Positions 1 through 64,000 of a DNA stretch of 64,000 nt are shown here, one piece after another. The position numbers were made by a program, and so were the translations under genes. The notes under the pieces were generated by a model that saw only the letters and a program-made list of their open reading frames with translations, was not told the DNA's origin and did not search any database. Position 1 is the stretch's first letter. Each line of letters begins with the position of its first letter. Source of the DNA: Rhodobiaceae bacterium. GTDB taxonomy: Bacteria > Pseudomonadota > Alphaproteobacteria > Rhizobiales > NORP267. The DNA is taken from positions 1-64,000 of the forward strand of contig JAGRLG010000054.1 of NCBI GenBank assembly GCA_020441905.1. The letters run 5' to 3'.

Positions 1-1
1 C

Positions 2-433
2 GGCGCCTGGGTCTTCCAGATCGTCGTCGACCTGGTGCCCTGTCCGCTCTGCCTGGAGCAGCGCTGGGCCTATTATGCCGGCCTGCCGCTGGCGCTTGCC
101 GCGCTCGGCCTGCTGATGGCCGGCGGCGGGCGCAACATAGTTCGCGCCCTGCTCGCCGTGGTGGCAGTGCTCTTCATCGCCAATGCCGCCCTGGGAATCT
201 ATCACTCCGGCGTCGAATGGCATTGGTGGCCGGGGCCGACCAGCTGCGCCAGCGGCGCCGGCAGCCCGCTCGATGCCGGCGGCCTTGCCGAGCGCATGGC
301 GCGCACCAAGGTGGTGGCCTGCGACGAGGCCGCCTGGCGCTTTCTCGGCCTGTCGCTGGCCGGCTACAATGTATTGGTATCGCTGGCCATTGCCGGACTG
401 ATCGGCTGGGCGCTGAAAAAAGCCCGGGCCTGA
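2..433 (+). CDS. dsbB: Disulfide bond formation protein DsbB family (5' end missing)
   Basis: The gene is open at the left edge, so its true start lies outside the window; the GTG at 35 is internal. It encodes an inner-membrane quinone reductase family protein that reoxidises the periplasmic thiol oxidase DsbA. The first visible residues carry the CPLC active-site pair followed by EQRWAYY, typical of the first DsbB periplasmic loop. Hydrophobic segments follow, then a second periplasmic loop with two cysteines (in TSCAS and VVACDE), the pair that exchanges with DsbA, and a last membrane segment ending in basic residues. About 143 codons are visible. No DsbA gene is seen in the window. Confidence 0.88.
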   Translation, partial: GAWVFQIVVDLVPCPLCLEQRWAYYAGLPLALAALGLLMAGGGRNIVRALLAVVAVLFIANAALGIYHSGVEWHWWPGPTSCASGAGSPLDAGGLAERMARTKVVACDEAAWRFLGLSLAGYNVLVSLAIAGLIGWALKKARA

Positions 434-460
434 CAGGAATCCCCGCCTCCAGGCAAGCCC

Positions 461-1036
461 CTAGGGCTCCAGTTCGCTGTCCCAATAGAGATAATCGAGC
501 CAGCTGTCGTGCAGGTAGTTGGGCGGGAAACGCCGCCCGTTATGGTGCAGCTGGAATACCGTGGGCCGGAACGGCAATTGCGACGGCCACATCCTCGCTT
601 CGTCCGGCATCTTGCCGCCCTTGCGCAGGTTGCACGGCGAACAGGCGGCGACCACGTTTTCCCAGGTCGTCTGCCCGCCGCGCGAGCGCGGCACCAGATG
701 GTCGAAGGTGAGATCGTTATTGGCGCCGCAATACTGGCAGACGAAACGGTCGCGCAGGAACAGGTTGAAACGGGTAAAGGCGGGGTGGCGCGCCGGCTTG
801 ATATAGGATTTCAGCGAAACCACGCTGGGCAGACGCATCTCGAAGGAGGGGCTGTGCACCGCGCGGTCATATTCGGAAACGATATTGACGCGGTCGAGAC
901 AGACCGCCTTGACCGTATCCTGCCATCCCCACAAAGACAGTGGATAATAGCTCAACGGCCTGAAGTCGGCATTGAGAACCAGTGCCGGACAGGCGTCCGG
1001 CGACACCGGAATATTCACGCTGGAATCCTCATCCAC
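461..1036 (-). CDS. HNH endonuclease family protein
   Basis: This is a 191-residue protein with a GTG start preceded by a GAGG ribosome site. The HNH nuclease fold is visible in the second half: a CQYCG zinc knuckle, then DLTFDHLVPRSRGG (the first catalytic His), a W.N.V.AC..CN segment and a lysine. The N-terminal hundred residues (PALVLNADFRPLSYYPLSLW) match the stand-alone HNH proteins common in alphaproteobacterial genomes. Those are chromosomal housekeeping-like genes rather than intron or toxin nucleases. The biological substrate is unknown. It converges on dsbB and is followed on the same strand by a DNA glycosylase gene, which hints at, but does not prove, a DNA-repair role. Confidence 0.85.
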   Translation of the reverse strand: MDEDSSVNIPVSPDACPALVLNADFRPLSYYPLSLWGWQDTVKAVCLDRVNIVSEYDRAVHSPSFEMRLPSVVSLKSYIKPARHPAFTRFNLFLRDRFVCQYCGANNDLTFDHLVPRSRGGQTTWENVVAACSPCNLRKGGKMPDEARMWPSQLPFRPTVFQLHHNGRRFPPNYLHDSWLDYLYWDSELEP

Positions 1037-1107
1037 TGCCTCGCGGGCCGCGCCGCTTCCCGCGTTGGCACAGTCTACTCACAACGTGACATGCTTGTGA
1101 AGCGGCG

Positions 1108-1743
1108 CTAACCGCCGGCCCGACGCCGGCGCGCGGCGTAAAAGGCCCAGAACAACCGCGCCGCGACGCCGCGCCAGGGCGACCAGCGCGCGGCCTCATC
1201 CGCCACCAGGCCGGCCTCGGGCCGCTCGCCCAGCCCCAGCGCCTCGCCGACAGCGAGCCGCAAGGCAAGATCCCCGGCGGGGAAGATGTCGGCATGGCCG
1301 ATGCAGAACAGCAGATAGATATCCGCCGTCCACGGACCGATGCCCCGGCTGGCGCACAACGCTTCGCGCACTTCGTCCGCCGGCAGCGAGCCAAGTCCGT
1401 CAAGATCCAGTTGCCCGGCGGCGATCGCGCGACAGAGCGCGCGCAAGGTGGCGACCTTGGCCGCCGACAGGCCGCAGCCGCGCAGATCGGCATCGCCAAC
1501 CGTTTCGACCGCGACTTGCGTCACCTGCCCCAGCCGCGCCTCGAGGCGGTTCCAGATCGCCGCCGCCGCCAGATTGGAAAGCTGCTGCGCGGTGATGATG
1601 CGGGCAAGTCCGGAGAACCCGGCCTCGCGGCGGCGCAGCGGCACCGGCCCCGTCGCCGCGATGACCGGCGCCAGGCGCGGATCGCTTCTTTCCAGCGCCG
1701 CCAGCCCTTCCCTGATATCGGCTTCGCTCTCTATGGTACGCAT
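1108..1743 (-). CDS. DNA-3-methyladenine glycosylase II family (AlkA-like)
   Basis: The 211-residue protein belongs to the helix-hairpin-helix DNA glycosylase superfamily, which excises alkylated bases in base excision repair. The segment AGFSGLARIITAQQLSNLAAAAIWNRLEARLG is the conserved helical start of the domain in short AlkA-type enzymes. Later, LPADEVREALCASRGIGPWTADIYLL contains the hairpin (GIGPWTA) and the catalytic aspartate region. It is shorter than E. coli AlkA and lacks the N-terminal TBP-like domain, as is usual for alphaproteobacterial short forms. It starts 37 bp from the divergent gluQRS gene. Confidence 0.85.
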   Translation of the reverse strand: MRTIESEADIREGLAALERSDPRLAPVIAATGPVPLRRREAGFSGLARIITAQQLSNLAAAAIWNRLEARLGQVTQVAVETVGDADLRGCGLSAAKVATLRALCRAIAAGQLDLDGLGSLPADEVREALCASRGIGPWTADIYLLFCIGHADIFPAGDLALRLAVGEALGLGERPEAGLVADEAARWSPWRGVAARLFWAFYAARRRRAGG

Positions 1744-1780
1744 CGCAATGCCGCCCGTTCCGAGGATCGCATATTAGGCC

Positions 1781-2662
1781 ATGACAAAAGATCCGGCGCG
1801 ACCCGTTTTCCGTTTCGCCCCCAGTCCCAATGGCGAGTTGCATCTCGGCCATGCCTTTTCGGCGCTGACCACGGCGCGCGCGGCGCGAGATTGCGGCGGG
1901 CGCTTCCTGCTGCGCATCGAGGACATCGATCTGGTGCGCTCCAGGCCCCGTTTCGAGCAGGCGATCTACGACGATCTGGCCTGGCTCGGCCTTGCCTGGG
2001 AAGAACCGGTGCGCCGCCAGAGCGAGCATTTCGCCGACTATCGGGCCGCCCTGGCGCGCCTCGAGGGGCGCGGCCTGGTCTATCCCTGTTTTGCCAGCCG
2101 CAGCCAAATCGCTGCCGCCTGCACTGCCGCCGGAGTCGCGGATTGCGCCTGCGACCCCGACGGCGCCCCGCTCTATCCCGGCCTGTGGCGCGGCGCATCC
2201 CGGGATGCGATCGAGGAGAAAATGGCCGAAGGCGCGCCCTATGCCTTGCGCCTTGACATGGCAAAGGCGCTTGCCGCTATGTCGGATCGAGGCGGCAAGA
2301 TCTCTTTTGTCGAAAAAATCCACCAGCCGTGCGGCGAGATCGCCGCCGACCCGGCGCGCTGGGGCGATGTCGTGATTGCCCGCAAGGACGTGCCGGCAAG
2401 CTATCACCTCGCGGTCACGGCGGACGACGCGCTACAGGGCGTGACCCATGTCACCCGCGGCGCCGACCTGTTCGAGGCCACCCATGTCCACCGCCTGCTC
2501 CAGGAACTGCTGGAGCTTCCGGTTCCGGTTTACGCCCATCACCGGCTGATCCTCGATGAGGGCGGGCGCAAATTGTCGAAAAGCGCCCGCGACACCAGCC
2601 TGCGGTCCTTGCGCGAGGATGGTGTCAGCGCCGCCGAAATCCGGCGCCGGCTTGGGTTTTGA
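1781..2662 (+). CDS. gluQRS: Glutamyl-Q tRNA(Asp) synthetase
   Basis: The 293-residue protein is a truncated glutamyl-tRNA synthetase paralogue. It activates glutamate and attaches it to queuosine in the anticodon loop of tRNA(Asp). The class I signatures are clear: RFAPSPNGELHLGHAFSAL (HIGH-type motif, LGH) near the N-terminus and KLSKSARD (KMSKS-type) near residue 265. A cysteine-rich stretch (CFASRSQIAAAC, then CAC) around residues 105-130 is the zinc site typical of the family. The anticodon-binding domain is absent, which separates it from GltX. It is divergent from the glycosylase gene. Confidence 0.92.
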   Translation: MTKDPARPVFRFAPSPNGELHLGHAFSALTTARAARDCGGRFLLRIEDIDLVRSRPRFEQAIYDDLAWLGLAWEEPVRRQSEHFADYRAALARLEGRGLVYPCFASRSQIAAACTAAGVADCACDPDGAPLYPGLWRGASRDAIEEKMAEGAPYALRLDMAKALAAMSDRGGKISFVEKIHQPCGEIAADPARWGDVVIARKDVPASYHLAVTADDALQGVTHVTRGADLFEATHVHRLLQELLELPVPVYAHHRLILDEGGRKLSKSARDTSLRSLREDGVSAAEIRRRLGF

Positions 2663-2755
2663 GAAATTTTTCGCCGCGGCCGGCATGAAATCCCGGCCGC
2701 GGCGAGACATTCACCGCCTTGGGGACATCGGCGGCGAATTGGACAGACGTGAAAA

Positions 2756-3382
2756 TCAGACGTCGAGGAACACGGTTTCCTGTTCGCCCTGGATATGGAT
2801 GTCGAAGTGATAGACCACTTCGCCGCCCTTCTCCTCGCGCCGCGCGATCAGGGTCTGGCGGCGCTTCTCCTGCTCGATCAGGTTGAGCACCGGATCCTTT
2901 GCATTGGCCTCTTCCTCGTCGGAGAAATACATCCGGGTCTGCAAGCCGATATTGATGCCGCGCGCCACGATCCAGAAGCTGACATGGGGCGCCATCGTCT
3001 TGCCGCCGCGGCCCGGCACCGGCCCCGGCTTGATGGTGTGGAATTCGTAGGTCCCGGTCTTGAAATCGGATCCGGCGCGGCCCCAGCCGCGAAAATCCGG
3101 GTCGAGCTTCTTGGCCTGGGTATCGGCGGGGTGGTTGTAGCGCCCCTCCGAATTGGCCTGCCAGACCTCCACCAGCACGTCGCGCAAGGGCGTTCCGGTG
3201 CCGTCATAGACCTTGCCCTCAATGCGGATCTTCTCACCCCGCGTCTTGGGTCCGACCAGCTGGTTGGTGAAATTGTTTTCGAAAATATCGAATCCGGCCT
3301 GCTTGGGAATAAGGCCGATATGGACATAGGGACCGGCGGTCTGGGACGCGGTTTCCTTCAGATAATCCAGCGACTGCGGCAT
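2756..3382 (-). CDS. pcaG: Protocatechuate 3,4-dioxygenase alpha subunit
   Basis: The 208-residue protein is the alpha subunit of the iron(III) intradiol dioxygenase that opens protocatechuate to 3-carboxy-cis,cis-muconate, the first step of the beta-ketoadipate pathway. It shows the family motif IRIEGKVYDGTGTPLRDVLVEVWQAN, then TIKPGPVPG and APHVSFWIVARGINIGLQTRMYF. The HIHF iron-ligand pair of the beta subunit is replaced by HVSF, as expected for the non-catalytic chain. It starts 2 bp after the pcaH stop codon, so the two are co-translated. No pcaD, pcaC or pcaB is in the window. Confidence 0.95.
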   Translation of the reverse strand: MPQSLDYLKETASQTAGPYVHIGLIPKQAGFDIFENNFTNQLVGPKTRGEKIRIEGKVYDGTGTPLRDVLVEVWQANSEGRYNHPADTQAKKLDPDFRGWGRAGSDFKTGTYEFHTIKPGPVPGRGGKTMAPHVSFWIVARGINIGLQTRMYFSDEEEANAKDPVLNLIEQEKRRQTLIARREEKGGEVVYHFDIHIQGEQETVFLDV

Positions 3383-3384
3383 GG

Positions 3385-4197
<813 letters not shown>

Positions 4198-4199
4198 CT

Positions 4200-4220
4200 A
4201 TTGTTCTTTATTTAAACAAT
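4200..4220. promoter_or_regulatory. Inverted repeat upstream of pcaHG (possible operator)
   Basis: ATTGTT and AACAAT arms (6 bp each) are separated by 9 bp of AT-rich DNA. The element lies 27-47 bp upstream of the pcaH ATG, in a strikingly AT-rich patch for this genome. The T-N11-A-like geometry would suit a LysR-type activator such as PcaQ, but no regulator gene is in the window. The assignment is inference. Confidence 0.4.
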
Positions 4221-4334
4221 CTAATACACCACGTCGTTGAGGCAGGTCAATCCGCTAAGGTCGATTTCGCGCGCCCAACATGCCGTAGTCCCAGTCTTTC
4301 GCCATTTCGTCCCATGGCCCGTTTACCATCCGCC

Positions 4335-4349
4335 TTAGGCGAACATTAA
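4335..4349. promoter_or_regulatory. CtrA-like half-degenerate site before the hybrid kinase gene
   Basis: TTAG-N7-TTAA differs by one base from the CtrA consensus TTAA-N7-TTAA. It lies about 72 bp before the ATG of the hybrid histidine kinase. A single near match is weak evidence. Confidence 0.25.
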
Positions 4350-4420
4350 AGGCTCGCGGGCATACTTGCCGCCAAGCGCCGCCCGATTGCAGCGGTCGGG
4401 CCTAGAGGCAGGCCGGCCAG

Positions 4421-5746
4421 ATGGAAAGAAGTGCGGCGCGGCCTTTGGGACAAGGGTGCGGGCAGAAGATGACAGCAGATCGGATTGACCGCGGCGACAC
4501 CACTTCGGGGGGCACGCTCGCCGGCGAACGCACGCTCCGGCTGGCGGCGGAAGACGCCTGCCGGGCCAAATCCGACCTCATCGCCACCGTCAGCCATGAA
4601 CTGCGCACGCCAATGGGCGCCATCATCTCCATGGCCGACCTGCTGCTGACCACCGCGCTCGACCCCACCCAGCGCCGCTATGCCGAAACCTTGCAGCAAT
4701 CGGCGCGCAGCCTCCTGGTGCTGCTCAACGACGTCCTCGACCACGAGAAACTCGATGGCGGGCATTTCCGCCTGGTCCCGCGCCCCATGGATCTGGGCGC
4801 TTTCCTCGACCGCGTCGAAATCGCGCTGGCCGCGCGCGCCAATGCGCAAGGCCTGGCCTCGCGGGTGATCCGCGACCCGGCCCTGCCGGCGCAAATCGAG
4901 GCCGACGGCGCAAGGCTGCGCCAGATCATCGACAATCTGCTCGACAACGCGGTCAAGTTCACCGCCAGCGGCACCATCACCCTCGATGTCGCCTTCCTGC
5001 CCGCCACGGCGGCGGACGGCCAGCTCGCGATCAAGGTCATCGACAACGGCGTCGGCATTGCCGAGGAAGACCGCGCCGATCTGTTCACTCCTTACGCCCG
5101 TTCCGGCACCGCGCTGCGCGCCGAAGGCCCCGGCACCGGATTGGGCCTGTCCATCGTCGCCAAACTGGTGACGCTGATGGGCGGCACGATCCGCTGCGAC
5201 AGCGCGCCGGGCCGGGGCAGTACATTCGCCCTTGCCCTGCCCTGCCGCGTTGCCGCCGCCACGCCGCGCCAGGCCGCCGGAGAGGCCGCCGGAGAGGCCG
5301 CAGTAACAGAGGATGGCGCCATGCCGGCGGCCCTGGCCGGCACGCCCCCCCGCGCCCTCATCGTCGAGGACAACCACGTCAACCAGATGCTGATTTCGGC
5401 GCTGCTGGAAACCTTCGGCATGCCGTTCTCGGTTGCCGGCGGCGGCGAGGAAGCGCTGGCGCTGATGGCCGGCGAGCCCTTCGATATCGTGCTGATGGAT
5501 ATCCGCATGCCCGGCATGGACGGGCTGGAGGCAACGCGGCGCATCCGCGCCCTCGGCGGCGCCATTGGCCAAACGCCGGTCATCGCCCTGACCGCGCAGG
5601 CCGAGCCCGACGACCGCGCCCGTATCCTGGCCGCCGGCCTCGATGGCTGCGTTACCAAGCCGATCGAGCCGCGCCTGCTCTATGACACCATGCTCGCCGC
5701 CATCGCGGAGCGCGGCGGCGCCAATCTGGTCGCGGCGGGAGGTTGA
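4421..5746 (+). CDS. Soluble hybrid histidine kinase with C-terminal receiver
   Basis: The 441-residue protein has a HisKA dimerisation domain with the phosphoacceptor His59 in SHELRTP, then an HATPase domain (N box [10 protein letters not shown] boxes DNGVGIA and GTGLGLS) to about residue 270. A receiver domain follows from about residue 308 with acidic DN in VEDN, phosphoacceptor Asp360 in [11 protein letters not shown], and the TKP lysine. There is no membrane segment and almost no N-terminal sensor region, so its input must come from a partner. The linker contains an AGEAAGEA repeat. An alternative start is the ATG at 4469. No cognate output regulator is adjacent. It converges on ecm with 24 bp between them. 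Confidence 0.87.
5271..5300. repeat. 12-bp tandem repeat, 2.5 copies, in kinase linker
   Basis: The unit AGGCCGCCGGAG is repeated 2.5 times in frame and encodes alternating AGEA units between the kinase ATPase domain and the receiver domain, where length change would be tolerated. Confidence 0.8.
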
Positions 5747-5770
5747 TCCCGCCTGCGATTACTGAGCCGC

Positions 5771-7765
5771 TCAGGCAGCGGCGCTGGCCCGCGCCGCCAC
5801 CAGGGCGACAATATCGGCCATGATATTGGTGATCTGGAAATCCTTGGGCGTATAGACCGCCGCGACACCGGCCTTTTTCAGCAAGGCTTCGTCCTCGGCC
5901 GGAATGATGCCGCCGATCACCACCGGCACGTCGTCCAGCCCTTCGGCGCGCATACGGTCCATGACCTCGAGCACCAGCGGCTTGTGGCTGCCCGACAGGA
6001 TCGACAGGCCGACGACATGCACGCCCTCTTCCAGCGCCGCGTTGACGATCTGCGCCGGGGTCAGGCGGATACCCTCATAAACCACTTCCATGCCGCAATC
6101 GCGCGCCCTGACCGCGATCTGTTCGGCGCCGTTGGAATGGCCGTCCAGCCCCGGCTTGCCGACCAGGAACTTGAGCCGCCGCCCCAGCTTGGCCGACAGC
6201 GCATCGACCGACTGGCGCACCGCGTCGAGATCCGCGGCGGAGATATTGCGCGCCGAAGCCGAGACCCCGGTCGGGGCACGGTACTCGCCGAAGGTTGCGC
6301 GCAGCACCTCGCCCCACTCGCCCGTCGTCACCCCGGCCTTGGCGCAGGCGATCGATGGCTCCATGACGTTGCGGCCCTCGCTCGCCGCCGATTTCAGATC
6401 GGCCAGCGCGGCGTCCACCGCCTTTCTGTCGCGCCCCGCGCGCCACGCCTTGATGCGCTCCACCGCGTCGCGCTCGACATGTTCGGGAATGGTCAGGATC
6501 GAGCCGTCGCCGGTCGACAACGGCGAAGGCTCGCTCTCGGTGAAGGCATTGACGCCGATCACCATCTGCTCGCCGCTTTCGATGCCGGCGAGGCGCGCCG
6601 CATTGGCTTCCACCAGCTGGCGCTTCATGTAACTGGTTTCGACGGCTGCCACCGCGCCGCCCATTTCGCCGATGCGCGCCAGTTCGTCGCGCGCGCGGCC
6701 CTTCAGGTCCTCGACCTTGGCGGCGATTTCCGCCGAGCCGTCGAACAGGTCGCCAAATTCCAGCAGGTCGGTTTCATAGGCCAGGATCTGCTGCATGCGC
6801 AGCGACCATTGCTGGTCCCAGGGGCGCGGCAGCCCCAGCGCCTCGTTCCAGGCCGGCAGCTGCACCGCGCGCGCCCGTGCGTTCTTCGACAATACAACAG
6901 CCAGCGTCTCGATCAGGATGCGATAGACATTGTTTTCCGGCTGCTGCTCGGTCAGGCCCAGCGAATTGACCTGCACGCCATAGCGGAAGCGGCGGTATTT
7001 CTCTTCCCTCACGCCATAGCGCGTCGCCGTGATCTCGTCCCACAAATCGACGAAGGCGCGCATCTTGCACATCTCGGTGACGAATTTCAGGCCCGCATTG
7101 ACGAAGAAGGAAATGCGCCCGACGACCTGCGGGAAATCCGCCTCCGGCACCTCGCCCGACGCCTTCACCGCGTCGAGCACCGCGGTCGCGGCGGCCAGCG
7201 CGAAAGACAGCTCCTGGGCCGGCGTCGCCCCCGCTTCCTGCAAATGGTAGGAGCAGACATTGATCGGGTTCCAGCGCGGCAGGTTCTTGTAGGTATAGAC
7301 GATGACGTCCTTGGTCAGCCGCAGGGACGGCTCGGGCGGGAACACATAGGTTCCGCGCGAAAGATACTCCTTGATAATGTCGTTCTGCGTCGTGCCGTTG
7401 AGCAGCTTGCGGTCGGCGCCCTGCTCATCGGCCGCCGCGATATAGAGCGACAGCAGCCACGCCGTGGTGGCATTGATGGTCATCGAGGTGTTCATCTTCT
7501 CCAGCGGAATGCCGTCGAACAGTGCCCTCATGTCGCCAAGATGGGAGATCGGCACGCCGACCTTGCCGACCTCGCCCTTGGCCAGCGCATGGTCAGGGTC
7601 GTAGCCGGTCTGGGTCGGCAGGTCGAAGGCCACCGACAGGCCGGTCTGGCCCTTGGCGAGGTTGGAACGGTAGAGCCGGTTCGATTCCGCCGGGGTCGAA
7701 TGTCCCGCATAGGTACGGAAAATCCAGGGCTTGTCCCTGTGGCTCGCTGTTTCGGATTCACTCAT
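5771..7765 (-). CDS. ecm: Ethylmalonyl-CoA mutase
   Basis: The 664-residue protein is an AdoCbl-dependent acyl-CoA mutase that converts (2R)-ethylmalonyl-CoA to (2S)-methylsuccinyl-CoA in the ethylmalonyl-CoA pathway. The N-terminal barrel shows FRTYAGHSTPAESNRLYR and LSVAFDLPTQTGYD. The whole protein resembles the Rhodobacter Ecm that I remember more than canonical methylmalonyl-CoA mutase. The C-terminal cobalamin domain carries GLDGHSNG, the DxHxxG motif, with the cobalt-ligand His543. It is one chain with no separate small subunit. The start at the ATG encoding MSESET is preferred over an upstream in-frame codon at 7780. It lies about 2.2 kb from ccr and 7 kb from mcd. Confidence 0.93.
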   Translation of the reverse strand: MSESETASHRDKPWIFRTYAGHSTPAESNRLYRSNLAKGQTGLSVAFDLPTQTGYDPDHALAKGEVGKVGVPISHLGDMRALFDGIPLEKMNTSMTINATTAWLLSLYIAAADEQGADRKLLNGTTQNDIIKEYLSRGTYVFPPEPSLRLTKDVIVYTYKNLPRWNPINVCSYHLQEAGATPAQELSFALAAATAVLDAVKASGEVPEADFPQVVGRISFFVNAGLKFVTEMCKMRAFVDLWDEITATRYGVREEKYRRFRYGVQVNSLGLTEQQPENNVYRILIETLAVVLSKNARARAVQLPAWNEALGLPRPWDQQWSLRMQQILAYETDLLEFGDLFDGSAEIAAKVEDLKGRARDELARIGEMGGAVAAVETSYMKRQLVEANAARLAGIESGEQMVIGVNAFTESEPSPLSTGDGSILTIPEHVERDAVERIKAWRAGRDRKAVDAALADLKSAASEGRNVMEPSIACAKAGVTTGEWGEVLRATFGEYRAPTGVSASARNISAADLDAVRQSVDALSAKLGRRLKFLVGKPGLDGHSNGAEQIAVRARDCGMEVVYEGIRLTPAQIVNAALEEGVHVVGLSILSGSHKPLVLEVMDRMRAEGLDDVPVVIGGIIPAEDEALLKKAGVAAVYTPKDFQITNIMADIVALVAARASAAA

Positions 7766-7869
7766 GATGCACTGCCCCAATTCGCTTTTCCCGCATCTCG
7801 CCCATGCCGGCGCGATAGAGCAGCGTGTCTGCGTCCGAACGGCGCAGGCTGCTCTAACATTTTAAGACC

Positions 7870-7918
7870 GATCAACTTTTCCGCTTTCAGGTGATTCCAC
7901 CTGAAAGCTAAGTTGATC
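7870..7918. repeat. Long two-part hairpin, REP-like element
   Basis: A nested inverted repeat of 49 bp. The outer arms GATCAACTT / AAGTTGATC (9 bp) enclose the inner arms GCTTTCAGGTG / CACCTGAAAGC (11 bp) around a 4-base loop. It lies between the ends of the nitrilase gene and the ecm start. Its lower GC content and near-perfect symmetry suggest a dispersed palindromic repeat of the kind found between alphaproteobacterial genes. A terminator for the nitrilase gene is the alternative, but no T-run follows it on that strand. Confidence 0.6.
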
Positions 7919-7946
7919 TAGCCGGCGCATGCTCCCTATCACGTTC

Positions 7947-7965
7947 CATTTTGCGATGCAAAATG
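7947..7965. promoter_or_regulatory. Perfect palindrome upstream of ecm (candidate PhaR site)
   Basis: CATTTTGC-GAT-GCAAAATG has 8-bp perfect arms around a TGC-N3-GCA core. It lies about 182 bp upstream of the ecm start, in the gap after the nitrilase gene. The same core recurs before ccr, hbd, mcd and phaR. PhaR binding is inferred from motif form and gene functions. Confidence 0.5.
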
Positions 7966-8006
7966 AAGGGACGCGATTGGCTTCCAGGGCATATGAGATC
8001 GCGGTT

Positions 8007-8948
8007 CTAGCCCCTGAACCGGGCAGTCGGCATGGGTTCTCGGTTGACCTCCAATTGGAAGATGTCGGGGCGCGAATAATGCCCTGCGATGTCGAGCGAG
8101 CGGCGCGCCCGGCGCGCATCCTCTATATCTATCTCGCCAAACAGGATGGATTTTTCCCTGCTCAGTGGTCCGGCGGCGGGACCGGCAAAGGGCTTGACGA
8201 TCACGGCATCCCCGGGATTGATCCACTCCTGCTCATCGGGGAACATTTGCTCGCGGCCGGGGAAATCCGCCGGAATGTCATTTGCCTGTAGCGCGGTCGC
8301 CGTGCTCACCACCCAGCAACCGCCCTCCGCAGCGATATGGCGCATGCTCGCCAGCCAGCGTTCTCCCGTATCCCAGGTCGGGGCGAGCAGGATATCCATG
8401 TTCTGGGCATAAAGCGCGTAGCGCGCCAGCGGCATGTAGTTTTCCCAGCAGATCAGCATGCCGACGCGCCCGACCGGCGTATCGACCACCCTCAGCCCGC
8501 TGGCATCGCCCCGGCCCCAGACCATGCGCTCCGGATTGGTCGGCAGCAGTTTGCGGTGGCGGTTGAGGATGGCACCATCGGGCCCGATGAGGACCACGGT
8601 ATTGAACAAGGTGGTGCCGGAAAACTCGGCATCGATTTCGTGCATTCCGCAACAAACGGTAATGCCGTGGCTGGCCGCCGCCTCGCGGACCGGCACCAGG
8701 TCGCCGCCCGATATATCGACGGCATTCTTGCGCAGGCGGGCATGGATTTCGCCCGAAAGGCCCATGTCGCCGCCCGGCCTCAACCGCCAAATCCAGGTCG
8801 GATATCCCGGCAGATAGGCTTCCGGGAACAGCACCAATTGCGCCCCCGCCTCGGCGGCTTCGCCGACGCCCTGAACGACACGATCCCGCGATTCCTGCAA
8901 ATCCAGGAATTTTGGCGGCCGTTGAAAAACGGCGACCTTGCTTGCCAT
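8007..8948 (-). CDS. Nitrilase / carbon-nitrogen hydrolase
   Basis: The 313-residue protein is a member of the nitrilase superfamily. The catalytic triad is visible: Glu in LVLFPEAYLPGYP, Lys in NRHRKLLPT, and Cys in GMLICWENYMPLARYALY. The CWENYMPLAR form is that of true nitrilases, which hydrolyse R-CN to acid and ammonia, rather than of amidases. The substrate cannot be read from sequence. The ATG at 8948 has a strong GGGAGGG ribosome site 6-10 bases before it. It is on the ecm strand, with about 240 bp between them holding a hairpin and a candidate regulatory palindrome. Confidence 0.9.
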   Translation of the reverse strand: MASKVAVFQRPPKFLDLQESRDRVVQGVGEAAEAGAQLVLFPEAYLPGYPTWIWRLRPGGDMGLSGEIHARLRKNAVDISGGDLVPVREAAASHGITVCCGMHEIDAEFSGTTLFNTVVLIGPDGAILNRHRKLLPTNPERMVWGRGDASGLRVVDTPVGRVGMLICWENYMPLARYALYAQNMDILLAPTWDTGERWLASMRHIAAEGGCWVVSTATALQANDIPADFPGREQMFPDEQEWINPGDAVIVKPFAGPAAGPLSREKSILFGEIDIEDARRARRSLDIAGHYSRPDIFQLEVNREPMPTARFRG

Positions 8949-9084
8949 GATAACGCCCTCCCGTTTCACGGGGCAGCTTTGTTGTCTGGTCAATCTTCGC
9001 CGGCTGCCTGACCTCACCCTAGATCAAATCCAACTTCAACATAACCCGGTGCACGGCTACGGCGCGAACCCGCCGGGTCTGCAT

Positions 9085-9118
9085 CTATCCTTCTTCATCG
9101 GCTATCCTTCTTCATCGG
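9085..9118. repeat. 17-bp perfect tandem duplication across a stop codon
   Basis: The unit CTATCCTTCTTCATCGG occurs twice head to tail. On the minus strand the second copy contains the last codons and the stop of the 9102-9647 gene; the first copy lies immediately after the stop. Confidence 0.85.
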
Positions 9119-9647
9119 CAAGGTGCGCCGGCAGGTTGGCACGCAAGGCCAGAACAATCTGGCGCCGCGACGCATCGAGCCCGGTCAGCGACAGCGACAG
9201 CAGCGGCATGCGCAGCAAGGTATTGACGCGGACAACGAAGGCGGCAAGACGCCCCGGCGGATCTATAAAGGCGTGCGGATCGTCGGGAATGACGGCCAGA
9301 TAGAGCTGGGAGCGGGCACGGAAAAGGTGAATCTGGCGAATGCGCTCCCAGGGGATCGTCGCCGGGCCGATGCGCCGGTCGCAGATACCCTCAGGCCCGA
9401 TACTCAACACCGGACCGGACCATTTCAGCCGCTCGGCGACAATAAGCAGCCCAAATAGAAAGACCAGCGAGGTCGCGACCAGCAACAGGGCGAGCGCCGG
9501 GCCGGCCTCGCCCTTGGCGATCGCCGCCAGCGGCACCGCCGCCAGGCCCGCCAGCAGCAGAGCCGACACCATGGCCGCGAACCGGCCATAGCCGAAATGG
9601 CGCGTGCCCCTTTCGCCAGCCCCGGTATCTGCCGAAGATTCAGTCAT
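9102..9647 (-). CDS. Two-segment membrane protein of unknown function
   Basis: This is a 181-residue protein. After a polar N-terminus (about 22 residues) there are two hydrophobic segments, roughly residues 24-45 and 50-68, then a cytoplasmic domain of about 110 residues. The latter contains SIGPEGICDRRIGPATIPWERIRQIHL. That pattern (a G.E.I.DRR...I.W..I) is seen in small membrane proteins whose soluble half resembles a PH-like fold, often named STM3941-like; I am not certain of that family. Function unknown. It is divergent from ccr. Its 3' end carries a 17-bp duplication spanning the stop codon. Confidence 0.65.
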   Translation of the reverse strand: MTESSADTGAGERGTRHFGYGRFAAMVSALLLAGLAAVPLAAIAKGEAGPALALLLVATSLVFLFGLLIVAERLKWSGPVLSIGPEGICDRRIGPATIPWERIRQIHLFRARSQLYLAVIPDDPHAFIDPPGRLAAFVVRVNTLLRMPLLSLSLTGLDASRRQIVLALRANLPAHLADEEG

Positions 9648-9758
9648 TTGCCAGCCCCTATTTCTTGCTGCGATGCCATATAGCCTGTCCTGTCAGTTGG
9701 AGGTCAGATCGTGATTGGCCCCCTATTTGGGCCGAAAAGCCACACTTCCCATCTATTT

Positions 9759-9771
9759 TGCTGCATTGCAA
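9759..9771. promoter_or_regulatory. Candidate PhaR box upstream of ccr
   Basis: TGCTGCATTGCAA is repeated exactly upstream of hbd at 24333-24345. On the minus strand it reads TGCAATGCAGCA, which fits the PhaR consensus I recall from Bradyrhizobium (TGC-RNY-GCA-SMA). It is 160 bp before the ccr start and flanked by A/T runs unusual for this genome. Confidence 0.6.
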
Positions 9772-9931
9772 AAAACCCTTGCGCCATCCGCTTGGCCAAT
9801 CATACGATGCGCCCTCGATACGCGTGCCCCGCGGAATCGGCTCACAGGCCGGATGTTCCGAGGGCGAATTGGGGATGTGCCGGTCGGTCAAGATGACAAA
9901 CGGCACCAAGATTGGCGATGGAGTTTCATCA

Positions 9932-11224
9932 ATGAACACAGGCGAAGCCTTGGCGACCCCCGTCAAGTACGATGCACCTGTAAAGGATCTTTACGAGATT
10001 GGCGAGATTCCGCCGCTCGGTCATGTTCCCGCGAACATGTACGCCTGGTGCATCAGGCAGGACCGGCACGGCCCGCCGGAAGACGCGATGCAGCTCGAGG
10101 TGGTTCCCACCTGGCAGATCGACAGCCACGAGGTGCTGATCTACGTAATGGCCGCCGGCGTCAATTATAACGGCGTCTGGGCCGCCCTCGGCACTCCTGT
10201 TTCAACGCTCGACGGCCATGACAGCCCGCACCATATCGCCGGATCGGACGCCTCCGGCATCGTCTGGGCGGTCGGTTCCAAGGTCACGCGCTGGAAGGTC
10301 GGCGACGAGGTCATCGTCCACTGCAACCAGGACGATGGCGACGACGAGGAATGCAATGGCGGCGACCCGATGTTCTCGCCGTCCCAGCGCATCTGGGGCT
10401 ATGAGACGCCCGACGGCTCCTTCGGCCAGTTCTGCCGTGTCCAGGCCCAGCAGCTCATGCCGCGCCCCCAGCACCTGACCTGGGAAGAATCGGCCTGCTA
10501 CACCCTGACCCTCGCCACCGCCTACCGCATGCTGTTCGGCCACAGCCCGCACCGCCTGCGCCCCGGCGACAACGTGCTGGTCTGGGGTGCCTCGGGCGGC
10601 CTCGGCTCAATGGCGATCCAGCTTTGCGCCGCCGCCGGCGCCAATGCCATTGGCATCATCTCCGACGATGACAAGCGCGATTTCGTCATGCAGCTCGGCG
10701 CCCGCGGCGTGCTGAACCGCAAGGATTTCAATTGCTGGGGCCAGATGCCCCAGGTCAACAGCCCCGAATACAATGCCTGGGTCAAGGAAGCGCGCAAGTT
10801 CGGCAAGGCGATCTGGGAAATCACCGGCAAGGGCAACGACGTCGATCTGGTGTTCGAGCATCCCGGCGAGGCCACCTTTCCGGTGTCCTGCCTGGTGGTC
10901 AAGCGCGGCGGCATGGTCGTCTTCTGCGCCGGCACCTCGGGCTACAATCTGACCTTTGACGCGCGCTATGTATGGATGCGCCAGAAGCGCATCCAGGGGT
11001 CGCATTTCGCCCATCTCAAGCAGGCCAGCGAGGCCAACAAGTTCGTTATCGAACGGCGCCTCGACCCCTGCATGTCGGAGGTTTTCCCCTGGGCTCAGAT
11101 CCCCAAGGCCCATACCAAGATGTGGAAAAACCAGCACCTTCCGGGAAACATGGCGGTTCTGGTCAATGCGCCGGTGGCCGGCCTGCGCACATTCGAAGAC
11201 GCGCTGGAAGCCTCGGGCAGCTAG
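9932..11224 (+). CDS. ccr: Crotonyl-CoA carboxylase/reductase
   Basis: The 430-residue enzyme catalyses NADPH-dependent reductive carboxylation of crotonyl-CoA to ethylmalonyl-CoA, the signature step of the EMC pathway. It is a medium-chain dehydrogenase/reductase: AGVNYNGVWA and HIAGSDASGIVW in the N-terminal catalytic domain, and GASGGLGSMAIQL in the nucleotide-binding domain from about residue 218. Family-specific blocks include HCNQDDGDDEECNGGDPM and FEHPGEATFPVS. The ATG at 9932 gives the usual family length and has GGAG 8 bases upstream; the open frame extends to 9665 but those codons do not resemble the family. A strong terminator follows. A candidate PhaR site lies upstream. Confidence 0.96.
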   Translation: MNTGEALATPVKYDAPVKDLYEIGEIPPLGHVPANMYAWCIRQDRHGPPEDAMQLEVVPTWQIDSHEVLIYVMAAGVNYNGVWAALGTPVSTLDGHDSPHHIAGSDASGIVWAVGSKVTRWKVGDEVIVHCNQDDGDDEECNGGDPMFSPSQRIWGYETPDGSFGQFCRVQAQQLMPRPQHLTWEESACYTLTLATAYRMLFGHSPHRLRPGDNVLVWGASGGLGSMAIQLCAAAGANAIGIISDDDKRDFVMQLGARGVLNRKDFNCWGQMPQVNSPEYNAWVKEARKFGKAIWEITGKGNDVDLVFEHPGEATFPVSCLVVKRGGMVVFCAGTSGYNLTFDARYVWMRQKRIQGSHFAHLKQASEANKFVIERRLDPCMSEVFPWAQIPKAHTKMWKNQHLPGNMAVLVNAPVAGLRTFEDALEASGS

Positions 11225-11268
11225 GCCGTCTGGCCGGTCCTGGCAGCTACCGAACCGATACGACCAAA

Positions 11269-11298
11269 ACGGGCGGGGATTTCCCCCGCCCGTTTTTT
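11269..11298. terminator. Bidirectional rho-independent terminator after ccr
   Basis: Stem ACGGGCGGGG / CCCCGCCCGT with a short ATTTC loop is followed by six T. An A-run precedes it, so it can also serve the converging chemoreceptor gene. Confidence 0.9.
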
Positions 11299-11324
11299 AG
11301 TGCCCCATCAAAACATATTTGCCG

Positions 11325-13442
11325 TCAGGCGACGCGAACCTCGTTGAGGAACTCATCGACATTGGCGCGCAGCTGTTCGGCCTGACCGGCTAGCGCCCCG
11401 GCCAGCGATTTGACGGTTTCAGCCGTCTCGCCGGTCACGTCGGCAGCCGAATTGACCTCGCCCATATTGTCGACCCCGGAGCGCGAACCCTGGGCGGCGC
11501 GCGAAACATTCTCGTTGATATTGCCGATGACCGCGTTCTGCTCTTCGACCGCGCTCGCCACCAGGGCGGCGATGCGCGACATTTCCTCGATGGTTTCATC
11601 GACGGTATTGATGGCTCCGGCAGCATCTGTCGCCGTCGACTGGATTTCCTTGATCTGGTGGGAAATTTCCTCGGTTGCCTTGGCAGTCTGGGTTGCCAGC
11701 GCCTTGACCTCGCTCGCCACCACGGCAAAGCCGCGCCCGGCTTCGCCGGCCCGTGCCGCCTCGATGGTGGCGTTGAGCGCCAGGAGGTTGGTCTGCTCGG
11801 CAATATCCTGGATCAGGTTGACGACCTCGCCGATGCGCTGCGCCGCCTCCGAAAGGCCGTCCATGGTATCGCTGGTCTTGCGCGCCTCGTGAACCGCGCG
11901 GTCGGCGACCTGGGTCGAGCGCGCCGCTTCGGAGGCGATCTGGTTGATCGACACCGCCAGTTCCTGCGCCGCATTCGATACCATCTCGACTTCCGTGCAC
12001 GCCGAACTGACCGCATTGCTCGCCACCGAAGCGCATTCGGTAACCTGCTGGGCATTGGCCGACAGGGCGCTGGAAACGTCTTCCATCTCTTTCACGGCGC
12101 CGCCGACACCACCCAGGGTCTGGCGCACGCCGGCCTCGAAATTGCGGATCGATGCTTCGATACGCTCCGAGCGCTGGAGTTGCGCGTCCCGCTGCCTGGC
12201 CTGATCGGCGGCGAGCCGGCTGCGTTCGATCGCATTGTCCTTGAACACATTGAGAGCGCGCGCCATTTCGCCGAGCTCGTTCTTGACCTCGGCGCCAGGC
12301 ACAAAGACCGATGTGTCGCCCTCGGCCAGGCCGCGCATGGCCAAAGTCAGCCGGTTGACCGGCAAGGTGATCGAGCGCCCGATCAGATAGCACAGGATCA
12401 GGACGACAAAGGCGGTGGCGCCCATGCCGATATACATATGCCGTTCGATCGTCGCCCGCGCCTCGAGCAGGTCCTCGGACCGCTGATTGCGGTTGCGCTC
12501 GGCCACCGAGGTGATGGCATCGATCAGATATGGCAGCTTGGTGAAAACGGACTGAAGATCCTTGAGGTTCTTGGCGACGGCCTGATGCTCGCCGACATAA
12601 GCGTCGAACTTGGCCACATAGGCGCCGAATGCCTCCTCTACGGCGGCACGCTCCGTGGCGCTGATCGCCGCAGCGGCGATGAGCCTGGCGGCTTCCTCGC
12701 GCTGGTCCTTATAGGCATCGAGCGAACTTTGCTCGCCAAAGCGCAGATAGTCTTTTTCATGCAGGCGCATCTGGCCGAAATGAACGAGGAATTCGTCCAT
12801 ATCCGGATCGCCAAATTGCGGCTTGGCCGCCTTGGCAGCGGCGTGAACCGCCTGCGCCGCAACATGGATTTCGCCCGCCAGCCCCTCATTGAGGCCCAGC
12901 CCGAGGCGTGCCTGACCGGCCACCACATCCTTGAATATCTGGTCGTTTTCCTTGATCCGGTCCAAGCCTTCCTTGGCCTGCCCGGACAGCTCGCCGACAG
13001 CATCGGAGCTGGCGATCAACTCCAGCGACAATTTGGCGACCTGGGAGAAGCTGTCACGGTCATAGGTGAAATCGACATCCCGCTGCAGCAGGAAGTCTTT
13101 CTCGTAGCGGCTCATCTGCAGCGTGTTGATGGTGACATCGCGGGCAAAGCCCAGCACTTCGCCGAATTGCTGGGCTTCCTTGAAGGCGGCATCGACGCGC
13201 ACGCGTCCGTAGAAGAAATTGGCGGCGATCGACGACAGCCCGATGATGGCGATCACGGCCAGCAGCGCCACGCGCGCCCGGATCGACAGCCGGCCGATGC
13301 CGGATACGATACGCGATCCGCCGCCGCGCGCTTTCTTGGCGTGCGAATTTTCGCCTGACTGCGATTTCTGACGGTTGCTGCCCCTAAACGTCACTTTTGC
13401 CAGCAAGCCCCCAAGCTTGCCGGTTCCGCCCAGAATTGCCAT
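11325..13442 (-). CDS. Methyl-accepting chemotaxis protein with large helical sensor
   Basis: The 705-residue receptor has a basic cytoplasmic N-terminus of about 50 residues, a membrane segment ([19 protein letters not shown]), and a helical periplasmic domain of about 260 residues. A second membrane segment ([15 protein letters not shown]), a HAMP domain and a long coiled-coil signalling domain follow. The hairpin tip [22 protein letters not shown] is the universal MCP signature. The periplasmic length and all-helical character fit a helical bimodular sensor (HBM type), which in known members binds organic acids; the ligand here is unknown. The ATG at 13442 has GAGGG very close; a TTG at 13451 is the alternative. 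No che genes are nearby. Confidence 0.92.
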
Positions 13443-13591
13443 ATCCCTCAATCCGTTTTTCTTATTTGAAAAATGACTTAAATAAATTCCCGTCCCACGC
13501 CATTAGTGGCCGGGATCAGTAAAGTTTTGATTAAAGCGAAGGCAGGGCGCTGCAGGCGATCGGTCCGGGTTCCTCGCCGGCGCAACGAACG

Positions 13592-14497
13592 CTAGCGCGG
13601 CCGCCTGCCGGCAGCGGTAGCGGACCGGCATTGCGGTCCGTGCGGAGACAGCCGCCGCAGCCGGAAAAGCGCGGCGTTCAATTCGCCGCCGAGAATGAAC
13701 ACGGCGGCGACAAGATAGAGAAACACCAGCGCCGCCATGACCCCGGCAAGGCCGGCATAGGTCGACACATATCCTGCGAAGCTTTCCAGATAGCGCGCGA
13801 ACAGCTCGGCGCCGAGCAGCCAGAATGCCAGGGTGAAGACGATCCCCGGCCAGATATCGCCAACGCCGCGCTGTCCGTCCGGCAGCCACAAATGGGCGAT
13901 GGTCAGTCCGGTGGCCATGATGGCAACGGCAAGCAGCCAGCGCCATCCTTCCGCCACGTGCATCGCCGGCACCAGCCATGGCGCGAAATTCTCTCCCGCC
14001 ATGCGCACCACCGGAGCCAGAACCAGCAGCAGGGCCAGCGCCAGCAGCACCAGCGCGCCGATAACGATGAAGGCAAGGCTTTGCGCCCGCAGCCGCCACA
14101 TCGGCCGGCTTTCGCGCCGCCGATAGGCGCGGTTGAGCGCCACCCGCATCGCCTCCACGCCATTGCTGGCCAGAAACAGCAGCACCAATAGGCCGAAGGT
14201 GGCGACGCCGCCGCGCGGCTGCGTCAGCACGATATGGACCTGGTTGGCGATGGGCGCCGCGACCTCCGCCGGCCAAACCTGGAAAAGGATATCCGCGGCC
14301 TCGTCGGCAAGCTGCTGCGAGCCGAACAGTCCGGCCAGCGCGGTGACCACGATGAGAAACGGAAACAGCGCCATCAGGATCGACAGCGCGACATGGCTGG
14401 CGATCGCCCAGCCGTCATCGGCATTGAAATGCCCGGCGGCATCCGCGCCGACCCAGCGCGCCGCGCGCCACAGCCTCGATATCCGCCTCCGCGTCAT
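13592..14497 (-). CDS. YihY/BrkB family membrane protein
   Basis: The 301-residue protein has about six hydrophobic segments and the family blocks ASHVALSILMALFPFLIVV, FLASNGVEAMRVALNRAYRRRESR and WPGIVFTLAFWLLGAELFARYL. This family was once annotated as ribonuclease BN, which is wrong for these proteins. They are inner-membrane proteins of unresolved transport function. The C-terminal tail is short and basic. The gene is divergent from mcd, with about 118 bp between the two starts. Confidence 0.9.
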   Translation of the reverse strand: MTRRRISRLWRAARWVGADAAGHFNADDGWAIASHVALSILMALFPFLIVVTALAGLFGSQQLADEAADILFQVWPAEVAAPIANQVHIVLTQPRGGVATFGLLVLLFLASNGVEAMRVALNRAYRRRESRPMWRLRAQSLAFIVIGALVLLALALLLVLAPVVRMAGENFAPWLVPAMHVAEGWRWLLAVAIMATGLTIAHLWLPDGQRGVGDIWPGIVFTLAFWLLGAELFARYLESFAGYVSTYAGLAGVMAALVFLYLVAAVFILGGELNAALFRLRRLSPHGPQCRSATAAGRRPR

Positions 14498-14513
14498 CTT
14501 GCTGGACTACCAC

Positions 14514-14527
14514 AAAAACCGGTTTTT
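14514..14527. repeat. 14-bp perfect palindrome upstream of mcd
   Basis: AAAAACC-GGTTTTT is a perfect palindrome in the mcd/yihY divergent gap. It overlaps a second inverted repeat (TTTTGA at 14524-14529, TCAAAA at 14540-14545). Promoter element, operator or degraded REP are all possible. Confidence 0.45.
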
Positions 14528-14559
14528 GACCGCTTGCGATCAAAAGCGTTTTCCGCCAC

Positions 14560-14572
14560 TGTGCGCCGCACA
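14560..14572. promoter_or_regulatory. Candidate PhaR box upstream of mcd
   Basis: TGTGC-GCC-GCACA is a palindrome with the TGC-N3-GCA core. TGCGCCGCACAA fits TGC-RNY-GCA-SMA at every position. It lies 44 bp before the mcd ATG, where it could overlap the promoter. Confidence 0.5.
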
Positions 14573-14615
14573 ATCGACGAAGATGACCCGAAAAGGGTTG
14601 GACCAGGAGGCAAAT

Positions 14616-16295
14616 ATGAGCCTGGCTGAGAACAATACGGCCACCCCGGAAACCCTGATATCCGCCGCCCATGACGCGGTCGGCGTGCTCGACCAGTTGC
14701 TCGGCGAAGCGCGCATGGCGGTTGACAGGATGGTGCGCGTCGACGGGCGTATCGATGCCGTCAGGCTTGAGCGCCAGCAGCATGCCGCCCATGGCCTGGC
14801 CTGGCTTGCAACTTATGTCGAAGCCCTGCGCCAGATGGCGTCCTATGGCGAACGCCAGCAGTCGGCGGGTCGCTTCGGCGAGATCGAGCAGCTCATTTTC
14901 CAGATCGCCTTTGGCGAATATCTCAGCCAGGTCGCCGGCGGCATCCCCATGAATCAGGGCGAGTTCATCCGCCTGTCCGACCTCGGCCTGCCGCGCTCGC
15001 GCGCCGCGACGCTGATCGCCCAGCCCTCGGTTGCGACACTGATCGACGGCAATTCCCCGGCTGCCCGCGCCCGCCTCATGGAACTGCTGACCCCGCTGGA
15101 AGGCGCGTCCTCATATGGCGATATCGGCCTCGACGAAACCCTGGAGGCCTTCCGCGAGGAAATGCGCCGCTTCGCCGGCGACAATGTCGTACCCCATGCC
15201 CATGAATGGCACCTGGCCAACGAATATATCCCCCTCGAAGTCATCGGCCAGATGGCGGAACTTGGCGTCTTCGGCCTCACCATTCCGGAAGAATATGGCG
15301 GGCTCGGACTTGGCAAGGAGAGCATGTGCGTCGTGTCCGAGGAGCTGTCGCGCGCCTATATCGGCGTTGGCTCGCTGGGCACCCGTTCCGAGATTGCCGC
15401 CGAGCTGATTCTGGCCGGCGGCACCCGGGAACAGAAGGAAAAGTGGCTCCCGCTCATCGCCTCCGGCGAGATCCTGCCCACCGCGGTCTTCACCGAGCCC
15501 AATACCGGCTCGGACCTTGCCAGCCTCAAGACCCGCGCCGTGCGTGAGGGCGATGTCTACAAGATCACCGGCAACAAGACCTGGATCACCCATCCGGTTC
15601 GCGCCGATGTCATGACCCTGCTGGCCCGCACCAACCCTGACGACAAGGGCTATCGCGGCCTGTCCATGTTCCTGGCCGAAAAGCCGCGCGGCAGCGACGA
15701 AGATCCCTTCCCGGCGCCGGGCATGACCGGCGGCGAGATCGAGGTCATCGGCTATCGCGGCATGAAGGAATACGAGATCGGTTTCGACGGTTTCGAGGTC
15801 AAGGCCGAGAACCTGCTCGGGCTCGAGGAGGGCCAGGGCTTCAAGCAGCTCATGCAGACGTTTGAATCGGCCAGAATCCAGACCGCCGCCCGCGCCGTCG
15901 GCGTTGCCCAGTCGGCCATGGACCTGGCGTTGCGCTACGCCACCGAGCGGGTGCAGTTCGGCAAGCAGATCGTCGCCTTCCCGCGCGTCGCCGACAAAAT
16001 CGCCCTCATGGCGACCGAGGTCATGATCGCGCGCCAGATCACTTACTTTGCCGCCCGCGAGAAGGACGAGGGCCGGCGCTGCGACCTGGAGGCCGGCATG
16101 GCCAAGCTGCTGGCGGCGCGCATCGCCTGGGCCGCCGCCGACAATGCGGTGCAGATCCATGGCGGCAACGGTTTTGCCGAGGAATACCCGGTCAGCCGCG
16201 TGCTGTGCGACGCCCGCATTCTCAATATTTTCGAGGGCGCGGCCGAAATCCAGGCCCAGGTCATCGCCCGCCGCATCCTCGAAGGCGCCAACTAG
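14616..16295 (+). CDS. mcd: (2S)-Methylsuccinyl-CoA dehydrogenase
   Basis: The 559-residue protein is an FAD-dependent acyl-CoA dehydrogenase with an N-terminal extension of about 165 residues not found in ordinary family members. That architecture is typical of Mcd, which oxidises (2S)-methylsuccinyl-CoA to mesaconyl-CoA in the EMC pathway. The catalytic part begins around residue 170 with LDETLEAFREEMRRFA and includes FGLTIPEEYGGLGLGKE, TEPNTGSDLASLKTR, and QIHGGNGFAEEYPVSR. Glu540 in NIFEGAAEIQ is the expected catalytic base. The ATG at 14616 has a perfect AGGAGG 5 bases before it; the open frame continues upstream to 14133 only because of shadow coding. Electrons would go to EtfAB (22.6-24.3 kb). 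Confidence 0.93.
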   Translation: MSLAENNTATPETLISAAHDAVGVLDQLLGEARMAVDRMVRVDGRIDAVRLERQQHAAHGLAWLATYVEALRQMASYGERQQSAGRFGEIEQLIFQIAFGEYLSQVAGGIPMNQGEFIRLSDLGLPRSRAATLIAQPSVATLIDGNSPAARARLMELLTPLEGASSYGDIGLDETLEAFREEMRRFAGDNVVPHAHEWHLANEYIPLEVIGQMAELGVFGLTIPEEYGGLGLGKESMCVVSEELSRAYIGVGSLGTRSEIAAELILAGGTREQKEKWLPLIASGEILPTAVFTEPNTGSDLASLKTRAVREGDVYKITGNKTWITHPVRADVMTLLARTNPDDKGYRGLSMFLAEKPRGSDEDPFPAPGMTGGEIEVIGYRGMKEYEIGFDGFEVKAENLLGLEEGQGFKQLMQTFESARIQTAARAVGVAQSAMDLALRYATERVQFGKQIVAFPRVADKIALMATEVMIARQITYFAAREKDEGRRCDLEAGMAKLLAARIAWAAADNAVQIHGGNGFAEEYPVSRVLCDARILNIFEGAAEIQAQVIARRILEGAN

Positions 16296-16312
16296 ACCGC
16301 CAGGTCCGCCGC

Positions 16313-16795
16313 TCAGGCAGGCAGGAACTTCAACGCCACGCCATTGATGCAGTGGCGCTTGCCGGTGGGCGGCGGCCCGTCATCGAAGACATGGCCGAGA
16401 TGCCCGCCGCAGCGCGCGCAATGGACCTCGATGCGTTTCATGAACAAGGAGTGATCGGGCCGGGTGCCCACCGCGCCCGAACTTAGGGCGCGCGTAAAGC
16501 TCGGCCAGCCGGTGCCGCTGTCATATTTGTCGCCCGAGGCATAGAGCGGCAATTCGCAACCGGCGCAGGCAAATATCCCGTCGCGCTTTTCATGCAGCAA
16601 GGGGCTCGATCCGGGCCGCTCGGTCGCCTCCTGGCGCAGCACGGCATAGGCTTGCGGGCTGAGAATCTTGCGCCACTCGGCATCGCTGCGGGTGATCTCG
16701 AAAGTCCCGCCCAGCGCCCCACCTCCGGCCAGCGCCAAGGCGCCGCCGGCGCAGGAGGCCAGGAGCATGTCTCGTCGTGTCATCATCATCGTCAT
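16313..16795 (-). CDS. msrB: Peptide-methionine (R)-S-oxide reductase with Tat-like signal
   Basis: The 160-residue protein reduces methionine-R-sulfoxide. The MsrB fold shows two CxxC zinc pairs (CAGC and CARC), the block DSGTGWPSF, and the catalytic cysteine in RHCINGVALKF. The N-terminus MTRRDMLLASCAGGALALAGG is a basic-hydrophobic leader with an RR pair, suggesting export, possibly by Tat or as a lipoprotein at the Cys. This enzyme would repair envelope proteins. Several ATGs cluster at the start (16795, 16789, 16786, 16783) so the exact start is uncertain. An 8-copy decamer repeat sits where its promoter should be. Confidence 0.93.
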   Translation of the reverse strand: MTMMMTRRDMLLASCAGGALALAGGGALGGTFEITRSDAEWRKILSPQAYAVLRQEATERPGSSPLLHEKRDGIFACAGCELPLYASGDKYDSGTGWPSFTRALSSGAVGTRPDHSLFMKRIEVHCARCGGHLGHVFDDGPPPTGKRHCINGVALKFLPA

Positions 16796-17127
16796 CCCCG
16801 TTCTGGCCCGTTCTGGCCCGTTCTGGCCCGATCTGGTCCGATCTGGCCCGATCTGGCCCGATCCCGCCCGATGCGGCTTGATCTGGTGGCCTTTCGCCGC
16901 GCCAGGCGCTCGGCGCGGCGCAGCTGGCGGCTGCTCCGTGACAGTATGGCGTAAAATGCAGGCGGATCGATTTCACACCTATTCACATTTTTGGCAGGCG
17001 AAGGCGTCTGATAGCCGCAATGGCACCGCGGGACTGCCGATGGCTGCGCCGCCCTTGGCCATTGCCCATTCGCCCAAGGTGAACTAGGAAAAGGCTTGGG
17101 GGGCGCCTTTTCGGGGGGAAAGCGCAA
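16796..17127. other. Intergenic region msrB / membrane protein
   Basis: This 332-bp divergent gap holds the decamer repeat array near the msrB start. The remainder has mixed composition, with an AT-richer patch near 16970-16995 (ATTTCACACCTATTCACA) that could hold the promoter of the 17128 gene. No RNA gene or further ORF with family resemblance was seen. Confidence 0.6.
16801..16880. repeat. 10-bp tandem repeat, about 8 copies, before msrB
   Basis: Decamer units run TTCTGGCCCG three times, then ATCTGGTCCG, ATCTGGCCCG twice and two decayed copies. The array begins 5 bp upstream of the first msrB start codon, so it lies in the msrB leader or promoter. The 10-bp period equals one helical turn. 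Confidence 0.9.
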
Positions 17128-18114
17128 ATGTGGGATTTCGATACCGGCCTCTCGCTCGCCGCCCTGCGGCGAACGATGCCATTCATTTTGTTGCGCATGG
17201 CCGTCTATTTCGGCATCACCGTGGCATATGTCGCCGCCACCGGCCTTGGCGCCGGCATCGGCTGGACCTTTGGCGTTTTCGGCAGCGACGACTTCCAGGC
17301 CACGACGACATTCTGGGGCGGCGCCTTCGGCATCGGCGGCGTATCGCTCGCGCTCTACTGGCTGCGCGAATATATCCTCTACATGGTCAAGGCGGCCCAT
17401 ATCGCGGTCCTGGTCGGTGTGCTCGACGGCACCGAACCGCCGGCCGGACGAGGCCAGCTGGAACATGGCGCCGCCATCGTCAAGGACCGCTTTGCCGAGG
17501 CCAATGTGCTCTTCGTCCTCGACCGCGCCATCAAGGCGGTGGTGCGCATGGTGTCCGGACTGATCGGGTTTGTCTCCGATTTCCTGCCCATACCCGGCAT
17601 CCAGGCGCTGGCCCGCTTTGCCGACGCGGTGCTGCGCGTCGCCGTCACCTATGTCGACGAGATCATCCTCGCCTACAATATCCGCGTGCGCTCGGACAAT
17701 CCCTGGGACACCTCCAAGGACGCCCTCATCCTCTATGCCCAGAACAGCGGCCTCATCCTCAAGAACGCGGTCTGGCTGGCGGTCTTCATGTATCTCGCCG
17801 CCTTCATCATCTTTCTGGTGATGATCGCGCCGGCCGCCGCCCTGCTCTATGTGCTGCCCGGCGACTGGTCGTCCTTCGGCTTCGTCCTGGCGCTGGTTTT
17901 CGCCTGGTCGCTCAAGCAGGCGATCCTCGAACCCTTCGCCATCACCTGCCTGATGCAGGTTTACTTCAAGGCCATCGAAGGCCAGCAGCCCGATCCGGTA
18001 TGGGACGAACGCCTGTCCGCGGCGTCCGGAAGGTTTCGTGAAATGAAGGAACGCGCTATCGACTGGGCACGCGGGCGCTCCAGCGCCTATAGTCTGTCTC
18101 GCAACAACAGCTAG
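17128..18114 (+). CDS. Polytopic membrane protein of unknown function
   Basis: The 328-residue protein is not one I recognise. It has about five or six hydrophobic segments: roughly residues 20-45, 65-90, 130-150, 210-240 and 245-275. A conspicuous SDFLPIPGIQALARFADAVLRVAVTYVDE block lies in the middle, and a polar, charged tail of about 45 residues ends the chain. No signal peptide, transporter signature or catalytic motif is obvious. It is followed 47 bp later by a host-attachment-like gene on the same strand, so the two may be co-transcribed. Confidence 0.7.
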   Translation: MWDFDTGLSLAALRRTMPFILLRMAVYFGITVAYVAATGLGAGIGWTFGVFGSDDFQATTTFWGGAFGIGGVSLALYWLREYILYMVKAAHIAVLVGVLDGTEPPAGRGQLEHGAAIVKDRFAEANVLFVLDRAIKAVVRMVSGLIGFVSDFLPIPGIQALARFADAVLRVAVTYVDEIILAYNIRVRSDNPWDTSKDALILYAQNSGLILKNAVWLAVFMYLAAFIIFLVMIAPAAALLYVLPGDWSSFGFVLALVFAWSLKQAILEPFAITCLMQVYFKAIEGQQPDPVWDERLSAASGRFREMKERAIDWARGRSSAYSLSRNNS

Positions 18115-18161
18115 GTCCGCCGGCGCGCGCAATCCGCCGGCGCGTTCAAGGAGCCGGTTCG

Positions 18162-18599
18162 ATGAAAAACGGAACCTGGGTGGTTGTCGCCGACGGCAGA
18201 AAGGTCCTCTACCTGCACAATCACGGCGACAACGATTTTATCGACCTGCGCGTGCTCGACCACCGGGAACAGGTAAATCCGCCAACCCGCGACCAGGGCA
18301 CCGACCAGCCGGGGCGCGCCTATGACGGCACCGGGCCGGGACGCAGCGCCATGGAGGCGGCCGACTGGCACCAGATCGCCGAGGACCGCTTTGCCCGCCA
18401 GGTCGCCGCCGATATCGAGGCCGCCCGCGCCGCCGGGCGCTTCCGCCATCTGGTTCTGGTGGCTCCGCCAAAGGCCCTGGCCGAAATCCGCGCCCACCTG
18501 CGCAAGGAAACCATCCGCGACCATGTCGTCGCCGAGATCAACAAGGACCTCACCAATCACCCGCTGGACAAGCTTGAAAAGCTTCTGGCCAGGCTCTAG
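18162..18599 (+). CDS. Host attachment family protein
   Basis: The 145-residue protein matches the family named after an Agrobacterium gene said to be required for attachment to host cells. Visible family features are TWVVVADGRKVLYL at the start, a disordered Gly/Asp/Arg-rich middle (GRAYDGTGPGRSAMEAADWHQ), and FARQVAADIEAARAAG...HLVLVAPPKALAEIRAHL...VVAEINKDLTNHP at the end. It resembles the eRF1/Dom34-like domain used by ribosome-hibernation and rescue proteins, so the host role should not be taken literally. The next gene starts at its stop codon. Confidence 0.88.
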   Translation: MKNGTWVVVADGRKVLYLHNHGDNDFIDLRVLDHREQVNPPTRDQGTDQPGRAYDGTGPGRSAMEAADWHQIAEDRFARQVAADIEAARAAGRFRHLVLVAPPKALAEIRAHLRKETIRDHVVAEINKDLTNHPLDKLEKLLARL

Positions 18600-19439
18600 G
18601 TGCGCCTGCCCGTGACGGCGCGATCCATCCTCATCACCGGCGCGTCCTCGGGCATCGGCGCCCATTGCGCCCATGGGCTGGCGGCGCGCGGCTGGCGGGT
18701 CCTGGCCACCGCACGCACGCACGCCGACCTCGAGACGCTGAAAGGCGCCGGCATCGAGGCCCTCTATCTCGACTACGCCGAGCCGGCTTCGATTGCCGCT
18801 CTCGCCGGCAAGGTATTGCAAGACACCGGCGGCGCCCTCTACGCCCTGTTCAACAATGGCGCCTATGCCCAGCCCGGCGCCGTGGAGGATCTTTCCAGCG
18901 CCGCCCTGCACGCCCAGTTCGAGGCCAATTTCTTCGGCTGGCACGACCTCACCTGCCGCCTGATACCGGCCATGCGGGTGCGAGGCGAGGGCCGCATCGT
19001 CTTCTGCTCGTCAGTGCTCGGCCTCGTCGCCCTGCCCTATCGCGGCGCCTATAACGCCAGCAAATTCGCCGTCGAAGGCCTGGCAGATACGATGCGGCTG
19101 GAACTGGCGGGCAGCGGCATTCACGTTTCCACCATCCAGCCCGGCCCCATCCGCTCGCGCTTCAACGAACATGCCCTTGCCGCCTTCGAGGCCAATATCG
19201 ACTGGCGGAATTCGGTCCATCGCGATGCCTACGAGATACGGCTGGAGCAATTGCGCGGCGGGCGCGTGTCGCGCCTCAGGCTGGGGCCCGAAGCGGTGTT
19301 CGCAAAGCTGCTCCATGCTCTGGAAAGCCCGCGCCCGCGGCCCCATTACCATGTCACCGGCGCCACGACCTTCGCCGCGCTGTGCCGCCGCCTGCTGCCG
19401 CGGCGCGCCCTCGACGCCCTGGCGCGGCGCATCTTCTGA
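18600..19439 (+). CDS. Short-chain dehydrogenase/reductase
   Basis: The 279-residue protein is a classical SDR. ILITGASSGIGAHCAHGLAARG is the NAD(P) binding loop, NNGAYAQPGAVED the NNAG-type motif, and YRGAYNASKFAVEGLADTMRLEL carries the catalytic Tyr and Lys, with Ser in FCSSVLGLV. The long C-terminal region (FEANIDWRNSVHRDAYEIRLEQLRGG) is typical of retinol/17-beta-hydroxysteroid-dehydrogenase-like SDRs. The substrate is unknown. The GTG start at 18600 abuts the preceding stop; a GTG at 18612 is an alternative. Confidence 0.88.
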   Translation: MRLPVTARSILITGASSGIGAHCAHGLAARGWRVLATARTHADLETLKGAGIEALYLDYAEPASIAALAGKVLQDTGGALYALFNNGAYAQPGAVEDLSSAALHAQFEANFFGWHDLTCRLIPAMRVRGEGRIVFCSSVLGLVALPYRGAYNASKFAVEGLADTMRLELAGSGIHVSTIQPGPIRSRFNEHALAAFEANIDWRNSVHRDAYEIRLEQLRGGRVSRLRLGPEAVFAKLLHALESPRPRPHYHVTGATTFAALCRRLLPRRALDALARRIF

Positions 19440-20642
19440 TCATCCGGCGCCGGCGTGTCCCTTTTGCAGCGCCTGTTCGAGATCGCCGATCAGGTCGCCG
19501 GCGTGCTCAACCCCCGCCGACAGGCGCAGCAGGTCGCCCGGCACCGGCGAATCCGGCCCCTCGACGCTGGCCCGGTGCTCGATCAGGCTTTCCACCCCGC
19601 CCAGCGAGGTCGCCCGCGTCCACACCCGGACCTGCGCCGCGCTGGCGATGGCTTGCCTCTCGCCGCCCGCGACGCGGATCGACAGCATGGCGGGAAATCC
19701 GCCGCACATCTGTCGTTTCGCCAGGTCGTGCTGGGGATGGCTGGCGAGGCCGGGATAGAGCACTTCCTTGACCAGGGGATGGCCGTCAAAATGCTCGGCG
19801 ATGGCCCGCGCATTGGCGCAGGCCGCATCCATCCGCAAGGCAAGGGTGCGCAGGCCGCGCACCAGCAGCGCCGCTTCAAAGCCGCCCAGCACCGCCCCCA
19901 GGGCGGTGCGCTGGGCGGTGGTCTTCTCCCAAAATTGGTCTTTGCGCGCGGTCGTCAGCACGCCGGCGAGGACATCGGAATGGCCGTTGAGATATTTGCT
20001 CGCCGAATGCATGACGATATCGGCGCCAAGATCGAGCGGGCGCGTCAGCAGCGGCGTCGCCACCGTCGAATCGACCGCCAGCAAGGCCCCGGCGCCGTGA
20101 GCGATTCGCGCCGCCTGTTCGATATCGACCAGGCTCCACAGCGGATTGGCCGGCGTTTCCGCCCATACCAGGCGGGTCTTTCCGGGGCGCAGCGCGGCGG
20201 CGATATTGGCCGTTTCGCTCATATCGACGAAATCGACGCTCATGCCGCGTCGCGGCAGTTCGCTGGCCATCCAGGAGCGCAGCGACCAGTACATGACCCT
20301 GGGGGCGATGACATGGTCGCCCGCCTCCAGCGACAGCAGCAGCGCCGCCGCCGCCGCCATGCCCGAACCGAAGCAGAGCGTTTCGCCGCCGCCCTCGAGG
20401 GCGCACAGCACTGCCTCGGCATGGCGCGCGCTGGCATTGTCGCAGCGCCCATAATGAAAACCGGAGCGGAACTGATTGTCGGCATCGCGCACGAATGTGG
20501 TGGCGACGTGGATCGGCGGCACCACGGCCCGCGTCGTCTCGTCGATCCAGCCCAGCGCGCGCGCGGCGATTGTTCTTGGATGCGCCGCGCCTGCCGCATC
20601 CGGTTTTTCGCCCCTGCCGTTCCTGTCCTGCCTGCCGTCCAC
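19440..20642 (-). CDS. Cys/Met metabolism PLP-dependent enzyme (trans-sulfuration family)
   Basis: The 400-residue protein is a fold-type I PLP enzyme of the cystathionine gamma-synthase / beta-lyase group. Seen: VVPPIHVATTFVRD, the SGMAAAAALLLSL phosphate-binding region, WAETPANPLWSLVDI, and the PLP lysine in SASKYLNGHSD. The C-terminal end has LSAGVEHAGDLIGDLEQAL, the usual family ending. The tyrosine in HYGRCDN stands where family members have YSR. Which reaction it performs (cystathionine synthesis, cleavage, or direct sulfhydrylation) cannot be decided. The start is a GTG. It converges on the SDR gene with no gap. Confidence 0.88.
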   Translation of the reverse strand: MDGRQDRNGRGEKPDAAGAAHPRTIAARALGWIDETTRAVVPPIHVATTFVRDADNQFRSGFHYGRCDNASARHAEAVLCALEGGGETLCFGSGMAAAAALLLSLEAGDHVIAPRVMYWSLRSWMASELPRRGMSVDFVDMSETANIAAALRPGKTRLVWAETPANPLWSLVDIEQAARIAHGAGALLAVDSTVATPLLTRPLDLGADIVMHSASKYLNGHSDVLAGVLTTARKDQFWEKTTAQRTALGAVLGGFEAALLVRGLRTLALRMDAACANARAIAEHFDGHPLVKEVLYPGLASHPQHDLAKRQMCGGFPAMLSIRVAGGERQAIASAAQVRVWTRATSLGGVESLIEHRASVEGPDSPVPGDLLRLSAGVEHAGDLIGDLEQALQKGHAGAG

Positions 20643-20728
20643 GATCGCCCCCTTGCTTTTCGCCTTGTCCCGCCGCCCGCGCCAAGGGCACCATAGCCAG
20701 AGCGCCGCGCCAAATGCTAGGAGCAGTC

Positions 20729-20923
20729 ATGTCCTCCAACCTGGCCCAGTATATTCTGCCCCTTGCCATCCTCGCCGTCGCCATAGCCCTGCTGTTCGGG
20801 CTGTGGAACATGCTGCGGGCGGGCAGCGCCAGCCGCTCGCAAAATCTCATGCGCTGGCGTGTCGTGCTGCAATTCCTGGCCGTGCTGGCGGTTATGGCGG
20901 CGCTCTTCTTTTCCGCCCGCTGA
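20729..20923 (+). CDS. Small twin-transmembrane protein
   Basis: The 64-residue protein has two hydrophobic helices (YILPLAILAVAIALLFGLWNML and VVLQFLAVLAVMAALFF) joined by a short Arg-containing loop (RAGSASRSQNLMRWR), a HIG1-like hairpin layout. Such small proteins often sit just before the cobalamin adenosyltransferase gene in alphaproteobacteria, as here. The role is unknown; membrane complex assembly has been suggested for HIG1 relatives. AGGAG lies 5-10 bases before the ATG. Confidence 0.8.
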   Translation: MSSNLAQYILPLAILAVAIALLFGLWNMLRAGSASRSQNLMRWRVVLQFLAVLAVMAALFFSAR

Positions 20924-21028
20924 AGGCATCCCGCCGCCTTGCGAATCGCCACTTGCACATTGACAGACGGCGTCAAAATGCGCGTTTCTTGCCGACCGCA
21001 GCTTCAGCCAAGCGAGGACGCGCGAAAA

Positions 21029-21607
21029 ATGGTTCGCCTCAACAAGATCTATACGCGCACCGGCGACACCGGCAGCACCAGCCTGGTTTCGGGCCAGCGG
21101 GTGCCGAAATACGATCTGCGCATCGCCGCCTATGGCACCGTAGACGAAACCAATGCCTGCATTGGCCTCGCCCGCCACCATGCCGCCGCCGAGGGCCAAA
21201 CCGGCCTCGACGCCATGCTGGCGCGGATCCAGAACGATCTGTTCGATCTGGGCGCCGATCTGGCGACGCCGCGCGAAAACACCGAGACGCCGGGCGAGGC
21301 GCTGCGCATCACCCAGGGCCAGGTGGACCGCCTCGAAAGCGAAATCGACGCCCTCAACGGCGCCCTCGCGCCGCTCAAAAGCTTCGTTCTGCCCGGCGGC
21401 ACCGCCACCGCGTCGATGCTGCACCTGGCGCGCACCATATGCCGGCGCGCCGAGCGCCTGATTGCCGAATTCGCCGCCAGCCACGACGAGGCCGCCTTGG
21501 CGCTCAAATATGTCAACCGGCTGTCGGATTTTCTGTTCGTCGCCAGCCGCCACGCCAATGATGGCGGCAGCGGCGATATCTTGTGGGTTCCGGGCAAAAA
21601 CCGCTAG
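21029..21607 (+). CDS. Cob(I)yrinic acid a,c-diamide adenosyltransferase (PduO type)
   Basis: The 192-residue protein transfers the adenosyl group from ATP to cob(I)alamin, making coenzyme B12. The family signature IYTRTGDTGSTSLVSGQRVPK is at the N-terminus (ATP site). The blocks AYGTVDETNACIGLA, LPGGTATASMLHLARTICRRAER and VNRLSDFLFVASRHAN complete the pattern. It supplies the AdoCbl that both ecm and nrdJ in this window require. The ATG at 21029 is preferred over the longer frame, whose extra codons are not family-like. Transcription is likely shared with the twin-membrane protein. Confidence 0.94.
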   Translation: MVRLNKIYTRTGDTGSTSLVSGQRVPKYDLRIAAYGTVDETNACIGLARHHAAAEGQTGLDAMLARIQNDLFDLGADLATPRENTETPGEALRITQGQVDRLESEIDALNGALAPLKSFVLPGGTATASMLHLARTICRRAERLIAEFAASHDEAALALKYVNRLSDFLFVASRHANDGGSGDILWVPGKNR

Positions 21608-21659
21608 GCCGCGATCCGGCCTGGCGCCGGCAGGAAAACAGCCCGGGGGGGGCTTGAGA

Positions 21660-22364
21660 ATGTTCGTGCCGCTACATGACGACAATCCGCTCAAAAAAAT
21701 TCAGGCGCAATTCGTCACCATTGCCCTGATTGTGGCCAATGTCGTCATTTTCGCAGGCGTCCAGTCCGGTATTTTCGCCAATGGCGAGGAAACCGCGCTC
21801 AGTTTCGGGGTCATACCCGCGGTGCTGTTCGATTTTGAGGAACTGGCGCCCGAATTCGCCGTCATTCCCGAGGGGCTGACCCTCCTGACCTATAATTTTG
21901 TCCATGGCAGCTGGCTGCACCTGATCGGCAACATGCTGTTTCTCTGGGTCTTTGGCGACAATGTCGAGGACGCCACGGGCCATTTCCGCTTCCTGCTGTT
22001 CTATCTCGGCTGCGGCATCTTTGCCGGGCTTGCCCACTCCGCCACCCTGCCGGCCTCCGATCTGCCGCTGGTCGGCGCCAGCGGCGCCGTCGCCGGCGTC
22101 ATCGGCGCCTATCTGATGTTGCACCCCAAGGTGCGCCTCTGGGTGCTCATCATGTGGCGCATTCCTATTCGCGTTCCCGCACTGTGGGCGCTCGGATTCT
22201 GGGCCGCGATGCAGCTCTTCAACGCCCTTGGCAGCGCCGGCGACAACGTCGCCTGGTGGGCCCATGTCGGCGGCCTGGCCGCCGGCGCCGGCCTGATCGT
22301 CTTCCTGCGCCGGCCCGGCGTTCCGCTTTTTGACCGCCCGCTGGCGGCCGACCGTACTGAATAA
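21660..22364 (+). CDS. Rhomboid family intramembrane serine protease
   Basis: The 234-residue membrane protein shows NFVHGSWLHLIGNMLFLWVFGDNVED, the second-helix block of rhomboids. LVGASGAVAGVIGAYLMLHP contains the GASG catalytic serine, and AHVGGLAAGAGL contains the catalytic histidine. Six hydrophobic helices can be drawn. It cleaves membrane-embedded substrates; the substrate is unknown. The gene sits 52 bp after the adenosyltransferase, before etfBA, an arrangement I recall from rhizobial genomes. Confidence 0.92.
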   Translation: MFVPLHDDNPLKKIQAQFVTIALIVANVVIFAGVQSGIFANGEETALSFGVIPAVLFDFEELAPEFAVIPEGLTLLTYNFVHGSWLHLIGNMLFLWVFGDNVEDATGHFRFLLFYLGCGIFAGLAHSATLPASDLPLVGASGAVAGVIGAYLMLHPKVRLWVLIMWRIPIRVPALWALGFWAAMQLFNALGSAGDNVAWWAHVGGLAAGAGLIVFLRRPGVPLFDRPLAADRTE

Positions 22365-22378
22365 TCGTTCAATCAGAT

Positions 22379-22390
22379 TGTGCATTGCGG
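22379..22390. promoter_or_regulatory. Weak PhaR-like site upstream of etfBA
   Basis: The minus strand reads CGCAATGCACAA, one mismatch from TGC-RNY-GCA-SMA. It lies about 220 bp before etfB, right after the rhomboid stop codon. Alone it would be ignored; it is listed because four neighbouring operons carry better copies. Confidence 0.3.
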
Positions 22391-22612
22391 TAGGCTGGCT
22401 GGAGGAAGGACGGCATTTCGCGGATTTCGTGACGTTGACACCCTTTCCAGGGAGGATTACGTTCGCGCGCCGAGTTCGGCAAAGCGGGCTCGTTGGGCTT
22501 GTTATTTGGCTAGTTAATTGTCAGTCGGCTCGACCCGATTCGATCCGCCATCCGTCGCGATATCGTCCTGATTATCTGCCGGGGATGCCAGCTTCAAGCG
22601 GAGGTTGTCCTT

Positions 22613-23362
22613 ATGAAGATCCTCGTTCCTGTAAAAAGGGTCGTCGATTACAATGTGAAGATCCGTGTCAAGGCTGACGGCTCTGGCGTGGAACTGGCCA
22701 ATGTCAAGATGTCCATGAACCCCTTTGACGAGATCGCGGTTGAAGAAGCGATCCGCCTCAAGGAAGCGGGCAAGGCAAGCGAAATCATCGCCGTATCGAT
22801 CGGCCCGGCCCAGGCGCAGGAAACCATCCGCACCGCGCTGGCGATGGGCGCCGACCGCGGCATTCACGTCAAGGTCGACCAGACCGTCGAGCCTCTGGCG
22901 GTCGCCAAGATCCTCATGGCCGTCGCCGAGGCCGAACAGCCGGGCCTGATCATTCTCGGCAAGCAGGCCATCGACGACGACGCCAACCAGACCGGCCAGA
23001 TGCTGGCCGCCCTGCTCGGCTGGCCCCAGGGCACCTTCGCCTCCAAGCTGGAACTCGCCGACGGCAAGGCCAAGGTGACCCGGGAGATCGACGGCGGCCT
23101 GCAGACCGTCGTCCTCGACATGCCGGCGATCGTGACCACCGATCTGCGCCTCAACGAACCGCGCTACGCTTCTCTGCCCAATATCATGAAGGCCAAGAAG
23201 AAGCCGCTGGATGCCAAGACGGTCGAAGATTTCGGCGTCGACGTATCGCCGCGTCTGACCGTCCTCAAGACGGTCGAACCGGCGCAGCGCCAGGCCGGCG
23301 TCATCGTCGAATCCGTTGCCGAACTTGTCAGCAAACTGAAGAATGAAGCCGGAGTCATCTGA
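22613..23362 (+). CDS. etfB: Electron transfer flavoprotein beta subunit
   Basis: The 249-residue protein begins [20 protein letters not shown] and contains [18 protein letters not shown] and [21 protein letters not shown], the family signature. It binds AMP and pairs with EtfA. The heterodimer accepts electrons from acyl-CoA dehydrogenases (including Mcd) and passes them to ETF:quinone oxidoreductase. etfA starts on the base after its stop codon, so the pair is tightly coupled. The gene is preceded by 248 bp without a gene. Confidence 0.96.
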
Positions 23363-24307
23363 ATGACCGTATTGCTCGTCGCCGAACACGACAATTCCAG
23401 CCTCAAGGACGCCACCGCCAAGGCCCTGACCGCCGCTGCCGCCATCGGCGGCGGAGTGCACATTCTGGTTGCCGGGCATAATTGCAAGGGCGTTGCCGAG
23501 GCAGCCGCCAAGCTGGCCGGTGTCGAGAAGGTGCTCCTTGCCGACGCCGAGGCCTATGCCCACCAGATGGCGGAGCCGCTCAGCGCCCTGATCGCGCCGC
23601 TGATGGCCGGTTACGATGCCCTGCTGTGCGCCGCGACGACCACGGGCAAGAACTTCATGCCCCGCGTCGCCGCCATGCTCGACGTCATGCAGATCTCAGA
23701 CATCCTGGCCGTTGAGGCGCCGGATACTTTCGTGCGCCCGATCTATGCCGGCAACGCGCTGCAAACGGTCAAAAGCGCCGACGCCAAGAAGGTCATCACC
23801 GTGCGCACCACGGCCTTTGCCGCCGCCGCCGAGGGCGGTTCGGCCGCCATCGAGGCGCTGGCCAGCGCCGCCGATCCCGCGATTTCGCAGTTCGCCGGCG
23901 AGGAATTGTCCAAATCCGACCGCCCCGAACTGACTTCGGCCAAGATCATTGTCTCCGGCGGGCGCGGCGTCGCCTCGGGCGAGAACTTCAAGAAATATAT
24001 CGAGCCGGTCGCCGACCGGCTGCGCGCCGCCGTCGGCGCCAGCCGCGCCGCCGTCGATGCCGGCTACATGCCCAATGACTACCAGGTCGGCCAGACCGGC
24101 AAGGTGGTCGCGCCGGAACTTTACATCGCCGCCGGCATTTCCGGCGCCATCCAGCACCTGGCGGGCATGAAGGACTCCAAGGTCATCGTCGCCATCAACA
24201 AGGACGAGGAGGCACCGATTTTCCAGGTCGCCGACTACGGCCTTGTCGCCGATCTTTTCGAGGCTCTGCCCGAGTTGGACGCGGAACTGGCCAAGGCCGG
24301 TTACTGA
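23363..24307 (+). CDS. etfA: Electron transfer flavoprotein alpha subunit
   Basis: The 314-residue protein binds FAD through its C-terminal domain: [21 protein letters not shown] and [19 protein letters not shown] are the conserved FAD-site blocks, and [23 protein letters not shown] precedes them. The N-terminal half is the Rossmann-like domain that packs against EtfB. Hbd follows after a 103-bp gap, which contains a candidate PhaR site. Confidence 0.96.
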
Positions 24308-24332
24308 TAGCAATAGCCACCAGAAACATTTA

Positions 24333-24345
24333 TGCTGCATTGCAA
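24333..24345. promoter_or_regulatory. Candidate PhaR box upstream of hbd
   Basis: TGCTGCATTGCAA is an exact copy of the 13-mer upstream of ccr. It also sits inside a wider ATGCTG (24332-24337) / CAGCAT (24348-24353) inverted repeat. It lies 65 bp before the hbd ATG, so hbd probably has its own promoter besides read-through from etfBA. Confidence 0.6.
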
Positions 24346-24410
24346 CACAGCATGAATATGGGCGCGGCACACATGGCCCGGACCCCATCCAGACCGGAGA
24401 CAACAAGAAT

Positions 24411-25292
24411 ATGGCGCTAGAAATAAAGAAGGTGGGTGTCATCGGTGCCGGGCAAATGGGCAGCGGCATTGCCCATGTCTGCGCGCTGGCCGGCTTCCCG
24501 GTAGCATTGGCCGACATCGCCGAGGACCGCATCAAGTCCGGCATGGCAGTCATCGACGGCAATATGGGACGCCAGGTCGGCTCGGGGAAGATCACCAACG
24601 ACGAGCGCAAGAAGGCGCTGTCCATCATTACCCCGGCAACCTCGCTGGACAAGCTGGGCGACTGCGATCTGGTCATCGAATCGGCGGTCGAGGACGAGAA
24701 GGTCAAGCGCGCCATCTTTACCGAGCTGTGCCCGCATCTGCGCGCCGACGCCCTGGTCGCCAGCAACACCTCGTCGATCTCCATCACCCGACTGGCCTCG
24801 ATCAGCGACCGGCCTGAAAAGTTCATCGGCATCCACTTCATGAATCCGGTCCCGGTCATGGAACTGGTGGAGCTGATTCGCGGCATCGCCACCGATGACG
24901 AGACTTTCGACACCGCCCGCACCTTCGTGGCCAAGCTGGGCAAGATCGTCGCCGTTTCGGAAGATTTCCCCGCCTTCATGGTCAACCGCATCCTGCTGCC
25001 GATGATCAACGAGGCGGTCTACACGCTCTATGAGGGCGTCGGCACGGTGGAAGCCATCGACACCGCCATGCGGCTCGGCGCCCACCATCCGATGGGGCCG
25101 CTGCAACTGGCCGATTTCATCGGGCTGGACACCTGCCTGTCGATCATGCAGGTGCTCTATGAGGGCCTCGCCGACTCCAAGTACCGGCCCTGCCCGCTGC
25201 TGGTGAAATATGTCGAGGCCGGCTGGCTGGGGCGCAAGACCCAGCGCGGCTTTTACGATTATCGCGGCGAAGATCCGGTGCCGACGCGCTGA
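24411..25292 (+). CDS. hbd: 3-Hydroxybutyryl-CoA dehydrogenase
   Basis: The 293-residue enzyme interconverts acetoacetyl-CoA and (S)-3-hydroxybutyryl-CoA. The Rossmann motif GVIGAGQMGSGIAHVCALAG opens the protein. SNTSSISITRLA and IGIHFMNPVPVMELVELI contain the substrate-contacting Ser and catalytic His; HHPMGPLQLADFIGLDT and GRKTQRGFYDY complete the family pattern. This length is that of the short-chain, stand-alone form. It can feed crotonyl-CoA toward Ccr or act in butyrate and PHB turnover. The ATG at 24411 is preferred over the frame opening at 24243, which overlaps etfA. Confidence 0.95.
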   Translation: MALEIKKVGVIGAGQMGSGIAHVCALAGFPVALADIAEDRIKSGMAVIDGNMGRQVGSGKITNDERKKALSIITPATSLDKLGDCDLVIESAVEDEKVKRAIFTELCPHLRADALVASNTSSISITRLASISDRPEKFIGIHFMNPVPVMELVELIRGIATDDETFDTARTFVAKLGKIVAVSEDFPAFMVNRILLPMINEAVYTLYEGVGTVEAIDTAMRLGAHHPMGPLQLADFIGLDTCLSIMQVLYEGLADSKYRPCPLLVKYVEAGWLGRKTQRGFYDYRGEDPVPTR

Positions 25293-25323
25293 CCGACCAA
25301 GGCGGCGCGCATTTCGAAGTCTC

Positions 25324-25345
25324 AAAGGGCGCCGCGGCGCCCTTT
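25324..25345. terminator. Bidirectional terminator-like palindrome between hbd and tlpA
   Basis: A perfect 22-bp palindrome with arms AAAGGGCGCCG and CGGCGCCCTTT, A/T at both ends, lies between two converging genes. It would form a hairpin with a tight GCGC loop and short U tract in either direction. Confidence 0.6.
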
Positions 25346-25379
25346 ATGCTGTTTGCGAAATGGCGTTTGCCAGGCGCCG

Positions 25380-26030
25380 CTACTGCGCCGTGCCGGCCAG
25401 CGCCGCCCGCACCAGCTCCAGCGCCTCGCCTGCCGCCCAGTCGGCCGGGCCGGCCAAGCGGCCCAGTTCACAGCCCTTCTTGTCGACCAGCAGTGTCGTC
25501 GGCATGCCCAGGGCGCGCAGGTCGCGGAAGATCCGCCCGTCCGGGTCGTGATAGAAGCCGAGTTTTTCCAATCCTGTTTCCTGGTAGAAATCCCGGCCGG
25601 GCTGCGGCCCCGAGCGGTCGAGATTGATCGCCACCACCTCGAAATCATCGCCGCCCACCTCGCCCTGCAAGCGGTCCAGTTCCGGCATTTCACGCTTGCA
25701 CGGCACGCACCAGGTAGCCCACAGGTTGAGCACCACCACCTTGCCGCGCCAATCCGCCAGTGTCCGCCTCTCGCCCGTGCCATCGACAAAGGAAATCGCG
25801 GGCACCGGGCCGGGATGATCCGCCACCGCAAAGGCGGCCAGGGCCCCGGTGGCCAGCGGGCGCAGCGCGGCCGCCTGTGCCGCCGCGCCGCCGCAGGCCG
25901 CCACCCCTTGGCCATTGCGCTGGGGCCACAAGGTCACGTATATCCCTGCAAAGACCAAAAGGGCGATCACCACCGCGCCTGCCAACAGGAGCGGGAGCCG
26001 GCTGGAACGGGCCGGTTTGTCTTCAGGCAT
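25380..26030 (-). CDS. tlpA: TlpA family thiol:disulfide oxidoreductase
   Basis: The 216-residue protein has one N-terminal membrane anchor (residues 12-35, [21 protein letters not shown]). The periplasmic thioredoxin fold has the active site in [17 protein letters not shown] and the cis-proline in [12 protein letters not shown]. TlpA proteins reduce periplasmic cysteines, classically for cytochrome oxidase maturation; ccoS/ccoI at the far end of the window show such an oxidase exists. An extra cysteine follows the anchor (VAACGG). Only 20 bp separate its start from that of argH on the other strand. Confidence 0.92.
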
Positions 26031-26050
26031 TGGATACCTCGGCTGAAATC

Positions 26051-27457
26051 ATGACCAACGAAAAGAAAAGCAACACCATGTGGGGCGGCCGCTTCGCCGC
26101 CGGCCCCTCCGCGATCATGGAAGAGATCAATGCCTCCATCGGATTCGACTGGCGCCTCTATGCCCAGGACATTGCCGGCTCGAAGGCGCATGCCGAAATG
26201 CTCGCGGCCCAGGGCATCATCGCCGCGCAAGATGCCGAAAAGATCACGCGCGGTCTAGACACAATCCTGTCAGAAATCGCCAGCGGGACGTTCGAGTTTT
26301 CGCCGGCGCTGGAAGACATTCACATGAATATCGAGGCCCGGCTCAAGGAACTGGTCGGTGCCCCGGCGGGCCGGCTGCATACCGCCAGGTCGCGCAACGA
26401 CCAGGTTGCCACCGACCTCAAGCTCTATGTCCGCGACGCCATCGACGCCATCGACGATGCCTTGCGCGGGTTCCAGGCTGCATTGGCCGAACGCGCGCTC
26501 GAGCACGCCGCGTCCGTCATGCCCGGCTTCACCCACCTCCAGTCGGCCCAGCCGGTCACCTTTGGCCATCACCTGCTGGCCTATGTCGAAATGGCGGCGC
26601 GCGACCGCTCGCGCTTTGCCGACGCCCGCAAGCGGCTCAACGAATGCCCGCTCGGCTCCGCCGCGCTGGCCGGCACCTCCTTTCCCATCGACCGCGCGGC
26701 AACCGCGCGAGCGCTGGGCTTCGACCGCCCGACCGCCAATTCGCTCGATGCCGTCGCCGACCGCGATTTCGCGCTCGAGGTGCTGGCGGCGTCCGCCATT
26801 GCCGCCACCCATCTGTCGCGGCTGGCGGAGGAAATCGTGCTGTGGTCGACGCCGCAATTCGGCTTCGCCAGATTGTCCGATGCCTTCACCACCGGCTCCT
26901 CGATCATGCCGCAGAAGCGCAACCCCGACGCCGCCGAGCTGATCCGCGCCAAGGCCGGACGTATTGCCGGCGCCTTCACCGGCCTCATCATGGTGATGAA
27001 GGGGCTGCCGCTGGCCTATTCGAAGGACATGCAGGAAGACAAGGAACCGGTCTTCGGCGCCCTCGACACGCTTGTCCTCGGCCTTGCCGCCATGACCGGC
27101 ATGGTGCGTGACCTCGCACCCGACACCCGGGCCATGCGCAAGGCCGCCGGCGAGGGCTATTCGACCGCCACCGACCTTGCCGACTGGCTGGTGCGGGTGC
27201 TGGCGATGCCGTTCCGCGATGCCCACCATGTCACCGGCCAGTTGGTGGCGCGGGCCGAAGCCGGGAAGGTCGCCCTGCACCGGCTGACCCTGGCCGAAAT
27301 GCGCGAGGTCGAGCCGCGCATCAATGAAGAGGTCTTTTCCGTCCTCAGCGTCGACAAGTCGGTGAAGAGCCGCACCAGCCTTGGCGGCACCGCGCCGGCC
27401 AATGTGCGCCGGGCGGCGCGCGGCTGGCTCAAGAAGCTGGCCCGCCAGGCGCGGTAG
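26051..27457 (+). CDS. argH: Argininosuccinate lyase
   Basis: The 468-residue enzyme cleaves argininosuccinate to arginine and fumarate, the last arginine biosynthesis step. [20 protein letters not shown] opens it, [20 protein letters not shown] is the substrate loop, and [20 protein letters not shown] is the fumarase/aspartase superfamily signature with the catalytic serine. The ATG at 26051 gives normal length. lptM follows after about 73 bp and lysA after that, probably one transcription unit. Confidence 0.97.
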
Positions 27458-27530
27458 AACCTGCGATTGGGGGGTGCATTCGCCGCCGCGAAGGATAAGA
27501 TACGCCCCGTTGCATGGAGAGGAGAGAAGA

Positions 27531-27737
27531 GTGGCCCGGGCAGCAAGAACACATGGGATCGTCTGGAGCGCAGCGGCCCTGCTGGCACTGAGTCTGGCCC
27601 TTGCCGGCTGCGGCCGCAAGGGCGCGCTCGAGCCGCCGCCGAACGCCTCGGTGGAAGGCCAGCCCAAGGGCCTTGCCGCCGGCACCGCGCCCGCCAAGGT
27701 GCCGGACCGCCCCTTCGTGCTCGACCGTCTGCTCTGA
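27531..27737 (+). CDS. lptM: Small lipoprotein, LptM (YifL) family
   Basis: The 68-residue protein has a signal sequence with lipobox LALAGCGRKGALEPPP, the LptM hallmark. LptM stabilises the LptDE LPS translocon in Enterobacteria by mimicking LPS binding. The C-terminal end VPDRPFVLDRLL is the conserved short tail seen in alphaproteobacterial copies placed between argH and lysA. It starts with GTG preceded by a GGAGAG site. Confidence 0.85.
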   Translation: MARAARTHGIVWSAAALLALSLALAGCGRKGALEPPPNASVEGQPKGLAAGTAPAKVPDRPFVLDRLL

Positions 27738-27752
27738 CTTAAGGGCGCCGCC

Positions 27753-29021
27753 ATGCACCATTTTGCCTACCGGGACGGTATGCTTCATGCCGAAGACGTC
27801 GCCATTGCCGCAATCGCGGCGCAGGTCGGTACGCCCTTCTATTGCTATTCGGCGGCAACCCTGACCCGCCATTTCGAGGTCTTCACCGCCGCCTTCACCG
27901 GTACCGACACCCTGCTCTGCTTTGCCGCCAAGGCCAATTCCAACCAGGCCGTGCTGACCCTGCTGGCGCGCCTCGGCGCCGGCATGGACATCGTTTCGGG
28001 CGGCGAGTTGCGCCGCGCCCTTGCCGCCGGCGTGCCGGGAGAGCGCATCGTCTTTTCCGGCGTCGGCAAGACCCGGGCCGAGATGGCCGATGCGCTGAAC
28101 GCCGGCATCCTGTGCTTCAACGTCGAATCGGAACCCGAATTGCAGGCCCTGTCCGAGGTCGCGGTTTCGATGGGCCGCAGCGCGCCGGTATCCTTGCGCG
28201 TCAACCCCGATGTCGACGCCCGCACCCACCGCAAGATCGCCACCGGCAAGTCGGAAAACAAGTTCGGCATTCCGATCTCGCGCGCCAGAGCCGTCTATGA
28301 CCACGCCGCCGCGCTGCCCGGAATTTCCATCACCGGCGCCGACATGCATATCGGCAGCCAGATCACCGAGCTCGAACCCTTCGACAATGCCGCCGCGCTT
28401 TTGGCCGAGCTGGCGCGCGACCTGATGGCGGCGGGGCACAAATTGTCCCATCTCGATCTTGGCGGCGGGCTGGGCATTCCCTACCGGGCCGGCGATGAGC
28501 CGCCGCCGCACCCCGAACGCTACGCCGAGGTCATCAAGCGCCACACCGCCGCTCTCGGCCTCAAGCTGATCTTCGAGCAGGGCCGCATGATCGTCGGCAA
28601 TGCCGGCATACTGGTATCCAGCGTGCTCTATGTGAAGAATGGCGAGGGCAAGGATTTCGTCATTGTCGACGCGGCGATGAACGATCTCATCCGCCCCACC
28701 CTCTATGACGCCCATCACGATATCCTGCCCGTCGCGGAAGCCTCGCCGGGGGCGCCGCGCGTGACCGCCGATATCGTCGGCCCGGTGTGCGAAAGCGGCG
28801 ATTATCTCGCCCATGACCGCGAAATCTCGCTGCCCGCCCCCGGAGATCTCATTGCCGTCATGTCGGCGGGGGCCTATGGCGCGGTCCAGGCCGGGACCTA
28901 CAATTCGCGCCTGCTTGTGCCGGAGGTCCTGGTTTCCGACAGTAAATTCGCGGTGGTGCGGCCGCGCCCCTCCTATGACGAACTGATCGGCCTCGACAAG
29001 GTGCCGTCCTGGCTGGCCTGA
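27753..29021 (+). CDS. lysA: Diaminopimelate decarboxylase
   Basis: The 422-residue PLP enzyme converts meso-diaminopimelate to lysine. [23 protein letters not shown] contains the PLP lysine, [14 protein letters not shown] and [11 protein letters not shown] contact PLP phosphate, and [15 protein letters not shown] carries the active-site cysteine of the dimer partner. The C-terminal [14 protein letters not shown] is typical. It starts 15 bp after lptM. A duplication of its last codons lies directly downstream of the stop. Confidence 0.97.
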
Positions 29022-29041
29022 CTGCCGTCCTGGCTGGCCTG
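29002..29041. repeat. 19-bp direct duplication spanning the lysA stop
   Basis: TGCCGTCCTGGCTGGCCTG occurs at 29002-29020 and again at 29023-29041, a 21-bp period. The first copy holds the last lysA codons; the stop codon TGA lies at the junction. It is followed by a GC-only run of CCGGCGGCC-type units to about 29072. Confidence 0.85.
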
Positions 29042-29211
29042 CCCGGCGGCCCCGGCGGCCCGGCGGCCCGGCGCCATGAAATCGCCAGAACCGGCGATCA
29101 CGATCCCTCGAGAATGGCCACCGGCCTCTGCCGGGCCATGCCGATTATGCTAGATTGCCATCTTGCACCGGCCCGCAACGGTTGAATGCGCGGGCCCGAA
29201 GGGCCGACGAT

Positions 29212-31770
29212 ATGCGCAAGCCCGAAGCGTTGACCATCACCACGCTACCCGGCCCGCTCAAGACCAAGGCGGCGCGGGCATGGGCCGTTCTGGCCTGGGA
29301 GCGGGCTTGGCCCGCCGCGTGGCCCTTGCTTGCCGTGGCCGGCACCTTTCTCGCGTCCGCGCTGTCCGGGGTCTGGGATCAGATGTCCGACTGGCCGCGC
29401 GCCGCCGGACTGGCGGCCTTTGCGGCCGCCGGCCTCGCCGCCCTGGTGCCGCTGGCGCGCCTTTCCCTGCCTGGCCTTGGCGAGGCCCTGCACCGCCTTG
29501 AAACCGCCTCCGGCGCTCCGCACCGCCCGGCAACCGCCTATGTCGACCGCCTGCCCGACACCGAATTCGGATCCGCCGGTATTTCGCCGCAAAGCGCATC
29601 CCTGTGGCAGGCCCATCGCGCCCGCGCCGCAAGCGCGGTCGGCCGCTTGCGCGCCGGCTGGCCGCGTTCGGCACTGGTCCGCCGCGACCCCTATGCGCTG
29701 CGTGTCGCCATCACTCTGGCCCTGATCTGCACCGCTGCATTTGCCGGGCCGCAATGGCGCCAGCGTCTGGCCAGTCCCTTTCTTTTCGCCGGTGGCGCCG
29801 CCGCCGCCCGCCTCGCCATCGATGCCTGGGTAACGCCGCCGCCCTATACCCGGCGCGCGCCGGTCTATCTGACCGCCGGCGGCAACGCCCCCGGAGCGGA
29901 TGGCAGAGCGGATGGCAGAGCGGATGGCAGAGCGGATGGCAGAGCGGATGGCGGGCCGGCCGCACAAGGTCCGGCGATCAGGATTCCTGCGGGCAGCGAA
30001 TTGTTCGTCCGCCTTCAGGATACTTCGCCCGCCCGCCTGCGCGCCGCCTCTCTGTCCACCGGCGATGACGCCAATCCGCCCGGCGCCGAAGACAGCGCCG
30101 CGCCGGCGGAACCGAAAGGTCCAGGCGGCGGGCAGGACCGGCGCGAATTTCGCGCCACCCTCAACCGTTCTGCCCTGGTCCAGCTGCAAAGCGCCGGCAA
30201 GCAGCCGCTCGCCGCCTGGCGCTTCGAGGTCATCGCCGACGAGGCCCCCGAAATCGCCCTCGCCGAGGAACCGGGACCGGCCGCCAGCGGCGCCCTGGAA
30301 CTGGTCTACACCCTGCGCGACGATTATGGCGTGACATCGGCGCGGGCCGAGTTCACCCCGCTTGGCGACGGCACCGCCGATGCCGGCGGCGAAGAGCCTC
30401 TGGTAGCGGCGCCCGATTTCGATCTGCGCCTGCCGGGGCTACGCCCGCGCGACGCCACCGGCCGCAGCTACAAGGAATTGCTCAGCCATCCCTGGGCCGG
30501 CGAACGCGTCCGCCTGGTGCTGCGCGCGCGGGACGAGGCCGGCAATAGCGGCACCAGCGATCCGGCCGAGTTCGTGCTTCCCGAGCGCCGCTTCAACGAA
30601 CCGCTGGCCAGGGCGCTGGTCGAGCTGCGCCGCACTCTCGCCGTCACGCCCTCCAGGCAGGATCTCATCGCCCGCACTCTCGATGCCCTGACAATGGCGC
30701 CCAAGGGGTTCATCGACGATCTGACGGTATATCTCGCCATGCGCACCGCCCATTGGCGGCTGACCTATGGCACCGGCCGCGATCAGATGGTCAGCGTTGT
30801 CGATCTGTTGTGGGATACCGCCCTGCGCATCGAGGACGGCGACCTCTCCTTGGCCGAGCGCCGCCTGCGCGAACTCCAGGAACAATTGGCGCAGGCGCTG
30901 GCCAATGACGCCCCGGCAGAGGAAATCAAGCGTCTCATCGACGAGTTGCGCCAGGCCCTAGGCGACTATATGCGCGAACTCGCCAAGGCGGCCGAAAAGC
31001 TGCCGGCGCGCGACCCCGGCGAAACCGGGATGCAGGCCATCACGCCGCAGGATCTGGCCCGAATGCTGGAGAATATCGAGAATCTGGCCCGCAACGGCCT
31101 GCGCGACCAGGCCCAGCAACTCCTGAGCCAGTTGCGCGACATGCTGGAGAACCTGCGCAATGCGCGCCCGCAGCCGCAATCGCCGGACCAGCAGATGATG
31201 TCCGAGCTGATGCGCGCGCTCTCCGACATGATTTCCCGCCAACGCCAGCTGATGGACGATACCTACCGCAAGGACAATGAGGGCGCGCGCGGCGACCCCT
31301 CGCAAACCGCGCCGCTGGCGCAGGGCCAGCAGGATCTGCAACAGCAATTGCAGAGCTTGATGGAACAACTCAAGGCCCTCGGCATGGAGCCCAACCAGGC
31401 CCTCGGCCAGGCCGGCGAGAATATGGAGGGCGCCGCCGGTTCGTTGTCCAGGGGCGACACGCCCGGAGCCATGAGCGAGCAACGCCAGGCCCTGGAAAAC
31501 CTGCTCCAGGGCGCCCGTTCCATGGTTCGCTCCATGGCCAACGGCATGGGCCCGGACCGCAGCAATTCGCAAGGACTGGCCCGCACCGATCCGCTTGGCC
31601 GCGTCAGGCCGACACGCGGCCCCGATCTTGGCACCACGGTCGAGGTGCCCGACAAGATCGACGCCCAGACGGTGCAGCGCATCCTGGAGGAATTGCGCCG
31701 CCGCCTCGGCGATCAGCAGCGCCCGCAGATCGAACTCGATTATCTGGAGAGGCTGCTGCGCCAGTTCTAG
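29212..31770 (+). CDS. TIGR02302 / DUF4175 family membrane protein
   Basis: About 852 residues from the ATG at 29212 (the frame opens at 29155). Two hydrophobic helices near the start (WPLLAVAGTFLASALSGVW and AAGLAAFAAAGLAALVPLA) and a third around residues 170-190 are followed by a long soluble domain. An extended Gln-rich helical region (roughly residues 545-740, with QQDLQQQLQSLMEQLKAL) and a conserved RPQIELDYLERLLRQF ending close it. The function is unknown, though its position between lysA and cell-division genes is conserved. Five in-frame copies of a 12-bp repeat encode ADGR units around residue 230. Confidence 0.85.
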   Translation: MRKPEALTITTLPGPLKTKAARAWAVLAWERAWPAAWPLLAVAGTFLASALSGVWDQMSDWPRAAGLAAFAAAGLAALVPLARLSLPGLGEALHRLETASGAPHRPATAYVDRLPDTEFGSAGISPQSASLWQAHRARAASAVGRLRAGWPRSALVRRDPYALRVAITLALICTAAFAGPQWRQRLASPFLFAGGAAAARLAIDAWVTPPPYTRRAPVYLTAGGNAPGADGRADGRADGRADGRADGGPAAQGPAIRIPAGSELFVRLQDTSPARLRAASLSTGDDANPPGAEDSAAPAEPKGPGGGQDRREFRATLNRSALVQLQSAGKQPLAAWRFEVIADEAPEIALAEEPGPAASGALELVYTLRDDYGVTSARAEFTPLGDGTADAGGEEPLVAAPDFDLRLPGLRPRDATGRSYKELLSHPWAGERVRLVLRARDEAGNSGTSDPAEFVLPERRFNEPLARALVELRRTLAVTPSRQDLIARTLDALTMAPKGFIDDLTVYLAMRTAHWRLTYGTGRDQMVSVVDLLWDTALRIEDGDLSLAERRLRELQEQLAQALANDAPAEEIKRLIDELRQALGDYMRELAKAAEKLPARDPGETGMQAITPQDLARMLENIENLARNGLRDQAQQLLSQLRDMLENLRNARPQPQSPDQQMMSELMRALSDMISRQRQLMDDTYRKDNEGARGDPSQTAPLAQGQQDLQQQLQSLMEQLKALGMEPNQALGQAGENMEGAAGSLSRGDTPGAMSEQRQALENLLQGARSMVRSMANGMGPDRSNSQGLARTDPLGRVRPTRGPDLGTTVEVPDKIDAQTVQRILEELRRRLGDQQRPQIELDYLERLLRQF
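29893..29952. repeat. 12-bp tandem repeat, 5 copies, inside TIGR02302 gene
   Basis: The unit AGAGCGGATGGC (first copy GGAGCGGATGGC) is repeated five times in frame and encodes an ADGR run between the membrane part and the soluble domain. The copies are almost identical, which implies recent expansion. Confidence 0.92.
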
Positions 31771-31847
31771 AGCGGGCTGCGGAAACCCGGCGGCGGCCTG
31801 GCTTACCGGTACAGCTATAACTAATTGATTAGATAAGGTTTTATGAT

Positions 31848-32219
31848 CTAGCCAGCGGCGCCGGCCAGAGCCTCGCTAACCGCCTGGCGCAGGGTTTCGA
31901 GGCTGAAAGGCTTGACCAGCACGCCGTGGATCAGCGCCTCGAGGCCGCTGGCCCGCGCGCCCTGATCGGCATATCCGGTCATCAGCAGGATCGGCAGTTC
32001 CGGCTTGTCGCGCGCCACCGCCAGCGCCAGTTCGATGCCATCCATCACCGGCATCTTGATATCGGCAAGCAGCAGGCCGGCGGCAAAACCGCCGCGCAGC
32101 GCATGCAGGGCTTCGGCGCCATTATGGACCGCCGTGACCTCATGGCCGGCCAATAGCAGGGCGCGGCGCACCGTTTCGCGCATCGATTCGTCGTCTTCGG
32201 CAATCAGGATCTTCGCCAT
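31848..32219 (-). CDS. Single-domain response regulator, CpdR-like
   Basis: The 123-residue protein is a receiver domain alone. ILIAEDDESMRETVRRALLLAGHEV has the acidic cluster, LLLADIKMPVMDGIELA the phosphoacceptor Asp, LMTGY the switch Thr, and VLVKPFSLETL the Lys. The sequence resembles CpdR, the regulator that directs ClpXP-dependent proteolysis in the alphaproteobacterial cell cycle. The ATG at 32219 was chosen because upstream codons overlap the zinc-ribbon gene. It follows that gene by 16 bp, so they are likely one unit. Confidence 0.85.
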   Translation of the reverse strand: MAKILIAEDDESMRETVRRALLLAGHEVTAVHNGAEALHALRGGFAAGLLLADIKMPVMDGIELALAVARDKPELPILLMTGYADQGARASGLEALIHGVLVKPFSLETLRQAVSEALAGAAG

Positions 32220-32235
32220 GAGGGCAAGCCGGAAG

Positions 32236-33081
32236 CTAGAGCCGGCCGGAGAGGCGGCGCTTGCCGGCATCGACGAAATGGATCTGGAGATGGTCGGCGG
32301 CGAGCGGCGGCGAGGCCAGGCGGGTGACGAAAGCGGTTTGCCCGTCCGGCGCGACCTCGCCGTTCTCGGCGCGGCCGGTCCAGTGATAGACCTCGTGACG
32401 GGTCGCATTGCGCAGCGAGAAGCGGATATCGGGAACCTGTACCGGCTTGCTCGTCACATTGACGATGTCGCCGCTGACCGCCAGCACCGGCACGCCATTG
32501 TCGATCTCGGTGCGGAAGGTGACATTGCGGAATTCCAGCCCACGCAAATTGACCGGATAGCCGAGGCTGGCGAAAATGCGCGCGGTGCCGGGCAGCAGCC
32601 GTGCCACCTGTTCGCGCTTGGCCAGCGCGCCGCCGCAGGCAAGCGCCAGCACAGCGGCGACCGCGGCAACCTTGAAGGCGCGGTTACCACCGCTCTTGCC
32701 GCCGGCCGCGCGATTTACCTTGCGCCGCCGCGACATCAGGGACCGGCGCGCCGCGGTTTCGACATCAAGGCCAATTTTTTGCGCCAGGCCCGCCCCCGAA
32801 AGCATTTCGCGCAAGGCCGCTTCTTCCGGATCGCGGTCGCGGTCGATCTTGAACTCGGCCAGGGGTTCGCCTGCCGCCCCCTTGCCGGTTTCCGCTTTCC
32901 CGTCCACCGCGGCCATTGCCGCCGCGCCGCTGCCCGCCGCCACCTTGCCGCCCGGCGCCGCGACGGCGCCCGCCAGCCAGACATGGGCGCAGGACTTGCA
33001 TTTGACCTTGCGCCCGGCGGGGCCCAGGGCATCATCGCCGACACGATAATCCGTCTTGCATTGCGGGCAGGTGATAATCAT
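32236..33081 (-). CDS. Zinc-ribbon (MJ0042) and DUF3426 membrane protein
   Basis: The 281-residue protein starts MIITCPQCKTDYRVGDDALG and KVKCKSCAHVWLAG: two CxxC pairs forming the MJ0042 zinc ribbon. An Ala/Gly-rich low-complexity linker leads to a single membrane helix (FKVAAVAAVLALACGGALA), then a domain of about 110 residues with LEFRNVTFRTEIDNGVPVLAVSGDIVN, the DUF3426 pattern. In other alphaproteobacteria this gene also neighbours ftsE. Function unknown. It is divergent from ftsE with 166 bp between. Confidence 0.87.
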   Translation of the reverse strand: MIITCPQCKTDYRVGDDALGPAGRKVKCKSCAHVWLAGAVAAPGGKVAAGSGAAAMAAVDGKAETGKGAAGEPLAEFKIDRDRDPEEAALREMLSGAGLAQKIGLDVETAARRSLMSRRRKVNRAAGGKSGGNRAFKVAAVAAVLALACGGALAKREQVARLLPGTARIFASLGYPVNLRGLEFRNVTFRTEIDNGVPVLAVSGDIVNVTSKPVQVPDIRFSLRNATRHEVYHWTGRAENGEVAPDGQTAFVTRLASPPLAADHLQIHFVDAGKRRLSGRL

Positions 33082-33184
33082 GTCTCAAACTCCGAATACT
33101 GTTGCGGACATGGCAAGGGCCTGCCGCCGGGCCGCCACGGACGGCGGCCGACATACGCACCCCCTATCAGTTTGGCGTTAAGGC

Positions 33185-33199
33185 TTAACAAGCCGTTAA
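33185..33199. promoter_or_regulatory. CtrA box upstream of ftsE
   Basis: TTAA-CAAGCCG-TTAA matches the CtrA consensus TTAA-N7-TTAA exactly. A third TTAA lies at 33178-33181. It is 49 bp before the ftsE start and could also serve the divergent zinc-ribbon gene. CtrA control is inferred; ctrA itself is not in the window. Confidence 0.55.
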
Positions 33200-33247
33200 G
33201 GTTCACCATTACAAATAGAGATCGGGACAGCAAAGGCGCTCGAAACC

Positions 33248-33910
33248 GTGATCAGATTTGAAAATGTGGGGCTGCGCTACGGCATGGGGCCGGAAGTGCT
33301 GCGCGACGTTTCGTTCCACGTCGCGCGGGGCTCGTTTCATTTTCTCACCGGACCTTCGGGTGCCGGCAAGACCAGCCTGCTGCGCCTGCTCTTTCTCTCG
33401 CTGCGCCCGACCCGGGGTCTGATTTCGCTGTTCGGCTCCGATGTTTCGGCGATGGAGCGCGAGGCCCTGCCCGGACTTCGCAAGCGCATCGGCGTCGTAT
33501 TCCAGGATTTCCGCCTGCTCGATCACCTGTCGACATACGAGAATATAGCCCTGCCGCTGCGCGTCGCCGGTCAGGCGGAGAACAGCTACCGCAATGACGT
33601 CGTCGAATTGCTCAAATGGGTCGGTCTCGGCGAGCGCATGCAATCGCTGCCGCCGGTTCTTTCCGGTGGCGAGAAGCAGCGCGCGGCGATAGCCCGCGCC
33701 GTTATCGGCCAGCCCGAACTGCTGCTGGCCGACGAACCCACCGGCAATGTCGATCCCAAGATGGCCAAGCGCCTGCTGCGGCTTTTCTTAGAGCTCAACC
33801 GGCTCGGCACCACAGTCATCATCGCCACCCATGACGTCAGCCTGATGGACCAGTTCGACGCCCCTCGTCTGATCCTCAGCCAGGGCCATCTGGAGCACCG
33901 TTCGTCATGA
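33248..33910 (+). CDS. ftsE: Cell division ATP-binding protein FtsE
   Basis: The 220-residue ABC ATPase partners with FtsX. Walker A is GPSGAGKTS (about residue 38), the signature LSGGEKQRAAIARA, Walker B LLLADEPTGNVD, and the H-loop IIATHD. FtsEX transmits ATP hydrolysis across the membrane to activate periplasmic peptidoglycan hydrolases at the septum. The start is a GTG. ftsX overlaps it by 4 bp. Confidence 0.95.
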   Translation: MIRFENVGLRYGMGPEVLRDVSFHVARGSFHFLTGPSGAGKTSLLRLLFLSLRPTRGLISLFGSDVSAMEREALPGLRKRIGVVFQDFRLLDHLSTYENIALPLRVAGQAENSYRNDVVELLKWVGLGERMQSLPPVLSGGEKQRAAIARAVIGQPELLLADEPTGNVDPKMAKRLLRLFLELNRLGTTVIIATHDVSLMDQFDAPRLILSQGHLEHRSS

Positions 33911-34917
33911 ACGCGAAACGCAGGAAGCCGGCCCCCCCGCCGCCGCGCGAGCGCAAGATCGCACCCGGCGAGAAGCGTTCGCTGAAGCGGATGATCGACA
34001 CGTTCTTCGCCGATTTCGGCCAGCACCCCAATCCCATCGTTCCCCGCGCCACCGTGGTTAGCCGCGCCCTGGTCCTGGTTACCGCGATCATGTGTTTTCT
34101 CGCCTGCATAGCCCTGGGCACCGCCTGGGCGGTGCATCGCGCCGCCCAGACCTGGACCATCGACGCCAGCCGCGAGCTGACCATCCAGATCAAGCCGGTC
34201 GAGGGCCTGTCCGCCGATGTGCAGGTCGCCGAAGTGCTGCGGGTGCTCGAAGGCACCCGGGGCATCCTGCGCAGCCATGTGTTTTCGCAAAAGGAGAATG
34301 CCGGGTTCCTCGAGCCCTGGCTCGGCGCCGGCATCGATCTCACCGACCTTCCGGTGCCGCGGCTGATCGCGCTCCAGCTCGATCCCGTCGTGCCCGCCGA
34401 CCCCGCCGCCCTGGCCCGCGAGCTGTCCCAGCGCGTGCCCGGCGCTTTTCTCGACGACCACCGCTTCTGGCAGGCCCAGATCCGCTCCGTTGCCGGCTGG
34501 ATCGAGCTCGTCGCCTTCCTGGTCATGGCCCTGATGTTCGGCGCCACTGTCGCCATCATCATCTTTGCCACCCACGGCGCCATGGCTGGCAACAGGGACA
34601 TCGTCGACGTCCTGCATCTGGTCGGCGCCCGCCAGCGCTTCATCGCCAGCGAGTTCCAGCGCCATTTTCTCATGCTCGGCCTCAAGGGCGGGCTGATCGG
34701 CGGCGGCGCCGCGGCGCTGACCTTTGTCGCCGCGCGCGCCATTATCGCCAGCATCGTGACCCCGCTCAGCGGCGAAACCGCCGGGGCGCTAGTGCAGTCG
34801 CTGTCCATCGGATGGGCCGGGTATGCCGGTATCGCCGGCATCGTCGCCGCGCTCGCCCTGCTCGCCGCCTTCACCTCCCGCCTCTCTGTGTTCCGCCATT
34901 TGCGCGACATGGACTGA
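33907..34917 (+). CDS. ftsX: Cell division protein FtsX
   Basis: The 336-residue membrane protein has a long cytoplasmic basic N-terminus (about 55 residues), one membrane helix (ALVLVTAIMCFLACIALGT), a periplasmic domain of about 140 residues, and three further helices. The ending TSRLSVFRHLRDMD is common in alphaproteobacterial FtsX. It has the permease-like topology of the FtsX family but transports nothing; it relays FtsE ATPase action to amidase activators. Start overlaps ftsE stop (ATGA). Confidence 0.92.
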   Translation: MNAKRRKPAPPPPRERKIAPGEKRSLKRMIDTFFADFGQHPNPIVPRATVVSRALVLVTAIMCFLACIALGTAWAVHRAAQTWTIDASRELTIQIKPVEGLSADVQVAEVLRVLEGTRGILRSHVFSQKENAGFLEPWLGAGIDLTDLPVPRLIALQLDPVVPADPAALARELSQRVPGAFLDDHRFWQAQIRSVAGWIELVAFLVMALMFGATVAIIIFATHGAMAGNRDIVDVLHLVGARQRFIASEFQRHFLMLGLKGGLIGGGAAALTFVAARAIIASIVTPLSGETAGALVQSLSIGWAGYAGIAGIVAALALLAAFTSRLSVFRHLRDMD

Positions 34918-35037
34918 CGGCGTCCGCCCCGGCGCCAACGCCCATACGCGGCATCGCGCGCCCTTGCATCCCCCGGCAAAGGTTGCAAATGTGATCGCCA
35001 GGTGCGGTTGAGGGTTGAGAAGCTGGAATCGACGGGC

Positions 35038-35706
35038 ATGACGCGGATGGGCAAGACGGTCCGACTGGCCGGATATGGCATTGCCGCCGCGGTGGTGATG
35101 TTTGTCATCGGCTTTGTCGGCTTCGTAGTCGCCATACCCACCGAGAACAGCGATCTTGAGGCACGCGCCGACGGTATCGTGGTGCTGACCGGCGGCGCCT
35201 CGCGCATCGCCGACGCGCTGCTCCTGCTCGATGCCGGCCATGCCCGGCGCATGCTGATCACCGGCGTTCACCCATCGACGACACGCGCCGCGCTGACCCG
35301 GCGCACCCCGCAATTCGATCACCTGTTCGATTGCTGCATTGATATCGGCCATTCCGCCGTCAACACCGCCGGCAATGCCGGAGAGGCCCGCAGCTGGGCG
35401 CAGAAATCCAGCTTCACCTCGCTGATCGTGGTCACCAGCAATTACCACCTGCGCCGCTCCATCGCCGAATTTTCCCGCGCCATGCCCGATATCAGGCTGG
35501 TGCCCTATCCGGTGGTCGCCGAGGGTTTCCGGCGCGGCAGCTGGTGGATCGAGGGCGAGGCGCTGCGCATTGTCTTTACCGAATATGTCAAATATCTCGC
35601 CGCGCGAACCCGCCAGGTCCTGTTTGATCCGCGCTACGACCGCGAGGCGCCATCGCCAATCCCGGTCCCCGGCCCGGTGCCGCCAGCGCCAGAACCGGCC
35701 CAATGA
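35038..35706 (+). CDS. YdcF family protein (DUF218)
   Basis: The 222-residue protein has one N-terminal membrane helix (AAVVMFVIGFVGFVVAI) and a DUF218 domain: ADGIVVLTGGASRIADALLLLDAG, then MLITGVHP, VNTAGNAGEARSW, and LIVVTSNYHLRRSIAEF. Family members are implicated in cell-wall and vancomycin-resistance related functions, with a nucleotide-like binding fold; the reaction is not known. A Pro-rich tail ends the chain. The start could also be the in-frame GTG at 35002. It lies between ftsX and plsC. Confidence 0.87.
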   Translation: MTRMGKTVRLAGYGIAAAVVMFVIGFVGFVVAIPTENSDLEARADGIVVLTGGASRIADALLLLDAGHARRMLITGVHPSTTRAALTRRTPQFDHLFDCCIDIGHSAVNTAGNAGEARSWAQKSSFTSLIVVTSNYHLRRSIAEFSRAMPDIRLVPYPVVAEGFRRGSWWIEGEALRIVFTEYVKYLAARTRQVLFDPRYDREAPSPIPVPGPVPPAPEPAQ

Positions 35707-35734
35707 CCCCGTTGCTCCCGGCCCCGAACTGCCA

Positions 35735-36481
35735 ATGACCCCGCGCGCCCTGCTGTTCAACATCGTTTTCTATCTCAACCTGCTGGTGCTGCTGCTCGCG
35801 GGCTTGCCGTTGCTCGTCATGCCGCGCCGGGTCGCCATGAAGGGGCTTAAGCTGTGGGGCGGTTCGACCATGTTCTGGCAGCGTCTTATCGTCGGCACCG
35901 GCGTCGAGTTGCGCGGCCTCGACAACCTGCCCCCCGGCCCGGTGCTGATTGCCGCCAAGCACCAGTCGGCCTGGGAAACGGTGGCCCTGCATGCCTTTTT
36001 CGACGACCCGGCCATCGTGCTCAAAAAGGAACTGATGTGGATTCCGATCATGGGTTGGCTGAGCCGCAAATTCGCGCTCATTCCCGTCGACCGTTCGGCC
36101 AGCACCAGCGCCATGCGCGCCCTGCGCGCCCATGCCCGCCGGGCCCGCGACAATGGCCGCCAGATCATCATCTTTCCCGAAGGCACCAGGCGCCCGCCCG
36201 GCGCGCCGCCAGACTACAAGCCCGGCGTCGCCCTGCTTTACGGCGATCTGGACATCCCATGCGTGCCGCTGGCGCTCAATTCCGGCCTCTTCTGGCCACG
36301 CCGCAGGCCCGACCGCCATCCCGGCACCATCATCGTCGAGCTGCTGCCCGCCATTCCCGCCGGCCTTTCCCGCAAGGACTTCATGGCAAGACTGCAAGAC
36401 GATATCGAAACGGCGTCAGACAGGCTGATCGAGGAAGCCTTGAAATCGTCCCGCCCGCCGCCAGGGCAGAAGGCGCACTGA
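35735..36481 (+). CDS. plsC: 1-acyl-sn-glycerol-3-phosphate acyltransferase
   Basis: The 248-residue inner-membrane enzyme adds the second acyl chain in phosphatidic acid synthesis. The acyltransferase motif I appears as AAKHQSAWET (KHQSAWE in place of the usual NHxxxxD; this variant is regular in alphaproteobacterial PlsC). Motif III is IIFPEGTRRPPG and motif IV includes IPCVPLALNSG. An N-terminal hydrophobic helix anchors it (IVFYLNLLVLLLAGLPLLVM). It follows the YdcF gene by 28 bp. Confidence 0.92.
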   Translation: MTPRALLFNIVFYLNLLVLLLAGLPLLVMPRRVAMKGLKLWGGSTMFWQRLIVGTGVELRGLDNLPPGPVLIAAKHQSAWETVALHAFFDDPAIVLKKELMWIPIMGWLSRKFALIPVDRSASTSAMRALRAHARRARDNGRQIIIFPEGTRRPPGAPPDYKPGVALLYGDLDIPCVPLALNSGLFWPRRRPDRHPGTIIVELLPAIPAGLSRKDFMARLQDDIETASDRLIEEALKSSRPPPGQKAH

Positions 36482-36552
36482 CGGATGAACGCCGCGCCGC
36501 GGCTATTTACCATCACACCAGAAATCAGAACAAACCAGAAACATTTGTTTGA

Positions 36553-36597
36553 CCCGCTGGCCATCACGGCTTACGCTACGCCTTGATAGCCAGCGGG
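36553..36597 (+). promoter_or_regulatory. 45-nt leader hairpin overlapping the nrdJ ribosome site
   Basis: Arms CCCGCTGGC (36553-36561) and GCCAGCGGG (36589-36597) are perfectly paired, with inner ATCA/TGAT and GGC/GCC pairs. The downstream arm runs into GGGAGAG, the nrdJ ribosome-binding site, so folding would hide it. It lacks the B12-box layout of a cobalamin riboswitch. Function as translational control is inference. Confidence 0.5.
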
Positions 36598-36607
36598 AGA
36601 GCGGCGG

Positions 36608-38971
<2,364 letters not shown>

Positions 38972-39005
38972 CGCTCTGCTAACCAGCACCGGCTAGATTC
39001 GATTG

Positions 39006-39029
39006 CACTTGACGGTCTTGCGTCAAGTG
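39006..39029 (+). terminator. Hairpin after nrdJ
   Basis: CACTTGACG / CGTCAAGTG (9-bp perfect arms) with loop GTCTTG, followed by TTCTAGTTTTGTT. It is a probable terminator for nrdJ. It lies 17-40 bp before the next gene and contains TTGACG, so it could also be part of that gene's promoter or operator. Confidence 0.5.
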
Positions 39030-39045
39030 TTCTAGTTTTGTTCTC

Positions 39046-39435
39046 ATGTTGCAGGTTTGCATGCCAGTCCTTGACGAGCCGGTCGGCGCCTTGAGCGGCC
39101 ACATCACCCGAGGCGCCTTTCGCTATTGGCGCGGCCAGTCGGGCCGCCGCTATCTGCACACCGTCTATGCCTTGGAGGAATGGCCGGGCTATCACGAGGC
39201 CAATGTCATTTTCGTTCGTCCGGCAGCGGGCGGCGGCAGGAAGCCGCTGTGGATCGGCCGCATCGGCGGCACCAGCGCCGAAAGCCTGTCCGGCGGCCTG
39301 TTCGCGCGCATGGCCGAGGCCGGCGCCAGCGAGATCCATGTCCATCTGCTCGCAGGATCCGAAACCGCCCGCCGTGCCGTCGAGCGCGACCTCAAGGCCG
39401 CGGCCGGCCAGTTGCGCGCCCTGGCCCTGGTCTGA
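39046..39435 (+). CDS. Hypothetical protein, 129 residues
   Basis: I do not recognise this protein. It has no signal peptide or membrane segment. The middle contains GRRYLHTVYALEEWPGYHEANVIFVRP, then KPLWIGRIGG, which could be a small beta-rich domain, and a helical C-terminal half (ETARRAVERDLKAAAGQL). Codon use (third-position GC) matches its neighbours, supporting a real gene. The start could instead be the ATG at 39061. It converges on chaC with 3 bp between. Confidence 0.6.
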   Translation: MLQVCMPVLDEPVGALSGHITRGAFRYWRGQSGRRYLHTVYALEEWPGYHEANVIFVRPAAGGGRKPLWIGRIGGTSAESLSGGLFARMAEAGASEIHVHLLAGSETARRAVERDLKAAAGQLRALALV

Positions 39436-39438
39436 ACC

Positions 39439-39981
39439 TCACTCGCCCTCCGGCCGCGCGCCGATCCTGTTCGCCAGCGCGCCGAGCCGGTGATCGGCAA
39501 TGCCCATCTCTTCCAGGTGGCGCACGGTATTGAGGACATAATCGATATTGGCGCCGGAACGGCCTTCTCCCTGGAGCACCAGCCGCGCCTGAGTGTCGAG
39601 ATCCAGCGCGCCCGAATATTGCGGGTGGCGGCGATCGACGACATAGCAAAGGGCGCGCACCAGCCCGCCATCGCCAAGGCGCACCACCCGGCGCACCTCG
39701 CGGTAGGCCAGCGTCGTCTGTTCGCGCTCGCGCAGATACGCTATCACGCCTTCGGCTTGCGCCCCGGCGACGCGGAAACAGACGCCGCGGCAGGCGCCGC
39801 CGTGATCGAGTCCCAGCACCAGGCCGGGGCGTTGCGGCGTGCCGCGATGGACATGGGAATAGACGCACAAGGCGCGGTGGGCGCCATAGAGGGTCGCCTG
39901 CACCTGCCCTATATGGGGAAAGTCCGGCCGCCACATCAGCGAGCCGTAGCCGAACACCCACAAATCGCCCTGACTGCCCAT
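39439..39981 (-). CDS. chaC: Gamma-glutamylcyclotransferase (ChaC-like)
   Basis: The 180-residue protein shows WVFGYGSLMWRPDFP, the YGSL substrate-binding loop, then FRVAGAQAEGVIAYLREREQTTLAYREV, with the conserved glutamates of the catalytic region. ChaC enzymes cleave glutathione into 5-oxoproline and Cys-Gly. Ser-Gly-Ala-rich C-terminal sequence (GRSGANIDYVLNTVRHLEEMGI) is family-like. It is 54 bp downstream of the tyrC-like gene start on the same strand side, but separate from that operon. Confidence 0.9.
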   Translation of the reverse strand: MGSQGDLWVFGYGSLMWRPDFPHIGQVQATLYGAHRALCVYSHVHRGTPQRPGLVLGLDHGGACRGVCFRVAGAQAEGVIAYLREREQTTLAYREVRRVVRLGDGGLVRALCYVVDRRHPQYSGALDLDTQARLVLQGEGRSGANIDYVLNTVRHLEEMGIADHRLGALANRIGARPEGE

Positions 39982-40035
39982 GTCCGGCCCGATTGTCCAG
40001 TGCCTGAAACAGGGCGCGCCCCGGCGCGCCTGTCC

Positions 40036-40980
40036 TCAGGCCTCGCCGCCGCCCGCCGGTTCCTTGGTCACGCGGCGGCCGAAATCCGGCGCATCGACCT
40101 CCTGCCCGGCCTCGATGATGCCGCGCCGGATCTCCCTGGTATGGCTGAAAAGATCAAACAGCATCTTGCCGTCGCCCCAGCGGATGGCGCGCTGCAGCGC
40201 CGTCAGATCCTCGGTAAAGCGGCCCAGCATCTCCAGCACCGCTTCCTTGTTGTGCAGGAAGACGTCGCGCCACATCACCGGATCGGAGGCGGCGATGCGG
40301 GTGAAATCGCGAAAGCCGCCGGCGGAATATTTGATCACCTCGCTCTGGGTCACTTCGCCAAGATGCGCCGCCGTGCCGACGATATTGTAGGCGATCAGGT
40401 GCGGGATATGGCTGGTGATGGCCAGCACATGATCGTGATGCACCGCGTCCATGATCTCGACATTGGAGCCGCAGGCGCGCCAGAACGCGGCAAGCCTGGC
40501 CACCGCCGCTTCATCGGTGCCCCCGGCCGGGGTGAGAATGCACCAGCGGTTCTCGAACAGCTCGGCAAAGCCCGATTCGGGTCCCGAATTCTCGGTGCCG
40601 GCCACCGGGTGGCCGGGCACGAGGTGAACGCCGGGCGGGATATGCGGCGCGATATCGCGCAGCGGCGCGCCCTTGACCGAGCCGACATCGGTGACAATGG
40701 CCCCGGCTTTCAGATGGGGCCCGATCTGCGCCGCCACCTCGGCATTGGCGCCGACCGGAACGCACAGCACCACCAGATCGGCGTCTTCGACCGCCTCGGC
40801 GGCGCTGGGGTGAATGGAATCGACCAGGCCCAGCGCCACCGCCTTGTCGCGGGTTCCTTGCGAATGGGCGGTGCCGGCGATATGGCCGGCCAGCCCCTCG
40901 CGGCGCATCACATGGGACAGCGAGGATCCGATCAGGCCAAGGCCGATCAGCGCCACCCGGTCGAAGCCCGCGCCGCTCAT
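40036..40980 (-). CDS. tyrC: Prephenate/arogenate dehydrogenase family protein
   Basis: The 314-residue enzyme catalyses oxidative decarboxylation of prephenate or arogenate in tyrosine synthesis. [21 protein letters not shown] is the NAD(P) site, [16 protein letters not shown] and [15 protein letters not shown] follow, and [14 protein letters not shown] carries the catalytic His. The C-terminal dimer region includes [17 protein letters not shown]. It overlaps the hisC stop by 4 bp and so is coupled to hisC and the chorismate mutase gene. Confidence 0.93.
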
Positions 40981-42098
40981 CGCCGCCCCGCCTCGCGCCC
41001 GCCGAGAAACTCGCCCAGCGCCGCGATCACCAGTTCATTGGCCTCGGCGCTGCCGATGCTCATGCGCAGCGCATTGTCGAAGCCGTAGGCCGCGACGCGG
41101 CGCAGCACCAGGCCGCGGGAACGCAGGAAGGCGTCGGCTTGAGCCGCGCTAAGTCCCGGCACATCGGGGAAATGGACGAGCAGGAAATTGGCGACCGACG
41201 GCGTGACCTTGAGGCCGAGCCCCGTGAAGGCCGCCTCTAGGCGCGCCATCCATGTTTCATTATGCGCAACCGCCGCATCGACATGGGCCTGGTCGCCCAG
41301 CGCCGCCACCCCGGCGGCGATGGCCGGTCCGGAAATGTTGAACGGTCCGCGAATGCGGTTGAGCACATCGGCGACATGGGCCGGGCAATAGGCCCAGCCG
41401 AGGCGAAGATTGGCGAGGCCGTAGATCTTCGAGAAGGTCCGCGTCATCACCACGTTCTCGCTTGTCGCCACCAGCTCAATGCCGGCCTCGTAGTCGTTGC
41501 GCCGAACATATTCCGCATAGGCGCCGTCGAGCACCAGCAGCACGCCCGGCGGCAGCCCGGCATGCAGGCGGCGGATCTCGTCGATCGGCAGATAGGTCCC
41601 CGTTGGATTGTTGGGATTGGCGAGATAGACGACCCGGGTGCGCGGCGAAACGCAAGCCAGCAGGGCGTCGACATCGGCCCGCGCGTCTTTTTCCTCCGCC
41701 ACCACCGGCGTCGCCCCGCAACCGAGAATGGCGATGCGGTAGACCAGAAAGCCGTGGCGCGAATAGATCGCCTCGTCGCCGGGGCCAAGATAGGCCCAGG
41801 CGATCAGGTTGAGCACCTCGTCGGACCCGGCGCCGCAGACAATACGGTCCGGATTGAGACCGAAATGGGCGCCGATGGCCTTGCGCAGCGCGCTTGCCGA
41901 GCCATCGGGATAGATCGCCAGGCGGCTCGCATTGTCGCGATAGGCGGCAATCGCCGCCGGGCTGGCGCCGAGCGGCGTCTCATTGGAGGCGAGCTTGAAC
42001 ACCCGGCCCGTAAGGCCGGCGCCGTCGTCGCCGGGGACATAGGGCGAGATGTCCATTATGCCCGGTTTTGGCGCCGGGCGCCCCGCCACTGCACTCAT
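40977..42098 (-). CDS. hisC: Histidinol-phosphate / aromatic aminotransferase
   Basis: The 373-residue fold-type I PLP enzyme has [15 protein letters not shown] at the N-terminus, [36 protein letters not shown], and the PLP lysine in [19 protein letters not shown]. The sequence is HisC-like; because the gene lies between chorismate mutase and prephenate dehydrogenase genes, it may transaminate prephenate or phenylpyruvate as well as imidazole acetol phosphate. The frame opens farther upstream, but the ATG at 42098 overlaps the chorismate mutase stop by 4 bp. Confidence 0.92.
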
Positions 42099-43006
42099 TT
42101 CTCGTCCGCCTTGTTGCCGGAATTGAGATCGAAAGGCACCGGATAGCCGCCGATCCAGCGCAGCCCGGCATCGGCTTCCTCGATCAGTGCCGCCGCCAGA
42201 TGGCCCCTGATCTCGACCAGCGCCATGCCGGCGCCGCCGGCATCCTCGGCCATGTCGGTCAGCCGCATCGACAACCCGCCCAGTTGGGCGCCGACAAAGG
42301 CCAATTCGATCTCCTTCTTGGCACTTGTCGGGTCGCGCACCGAATCCACCGGCACGACCACCAGCGTCATGTCCTCGCCCGAAGGCTCCACCGGCGCGCG
42401 CGACAGCATGAAGGCCGAGCGCTGGGCCACCGCGCCGCGATCGGCACCCAGCAGAAAGGGAAAGCGCGCCACCACCCGCGCCGGACCCTCGCCGCGCTGC
42501 GCCAGGGTCAGCCACCACGGCGCCGGCCGGTTGGCGCGCCGCTTGCCGCTTTCATCCATCACCACCCCGACCGCGGTTTCGTCGCCGGCGATGGTATCGA
42601 TCACCGCCGCCGCGTTGTCGAGCAAAGACACCGGCGTTGTCACCGAAAAATAATGGCGCGCATATTCGCGCAAGACCGCCGCCTCGCCGCCGCTCAGCAC
42701 GACCCGGAACGGCGCCTGCAACTGGGTGAAACTGCCGATGATCTCGCGCCAGATCCGTTCCACCGAAACGATGGGAAAGGCGCCGTGGTGGCGCGCCGCC
42801 AGGGCGCGCAGCATCTGCGCCTCGCGCGCCGGGCGCAGCGCCGTGGTGCCGCGCGCGCCGCCAACGCCCTTGGCATCCTGCAAGGCCGCGATCAGCTCGC
42901 CGCGCTTCATCAGCAATTCGTGCATCGACGCGTCAATGGCGTCGATCTCACGACGGATCTGCTCGATACCGATGCCTCGCCTTGTCATGATTTTGCCCGT
43001 TACCAT
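42095..43006 (-). CDS. Chorismate mutase fused to a second domain
   Basis: The 303-residue protein begins with an AroQ-type chorismate mutase domain (about residues 12-95): [46 protein letters not shown] and [19 protein letters not shown]. The remaining 200 residues ([41 protein letters not shown]) do not show the active-site pattern of a functional prephenate dehydratase and are not a standard ACT domain, although its position suggests a degenerate relative. It opens a three-gene translationally coupled aromatic operon with hisC and tyrC. A downstream ATG at 42988 is an alternative start. Confidence 0.85.
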
Positions 43007-43350
43007 CCGCTGTCCCGCCCGCGCCGCGGCGGGGTGGAAAATGCCGGCTATTCATACGGGCGCGAAGTCGCAAAATCAAAGAAAACATTGACATTGCTTG
43101 GCTCTGATACCTAGCTAGGGCCGCGCTGCGGACAACCGCGGCGCTGGTTTGCAGCCAGATGCGCGCCGGCCCCCGGCAGCGCCGCCCGGCGTAATCCGAT
43201 CAGATCATTCGCGCCCGCCGCACCACCGCGCCGGGCGTCTTGAATTCGAAAGCGCCGGCACGGCGTGCAAGCGGGAGCGAAAGCGTGTCCAGCCCGAAAC
43301 GCGCAGTCAGGTCCGGGGCCGGCAGCAGGAACAAGAAGAGCAGCCGACGG
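43007..43350. other. Divergent intergenic region, chorismate mutase / metX
   Basis: The 344-bp gap holds an AT-rich promoter-like patch at 43065-43100 (AAAATCAAAGAAAACATTG, TTGACATTGCTTGG). A GC-rich hairpin (CCGCGCTGCGG region, 43123-43150) follows on the metX side. Some of it may encode an N-terminal metX extension, since the frame is open from 43240. I looked for a SAM-type riboswitch and could not support one. Confidence 0.55.
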
Positions 43351-44568
43351 ATGGCCACCGCGCAGCAAAACACCAGTCCAAAGAGCGAAATCGCCCAGTT
43401 CGGCGCCGACCAGCCGCTGCGCCTGGACAGCGGCCATTCCCTGAGCCCGCTCACCATTGCCTACCAGACCTACGGCACGCTCGACGACCGCCGCGCCAAT
43501 GCCGTTCTGGTCTGTCATGCCCTGACCGGCGACCAGCACGCCGCCAACACCCACCCCGTTACCGGCAAGCCGGGCTGGTGGGAGCTCATGATCGGCCCCG
43601 GCAAGCCGATCGACACGAATCGCTATTTCGTCATCTGCGCCAATGTCGTCGGCGGCTGCATGGGCACCACCGGCCCCGGCTCGATCAATCCGGCCACCGG
43701 CAAGGCCTATGCCCTCGACCTGCCGGTGATCACCATCCGCGACATGGTGCGCGCCCAGGCCATGCTGCTCGACCATCTTGCCATCCCCGACCTGTTCTGC
43801 GTCATCGGCGGCTCCATGGGCGGCATGCAGGTGCTGCAATGGGCGGCGAGCTATCCCGAACGCGTCTTTTCCGCCATTCCGATCGCCACCGCGGCCCGCC
43901 ACACCTCGCAGAACATCGCCTTTCACGAGGTCGGGCGCCAGGCGGTAATGGCCGATCCGGACTGGTGCGGCGGCAACTATATCGAACAAGGCAAGAGCCC
44001 GCGAAAGGGCCTCGCCGTCGCCCGCATGGCGGCCCACATCACCTATCTGTCGGAGGAGGCGCTGAGCCGCAAATTCGGCCGCAACCTTCAGGACCGCGAC
44101 AGCCTGACCTTCGGCTTTGACGCCGATTTCCAGGTCGAGAGCTATCTGCGCCATCAGGGCATGACCTTTGTCGACCGCTTCGACGCCAATTCCTATCTCT
44201 ACATGACGCGGGCCATGGACTATTTCGACCTCGCGGCCGATTACGGCGGCTCGCTGGCCAGCGCCTTCACCGGCACCAGAACCAGGTTCTGCATCATTTC
44301 CTTTACCAGCGACTGGCTGTTCCCGACCGGCGGCAACCGTCAGGTCGTCCATGCCCTCAACGCCTCGGGCGCCAGCGTCAGCTTTGTCGAGATCGAGAGC
44401 GAAAAGGGCCACGACACCTTTCTTCTCGACGAACCGGAACTGCACGCCACCATCCGCGGCTTCCTCAAGGCCGGAGAGCGCGTGCGCGGACTCCAGGCCG
44501 GAGCGCATGCCAAAGAGCGGGCCAAAGAGCGGGCCAAAGAGCGCGATAGCCGGGGAGGCCAGCCGTGA
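43351..44568 (+). CDS. metX: Homoserine O-acetyltransferase
   Basis: The 405-residue alpha/beta-hydrolase-fold enzyme activates homoserine for methionine synthesis. [11 protein letters not shown] and [28 protein letters not shown] are the family blocks. The nucleophile Ser is in [13 protein letters not shown], the Asp in TSDWLFPT and the His in EKGHDTFLL. The ATG at 43351 starts near family length, though the frame is open from 43240. A three-copy KERA repeat forms the C-terminus. metW overlaps the stop by 4 bp; the metXW pair is standard in Alphaproteobacteria. Confidence 0.93.
44509..44544. repeat. 12-bp tandem repeat, 3 copies, at metX C-terminus
   Basis: The unit GCCAAAGAGCGG is repeated three times in frame and encodes AKER units just before the metX stop, outside the conserved hydrolase fold. 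Copies are nearly identical. Confidence 0.9.
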
Positions 44569-45200
44569 CCGAAGCGGAACGCCAGGCCCGCGCCGATTTC
44601 GAGCTCATCAAGGAACTGGTGAGCGAGGATACCAGGGTGCTCGACATCGGTTGCGGCGACGGCGAATTGCTGTCGCTGCTGGTTGACCAGCGCAATGTCG
44701 ACGGCCGCGGCATCGAACTCAGCCAGGCCGGCGTCAACCGCTGCGTCGCCAACGGCCTCGCCGTCATCCAGGGCGATGCCGACAGCGATCTGGTCGACTA
44801 CCCCGACGCCGCCTTCGACTATGTCATTTTGAGCCAGACCATTCAGGCCACGCACCGCCCCCGCACGGTGCTTACGCACCTGCTCAGGATCGGCAAGCGG
44901 GCCATTGTGTCGTTTCCCAATTTCGGCCATTGGCGCGTGCGCCTGCAACTCTCGCTGTTCGGCCGCATGCCGATCTCCAGCCACTTGCCCTATACCTGGT
45001 ACGACACGCCGAATATCCATTTTTGCACCATCCGCGATTTCACCGACCTGTGCCACGATATGAATGTGGCCATCGAGTGCACCACGGTATTCAGCGGCGG
45101 CGGCAGGCGCATGCCGGACACGGCGCCGCTGTGGCTGCGCAATCTGTTCGGCCAGCAGGCAGTCTTTCTGCTGTCGCGCAAGGATGGCGGGCTGGACTAG
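44565..45200 (+). CDS. metW: Methionine biosynthesis protein MetW
   Basis: The 211-residue protein has a class I methyltransferase-like fold: [19 protein letters not shown] is the SAM motif, then [23 protein letters not shown] and [14 protein letters not shown]. MetW works with MetX and is needed for efficient homoserine acetylation in several bacteria; its own catalytic activity is unsettled. The C-terminal [12 protein letters not shown] is conserved. Its 3' end overlaps the opposing methyltransferase gene by 4 bp. Confidence 0.95.
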
Positions 45201-45946
45201 CCGTTGCTGGCGCGGCTGGCGCCCGTTGCCGGTGGCGACAATGCCGGGCGCAGCCGCGCCCCCAGCCGCCGCGCCGGCGCCAGCTTGATCGGCGCCAGCA
45301 CGCGCTTGCTGGCCTCGGCGACCAGGACCCCTTCGAAACCGGGCATGGCGAGGCGGCCGAAACGCTCCAAAGCCGCGGCATAGCGGATCAGCACCCGGCG
45401 GCGCAGCGGCGGCATGGCAAGGGCGCTGGCCCAGCCCTCGGGCTGAAACATGGCGTCGGAAAACAGCTTGACCAGTTGCCCGCGGCTGAAGGGCCGGCCA
45501 TAGCCGAAAGGCGTCGTGTCGAGGCGCGCCCACATGCCGCGCCGGTTCGGCACCACGACGATCAGCTTGCCGCCCGGCTCCAGCACCCGCCACGCCTCGC
45601 GCAAGAGGTGATGGGGCGCTTCCGACATTTCCAGCATATGGACCATCAGCAGCCGGTCCACCGAGGCGTCGGGCAGCGGCAGGTCGAATTCCTCGACCAG
45701 CGCCGAGCGGAACGGACCCTTGGCGGGCCATGGCACCACCCCCTGCGCCGCCGGCATCAGCGCCAGCGCCCGCTGTGCCTCGGCGGCATAGACATCGAGA
45801 TAGGGCGCCGCATAGCCCAGCCCGACGACGCACATGCCCGAGGTCACCGGCCAGAAGGAGCGCACCCTTTGCCCGATCAGCCGCCGCGCCACGGTGCCCA
45901 GGGGATCGTGGTAGAAGTCGCGAAGCTCGACGATGTCGAGATACAT
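45197..45946 (-). CDS. SAM-dependent methyltransferase domain protein
   Basis: The 249-residue protein has ELRDFYHDPLGTVARRLIGQRV at the start, then a methyltransferase type 11 core: VVGLGYAAPYLDVYAAEAQRAL (motif I position), LVEEFDLPLPDASVDRLLMVHMLEMSEAP, and EAWRVLEPGGKLIVVVPNRRGMWAR. Motif I lacks a complete GxGxG, having GLGYA. Proteins with this layout are usually beside gloB in alphaproteobacteria, exactly as here. Substrate unknown. It starts 125 bp from the divergent gloB. Confidence 0.85.
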   Translation of the reverse strand: MYLDIVELRDFYHDPLGTVARRLIGQRVRSFWPVTSGMCVVGLGYAAPYLDVYAAEAQRALALMPAAQGVVPWPAKGPFRSALVEEFDLPLPDASVDRLLMVHMLEMSEAPHHLLREAWRVLEPGGKLIVVVPNRRGMWARLDTTPFGYGRPFSRGQLVKLFSDAMFQPEGWASALAMPPLRRRVLIRYAAALERFGRLAMPGFEGVLVAEASKRVLAPIKLAPARRLGARLRPALSPPATGASRASNG

Positions 45947-46071
45947 GGCACCCTCTCGCCGCCCTGCCGCCGGAAAGGCGGCTGGCCATTTTGCCGCCGC
46001 GGTGGTGAATGATACCTTCACCTTCCCGATTTTGAAAAAATTCCCGAACCGCAAGGAACCAAGGGCAGATA

Positions 46072-46836
46072 ATGACCGCACTCCAGATCCGGCAGTTCAT
46101 GTGCCTGAACGACAATTTCGGCGTCCTCGTACACGACCCCGAAAGCGGCGCCACCGCTTCCATCGATGCCCCGGAAGCCGGCCCCATCGAGGCCGCGCTG
46201 GCCGAGGCCGGCTGGACGCTGAGCCATATTCTCAACACCCACCACCACGGCGACCACACCGGCGCCAATCTGGAACTGAAGGCCAGGACCGGCTGCACGA
46301 TCGCCGGACCGGCGGCCTCGAAGATCCCCGGCATCGATATCGAGCTTGCCGATGGCGACACCTTTGACCTTGGCGGTCACGCGGCCCGTGTCATCGCCAC
46401 GCCGGGCCATACCCTGGACGCGATCTCCTACTGGTTCGAAAGCGACGAAACGCTCTTTACCGGCGACACCCTGTTCGCGCTCGGCTGCGGGCGCATCTTC
46501 GAAGGCACGCCGCCGCAAATGTGGGCCTCGCTGCGAAAGCTGATGGCGCTGCCGCCGCAGACCGCGGTCTATTGCGGCCATGAATACAGCGAGGCCAATT
46601 CCAGATTTGCCCTCACCATCGAGCCGGGCAATGCCCTGCTGGTCGAGCGCGCCGAGGAGATCGTCGCCCTGCGCGCCCGCGGCAAGCCGACCCTGCCCAC
46701 CACCATCGGCGACGAGCTCGACACCAACCCCTTCCTGCGCGCGGGCAACCCCGAAACCCAGGCGCAGATCGGCATGGCGGGCGCCGACCCGGCGCGGGTC
46801 TTCGCCGAAATCCGCAAGCGCAAGGACAACTTCTAA
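46072..46836 (+). CDS. gloB: Hydroxyacylglutathione hydrolase (glyoxalase II)
   Basis: The 254-residue metallo-beta-lactamase-fold enzyme hydrolyses S-D-lactoylglutathione, completing methylglyoxal detoxification. The metal site is ILNTHHHGDHTGANLE, with further ligands in TPGHTLDAISY, FTGDTLFALGCGR and YCGHEYSEANSRFA. The C-terminal substrate domain ends FAEIRKRKDNF. AAGGG precedes the ATG. The cupin gene follows 18 bp later. Confidence 0.96.
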   Translation: MTALQIRQFMCLNDNFGVLVHDPESGATASIDAPEAGPIEAALAEAGWTLSHILNTHHHGDHTGANLELKARTGCTIAGPAASKIPGIDIELADGDTFDLGGHAARVIATPGHTLDAISYWFESDETLFTGDTLFALGCGRIFEGTPPQMWASLRKLMALPPQTAVYCGHEYSEANSRFALTIEPGNALLVERAEEIVALRARGKPTLPTTIGDELDTNPFLRAGNPETQAQIGMAGADPARVFAEIRKRKDNF

Positions 46837-46854
46837 AAAAAGGGATTGGCGGAT

Positions 46855-47301
46855 ATGGCGGCGGACAAGAACCTTGACGCCAACGAGGTCATCAAGCTGT
46901 TGGGACTCCAGCCCCACCCCGAAGGCGGCCACTACCGCGAAACCTTCCGCGACCCGCTGACGCTGGACCGCCGCGCCGCCTCCACCGCCATCTATTTCCT
47001 GCTCCGCGAGGGCGAGATCTCGGCCTGGCACCGCGTCGATGCCGCCGAGCTGTGGCACTGGCATGCCGGCGCGCCGTTGCGGCTGCTTGTGGCCGAAAAT
47101 GGCGGGCCGGCCCGGACCCATTTGCTCGGCTGTGACCTGAAGGCCGGCGAGCGCCCGCAAGGCATCGTGCCGGCCCGGGCCTGGCAAAGCGCCAGCAGCT
47201 GCGGCGCCTGGTCATTGGCGGGTTGCACCGTGGCGCCGGGATTTGAGTTCTCCGCGTTCGAAATGGCGCCGGCGGGATGGCAGCCGGAAAGCCCCGGCTA
47301 G
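46855..47301 (+). CDS. Cupin domain protein (DUF985)
   Basis: The 148-residue protein is a single cupin barrel of the DUF985 type: LGLQPHPEGGHYRETFRD, STAIYFLLREGEISAWHRVDAAELWHWHAG, and LVPARAWQSASSCGAWSLAGCTVAPGFEFSAFE-like ending (IVPARAWQS, VAPGFEF). Cupin metal-ligand histidines are probable in WHRVD and WHWHAG. The reaction is unknown. It directly follows gloB and may be co-expressed with it. A TTG 9 bp upstream in frame is the alternative start. Confidence 0.9.
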   Translation: MAADKNLDANEVIKLLGLQPHPEGGHYRETFRDPLTLDRRAASTAIYFLLREGEISAWHRVDAAELWHWHAGAPLRLLVAENGGPARTHLLGCDLKAGERPQGIVPARAWQSASSCGAWSLAGCTVAPGFEFSAFEMAPAGWQPESPG

Positions 47302-47315
47302 GCGCCGCCAGCCTT

Positions 47316-48293
47316 TCAGGCGAAGAGCCAGCCCAGGTAAGCTGCATATCCAGCAATCAATACCGCGCCCTCGATGCGCGAAAGACGCCAGCTGGAGGCG
47401 GAAAAAACCAGCAGCGCCAAGCTGGCCGCCAGCATGATCCAGATATCGAAGGCCATGATCTCGCCGGGCACCTCGATCGGCACCACAACCGCCGTTGCGC
47501 CGACGATGGCGAACACATTGAAGATATTGGAGCCGACAATATTGCCGAACGCGATTTCCGGATGGCGCCGCCAGGCCGCGACCAGCGAGGTTGCAAGTTC
47601 GGGCAGCGACGTGCCGACGGCAACGATGGTCAGACCGATCACCGTTTCCGACAGGCCGGCCAACTGCGCCAGTTCGACCGATCCCTGCACCAGCAACCGC
47701 GCCCCGAGGATGACGCCGCCAAGGCCGATCGCGAACAGCACTGCATTGCGCAGCCATTGCGGACGAATTGCATCCGCCGCCCCAGAGCGAACCGCCGCCG
47801 AAAGGTCACAGGCGCGAGGCTGGGAGGCCGCCGCCGCCAGGACCGCCGCGGCTTGCCTTTCCGCCCGCCAGGCAAAGAAGACATAGGCCATCAGGGCGAG
47901 CAGAAACATGACACCATGGAGCGGCGTGATGCGGCCGGAAACGCATATTGCGGCAAGAGACAGCGCCGCCGCCATCATCGTCAGGCAGTCGCGGCGCCAG
48001 CAGGCGCGGCTGCAGGCCAACGGCATGATCAGGGCGGCCAGAGCGAGGATAAGCAGGATATTGGCGATATTGGAACCGACGACATTGCCGATGGCAATGC
48101 CTGGCGACCCGATCAGCGCCGCCTGAAGGCTGGTTGCCAGTTCCGGCGTCGATGTGCCGAAGCCCAGAATGGTAAGCCCAGCCAGAAGCGGCGAAACGCC
48201 AGCGGCGCGCGCCAGCGCCAGGGCGGAGCGAACCAGAACCTCGCCGCCTGCGAACAGCAGCAGCAGGCCGCCAAGAATTTCGACCACCAACAT
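47316..48293 (-). CDS. Calcium/sodium antiporter (CaCA family)
   Basis: The 325-residue protein has about ten hydrophobic helices and the two internal alpha repeats of the CaCA family. The first repeat has GFGTSTPELATSLQAALIGSPGIAIGN with VVGSNIANILL; the second has VAVGTSLPELATSLVAAWRRHPEIAFGN with IVGSNIFNVFAI. These carry the ion-binding glutamates. It likely exports calcium in exchange for sodium or protons (YrbG-like). It converges on the cupin gene with 14 bp between. Confidence 0.93.
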   Translation of the reverse strand: MLVVEILGGLLLLFAGGEVLVRSALALARAAGVSPLLAGLTILGFGTSTPELATSLQAALIGSPGIAIGNVVGSNIANILLILALAALIMPLACSRACWRRDCLTMMAAALSLAAICVSGRITPLHGVMFLLALMAYVFFAWRAERQAAAVLAAAASQPRACDLSAAVRSGAADAIRPQWLRNAVLFAIGLGGVILGARLLVQGSVELAQLAGLSETVIGLTIVAVGTSLPELATSLVAAWRRHPEIAFGNIVGSNIFNVFAIVGATAVVVPIEVPGEIMAFDIWIMLAASLALLVFSASSWRLSRIEGAVLIAGYAAYLGWLFA

Positions 48294-48412
48294 GGATCAC
48301 CGGGACTGCCGCCAGCGGAAGCGGCGATGGATCCTCATATCGGATGGCGGCAACGGCGCGCCAAGGGGCGCGCCCGAATTATTCTTGTGCCGCCCGCGGC
48401 GCGCGGCCAGCC

Positions 48413-49138
48413 TCAGATGAAGTACTGGCCGCCATTGACGGTCAGAGTCGAGCCGGTGATGAAGCCGGCTTCATCGGAGGCCAGGAAGACGACGCAGCGC
48501 GCCACTTCTTCGACCTCGCCCAGCCGCCCCACCGGAATCTGCGGCAGGATGGATTTCTCCAAGACCTCCTTGGGCACCGCCATCACCATTTCGGTGCCGA
48601 TATATCCCGGCGCCACGACATTGGCGGTGATGCCCTTGCGCGCGCCTTCCTGGGCCAGCGCCTTGGTGAACCCGATCACCCCTGCCTTGGCGGCGGAATA
48701 ATTGGTCTGGCCCATCTGGCCCTTTTGACCGTTGATCGAGGAAATGGTGATGATGCGCCCGAAGCCGCGCTCGCGCATGCCGTTGATCAGGGGCTGGGTC
48801 ATGTTGAACACCGAATCGAGATTGGTGCGGATCACAGTGTGCCAGTTCTCGGCGCTCATCTTGTGCAACAGCCCGTCGCGGGTGATGCCGGCATTGTTGA
48901 CGAGGATTTCGACCGGACCGAGATCGGCCTCGACCTTGGCGATCCCGGCGGCGCAGGCGCCAAAGTCGCCGACATCCCATTTGTAGACCGCGATCCCGGT
49001 ATCGCCCTTGAACTTGTTGGCTGCCTCGTCATTGCCGGCATAGGATGCCGCCACCGTGTATCCGGCGTCTTTCAGGCCGATGGAAATGGCGGCACCGATG
49101 CCCCGCGTCCCCCCCGTCACGATTGCTACCCTCGGCAT
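48413..49138 (-). CDS. phaB: Acetoacetyl-CoA reductase
   Basis: The 241-residue SDR reduces acetoacetyl-CoA to (R)-3-hydroxybutyryl-CoA with NADPH, the second step of PHB synthesis. AIVTGGTRGIGAAISIGLKDAG is the cofactor site, VNNAGITRDGLLHKM the NNAG motif, ISSINGQKGQMGQTNYSAAKAGVIGF carries catalytic Ser, Tyr and Lys; the GQKGQMGQ loop is characteristic of PhaB. The start MPRVAI at 49138 is preferred to an ORF opening 18 bp earlier. phaA lies upstream, with a terminator between. Confidence 0.95.
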   Translation of the reverse strand: MPRVAIVTGGTRGIGAAISIGLKDAGYTVAASYAGNDEAANKFKGDTGIAVYKWDVGDFGACAAGIAKVEADLGPVEILVNNAGITRDGLLHKMSAENWHTVIRTNLDSVFNMTQPLINGMRERGFGRIITISSINGQKGQMGQTNYSAAKAGVIGFTKALAQEGARKGITANVVAPGYIGTEMVMAVPKEVLEKSILPQIPVGRLGEVEEVARCVVFLASDEAGFITGSTLTVNGGQYFI

Positions 49139-49188
49139 AAAAAGCTCCCCTTTCAAATTGGGATTAGAAAAGGTCCACTGGAATGCTG

Positions 49189-49224
49189 GAAAAAAACCGG
49201 CGGGAAGACATTACTCCCGCCGGT
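49189..49224 (-). terminator. Rho-independent terminator between phaA and phaB
   Basis: On the minus strand ACCGGCGGGA pairs with TCCCGCCGGT around a 9-base loop and is followed by a run of seven T. It would cut transcription after phaA, so phaB needs partial read-through or its own promoter in the remaining 50 bp. Confidence 0.88.
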
Positions 49225-49243
49225 CCGATTTTCGTATTGGGCG

Positions 49244-50425
49244 TTAGTCGCGCGCCACGCACATGGCGATGCCCATGCCGCCGCCAACACACAGCGTGGC
49301 GAGGCCCTTCTTGGCATCGCGCTTGGCCATTTCGTGCAGCAGCGTCACCAGCACCCGGCAGCCCGAGGCGCCCACCGGATGGCCGATGGCAATGGCACCG
49401 CCATTGACATTCACCTTGGCCGGATCCCAGCCCATATCCTTGTTGACGGCACAGGCCTGGGCGGCAAAGGCCTCATTGGCCTCCACCAGATCGAGATCGT
49501 CGACTCCCCAGCCGGCCCTTTCCAGCGCCGCGCGCGACGCCGGGATCGGACCCGTTCCCATTATCGCCGGATCGACCCCGGCATGGGCCCAGGAGACGAT
49601 GCGGGCCAGCGGCGCCAGACCGCGCCTCTTGGCTTCGCTGGCGCTCATCACCACCACGGCGGCGGCGCCGTCATTGATGCCGCTGGCATTGCCGGCCGTC
49701 ACCGAGCCGTCCTTGGCAAAGGCGGGGCGCATTTTCGCGATATCCTCGATCTTGACCCCGTGACGGATATATTCGTCCTCCGCCACGACCGTCTCGCCCT
49801 TGCGGGTGGTGATCGTTACCGGAACGATCTCGTCCTTGAATTTTCCCGCCTTTTGCGCCGCTTCGGCCTTGTTCTGGGAGGCGACGGCAAAGGCATCCTG
49901 CTGGTCGCGGGTAATCTGCCACTGGTTGGCGACATTTTCCGCCGTATTGCCCATGTGATAGCCGTTGAAGGCGTCCCACAAACCGTCCTTGATCATGGTA
50001 TCGACCAGTTCCAGGCCGCCCATCTTGGTGCCGTTGCGCATATGGGCGCAATGCGGCGCCTGGCTCATGCTTTCCTGGCCGCCAGCCACGACGATCTTCG
50101 AATCGCCATTACGGATCGCCTGGGCGCCAAGCGCCACCGCGCGCAGGCCCGAACCGCAAAGCTGATTCATGTTCCAGGCCGGCACCTCGACGGGAATTCC
50201 GGCGCCGATCGATGCCTGGCGCGCCGGGTTCTGGCCCTGGCCCGCGGTCAGAATCTGACCGAGAATGACTTCGGAAACCTCGGCGCCCTCGACCTTGGCG
50301 CGGGCCAGCGCCTCGCGCACCGCGGTCCCGCCGAGGACATGCGCCGGCAGAGAAGACAGCGCGCCGTTAAACGAACCGACGGGGGTCCGAACCGCCGACA
50401 CGATTACAACTGAATCATCACTCAT
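49244..50425 (-). CDS. phaA: Acetyl-CoA acetyltransferase (beta-ketothiolase)
   Basis: The 393-residue thiolase condenses two acetyl-CoA to acetoacetyl-CoA. The acyl-accepting Cys is in [24 protein letters not shown] is the family block, and [20 protein letters not shown] plus [13 protein letters not shown] hold the catalytic His and second Cys. Directly upstream of phaB on the same strand and divergent from phaR, it is the biosynthetic PHB thiolase. The ATG at 50425 was chosen at the conserved [17 protein letters not shown] start. Confidence 0.96.
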
Positions 50426-50880
50426 AGAGATATCTCTCCCTGCTGGCAGCCATCTGAAAAGGCAAGGCGGCAAGAACGTTCAATGCAGCCCGTCCCGCCC
50501 TTGATACCGGGCATCGGCGCCGCACTGCCATGGTTTGCCCGGCGCCAAACACGCTGGACGCCGGCCCTGGCCGCGCCGCTAGTGAACCCGCCCGGCCGTT
50601 CTCGGCCTTAACGCGGGTGACGCCTATAAATGAGCGCGACGGCGCCCCCTGTCAATCCGCTCGCGATTGGCAAATGGTCCCGTTTCGGCCCAAAATCGGG
50701 CGCCGCGGCGCCGGTTCCCCCCGGTCTTTCCGCCCTCATGGCCGCAATGCAGCGACGGCTTCGCTGCCATGCACAAAAAAGTGGCACGCGGCACGGCAAT
50801 TTCGTATCTTGGTTTCGGGGGCTGCCAATATCTGCGCCCGACACCGGTCGCCACACCGGCCAAGGACAAGGAAATTCCAA
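50426..50880. other. phaA/phaR divergent promoter region
   Basis: The 455-bp gap separates phaA from phaR. It carries candidate PhaR half-consensus sites close to both genes: TTCAATGCAGCC at 50479-50490 near phaA, CGCAATGCAGCG at 50743-50754 and TGCCATGCACAA at 50765-50776 near phaR. No ORF here looks like a real gene. Confidence 0.55.
50743..50776. promoter_or_regulatory. Tandem candidate PhaR sites upstream of phaR
   Basis: Two near matches to TGC-RNY-GCA-SMA (CGCAATGCAGCG and TGCCATGCACAA) lie 22 bp apart, about two helical turns, 105-138 bp before phaR. PhaR proteins are known to repress their own genes, so autoregulation is likely. Confidence 0.5.
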
Positions 50881-51474
50881 GTGCAGGACAAGAAAGAGGA
50901 GAGAAAGCCGGTCGTCATAAAGAAATATGCCAACCGTCGTCTCTACAACACCGATTCCAGCACCTATGTGACGCTCGAGGACCTTGCCGAAATGGTCAAG
51001 GCCGACCGCGATTTTCTCGTCCACGACGCCAAGACCGGCGAGGACATTACACGCACCGTCCTGACCCAGATCATCTTCGAGCAGGAGAACCGGGGGCAGA
51101 ACCTGCTTCCCATTCCCTTCTTGCGCCAGTTGATCCGTTTCTACGACGACAGCCTGCAGAAGCTGGTGCCGAGTTATCTCGAGTTCAGCCTCGATTCCCT
51201 GGCCAAGGAGCATGAGAAGTTCCAGAGCCAGATTGTCGGCGCCCTGAGCGGCAATCCGTTCGACATCGTCCAGGAACAGGTGCAGCGCAATCTTTCGCTG
51301 TTTGAAAACGCGCTCGCCGCCTTCGCGCCGTTCACCGGTGAGACAGGCTCTGCCCCGAAACAGGGCAAACCGGCGCGCGAAGCCAGCCCGCAGGATGGCG
51401 CGGACGACCTCAAGGCGCTCAAGGACCAGCTCGCCTCAATGCAATCGCGGCTCGACGAACTGGCGCGAAAATAG
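50881..51474 (+). CDS. phaR: Polyhydroxyalkanoate synthesis regulator PhaR
   Basis: The 197-residue protein has the PHB/PHA accumulation regulator DNA-binding domain at the start: VVIKKYANRRLYNTDSSTYVTLEDLAEMVK, followed by FLVHDAKTGEDITRTVLTQIIFEQE and LLPIPFLRQLIRFYDDSLQKLVPSYLE. The C-terminal third is a coiled-coil-prone tail (DDLKALKDQLASMQSRLDELA). PhaR binds both PHB granules and DNA; when granules are scarce it represses phasin and other genes. The start is GTG at 50881, preceded by AAGGA. Confidence 0.94.
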   Translation: MQDKKEERKPVVIKKYANRRLYNTDSSTYVTLEDLAEMVKADRDFLVHDAKTGEDITRTVLTQIIFEQENRGQNLLPIPFLRQLIRFYDDSLQKLVPSYLEFSLDSLAKEHEKFQSQIVGALSGNPFDIVQEQVQRNLSLFENALAAFAPFTGETGSAPKQGKPAREASPQDGADDLKALKDQLASMQSRLDELARK

Positions 51475-51621
51475 CTTTATCCCCAAGTGCTTGATTGATT
51501 GGCCGGCACTCGCGGCGGGGCATTGCGCTGCCTCGCGCTCCTGATATGGTTAACAAGGTCTTGCCAGGTGGCAGGCTGCTTGCAGCGGTATGGACCGATG
51601 TATCAGATCGGGACGGCGAAA

Positions 51622-51984
51622 ATGCGGATTACCAGGATCGCAACGGCAAATACGGCTTTGGCGGCTTCGGGCGGCGGCGCGCGCCGGGACGTCATCGGCG
51701 AAGCGGACGCTACGGCGTCCGGCGGCCAGGACGACGGCCGCGACCAGCGCCGCGAGGCCAGCCGCAACCTGATCGCGCTTGAGGCCGCCCCCCAAGCGCC
51801 CCGCGCCCCGCGCGCCCGCCATTCGGCGCCTTTTATCGCCCAGCTTCTGGCCAATCGCATCGGCCTGCCCCAGACCCGCCAGCGCCGCCGCGCCCCGGCC
51901 GAAGATGGCAGTGCCCGCTATAACGCCGCCGAGGCCCTGAGCGGCGCCCGGCGCATCGGCATTTGCGACAGCCGCAGCGTCTGA
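51622..51984 (+). CDS. Small conserved alphaproteobacterial protein, unknown
   Basis: About 120 residues from ATG 51622 (51598 is another option). It has an Ala/Gly/Asp-rich N-terminal half. The C-terminal half, SAPFIAQLLANRIGLPQTRQRRRAPAEDGSARY, matches a short motif (APF.AQLIA....PQTR.RRR) that I recall from small proteins in many alphaproteobacteria. No catalytic or membrane feature. Function unknown. It is downstream of phaR on the same strand with about 150 bp between. Confidence 0.55.
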   Translation: MRITRIATANTALAASGGGARRDVIGEADATASGGQDDGRDQRREASRNLIALEAAPQAPRAPRARHSAPFIAQLLANRIGLPQTRQRRRAPAEDGSARYNAAEALSGARRIGICDSRSV

Positions 51985-52012
51985 CCCCCGAGGATCCCCA
52001 GCGCCGCCCCGG

Positions 52013-52405
52013 CTATCGGTCGAGGGCGAAATCGCGCCGCGCCGCGCTGATGGTGACCGAATAGCCGGCTATGACATCGATCAGGGTGATCACCGTCATC
52101 AGGAAGAAGACAGAGGTCGCCGCCGGAGGCAGCAGCAGGAATTCGACTAGGCAGACAATGAACAGGCCCGTCGACAGGATATGGTCGACCAGCGAACCTG
52201 GTCCGGTGCGGGTCGCCTTCAATATTTCGCCGAACAGCAGCACAAGGGTGACGGCGATAAACAGGTCGGACACCGACATCACCCAGCGGGCGCCGGAAAC
52301 CATGTCCAGCCCCAGGACCTCGTCGGACCAGGCAATGCCGGTCGAGAATGCAAGGACGTTATAGGCGATGACAGGCAGAACGAGCAGGGGGACGGAGAGC
52401 AGCAT
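52013..52405 (-). CDS. Small polytopic membrane protein, unknown
   Basis: The 130-residue protein has about four hydrophobic helices: MLLSVPLLVLPVIAYNVLAF, VMSVSDLFIAVTLVLLFGEIL, ILSTGLFIVCLVEFLLLPPAA and VFFLMTVITLIDVIAGYSVTI. The family is one of uncharacterised alphaproteobacterial membrane proteins. The ATG at 52405 was taken because upstream codons are low in membrane character and overlap a likely promoter. Its neighbour on the same strand is rpmF. Confidence 0.65.
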   Translation of the reverse strand: MLLSVPLLVLPVIAYNVLAFSTGIAWSDEVLGLDMVSGARWVMSVSDLFIAVTLVLLFGEILKATRTGPGSLVDHILSTGLFIVCLVEFLLLPPAATSVFFLMTVITLIDVIAGYSVTISAARRDFALDR

Positions 52406-52501
52406 GGCGGGCCTCCCGGTGGCAGAATCGGCGACGCGGGAAAGATAATAGCGCCGATATCCGCTGCGGCAATCACCACCATTGCGGCGGCGATAAAGCA
52501 A

Positions 52502-52530
52502 GAGGGCCGGCGCTCGCCGCGCCGGCCCTC
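52502..52530 (-). terminator. Hairpin after rpmF
   Basis: Arms GAGGGCCGGCGC and GCGCCGGCCCTC (12 bp each, perfect) with a 5-base loop lie just downstream of rpmF and upstream of the 52405 gene. The following TTGCTTT on the minus strand gives a modest U tract. Confidence 0.6.
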
Positions 52531-52557
52531 AAAAACCTTGCTTCGGTAGCGCGAGGC

Positions 52558-52743
52558 TCAGGCCTTGTCCTTGGCTTCCAGCACCTGGCGGCCGCGATAC
52601 ATTCCGGTCTTGAGATCAATGTGGTGCGGGCGGCGGAACTCGCCGGACTCCTTGTCCTCCACATAGCTCGGATCTTTCAGCGCGTCTGCCGAGCGGCGGA
52701 AGCCACGCTTCATCGGCGATGTTTTTCTCTTCGGCACAGCCAT
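52558..52743 (-). CDS. rpmF: 50S ribosomal protein L32
   Basis: The 61-residue protein starts [20 protein letters not shown] and contains [20 protein letters not shown], typical of L32 in Alphaproteobacteria, without the zinc cysteines of some other L32 forms. It sits in the large ribosomal subunit near the peptidyl transferase exit region. The start at 52743 matches the family; a few codons upstream are open but not conserved. mtgA lies 218 bp upstream on the same strand. Confidence 0.96.
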
Positions 52744-52873
52744 CGGCGTGTCTCCATCTGGCAAAATTCATGTTCGGGCAGGATCGCGCGCCGAAAATGT
52801 GGCCGGCAGCGCCTATCCGCGGCGTCTTATACAGAAGCAAATCGCGATTGGCTAGGGGCGCGGCACGCATTCC

Positions 52874-52927
52874 GATGCCTGGCCGGTACCTGGCCGATGC
52901 CTGGCCGGTACCTGGCCGATGCCTGGC
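52874..52927. repeat. 22-bp tandem repeat, 2.5 copies, between mtgA and rpmF
   Basis: Two perfect copies of a 22-bp unit, itself two 11-bp halves (GATGCCTGGCC and GGTACCTGGCC), plus a third half. It lies between the rpmF start and the mtgA stop, in the rpmF upstream region. Confidence 0.9.
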
Positions 52928-52960
52928 GCCGCTGGCTTCTTCCCTGAGCACCCGCCAGAC

Positions 52961-53719
52961 CTATTTGAGGCAATCGATATAGGCGCCGGCCTGGCGGCCC
53001 CGCCTTTCGGCCTGCGCCGCCAGCCGCAGCGTCAGCGGCCCCGGACGCCCGGCGGCCCGCAGCCGCGGATTGGGCAGGGTCGCCGCCAGCAGGGCCGCCT
53101 GGCGCCAGGAGAGATCGCCGGCGGCGACGTTGAAATGATGCCGTGCCGCGGCCTCGGCGCCGTAAATGCCGGGACCCCATTCGACGACATTGAGATAGAC
53201 TTCCAGGATCCGCCTTTTGCTCCAGACCAGTTCGAGCCAATAGGCCAGCGGCACCTCGATGAATTTGCGCACATAGCTGCGATGCGGCCACAGGAACAGG
53301 TTCTTGACCGCCTGCATGGTGATGGTGCTGGCGCCGCGCGGCGCTTCGCCCTCGCCAAGATCCTCGATGACTTCGGCGACCGCCGCCCAGTCAACGCCCC
53401 AATGGGCGCAAAACCTGCCGTCCTCGGTCATGATCACCGTCGCCGGCAGCGCCTGGCCCATATCGTCCAGCCTGGTCCAGCGATAGTCGGCGCCATTTCC
53501 CTCCAGCCCGCGCCACACCATGAGCGCCGAGAAGGGCGGATCGGCAAAGGCGAAGACGATCGTCAGCAGCACCGGCGCGGCGAAGATCAGACCGGCCGCC
53601 GCCGCCATCCATCGCCCGGCCCGCGCCAGCCTTGGGCGCCCCAGCCTTGGGCGCCCCAGCCTTTTGCCCGCCGGACGGGGGGAATCAGCGGGGGCCTTAT
53701 TTTGGGCTTCATCGTCCAT
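52961..53719 (-). CDS. mtgA: Monofunctional biosynthetic peptidoglycan transglycosylase
   Basis: The 252-residue GT51 enzyme polymerises lipid II into glycan strands. After a cytoplasmic N-terminus and one membrane helix (AAAGLIFAAPVLLTIVFAFA), the GT51 motifs follow: TEDGRFCAHWGVDW with the catalytic Glu, GASTITMQAVKNLFLW, KFIEVPLAYWLELVWSKRRILEVYLNVVEWGPGIYGAE. There is no penicillin-binding domain, hence monofunctional. The N-terminus contains a short GRPRL repeat. It is divergent from ispA. Confidence 0.95.
   Translation of the reverse strand: MDDEAQNKAPADSPRPAGKRLGRPRLGRPRLARAGRWMAAAAGLIFAAPVLLTIVFAFADPPFSALMVWRGLEGNGADYRWTRLDDMGQALPATVIMTEDGRFCAHWGVDWAAVAEVIEDLGEGEAPRGASTITMQAVKNLFLWPHRSYVRKFIEVPLAYWLELVWSKRRILEVYLNVVEWGPGIYGAEAAARHHFNVAAGDLSWRQAALLAATLPNPRLRAAGRPGPLTLRLAAQAERRGRQAGAYIDCLK
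53626..53662. repeat. 15-bp tandem repeat in mtgA N-terminus
   Basis: The unit CCAGCCTTGGGCGCC is repeated about 2.5 times in frame and encodes GRPRL units on the minus strand, in the cytoplasmic tail of the protein before the membrane helix. Confidence 0.88.
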
Positions 53720-53829
53720 GGCTGTCTGGGTTACACAGCCGCCAAGCTTTGTGCAACGCGCCAGCGCGCACTATCCTCAGCGCCGCCGTGCCGGCGCGCG
53801 CGGGGCGGGGACATGAATCGGGCGAGCGA

Positions 53830-54717
53830 ATGGATTTCGAAGCCGAGTTGAAGGCCACGGCAAAACGCATCGACGAGCAGCTTGCCGCCATCATTGCCGC
53901 GATCGAGGCTGAAACGCCCGAGCCGCTGCTCTCTGCCATGCGCCATGCGCTGCTTGGCGGCGGCAAGCGCCTGCGCCCATTTCTGGTCATCGCCAGCGCC
54001 GCCATGTTCGGCACCGCCGAATCGCAGGCCATGCGCGCCGCCGCCGCCCTTGAATGCCTGCATTGCTATTCGCTGGTTCACGACGACCTGCCGGCAATGG
54101 ACGACGACGCCCTGCGCCGCGGCCGCCCCACCGTCCATGTCGTCTATGGCGAAGCCGCCGCGATCCTGGCCGGCGATGCCCTGCTGACACTGGCTTTCGA
54201 GATCCTCGCCGACCCGCTTACCTTCGCCGACCCGCTGGTGCGGGCCGAACTGGCGCTCGACCTTGCCCGCGCAGCCGGCAGCCGCGGCATGGCCGGCGGC
54301 CAGATGCTCGATCTTTCCGCCGGGCTGACCGAACCGTCCCAGGCCGAGACGATGCGCATGCAGCACATGAAGACCGGGTGCCTGATCGAGCACGCCTGTG
54401 CCGCCGGCGCCATATTGGGCCGCGCCGGCGAGCCGGACCGCGACCGGCTGCGCCGCTATGGCGCCGCCCTTGGCGCCGCGTTCCAGATCGCCGACGACCT
54501 GCTCGACCGGGAAGCCAGTGAGGCGGAACTCGGCAAGGCCACCGGCAAGGACCTTGAGGCCGGCAAGGCGACGCTGGTCGATTTTCTCGGCATCGAGGGC
54601 GCGCGCGAACATCTCGCCGCCCTGACCGATGAGGCCTGCGACAGCCTTGCCCCCTTTGGCGAGCGCGCCGCCCTGCTGCGCGGCGCCGCGCGCTTCGTCA
54701 GGGACCGCCGCCATTAG
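53830..54717 (+). CDS. ispA: Polyprenyl (farnesyl) diphosphate synthase
   Basis: The 295-residue enzyme condenses isopentenyl diphosphate with allylic diphosphates to give C15 (and possibly C20) products. GGGKRLRPFLVIA is conserved region I, SLVHDDLPAMDDDALRRGRPTVH is the first Asp-rich motif, and FQIADDLLDREAS the second. QMLDLSAGL and HMKTGCLIEHA are typical of short-chain synthases. The usual neighbours xseB and dxs are absent. The ATG at 53830 is chosen over the upstream frame that overlaps mtgA. Confidence 0.93.
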   Translation: MDFEAELKATAKRIDEQLAAIIAAIEAETPEPLLSAMRHALLGGGKRLRPFLVIASAAMFGTAESQAMRAAAALECLHCYSLVHDDLPAMDDDALRRGRPTVHVVYGEAAAILAGDALLTLAFEILADPLTFADPLVRAELALDLARAAGSRGMAGGQMLDLSAGLTEPSQAETMRMQHMKTGCLIEHACAAGAILGRAGEPDRDRLRRYGAALGAAFQIADDLLDREASEAELGKATGKDLEAGKATLVDFLGIEGAREHLAALTDEACDSLAPFGERAALLRGAARFVRDRRH

Positions 54718-54809
54718 GATCCGTACTCGATCGGGTTTCGGGCACGGCGCGCTCACGCTTGACATGGCCGCCGCTTGCCGGCCCGACGGCTTCGATCAGG
54801 GGAACAGCT

Positions 54810-56054
54810 TCAGCTTGCTCGGGTGCCGCCGCCATATTTGCGCGCCACATAGTCCTCGATCACGGCCTTGAATTCGTCGGTGAGGCCGGGCCCGCGCAAG
54901 GTCGCGACCTTCTTGCCGTCGATAAAGACCGGCGCCACCGGATCCTCCCCGGTGCCCGGCAGCGATATGCCGATATCGGCGTGGCGGGATTCTCCGGGGC
55001 CATTGACGATACAGCCCATCACCGCGACCTTGAGCATCTCGGCGCCGGGGAAATCGGCGCGCCAGGCCGCCATGCGCCCCAGCACATAGAGCTGGATCTG
55101 TTCGGCAAGTTCCTGAAAGACCGTACTCGTGGTGCGCCCGCAGCCCGGGCAGGACGTCACTTCGGGGGCGAAATTGCGCAGGCCCATGCTTTGCAGGATC
55201 TGCTGCGCCACCGCCACCTCCTCGGTGCGCGCGCCGCCCGGCTGCGGCGTCAGCGAGACGCGGATGGTATCGCCGATGCCCTGCTCGAGCAGCACCGCTA
55301 GCGCCGCCGCCGAGGCGACGATGCCCTTGGCCCCCATTCCGGCCTCGGTGAGCCCGAGATGGAGCGCGTGGTCGCTGCGCGCCGCCAGATCGCCATAGAC
55401 CGAAATCAGCTCCTGCACCCCCGACACCTTGGCCGACAGGATGATGGCCTCGCGCGCCATGCCCAGTTCCTCGGCGCGCGCCGCCGACCCCAGAGCCGAT
55501 TGCACGATCGCCTCCCGCATCACCGTGCCGGCATCGCGCGGCCGCGCCGCGCGCGCGTTCTCGTCCATCAGGCGGGTCAGCAACTCCTCGTCGAGGCTGC
55601 CCCAGTTGACGCCGATGCGCACCGGCTTGCCGAATTTCAGCGCAATCTCGATCATCTCGGAAAACTGGCGATCGCGCTTGTCGCGAAAGCCGACATTGCC
55701 GGGATTGATGCGATATTTGTCGAGCGCTTCGGCCGCCGCCGGATGATCGGCCAGCAGCCGGTGGCCGATATAATGGAAATCGCCGATCAGCGGCACGGAT
55801 ACGCCAAGCTGGCCCAGCCGGTCGCGGATCCTCGGCACCGCCGCCGCCGCCTCGTCGCGGTCCACCGTTATGCGCACCAGTTCCGAACCGGCCTGCGCCA
55901 GCGCCGCCACCTGGCGCGCCGTCGCCTCGACATCGGCGGTGTCGGTATTGGTCATCGACTGGACGACGACCGGGGCGCCGCCGCCAATGGCAATACCGCC
56001 GACAGACACGGCAACTGAGCGGCGGCGCGGTTGCAGCCCGCCAAGATAGCTCAT
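54810..56054 (-). CDS. ispG: 4-hydroxy-3-methylbut-2-enyl diphosphate synthase
   Basis: The 414-residue iron-sulfur enzyme converts methylerythritol cyclodiphosphate to HMBPP in the MEP pathway of isoprenoid synthesis. [24 protein letters not shown] starts the TIM barrel, [15 protein letters not shown] and [14 protein letters not shown] follow, and the C-terminal Fe-S domain has [12 protein letters not shown] and [11 protein letters not shown]: three Cys plus the Glu that hold the [4Fe-4S]. It converges on ispA, another isoprenoid gene. Confidence 0.96.
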
Positions 56055-56326
56055 TGATTCACCCTACCCCATCGCCGCCGGCTCGCGCTGCGCGGCGCCG
56101 AGCCGAGCCGCATCTGCATCAGCCACCAAACTTGTGAGTGCCAAATGAGGCCGCCGCATGTCAAGCGCCCCGGCCCCGTTGCGGATGGCGCCGGCGCATG
56201 GGCGTTGCCGCTCGCCAGGGCAGGCAATTCGGGCCGCCGCTACGGAATGCTGGAAGATTCACCGAATTGAAACACCTTAATATTAGAACTTAGCCATATT
56301 TTGACTATTTCGATGGAGGCACCAAC

Positions 56327-57910
56327 ATGTTTGCCTGGAAGTCGCTGACCGCAATCGCTTGCCGGATGGGCCGAGACAGGTCGGGCAACATCGCCACCAT
56401 GTTTGCCATCATGGTCATTCCGCTGATCGGCCTGGTCGGCGCGGCAATCGACTATTCCAATGCCTACCGCGCCAAGTCGCGGATCCAGAACGCGCTCGAT
56501 GCCACCTCGCTGGCGGTCAACCGCTCCATCGGCACCATTCCCGAAAAGGACCTGAAGAAGATGGCCGAGGCCACCTTCCTGTCCAATATGGGTAGCGGGA
56601 TTTCGGCCGACCTGTCGAAGATCGACATCAAGGTCACCGATCGCGAGGTCACCCTGGCCGCCACCACCCATGTCAAGACCCTGTTCATGGCCCTGCTCGG
56701 CGTCGAGAACATGGCGGTCGGCGCCTCGTCGAGAACGGTTACCGGGCTGCAGACCTTCGAGATCGCCCTGGCGCTGGACAATTCCGGCTCGATGTATGGC
56801 AGCAAGATCCGCGACTTGAGGGATGCCGCGCGCGCCCTTACCGATACCATGTTCGCCGGCAAGGACACCTCCGACACCGTCAAGATCTCGGTCGTGCCCT
56901 TCGCCGCCGCGGTCAATGTCGGCCCGCAATACCGCAACGCCAGCTGGATCGACGGCAACGGCGTATCGCCGATCCACTCGGAGAATTTCACCACGACCGC
57001 CAACCGCTTCCAGCTTTTCGACAATATCGCCAATGCCAAATGGAAAGGCTGCGTCGAATCGCGGCCCCAGCCGCTCGATGTCGAGGACACCACGCCGGAC
57101 CCCAGCGTGCCGGAATCCTATTTCGTGCCCATGTTCGCCCCCGACGAGCCGGACTCGGACAATGCCGGTGGCGAGCCGGCCTACAACAACTATCTCGACG
57201 ACAATGTGTCGTCCAAGGGCAAGGGCAAGGGCAAGGGCAAGGGCAAGGGCAAGGGCAAGGGCGGCCCGACCTGGGCCGAGGCCCAGGGCAATACCGGCAA
57301 ATACAAGCCCGGCATTACCGCCGCCATCCGCGCCCAGTACGGCACCAAGGTCGGTCCCAATTTCCTCTGCGACTCCAATCCCATCACGGCGCTGACCAAC
57401 CGCAAATCCGATATTGTCAGCGCCCTGAACACCATGAACGCCTATGGCGGCACCAATATCCATGAAGGCGTGATGTGGGGCTGGCGCACCCTGACCGCCA
57501 ATGCGCCCTTCACCGAGGGCTTGCCGGATGGCACCCAGCACAACCACAAGATCATCGTTCTCATGACCGACGGCGAAAACCAGATGATCGGCCTCAACAA
57601 CGAGAACAAGTCGATGTATTCCGCCTATGGCTTTGCCAGCCAGGGCCGCCTGCGCCCGCCGACATCGAGCAGCGCGGCGCTGAAGCAGATGATGGACGAG
57701 CGCACCCAGCGCGCCTGCCGCAATGCCAAGCGCGCCGGCATCCTCATCTACACCATCCTTTTCGACTTCAACAACGGCGAAACCCGCGAATTGCTCAAGA
57801 ACTGCGCCAGCGACAAGGACAAGGCTTTCACCGCCGACAACGGCTCGGAACTGATCGCCACCTTCCAGAAGATCGCCAGCGAGCTCTCCGCCCTGCGCAT
57901 CGCCGAATAG
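56327..57910 (+). CDS. TadG-like pilus protein with von Willebrand A domain
   Basis: The 527-residue protein opens with RDRSGNIATMFAIMVIPLIGLVGAAIDYSNAYRAKSRIQNALD, the TadE/TadG N-terminal membrane segment with flanking charges. From about residue 145 a vWA domain follows, with the metal site DNSGSMYGSK and a second site LMTDGEN. Its insertion has a (KG)8 run. TadG-like proteins are pseudopilins or scaffold proteins of the Flp/Tad pilus, on the cell surface. No tad genes are adjacent, so it is an orphan. GGAGG lies at a good distance before the ATG. Confidence 0.9.
   Translation: MFAWKSLTAIACRMGRDRSGNIATMFAIMVIPLIGLVGAAIDYSNAYRAKSRIQNALDATSLAVNRSIGTIPEKDLKKMAEATFLSNMGSGISADLSKIDIKVTDREVTLAATTHVKTLFMALLGVENMAVGASSRTVTGLQTFEIALALDNSGSMYGSKIRDLRDAARALTDTMFAGKDTSDTVKISVVPFAAAVNVGPQYRNASWIDGNGVSPIHSENFTTTANRFQLFDNIANAKWKGCVESRPQPLDVEDTTPDPSVPESYFVPMFAPDEPDSDNAGGEPAYNNYLDDNVSSKGKGKGKGKGKGKGKGGPTWAEAQGNTGKYKPGITAAIRAQYGTKVGPNFLCDSNPITALTNRKSDIVSALNTMNAYGGTNIHEGVMWGWRTLTANAPFTEGLPDGTQHNHKIIVLMTDGENQMIGLNNENKSMYSAYGFASQGRLRPPTSSSAALKQMMDERTQRACRNAKRAGILIYTILFDFNNGETRELLKNCASDKDKAFTADNGSELIATFQKIASELSALRIAE
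57215..57262. repeat. 6-bp tandem repeat, 8 copies, in the TadG-like gene
   Basis: AAGGGC repeated eight times without error encodes a Lys-Gly run of 16 residues in a surface-exposed insertion of the vWA region. Such a long perfect repeat is prone to slippage in steps of two residues. Confidence 0.95.
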
Positions 57911-57933
57911 CGGCGTCCGGGAACGGACAATGG

Positions 57934-57961
57934 GCGGGGGCTTTATGCCCCCGCTTTTTTT
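57934..57961 (+). terminator. Rho-independent terminator after TadG-like gene
   Basis: Stem GCGGGGGC / GCCCCCGC, loop TTTAT, then seven T. Confidence 0.92.
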
Positions 57962-58038
57962 GGCCCCCGCCCGCGCCGCGCATCGCTGTTTGAACGCCGC
58001 CGCGCTATCATGGCCAGACAGGTCGAGGAGCCCTTGGC

Positions 58039-58554
58039 ATGGCCGCCCGCATCGAAGTTCATACCGGCGACATCACGCGCCTTGCCGTCGATGCCATCGT
58101 CAACGCCGCCAATGAGCGCTTGGCTGGCGGCGGCGGCGTCGATGGCGCCATTCACCGCGCCGCCGGGCCGGGCCTGCCGGCCGCCTGCCGCGCCATTGGC
58201 GGCTGCCCGACCGGGGACGCCCGCCTGACTCCCGGTTTCGATCTTCCCGCCCGCTTCGTCATTCACACCGTCGGCCCGGTGTGGCGGGGCGGCGAATTCG
58301 GCGAGGATGCCCTCTTGGCCGGCTGCTACCGCAACAGCCTGGCCCTTGCCGCCGCGCACCGGCTCGAAACGATCGCCTTTCCCGCCATCTCGACCGGCGT
58401 CTACGGCTTTCCCGCCCACCGCGCCGCCATGATCGCCGTTGACGCGGTGCGCGCCTTCACCGCCGCCTCGGACCAGATCTCGCGCGTCATATTCTGCTGT
58501 TTTTCCCCCGCCAGCGCCGCGCTGCATCTTGAGGCGCTTGCCGCCGGGGACTGA
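58039..58554 (+). CDS. Macrodomain protein (O-acetyl-ADP-ribose deacetylase type)
   Basis: The 171-residue protein is a single macrodomain: IEVHTGDITRLAVDAIVNAANERLAGGGGVDGAIHRAAG is the ADP-ribose binding N-terminal signature (NAAN and GGGGVDGAIH loops), and FVIHTVGPVW and FPAISTGVYGFPAHRAAMIAVDAV complete it. Such enzymes remove ADP-ribose from proteins or deacetylate O-acetyl-ADP-ribose. No toxin partner or ADP-ribosyltransferase is next to it. Repetitive DNA follows. Confidence 0.93.
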   Translation: MAARIEVHTGDITRLAVDAIVNAANERLAGGGGVDGAIHRAAGPGLPAACRAIGGCPTGDARLTPGFDLPARFVIHTVGPVWRGGEFGEDALLAGCYRNSLALAAAHRLETIAFPAISTGVYGFPAHRAAMIAVDAVRAFTAASDQISRVIFCCFSPASAALHLEALAAGD

Positions 58555-58638
58555 CCTTCGCCCTCTTCCCGTCTTCTTCCATTAAGCCGGGGGCGCCCGG
58601 GGCGCCCGGGGCGTCCGGCGCCTGCCCCCTGTCGCCAG

Positions 58639-58742
58639 GTCCTGCCGACCAGTCCTGCCGACCAGTCCTGCCGACCAGTCCTGCCGCCAAGTCCTGCCGC
58701 CAAGTCCTGCCGCCCAGTCCTGCCGCCAAGTCCTGCCGCCCA
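58639..58742. repeat. 13-bp tandem repeat, 8 copies
   Basis: The unit is GTCCTGCCG followed by ACCA, CCAA or CCCA. The first three copies are identical, the others vary only in the last four bases. It is intergenic, between a macrodomain gene and the zur promoter. Confidence 0.95.
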
Positions 58743-58852
58743 CAATCTCGCCGCCATCTACAGCCAATCCCCCTCTTGCCCGCCATCGCCCAGTGCCATC
58801 GCCCAGTGCCATCGCCCGGCGCCGCGGCCGGCGCAAAACATTTGATTTCCCG

Positions 58853-58870
58853 GTTATGTAATTTTATAAC
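58853..58870. promoter_or_regulatory. Zur box
   Basis: GTTATGTAATTTTATAAC is an 18-bp imperfect palindrome with GTTAT/ATAAC ends and AT-rich centre, the form of alphaproteobacterial Zur operators. It lies 103 bp before zur and the znu genes, in an otherwise GC-rich region. Confidence 0.7.
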
Positions 58871-58972
58871 ATTTCACGGACGGCCCATGGCGCCGGGGCC
58901 GCCAATGCACAGGACGCGATTTGGACCGGCGGGCCCGCCACTTGGGGGCGCGCCACCTGGAGGACGACGATC

Positions 58973-59437
58973 ATGCAGCCGCATAGCGCTTTGCCAGCGC
59001 AGGGGGCATTGCCGCGCAACCAGCGCCTGGTGCTCGACGCCCTGCGCAAGGTGCGCGGCCCGCGCACCGCCTATGAGCTGCTTGAGAACCTGCGCGATCA
59101 GGGTTTTCGCGCGCCCCTCACCGTCTACCGCGCCCTCGACGGCCTGCGCGACAAGGGGCTGGTGCATCGTATCGAGAGCATCAAGGCCTTCATCGCCTGC
59201 TGCGAACACGACCATGAGGATCGCCCTGCCTTTGCCCTGTGCGAGAGCTGCGGCGCCGTGGTCGAGATCGAGGATGCCGGCATGGTGTCGCGGCTCGAAA
59301 GCATCTGTGCCCGCACCGGCTTCAAGCTCAAGAAGGCGATGATCGAGATGACCGGCACCTGCGCGCCCTGCGCCTCCGGCGCCGGTTCCGGCACCGGCCG
59401 CGGATCTCGCTCCCTGCCGGGAAGGGACCGCGCATGA
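58973..59437 (+). CDS. zur: Zinc uptake regulator Zur (Fur family)
   Basis: The 154-residue protein has a Fur-type winged helix (RNQRLVLDALRKVRGPRTAYELLENL, then VYRALDGLRDKGLVHRIES) and zinc ligands: CCEHDHE, CESCG and GTCAPCA near the C-terminus. The lack of the His-rich Fur sensor block and the znu neighbours make Zur the best call. It represses zinc uptake when zinc is plentiful, probably through the box at 58853. The C-terminus is extended by a Gly/Arg-rich tail. A 40-residue ORF overlaps its stop by 4 bp. Confidence 0.92.
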   Translation: MQPHSALPAQGALPRNQRLVLDALRKVRGPRTAYELLENLRDQGFRAPLTVYRALDGLRDKGLVHRIESIKAFIACCEHDHEDRPAFALCESCGAVVEIEDAGMVSRLESICARTGFKLKKAMIEMTGTCAPCASGAGSGTGRGSRSLPGRDRA

Positions 59438-59556
59438 AAAGCCCGCAAACACCCGCCCCGGCCTCCATTCTGCGCCTTGGCGGCGCCGAGCGGCTCGCTA
59501 TCGCCGCTGGCGCCAGCGCCGTGCTGTGGCTCGCCGTGTGGTGGGCCATCGGTTGA
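59434..59556 (+). CDS. Small 40-residue membrane ORF between zur and znuC
   Basis: The ATG overlaps the zur stop (ATGA). The product is a short polar start (MKSPQTPAPASILRLGGAERL) followed by one hydrophobic helix (AIAAGASAVLWLAVWWAIG). It ends 10 bp before znuC. The coupling and membrane character suggest a real small protein of the zinc uptake operon, but I know no family. Confidence 0.5.
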   Translation: MKSPQTPAPASILRLGGAERLAIAAGASAVLWLAVWWAIG

Positions 59557-59566
59557 GGTCGATCCC

Positions 59567-60310
59567 ATGAGCAGCGCCATCACCTTCGACAATGTCACCC
59601 TTGGCTATGAGCGCCATCCCGCCATCCACCATCTGAGCGGCACGGTGGATGCCGGCGACCTGCTGGCGGTGATCGGTCCCAATGGAGCCGGCAAGTCGAC
59701 CCTTCTCAAGGGACTGGCCGGCCTGCTGCGCCCGCTCGAAGGCCGCATCGCCATGGCGGGCGGGCGTCGCGACATCGCCTATCTGCCCCAGCGCAGCCAG
59801 GTCGACCGCGCCTTCCCGCTTTCGCTGTTCGACTTCGTCGCCATGGGCGGCTGGCGCCGCACCGGCTGGCTGCGCCGCATTGCCGGCGGCGAACGGGCAA
59901 GGATCGCCGCGGCAATAGATGCCGTCGGGCTGACCGGCTTCGAGGGCCGCGTCATCGCCACCCTGTCGGGCGGCCAGATGCAGCGCGCCCTGTTCGCCCG
60001 CCTGCTGCTCCAGGATGCTCCGCTGATGCTGCTCGATGAACCCTTCACCGCCATCGACGAGGCGACGGCGAAGGACCTCATGGCCATGGTTCTGCGCTGG
60101 CACGGCGAGGGGCGCACCGTGGTCGCGGTCCTCCACGATATGGATCTGGTGCGCGCGCACTTTCCCCGCACCCTGGTGCTGGCCCGCGAACAGGTCGCCT
60201 GGGGACCGACTGCAAAGATCCTGGCGTCGCCCGACCCCATGGCCGCCGCGCGCAAGATGATGGAAGCCTGGGACGAACATGCCGCCATCTGCGGCCGGCG
60301 GGCGGCATGA
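59567..60310 (+). CDS. znuC: Zinc ABC transporter ATP-binding protein
   Basis: The 247-residue ATPase shows Walker A GPNGAGKSTLLKGLAG, signature LSGGQMQRALFARLL, Walker B LMLLDEPFTAID and the H-loop VLHDMD. It energises zinc import with ZnuB and ZnuA. The ATG at 59567 fits the family start (MSSAITFDNVTLGYE). znuB overlaps its stop by 4 bp. Confidence 0.94.
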   Translation: MSSAITFDNVTLGYERHPAIHHLSGTVDAGDLLAVIGPNGAGKSTLLKGLAGLLRPLEGRIAMAGGRRDIAYLPQRSQVDRAFPLSLFDFVAMGGWRRTGWLRRIAGGERARIAAAIDAVGLTGFEGRVIATLSGGQMQRALFARLLLQDAPLMLLDEPFTAIDEATAKDLMAMVLRWHGEGRTVVAVLHDMDLVRAHFPRTLVLAREQVAWGPTAKILASPDPMAAARKMMEAWDEHAAICGRRAA

Positions 60311-61200
60311 CCGCGGCGGATTTCCTGCACGCGCCGGCCGAGTTCCTGTTCGGCCCCTTTGGCGAATTCGCCTTTATGAAGCGCGCCCTCGTCGGCAGCC
60401 TCGCGCTGTGCCTCGGCGCCGTGCCGGTCGGCGTCTTTCTCATGCTGCGCCGCATGAGCCTGATCGGCGACACCATGGCCCATGCCATCCTGCCCGGGGT
60501 TGCCGTCGGCTATCTGATGTCGGGGCTCTCGCTCACCGCCATGAGCATCGGCGGCCTTGCCACCGGCCTCGCCGTTGCCCTGCTGGCCGGCCTCGTCACC
60601 CGCACCACGGTCATCAGGGAAGACGCCAGCTTCGCCGCTTTCCACCTCATCGCCCTGTCGATCGGCGTCGTCATCGTCTCCGTGCGCGGCTCCAATATCG
60701 ACCTGCTGCATGTGCTTTTCGGCACCGTGCTCGCCCTCGACAACGGCGCGGTCGCGTTTCTCGCCAGCGTCGCCACGGTGACCATGGCCGCCCTCGCCCT
60801 CCTCTATCGGCCGCTGGTGATCGAGTGTATCGACCCTATTTTCTTGCGCACGGTCAGCCGCGCCGGCGGCCTCGCCCATATCGGCTTCCTGATGCTGCTG
60901 GTGCTCAACATGGTGGCCGGCTTTCATGCCCTCGGCACCCTGCTGGCAATCGGCATCATGATCCTGCCCGCCGTCGGCGCAAGGTTCTGGGCCCATGACA
61001 TCACCGGCCTTCTCCTCGCCGCTCTCATGATCGGCGCGCTGTCCTGCTGGCTCGGGCTGCTCGCCTCGTTTCATCTCGACCTGCCGTCGGGCCCCGCCAT
61101 CGTTCTTGTCGCAGGCGGCCTCTATCTTGCCTCGATGCTGCTGGGGGCCAATGGCGGCCTGGCCTGGCGCCTGCTCCCGGCGCGCCATCTCGAAGCGTGA
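60307..61200 (+). CDS. znuB: Zinc ABC transporter permease
   Basis: The 297-residue ABC-3 family permease has about eight hydrophobic helices: RALVGSLALCLGAVPVGVFLMLRRMSLIGDTMAHAILPG is the family start, and PAVGARFWAHDITGLLLAALMIGALSCWLGL a late block. It forms the membrane channel of the zinc importer. znuA follows 17 bp later. Confidence 0.93.
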   Translation: MTAADFLHAPAEFLFGPFGEFAFMKRALVGSLALCLGAVPVGVFLMLRRMSLIGDTMAHAILPGVAVGYLMSGLSLTAMSIGGLATGLAVALLAGLVTRTTVIREDASFAAFHLIALSIGVVIVSVRGSNIDLLHVLFGTVLALDNGAVAFLASVATVTMAALALLYRPLVIECIDPIFLRTVSRAGGLAHIGFLMLLVLNMVAGFHALGTLLAIGIMILPAVGARFWAHDITGLLLAALMIGALSCWLGLLASFHLDLPSGPAIVLVAGGLYLASMLLGANGGLAWRLLPARHLEA

Positions 61201-61216
61201 CATCGCGAGGCAAGCC

Positions 61217-62137
61217 GTGAAGATGCTCCGTTGTCTCATTTGTCTCGCCGTCCTTGCCGCGCCGCTGCTTGGCGCCGCGCCGGCACCCGCCGCGCCGGCA
61301 CAAAGGGTCGTCGCCAGTTTCTCCATTCTTGCCGACATGGTCAGCCAGGTCGGCGGCGACAGGGTGCGCGTCTCGGCCCTGGTCGGGCGCGGCGCCGATG
61401 CCCATGTCTTCGAGCCCGCCCCGCGCGACGTCAGAACGATGGGCGAGGCCAGCCTGTTCATCGTCAACGGCCTTGGTTTCGAGGGCTGGACGGCACGCCT
61501 GATCGAGGCCGCCGGCTTTTCCGGACCCGTGGCGGTCGCGTCGAACGGCATCACCCCGCTGCCCGCCGAGCCCGGCCGCCGCGATCACGACGGCGGCGCG
61601 CGGGACGGCGCCAGCGATCCCCATGCCTGGCAGGACCTGCAAAACGCCCTGGTCTATGTCGCCAATATCGCCCGCGCACTGTGCGGTATCGACGCCGAAG
61701 GCTGCCCCGCCTATGAGGACAACGCCACCCGCTACAACGCCGCCATCACCGCCCTGGACAGGGAAATCCGCGATTCCCTTGGCCGCCTGCCGGAAGGAAA
61801 GCGCAGGATCATCACTTCGCACGATTCCTTCGCCTATTTCGCCAGGGCCTATGGCGTGGAGATGCTGGCGCCCGTCTCGACCAGCACCGACACCGAACCT
61901 TCCGCGCGCGACGTCGCGGCCCTGATCCGCCAGATTCGCGATCAGGGCGTAACCGCGCTCTTTGTCGAAAACGCCTCCGACAGGCGCCTGCTGGAGCAGA
62001 TCGCGCGCGAGACCGGCATTGCCATTGGCGGCGAGCTTTTCTCCGACACCCTGTCGCAACCGGGCGGTCCGGCGGCGACCTATCTCGACATGATGCGCCA
62101 CAATGCGCGCCAGCTGCTGGCCGCCTTCGGCGCCTGA
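61217..62137 (+). CDS. znuA: Zinc ABC transporter substrate-binding protein
   Basis: The 306-residue protein has a signal peptide (MLRCLICLAVLAAPLLGAAPAPAAPA) and the cluster A-I binding-protein fold: VVASFSILADMVSQVGGDRVRVSALVGRGADAHVFEP has the first metal His, SDPHAWQDLQNALVYVANI the second, and TSHDSFAYFARAYG the third. The His-rich loop usual in ZnuA is short here (RRDHDGG). It binds zinc in the periplasm. Start is GTG at 61217 or the ATG at 61223. Confidence 0.9.
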   Translation: MKMLRCLICLAVLAAPLLGAAPAPAAPAQRVVASFSILADMVSQVGGDRVRVSALVGRGADAHVFEPAPRDVRTMGEASLFIVNGLGFEGWTARLIEAAGFSGPVAVASNGITPLPAEPGRRDHDGGARDGASDPHAWQDLQNALVYVANIARALCGIDAEGCPAYEDNATRYNAAITALDREIRDSLGRLPEGKRRIITSHDSFAYFARAYGVEMLAPVSTSTDTEPSARDVAALIRQIRDQGVTALFVENASDRRLLEQIARETGIAIGGELFSDTLSQPGGPAATYLDMMRHNARQLLAAFGA

Positions 62138-62152
62138 GCGCCGCACCTTTAC

Positions 62153-62296
62153 CTAGTCGTCATCGTCATTGAGCACGCGATGGGCGGCGCCATCGAGATC
62201 TTCGAACTGGCCCGAACGCAGGGCCCACAGGAACGCGGCAAGGCCAAGCCCGCCGAGAACGAGCGCCGCCGGAATGAGAACCAGGAGACTGGTCAT
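62153..62296 (-). CDS. ccoS: Cbb3-type cytochrome oxidase assembly protein CcoS
   Basis: The 47-residue protein has one N-terminal membrane helix (TSLLVLIPAALVLGGLGLAAFLWAL) followed by RSGQFEDLDGAAHRVLNDDDD, the CcoS signature (SGQF.DL.GA..RIL.DDD). It is needed for heme and copper insertion into cbb3 oxidase. Its ATG overlaps the ccoI stop (ATGA), so it is coupled to ccoI. Confidence 0.95.
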   Translation of the reverse strand: MTSLLVLIPAALVLGGLGLAAFLWALRSGQFEDLDGAAHRVLNDDDD

Positions 62297-64000
62297 GCCG
62301 CCGCCTCCAGCTCTCCCTCGCCGCCCGGCGCAGCCCCTCCGCCATGTGGAACCGCAACCGCCCGCGCCGGCGCCGGGGCGAAATCGCCGCGCAGGCGCAA
62401 GCCGTTAAGCGTCACCAGCAAGGACGACGACGACATGGCGATGGCGGCGATGAGGGGCGAAGCCTGGCCGGCCATGGCCAGCGGCACCGCCAGCAGGTTA
62501 TAGCCCAGCGCGAGGGCGAAATTGCCGCGCACGATGCCCATGGCGCGGCGCGCCAGCACGATCATGTCGGCGACCGCCGCCAGCCTTTCGCCGAGAAAGA
62601 CGAAGCTGGCCTGCGTGCTCGCCACCGCCGCCGCGCTGCCCGGCGACATCGAGACATGCGCCTGCGCCAGGGCCGGCGCGTCATTGATGCCGTCGCCCAC
62701 CATCAGCACGCGGCGGCTCGAGGCCCGCAGTTGCTTGAGCCGCGCCACCTTGTCCTGGGGCCGGGCGCCCGAGATCGCACGCTTTATGCCGAGCAGTGAC
62801 GCCGCGCTGTCCACCGCGCCGGCGCGATCTCCCGACAATAGCTCGACATCGAGGCCGAGCGCGCCAAGCCGCGCCAGCGTCTCGGCGGCATCCTCGCGCA
62901 ACCGGTCCTCAAAAGCGAAGCGAACCGGCAGGCCCTGTTCCCACGACAGCCACATTTCCATCTGCTGGCCGCCGCCATCCTGCGCCCCAGCCGCCTCGCC
63001 GCCGCTCCAGCCGGCCCGGCCGAGCCGCACCATTCCCGAGCGTGTCTTTCCTTCAAGGCCGCTGCCGGCGATCTCGCGCACCGCGCTGACCGGAGCCGGG
63101 GCGATGCCGCGCTCCGCCGCCGCGGCGACGATGGCGCGGGCCAGCGGGTGGCGGCTGTCGCGGGCAAGGCCGGCGGCCAGCGCCAGCGCCTCGGGGTCCG
63201 GCGGCGCGGCGAAGACCGCCTGGGGGCGCCCCAGGGTAAGCGTTCCCGTCTTGTCGAATACAACGGTGTCGATCTGGGCCAGCCGTTCCAGCGCCGTGCC
63301 GTCCTTGACCATGACGCCGCTGCGGAAGGCGACGCCGCTCGCCACCACCTGGACCACCGGCACCGCAAGGGCCAGCGCGCAGGGGCAGGTGATGATCAGC
63401 ACCGCGGTGGCGGCCACCAGCGCCTGATGCCAGTCGCCGCTCGCCCATAGCCAGCCGGCAAAGGTCGCGGCGGCCAGCACATGGACGGCCGGGGCATAGA
63501 TCCGCGTCAGCCGGTCGGCCAATGCGACATGGGCCGACTTGCCCTTCTCCGCCGCCTCCATCAGGCGGATGACCTCGCTCAGGAAAGTGTCTTCGCCCGC
63601 CGCCAGCACCCGCAGCACCAGTGGCCCGGACAGGTTGAGGCAGCCGGCATGGACGGTGGCGCCGGGTTCGGCCGCTTCGGGCACGCTTTCGCCGGTGACC
63701 AGCGAGCGGTCGAGATCGCTCACCCCCTCGATCACCGTGCCGTCGACAGGCACGCGCTCGCCCGCCGCAACCGCAACCAGCGCCCCGGCGCCGACCTGCG
63801 ACAGCGGCACATAGCGCCGCCCGCCATCGGCTTCGACCAGCGTCGCCCCGGCGGCGTTGAGCGCCATCAATTCCCGAACCGCCGAATGCGCCCGCGCCCG
63901 CATCCGCAGATCGAGATAGCGGCCGATGAGGAGAAAAAACAGCAGGCTCACCGAGGCGTCGAAATAGGCATGCGGGCCATGGGTGATGGTCTCGAACAGG
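62293..64000 (-). CDS. ccoI: Cbb3 oxidase copper-translocating P-type ATPase (cut by right edge)
   Basis: The visible part (about 569 codons) lacks the N-terminal metal-binding domain, beyond position 64000. It shows the P1B core: TGESVPEAAEPG in the actuator domain, ITCPCALALAVPVV with the CPC metal site, VFDKTGTLTLGRP with the phosphorylated Asp, and MVGDGINDAPALAQAHV. The C-terminal helices and tail complete it. As CcoI/FixI it exports copper to the periplasm for cbb3 oxidase assembly; ccoS follows in the same operon. Confidence 0.93.
   Translation of the reverse strand, partial: LFETITHGPHAYFDASVSLLFFLLIGRYLDLRMRARAHSAVRELMALNAAGATLVEADGGRRYVPLSQVGAGALVAVAAGERVPVDGTVIEGVSDLDRSLVTGESVPEAAEPGATVHAGCLNLSGPLVLRVLAAGEDTFLSEVIRLMEAAEKGKSAHVALADRLTRIYAPAVHVLAAATFAGWLWASGDWHQALVAATAVLIITCPCALALAVPVVQVVASGVAFRSGVMVKDGTALERLAQIDTVVFDKTGTLTLGRPQAVFAAPPDPEALALAAGLARDSRHPLARAIVAAAAERGIAPAPVSAVREIAGSGLEGKTRSGMVRLGRAGWSGGEAAGAQDGGGQQMEMWLSWEQGLPVRFAFEDRLREDAAETLARLGALGLDVELLSGDRAGAVDSAASLLGIKRAISGARPQDKVARLKQLRASSRRVLMVGDGINDAPALAQAHVSMSPGSAAAVASTQASFVFLGERLAAVADMIVLARRAMGIVRGNFALALGYNLLAVPLAMAGQASPLIAAIAMSSSSLLVTLNGLRLRGDFAPAPARAVAVPHGGGAAPGGEGELEAAA

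Follow-up and report, generated by a model that had tools for sequence, protein, structure and literature searches.

Why should one and the same 13-mer precede both ccr, for crotonyl-CoA carboxylase/reductase, and hbd, for 3-hydroxybutyryl-CoA dehydrogenase? In the window—the whole stretch of 64,000 nucleotides analyzed here, from a Rhodobiaceae bacterium—TGCTGCATTGCAA lies at 9759-9771 and at 24333-24345, exactly where an initial annotation had placed it, with no third copy. A pattern search of the genome as a whole (2,809,919 bases, or 2.81 Mb, in 86 contigs) likewise found two copies in total, and 0 matches to the reversed control pattern. The annotation proposed that the regulator PhaR coordinates the two genes, and the confinement of the 13-mer to their promoters speaks in favor of a PhaR box. 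The 13-mer is very probably a docking site for PhaR, which senses the storage plastic PHB. Both the box and the regulator are already known. To our knowledge, the trigger of the ethylmalonyl-CoA (EMC) pathway in most Alphaproteobacteria is not settled.

The repetition itself carries little weight. The initial annotation held an exact recurrence to be very unlikely by chance, an argument that fails: the window contains 1,204 distinct 13-mers in more than one copy, including 23 that have six G/C or fewer, and a recurring 13-mer spotted by eye is thus little proof. The significance of the motif rests instead on its conservation in other genomes and on the presence of the box on other genes of the same genome.

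Boxes and genes in the window

The 13-mer copies and the genes first linked to them are as follows.

9759..9771, minus strand: candidate PhaR box of the ccr promoter, read as TTGCAATGCAGCA on this strand, with TGCATTGCA as its core (9762-9770)
9932..11224, plus strand: ccr, crotonyl-CoA carboxylase/reductase; TIGR01751 equivalog, 614.9 bits
22613..24307, plus strand: etfB and etfA, electron transfer flavoprotein, upstream of hbd; PF01012, PF00766
24333..24345, minus strand: candidate PhaR box preceding hbd, between etfA and hbd, with its core at 24336-24344; exact consensus match
24411..25292, plus strand: hbd, 3-hydroxybutyryl-CoA dehydrogenase; NF005715 equivalog, 553 bits (cut-off 420)
50743..50776, plus strand: two imperfect box-like elements before phaR, CGCAATGCAGCG (50743-50754) and TGCCATGCACAA (50765-50776)
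50881..51474, plus strand: phaR, gene of the PHB-responsive regulator, taken to start at a GTG; TIGR01848 equivalog at 145.3 bits, against a threshold of 109.45

The ccr-side copy lies 161-173 bp upstream of the ccr ATG (9932) and the hbd-side copy 66-78 bp upstream of the hbd ATG (24411), after etfA; TIGR01751 and NF005715 confirm the identities first given to the two genes. The reverse complement, TGCAATGCAGCA, fits the PhaR consensus TGCRNYGCASMA over its full length. The annotation gave that consensus correctly: in Bradyrhizobium diazoefficiens it was worked out with GLAM2 from DNase I footprints at phaP1, phaP4, and additional promoters (PMC6201568). The regulator gene, too, is genuinely in the window; it is single copy in the genome, and its product carries PF07879 DNA-binding and PF05233 domains, both over cut-off. 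Neither of the two elements before phaR is a full consensus match, and weak autoregulation of phaR through them would be possible. The hbd box sits within a 9-bp inverted repeat (ATGCTG...CAGCAT, 24332-24353) that appeared terminator-like on the minus strand in a scan, and no promoter near this box passes a simple promoter scan. At ccr, the promoter call is weak.

The candidate targets originally named, ccr and hbd, stand; boxes before two further genes, ecm and mcd, had been overlooked.

5771..7765, minus strand: ecm, ethylmalonyl-CoA mutase; PF01642, PF02310, assigned from the MM_CoA_mutase family and the pairing with ccr
7949..7963, no strand: candidate PhaR box, the palindrome TTTTGCGATGCAAAA, lying 184-198 bp upstream of the ATG of ecm (7765)
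14562..14573, plus strand: candidate PhaR box TGCGCCGCACAA, 43-54 bp before the mcd ATG (14616); exact consensus match
14616..16295, plus strand: mcd, probable methylsuccinyl-CoA dehydrogenase; acyl-CoA dehydrogenase domains, function taken from the neighborhood

The ecm product falls below the methylmalonyl-CoA mutase equivalog cut-off, and genes 58-73% identical to mcd occur in most ccr loci compared. The full consensus TGCRNYGCASMA is matched by the ccr, hbd, and mcd boxes; the ecm box has the core TGCRNYGCA, with AAA/AAT where the consensus has SMA. In relatives ecm is divergent from ccr, lying upstream of it on the opposite strand in 92 of the 93 loci with both genes and close by in 71. 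In the window they are separated (7766-9931) by a gene for a carbon-nitrogen hydrolase and by an unknown 181-aa gene, and the ecm and ccr promoters each keep their own box.

Other repeats punctuate the same intervals. A 17-bp unit, CTATCCTTCTTCATCGG, is tandemly duplicated at 9085-9120, between the hydrolase gene and the 181-aa gene. Upstream of ecm, a long nested inverted repeat at 7871-7918 (CTTTCAGGTG-ATTC-CACCTGAAAG inside GATCAACTT...AAGTTGATC) has an inner part that occurs once in the window and in none of the other loci compared. The palindrome AAAAACCGGTTTTT (14510-14531), which overlaps a TTGACC hexamer, lies on the upstream side of the PhaR-like box in the gap that separates mcd from a BrkB-like gene, and could be another operator.

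Conservation of the box across Alphaproteobacteria

Loci carrying ccr were drawn from named genomes, from the window's family, and from the class (Alphaproteobacteria). Of 85 loci, 51 have TGCRNYGCA in the 400 bp upstream of ccr, against 5% of background windows of similar length; other trinucleotides placed in the same frame occur in 0-6 of the 85. With strict orientation and duplicates removed, the box is found in 74 of 112 loci, compared with 13 and 16 for the all-G/C controls GGC and CCG and 0-9 for the remaining trinucleotides. A ranking made de novo, with no prior motif, arrives at the same palindrome. Across 17 gaps and 4,096 trinucleotide pairs, or 69,632 gapped pairs, TGC-N3-GCA ranks first in 152 non-redundant ccr upstream regions from other Alphaproteobacteria, own genome excluded (99 vs an expectation of 20.3 from shuffles), and several of the pairs that follow it in the ranking are fragments of this palindrome. 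TGCRNYGCA itself is present in 92 of these 152 regions (60%), compared with 4.2% of shuffles, which were taken as background because coding windows swamped the de novo ranking with AT-rich pairs. Within the same loci, 25 of 42 ccr intergenic regions have the box, vs 17 of 230 (7%) other promoter-bearing intergenic regions.

Among named loci, the box stands before ccr in species of Stappia, Roseibium, Amorphus, Parvibaculum, and Xanthobacter and in some Methylobacterium; it is lacking before ccr in most Rhodobacteraceae and in Methylorubrum populi, which has no TGC-N3-GCA upstream of this gene. Within the window's family, each of the five genomes with ccr has it. Among ccr genomes with phaR, 56 of 75 have the box, and among those without detected phaR 2 of 8 do, counts that ignore phylogeny and base composition. 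Completeness is 68% and 80% for the two box-bearing genomes in the latter group, and AT-rich ccr upstream regions are found in most genomes that lack phaR; about a quarter of the phaR-bearing ccr genomes are without a strict box. TTGAC hexamers aligned to the boxes gave no usable geometry.

The other genes differ in how widely the box is kept. Upstream of ecm it is found in 90 of 134 regions, and in three family members the gap shared by ecm and ccr holds two or three copies, including one at 35-41 bp from ecm. For mcd the count is 9 of 40 other upstream regions (10 of 41 including our own); nine of the ten boxes lie within 51 bp of the start, and eight of the nine in other genomes lie 14-48 bp before the estimated start. 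Before hbd, just 6 of 32 relatives have the box (7 of 33 counting our own; controls 0-5), and the hbd box is for that reason taken as lineage-specific. Coordination of ccr and hbd by PhaR, as first proposed, is thus supported at the level of sequence, with a class-wide site at ccr and a patchy one at hbd. The occurrence of the same site before key acetate-assimilation genes in most related bacteria checked points to a common switch for storage and for the assimilation of acetate.

The box on PHB genes and in known PhaR systems

The predicted regulon of the organism itself was assembled from pattern matches and the genome stretches around them. Coding and intergenic labels based on the longest ORF proved unreliable (promoters were swallowed, and the ccr box was labeled coding) and were kept out of the statistics. 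The consensus has 50 matches in the genome, against 8 for the reversed control, including sites at two phasin genes, a PHB depolymerase gene, a crotonase gene, ccr, hbd, and mcd, which bears out the initial reading; the related pattern TTGCRNYGCARNA, which also picks up ecm, has 34, against 4. For the phasin gene phaP1 (contig 15), two boxes surround TTGACA, followed by TATATT, and phaP2 (contig 76) also has two. On contig 71, a box lies about 67 bp upstream of the start of the PHB depolymerase gene phaZ (TIGR01849), and another about 60 bp upstream of an enoyl-CoA hydratase/crotonase gene (NF004517). The predicted promoters of phaP1 and phaZ are overlapped or flanked by their boxes. A phasin-gene box is present in six of six family genomes, paired 30-32 bp apart in five; in our own genome, phaP3 and phaC have no strict box.

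Not every consensus match is credible, as some adjoin genes without an obvious link: AT-flanked matches lie by a flagellin gene, a lytic transglycosylase gene, a BenE transporter gene with a divergent oxidoreductase gene, and a phage portal gene. Many genome matches have G/C-only cores and resemble coding sequence. On contig 4, a full consensus match (42032-42043) lies in front of an isocitrate dehydrogenase gene, at a distance of about 107 bp, and of a divergent SpoU-type methylase gene, at 100 bp.

By family assignment, the box appears to mark the PHB cycle together with consecutive steps of the upper EMC pathway, running from acetoacetyl-CoA to 3-hydroxybutyryl-CoA (hbd), crotonyl-CoA (crotonase), ethylmalonyl-CoA (ccr), methylsuccinyl-CoA (ecm), and mesaconyl-CoA (mcd). 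What the computation shows directly is where the sites lie, how they are conserved, that ccr, ecm, mcd, hbd, and PHB genes have them in common, and that phaR is genuine.

Two characterized regulons offer a close comparison. That of B. diazoefficiens has the same operator consensus and includes phasin and PHB depolymerase genes, with central-carbon genes among its targets as in the window's genome (PMC6201568). The accessible parts of that report do not name ccr, ecm, or mcd as PhaR targets, and its main text does not mention crotonyl-CoA or 3-hydroxybutyryl-CoA dehydrogenase. For PhaR (AniA) of Sinorhizobium meliloti, the motif is WNWD2NYGCRNYGCRNH2WNW, likewise a palindrome with AT-rich arms, and phasins and depolymerases are again targets (PMC12542648). 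Paired boxes flank the -35 element at phaP1/phaP2 of S. meliloti (PMC12542648), as they do at phaP1 here. Of the 21 positions of this motif, the phaP1 boxes match 21, ccr and ecm 20, hbd 19, and mcd 18; unrelated cores in the window match 17-20. Ethylmalonyl, crotonyl-CoA, and ccr are not mentioned in the main text of PMC12542648.

A candidate switch between storage and assimilation

We infer from these patterns that PhaR binds the boxes, and we hold with good confidence that it thereby couples the upper EMC pathway to the PHB cycle. PhaR (50881-51474) would bind the TGCRNYGCA boxes before ecm, ccr, mcd, and hbd, and also those before the two phasin genes, the PHB depolymerase gene, and the crotonase gene. 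As PHB granules form, PhaR would move to the granule surface and off the DNA, as shown in other species. For instance, PHB abolishes DNA binding by B. diazoefficiens PhaR in vitro, in agreement with Paracoccus denitrificans (PMC6201568), and sequestration of PhaR at granules induces phasins and depolymerases in S. meliloti (PMC12542648). With PhaR off the DNA, phasins, depolymerase, and the enzymes leading from acetoacetyl-CoA to methylsuccinyl-CoA would be expressed together. Because PHB formation would free the phasin, depolymerase, and EMC genes at once, acetyl-CoA overflow into PHB and assimilation via ccr would rise in step.

PhaR could act on the EMC genes in either direction. Repression at ccr, ecm, mcd, and hbd seems likelier, since at phaP1 and phaZ the boxes lie on or beside the predicted promoter and since few motif-bearing S. 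meliloti genes, seven, are PhaR-activated (PMC12542648). Activation is the less likely mode, though some consensus-bearing genes of B. diazoefficiens fall in the phaR mutant (PMC6201568) and a weak predicted -35 follows directly downstream of the ccr box.

It is also conceivable, if unlikely, that the boxes are real and that another factor recognizing a palindrome like TGC-N3-GCA mainly regulates ccr and ecm, whether TetR-type like CcrR or of the ScfR family like RamB and PccR. CcrR is a reported activator of ccr in Methylobacterium extorquens AM1 (Hu and Lidstrom 2012, cited in PMC4207312), and ScfR regulators act in acetyl-CoA and propionyl-CoA assimilation. Control by RamB of P. denitrificans (PMC10370305) and by CcrR (cited in PMC4207312) is likewise tied to acetyl-CoA assimilation and the EMC pathway. 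They differ in kind from PhaR: RamB, a member of the ScfR family, regulates the glyoxylate cycle and responds to CoA esters of the EMC pathway, CcrR belongs to the TetR type and activates ccr, and neither is described in those papers as PHB-sensing. The class 2 RamB operator consists of two near-identical boxes with an 18-bp spacer (PMC10370305), whereas the ccr and hbd promoters of the window have one TGC-N3-GCA palindrome each, a comparison of layout rather than of RamB box sequence. No regulator gene was identified beside ccr among the window genes scanned (5771-20642), and the ccr upstream region of M. populi, as noted above, is without the palindrome. In favor of PhaR, one genome has the same box on phasins, PHB depolymerase, and ccr, and this box equals the footprinted PhaR consensus (PMC6201568).

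Least probable is that the two copies are a chance repeat, or that the one at hbd belongs to a terminator or RNA hairpin instead of serving as an operator: the abundance of recurring 13-mers, the inverted repeat around the hbd copy, and the lack of a box in most relatives' hbd regions would fit, but the ccr box is conserved class-wide, the genome has no further copy, and the hbd copy is intergenic with a full consensus and a counterpart in six other genomes.

With PhaR as the preferred regulator, the earlier claim should widen to the divergent ecm-ccr pair, mcd, and crotonase. No link between PhaR and ccr, ecm, mcd, hbd, or the EMC pathway appeared in the open papers searched; subscription literature and RegPrecise-type regulon databases lay outside that search, and the link may thus have been predicted elsewhere. 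On balance, though less firmly than for this organism, we favor PhaR as a general regulator of the EMC pathway in Alphaproteobacteria, one that would directly switch ecm-ccr and, in some lineages, mcd, crotonase, and hbd, with the granule as the signal for acetyl-CoA assimilation. If so, the amount of stored polymer, and not a soluble metabolite alone, would gate the assimilation of acetate and C1 carbon, and PhaR would be a control point for producing EMC-derived acids or PHB.
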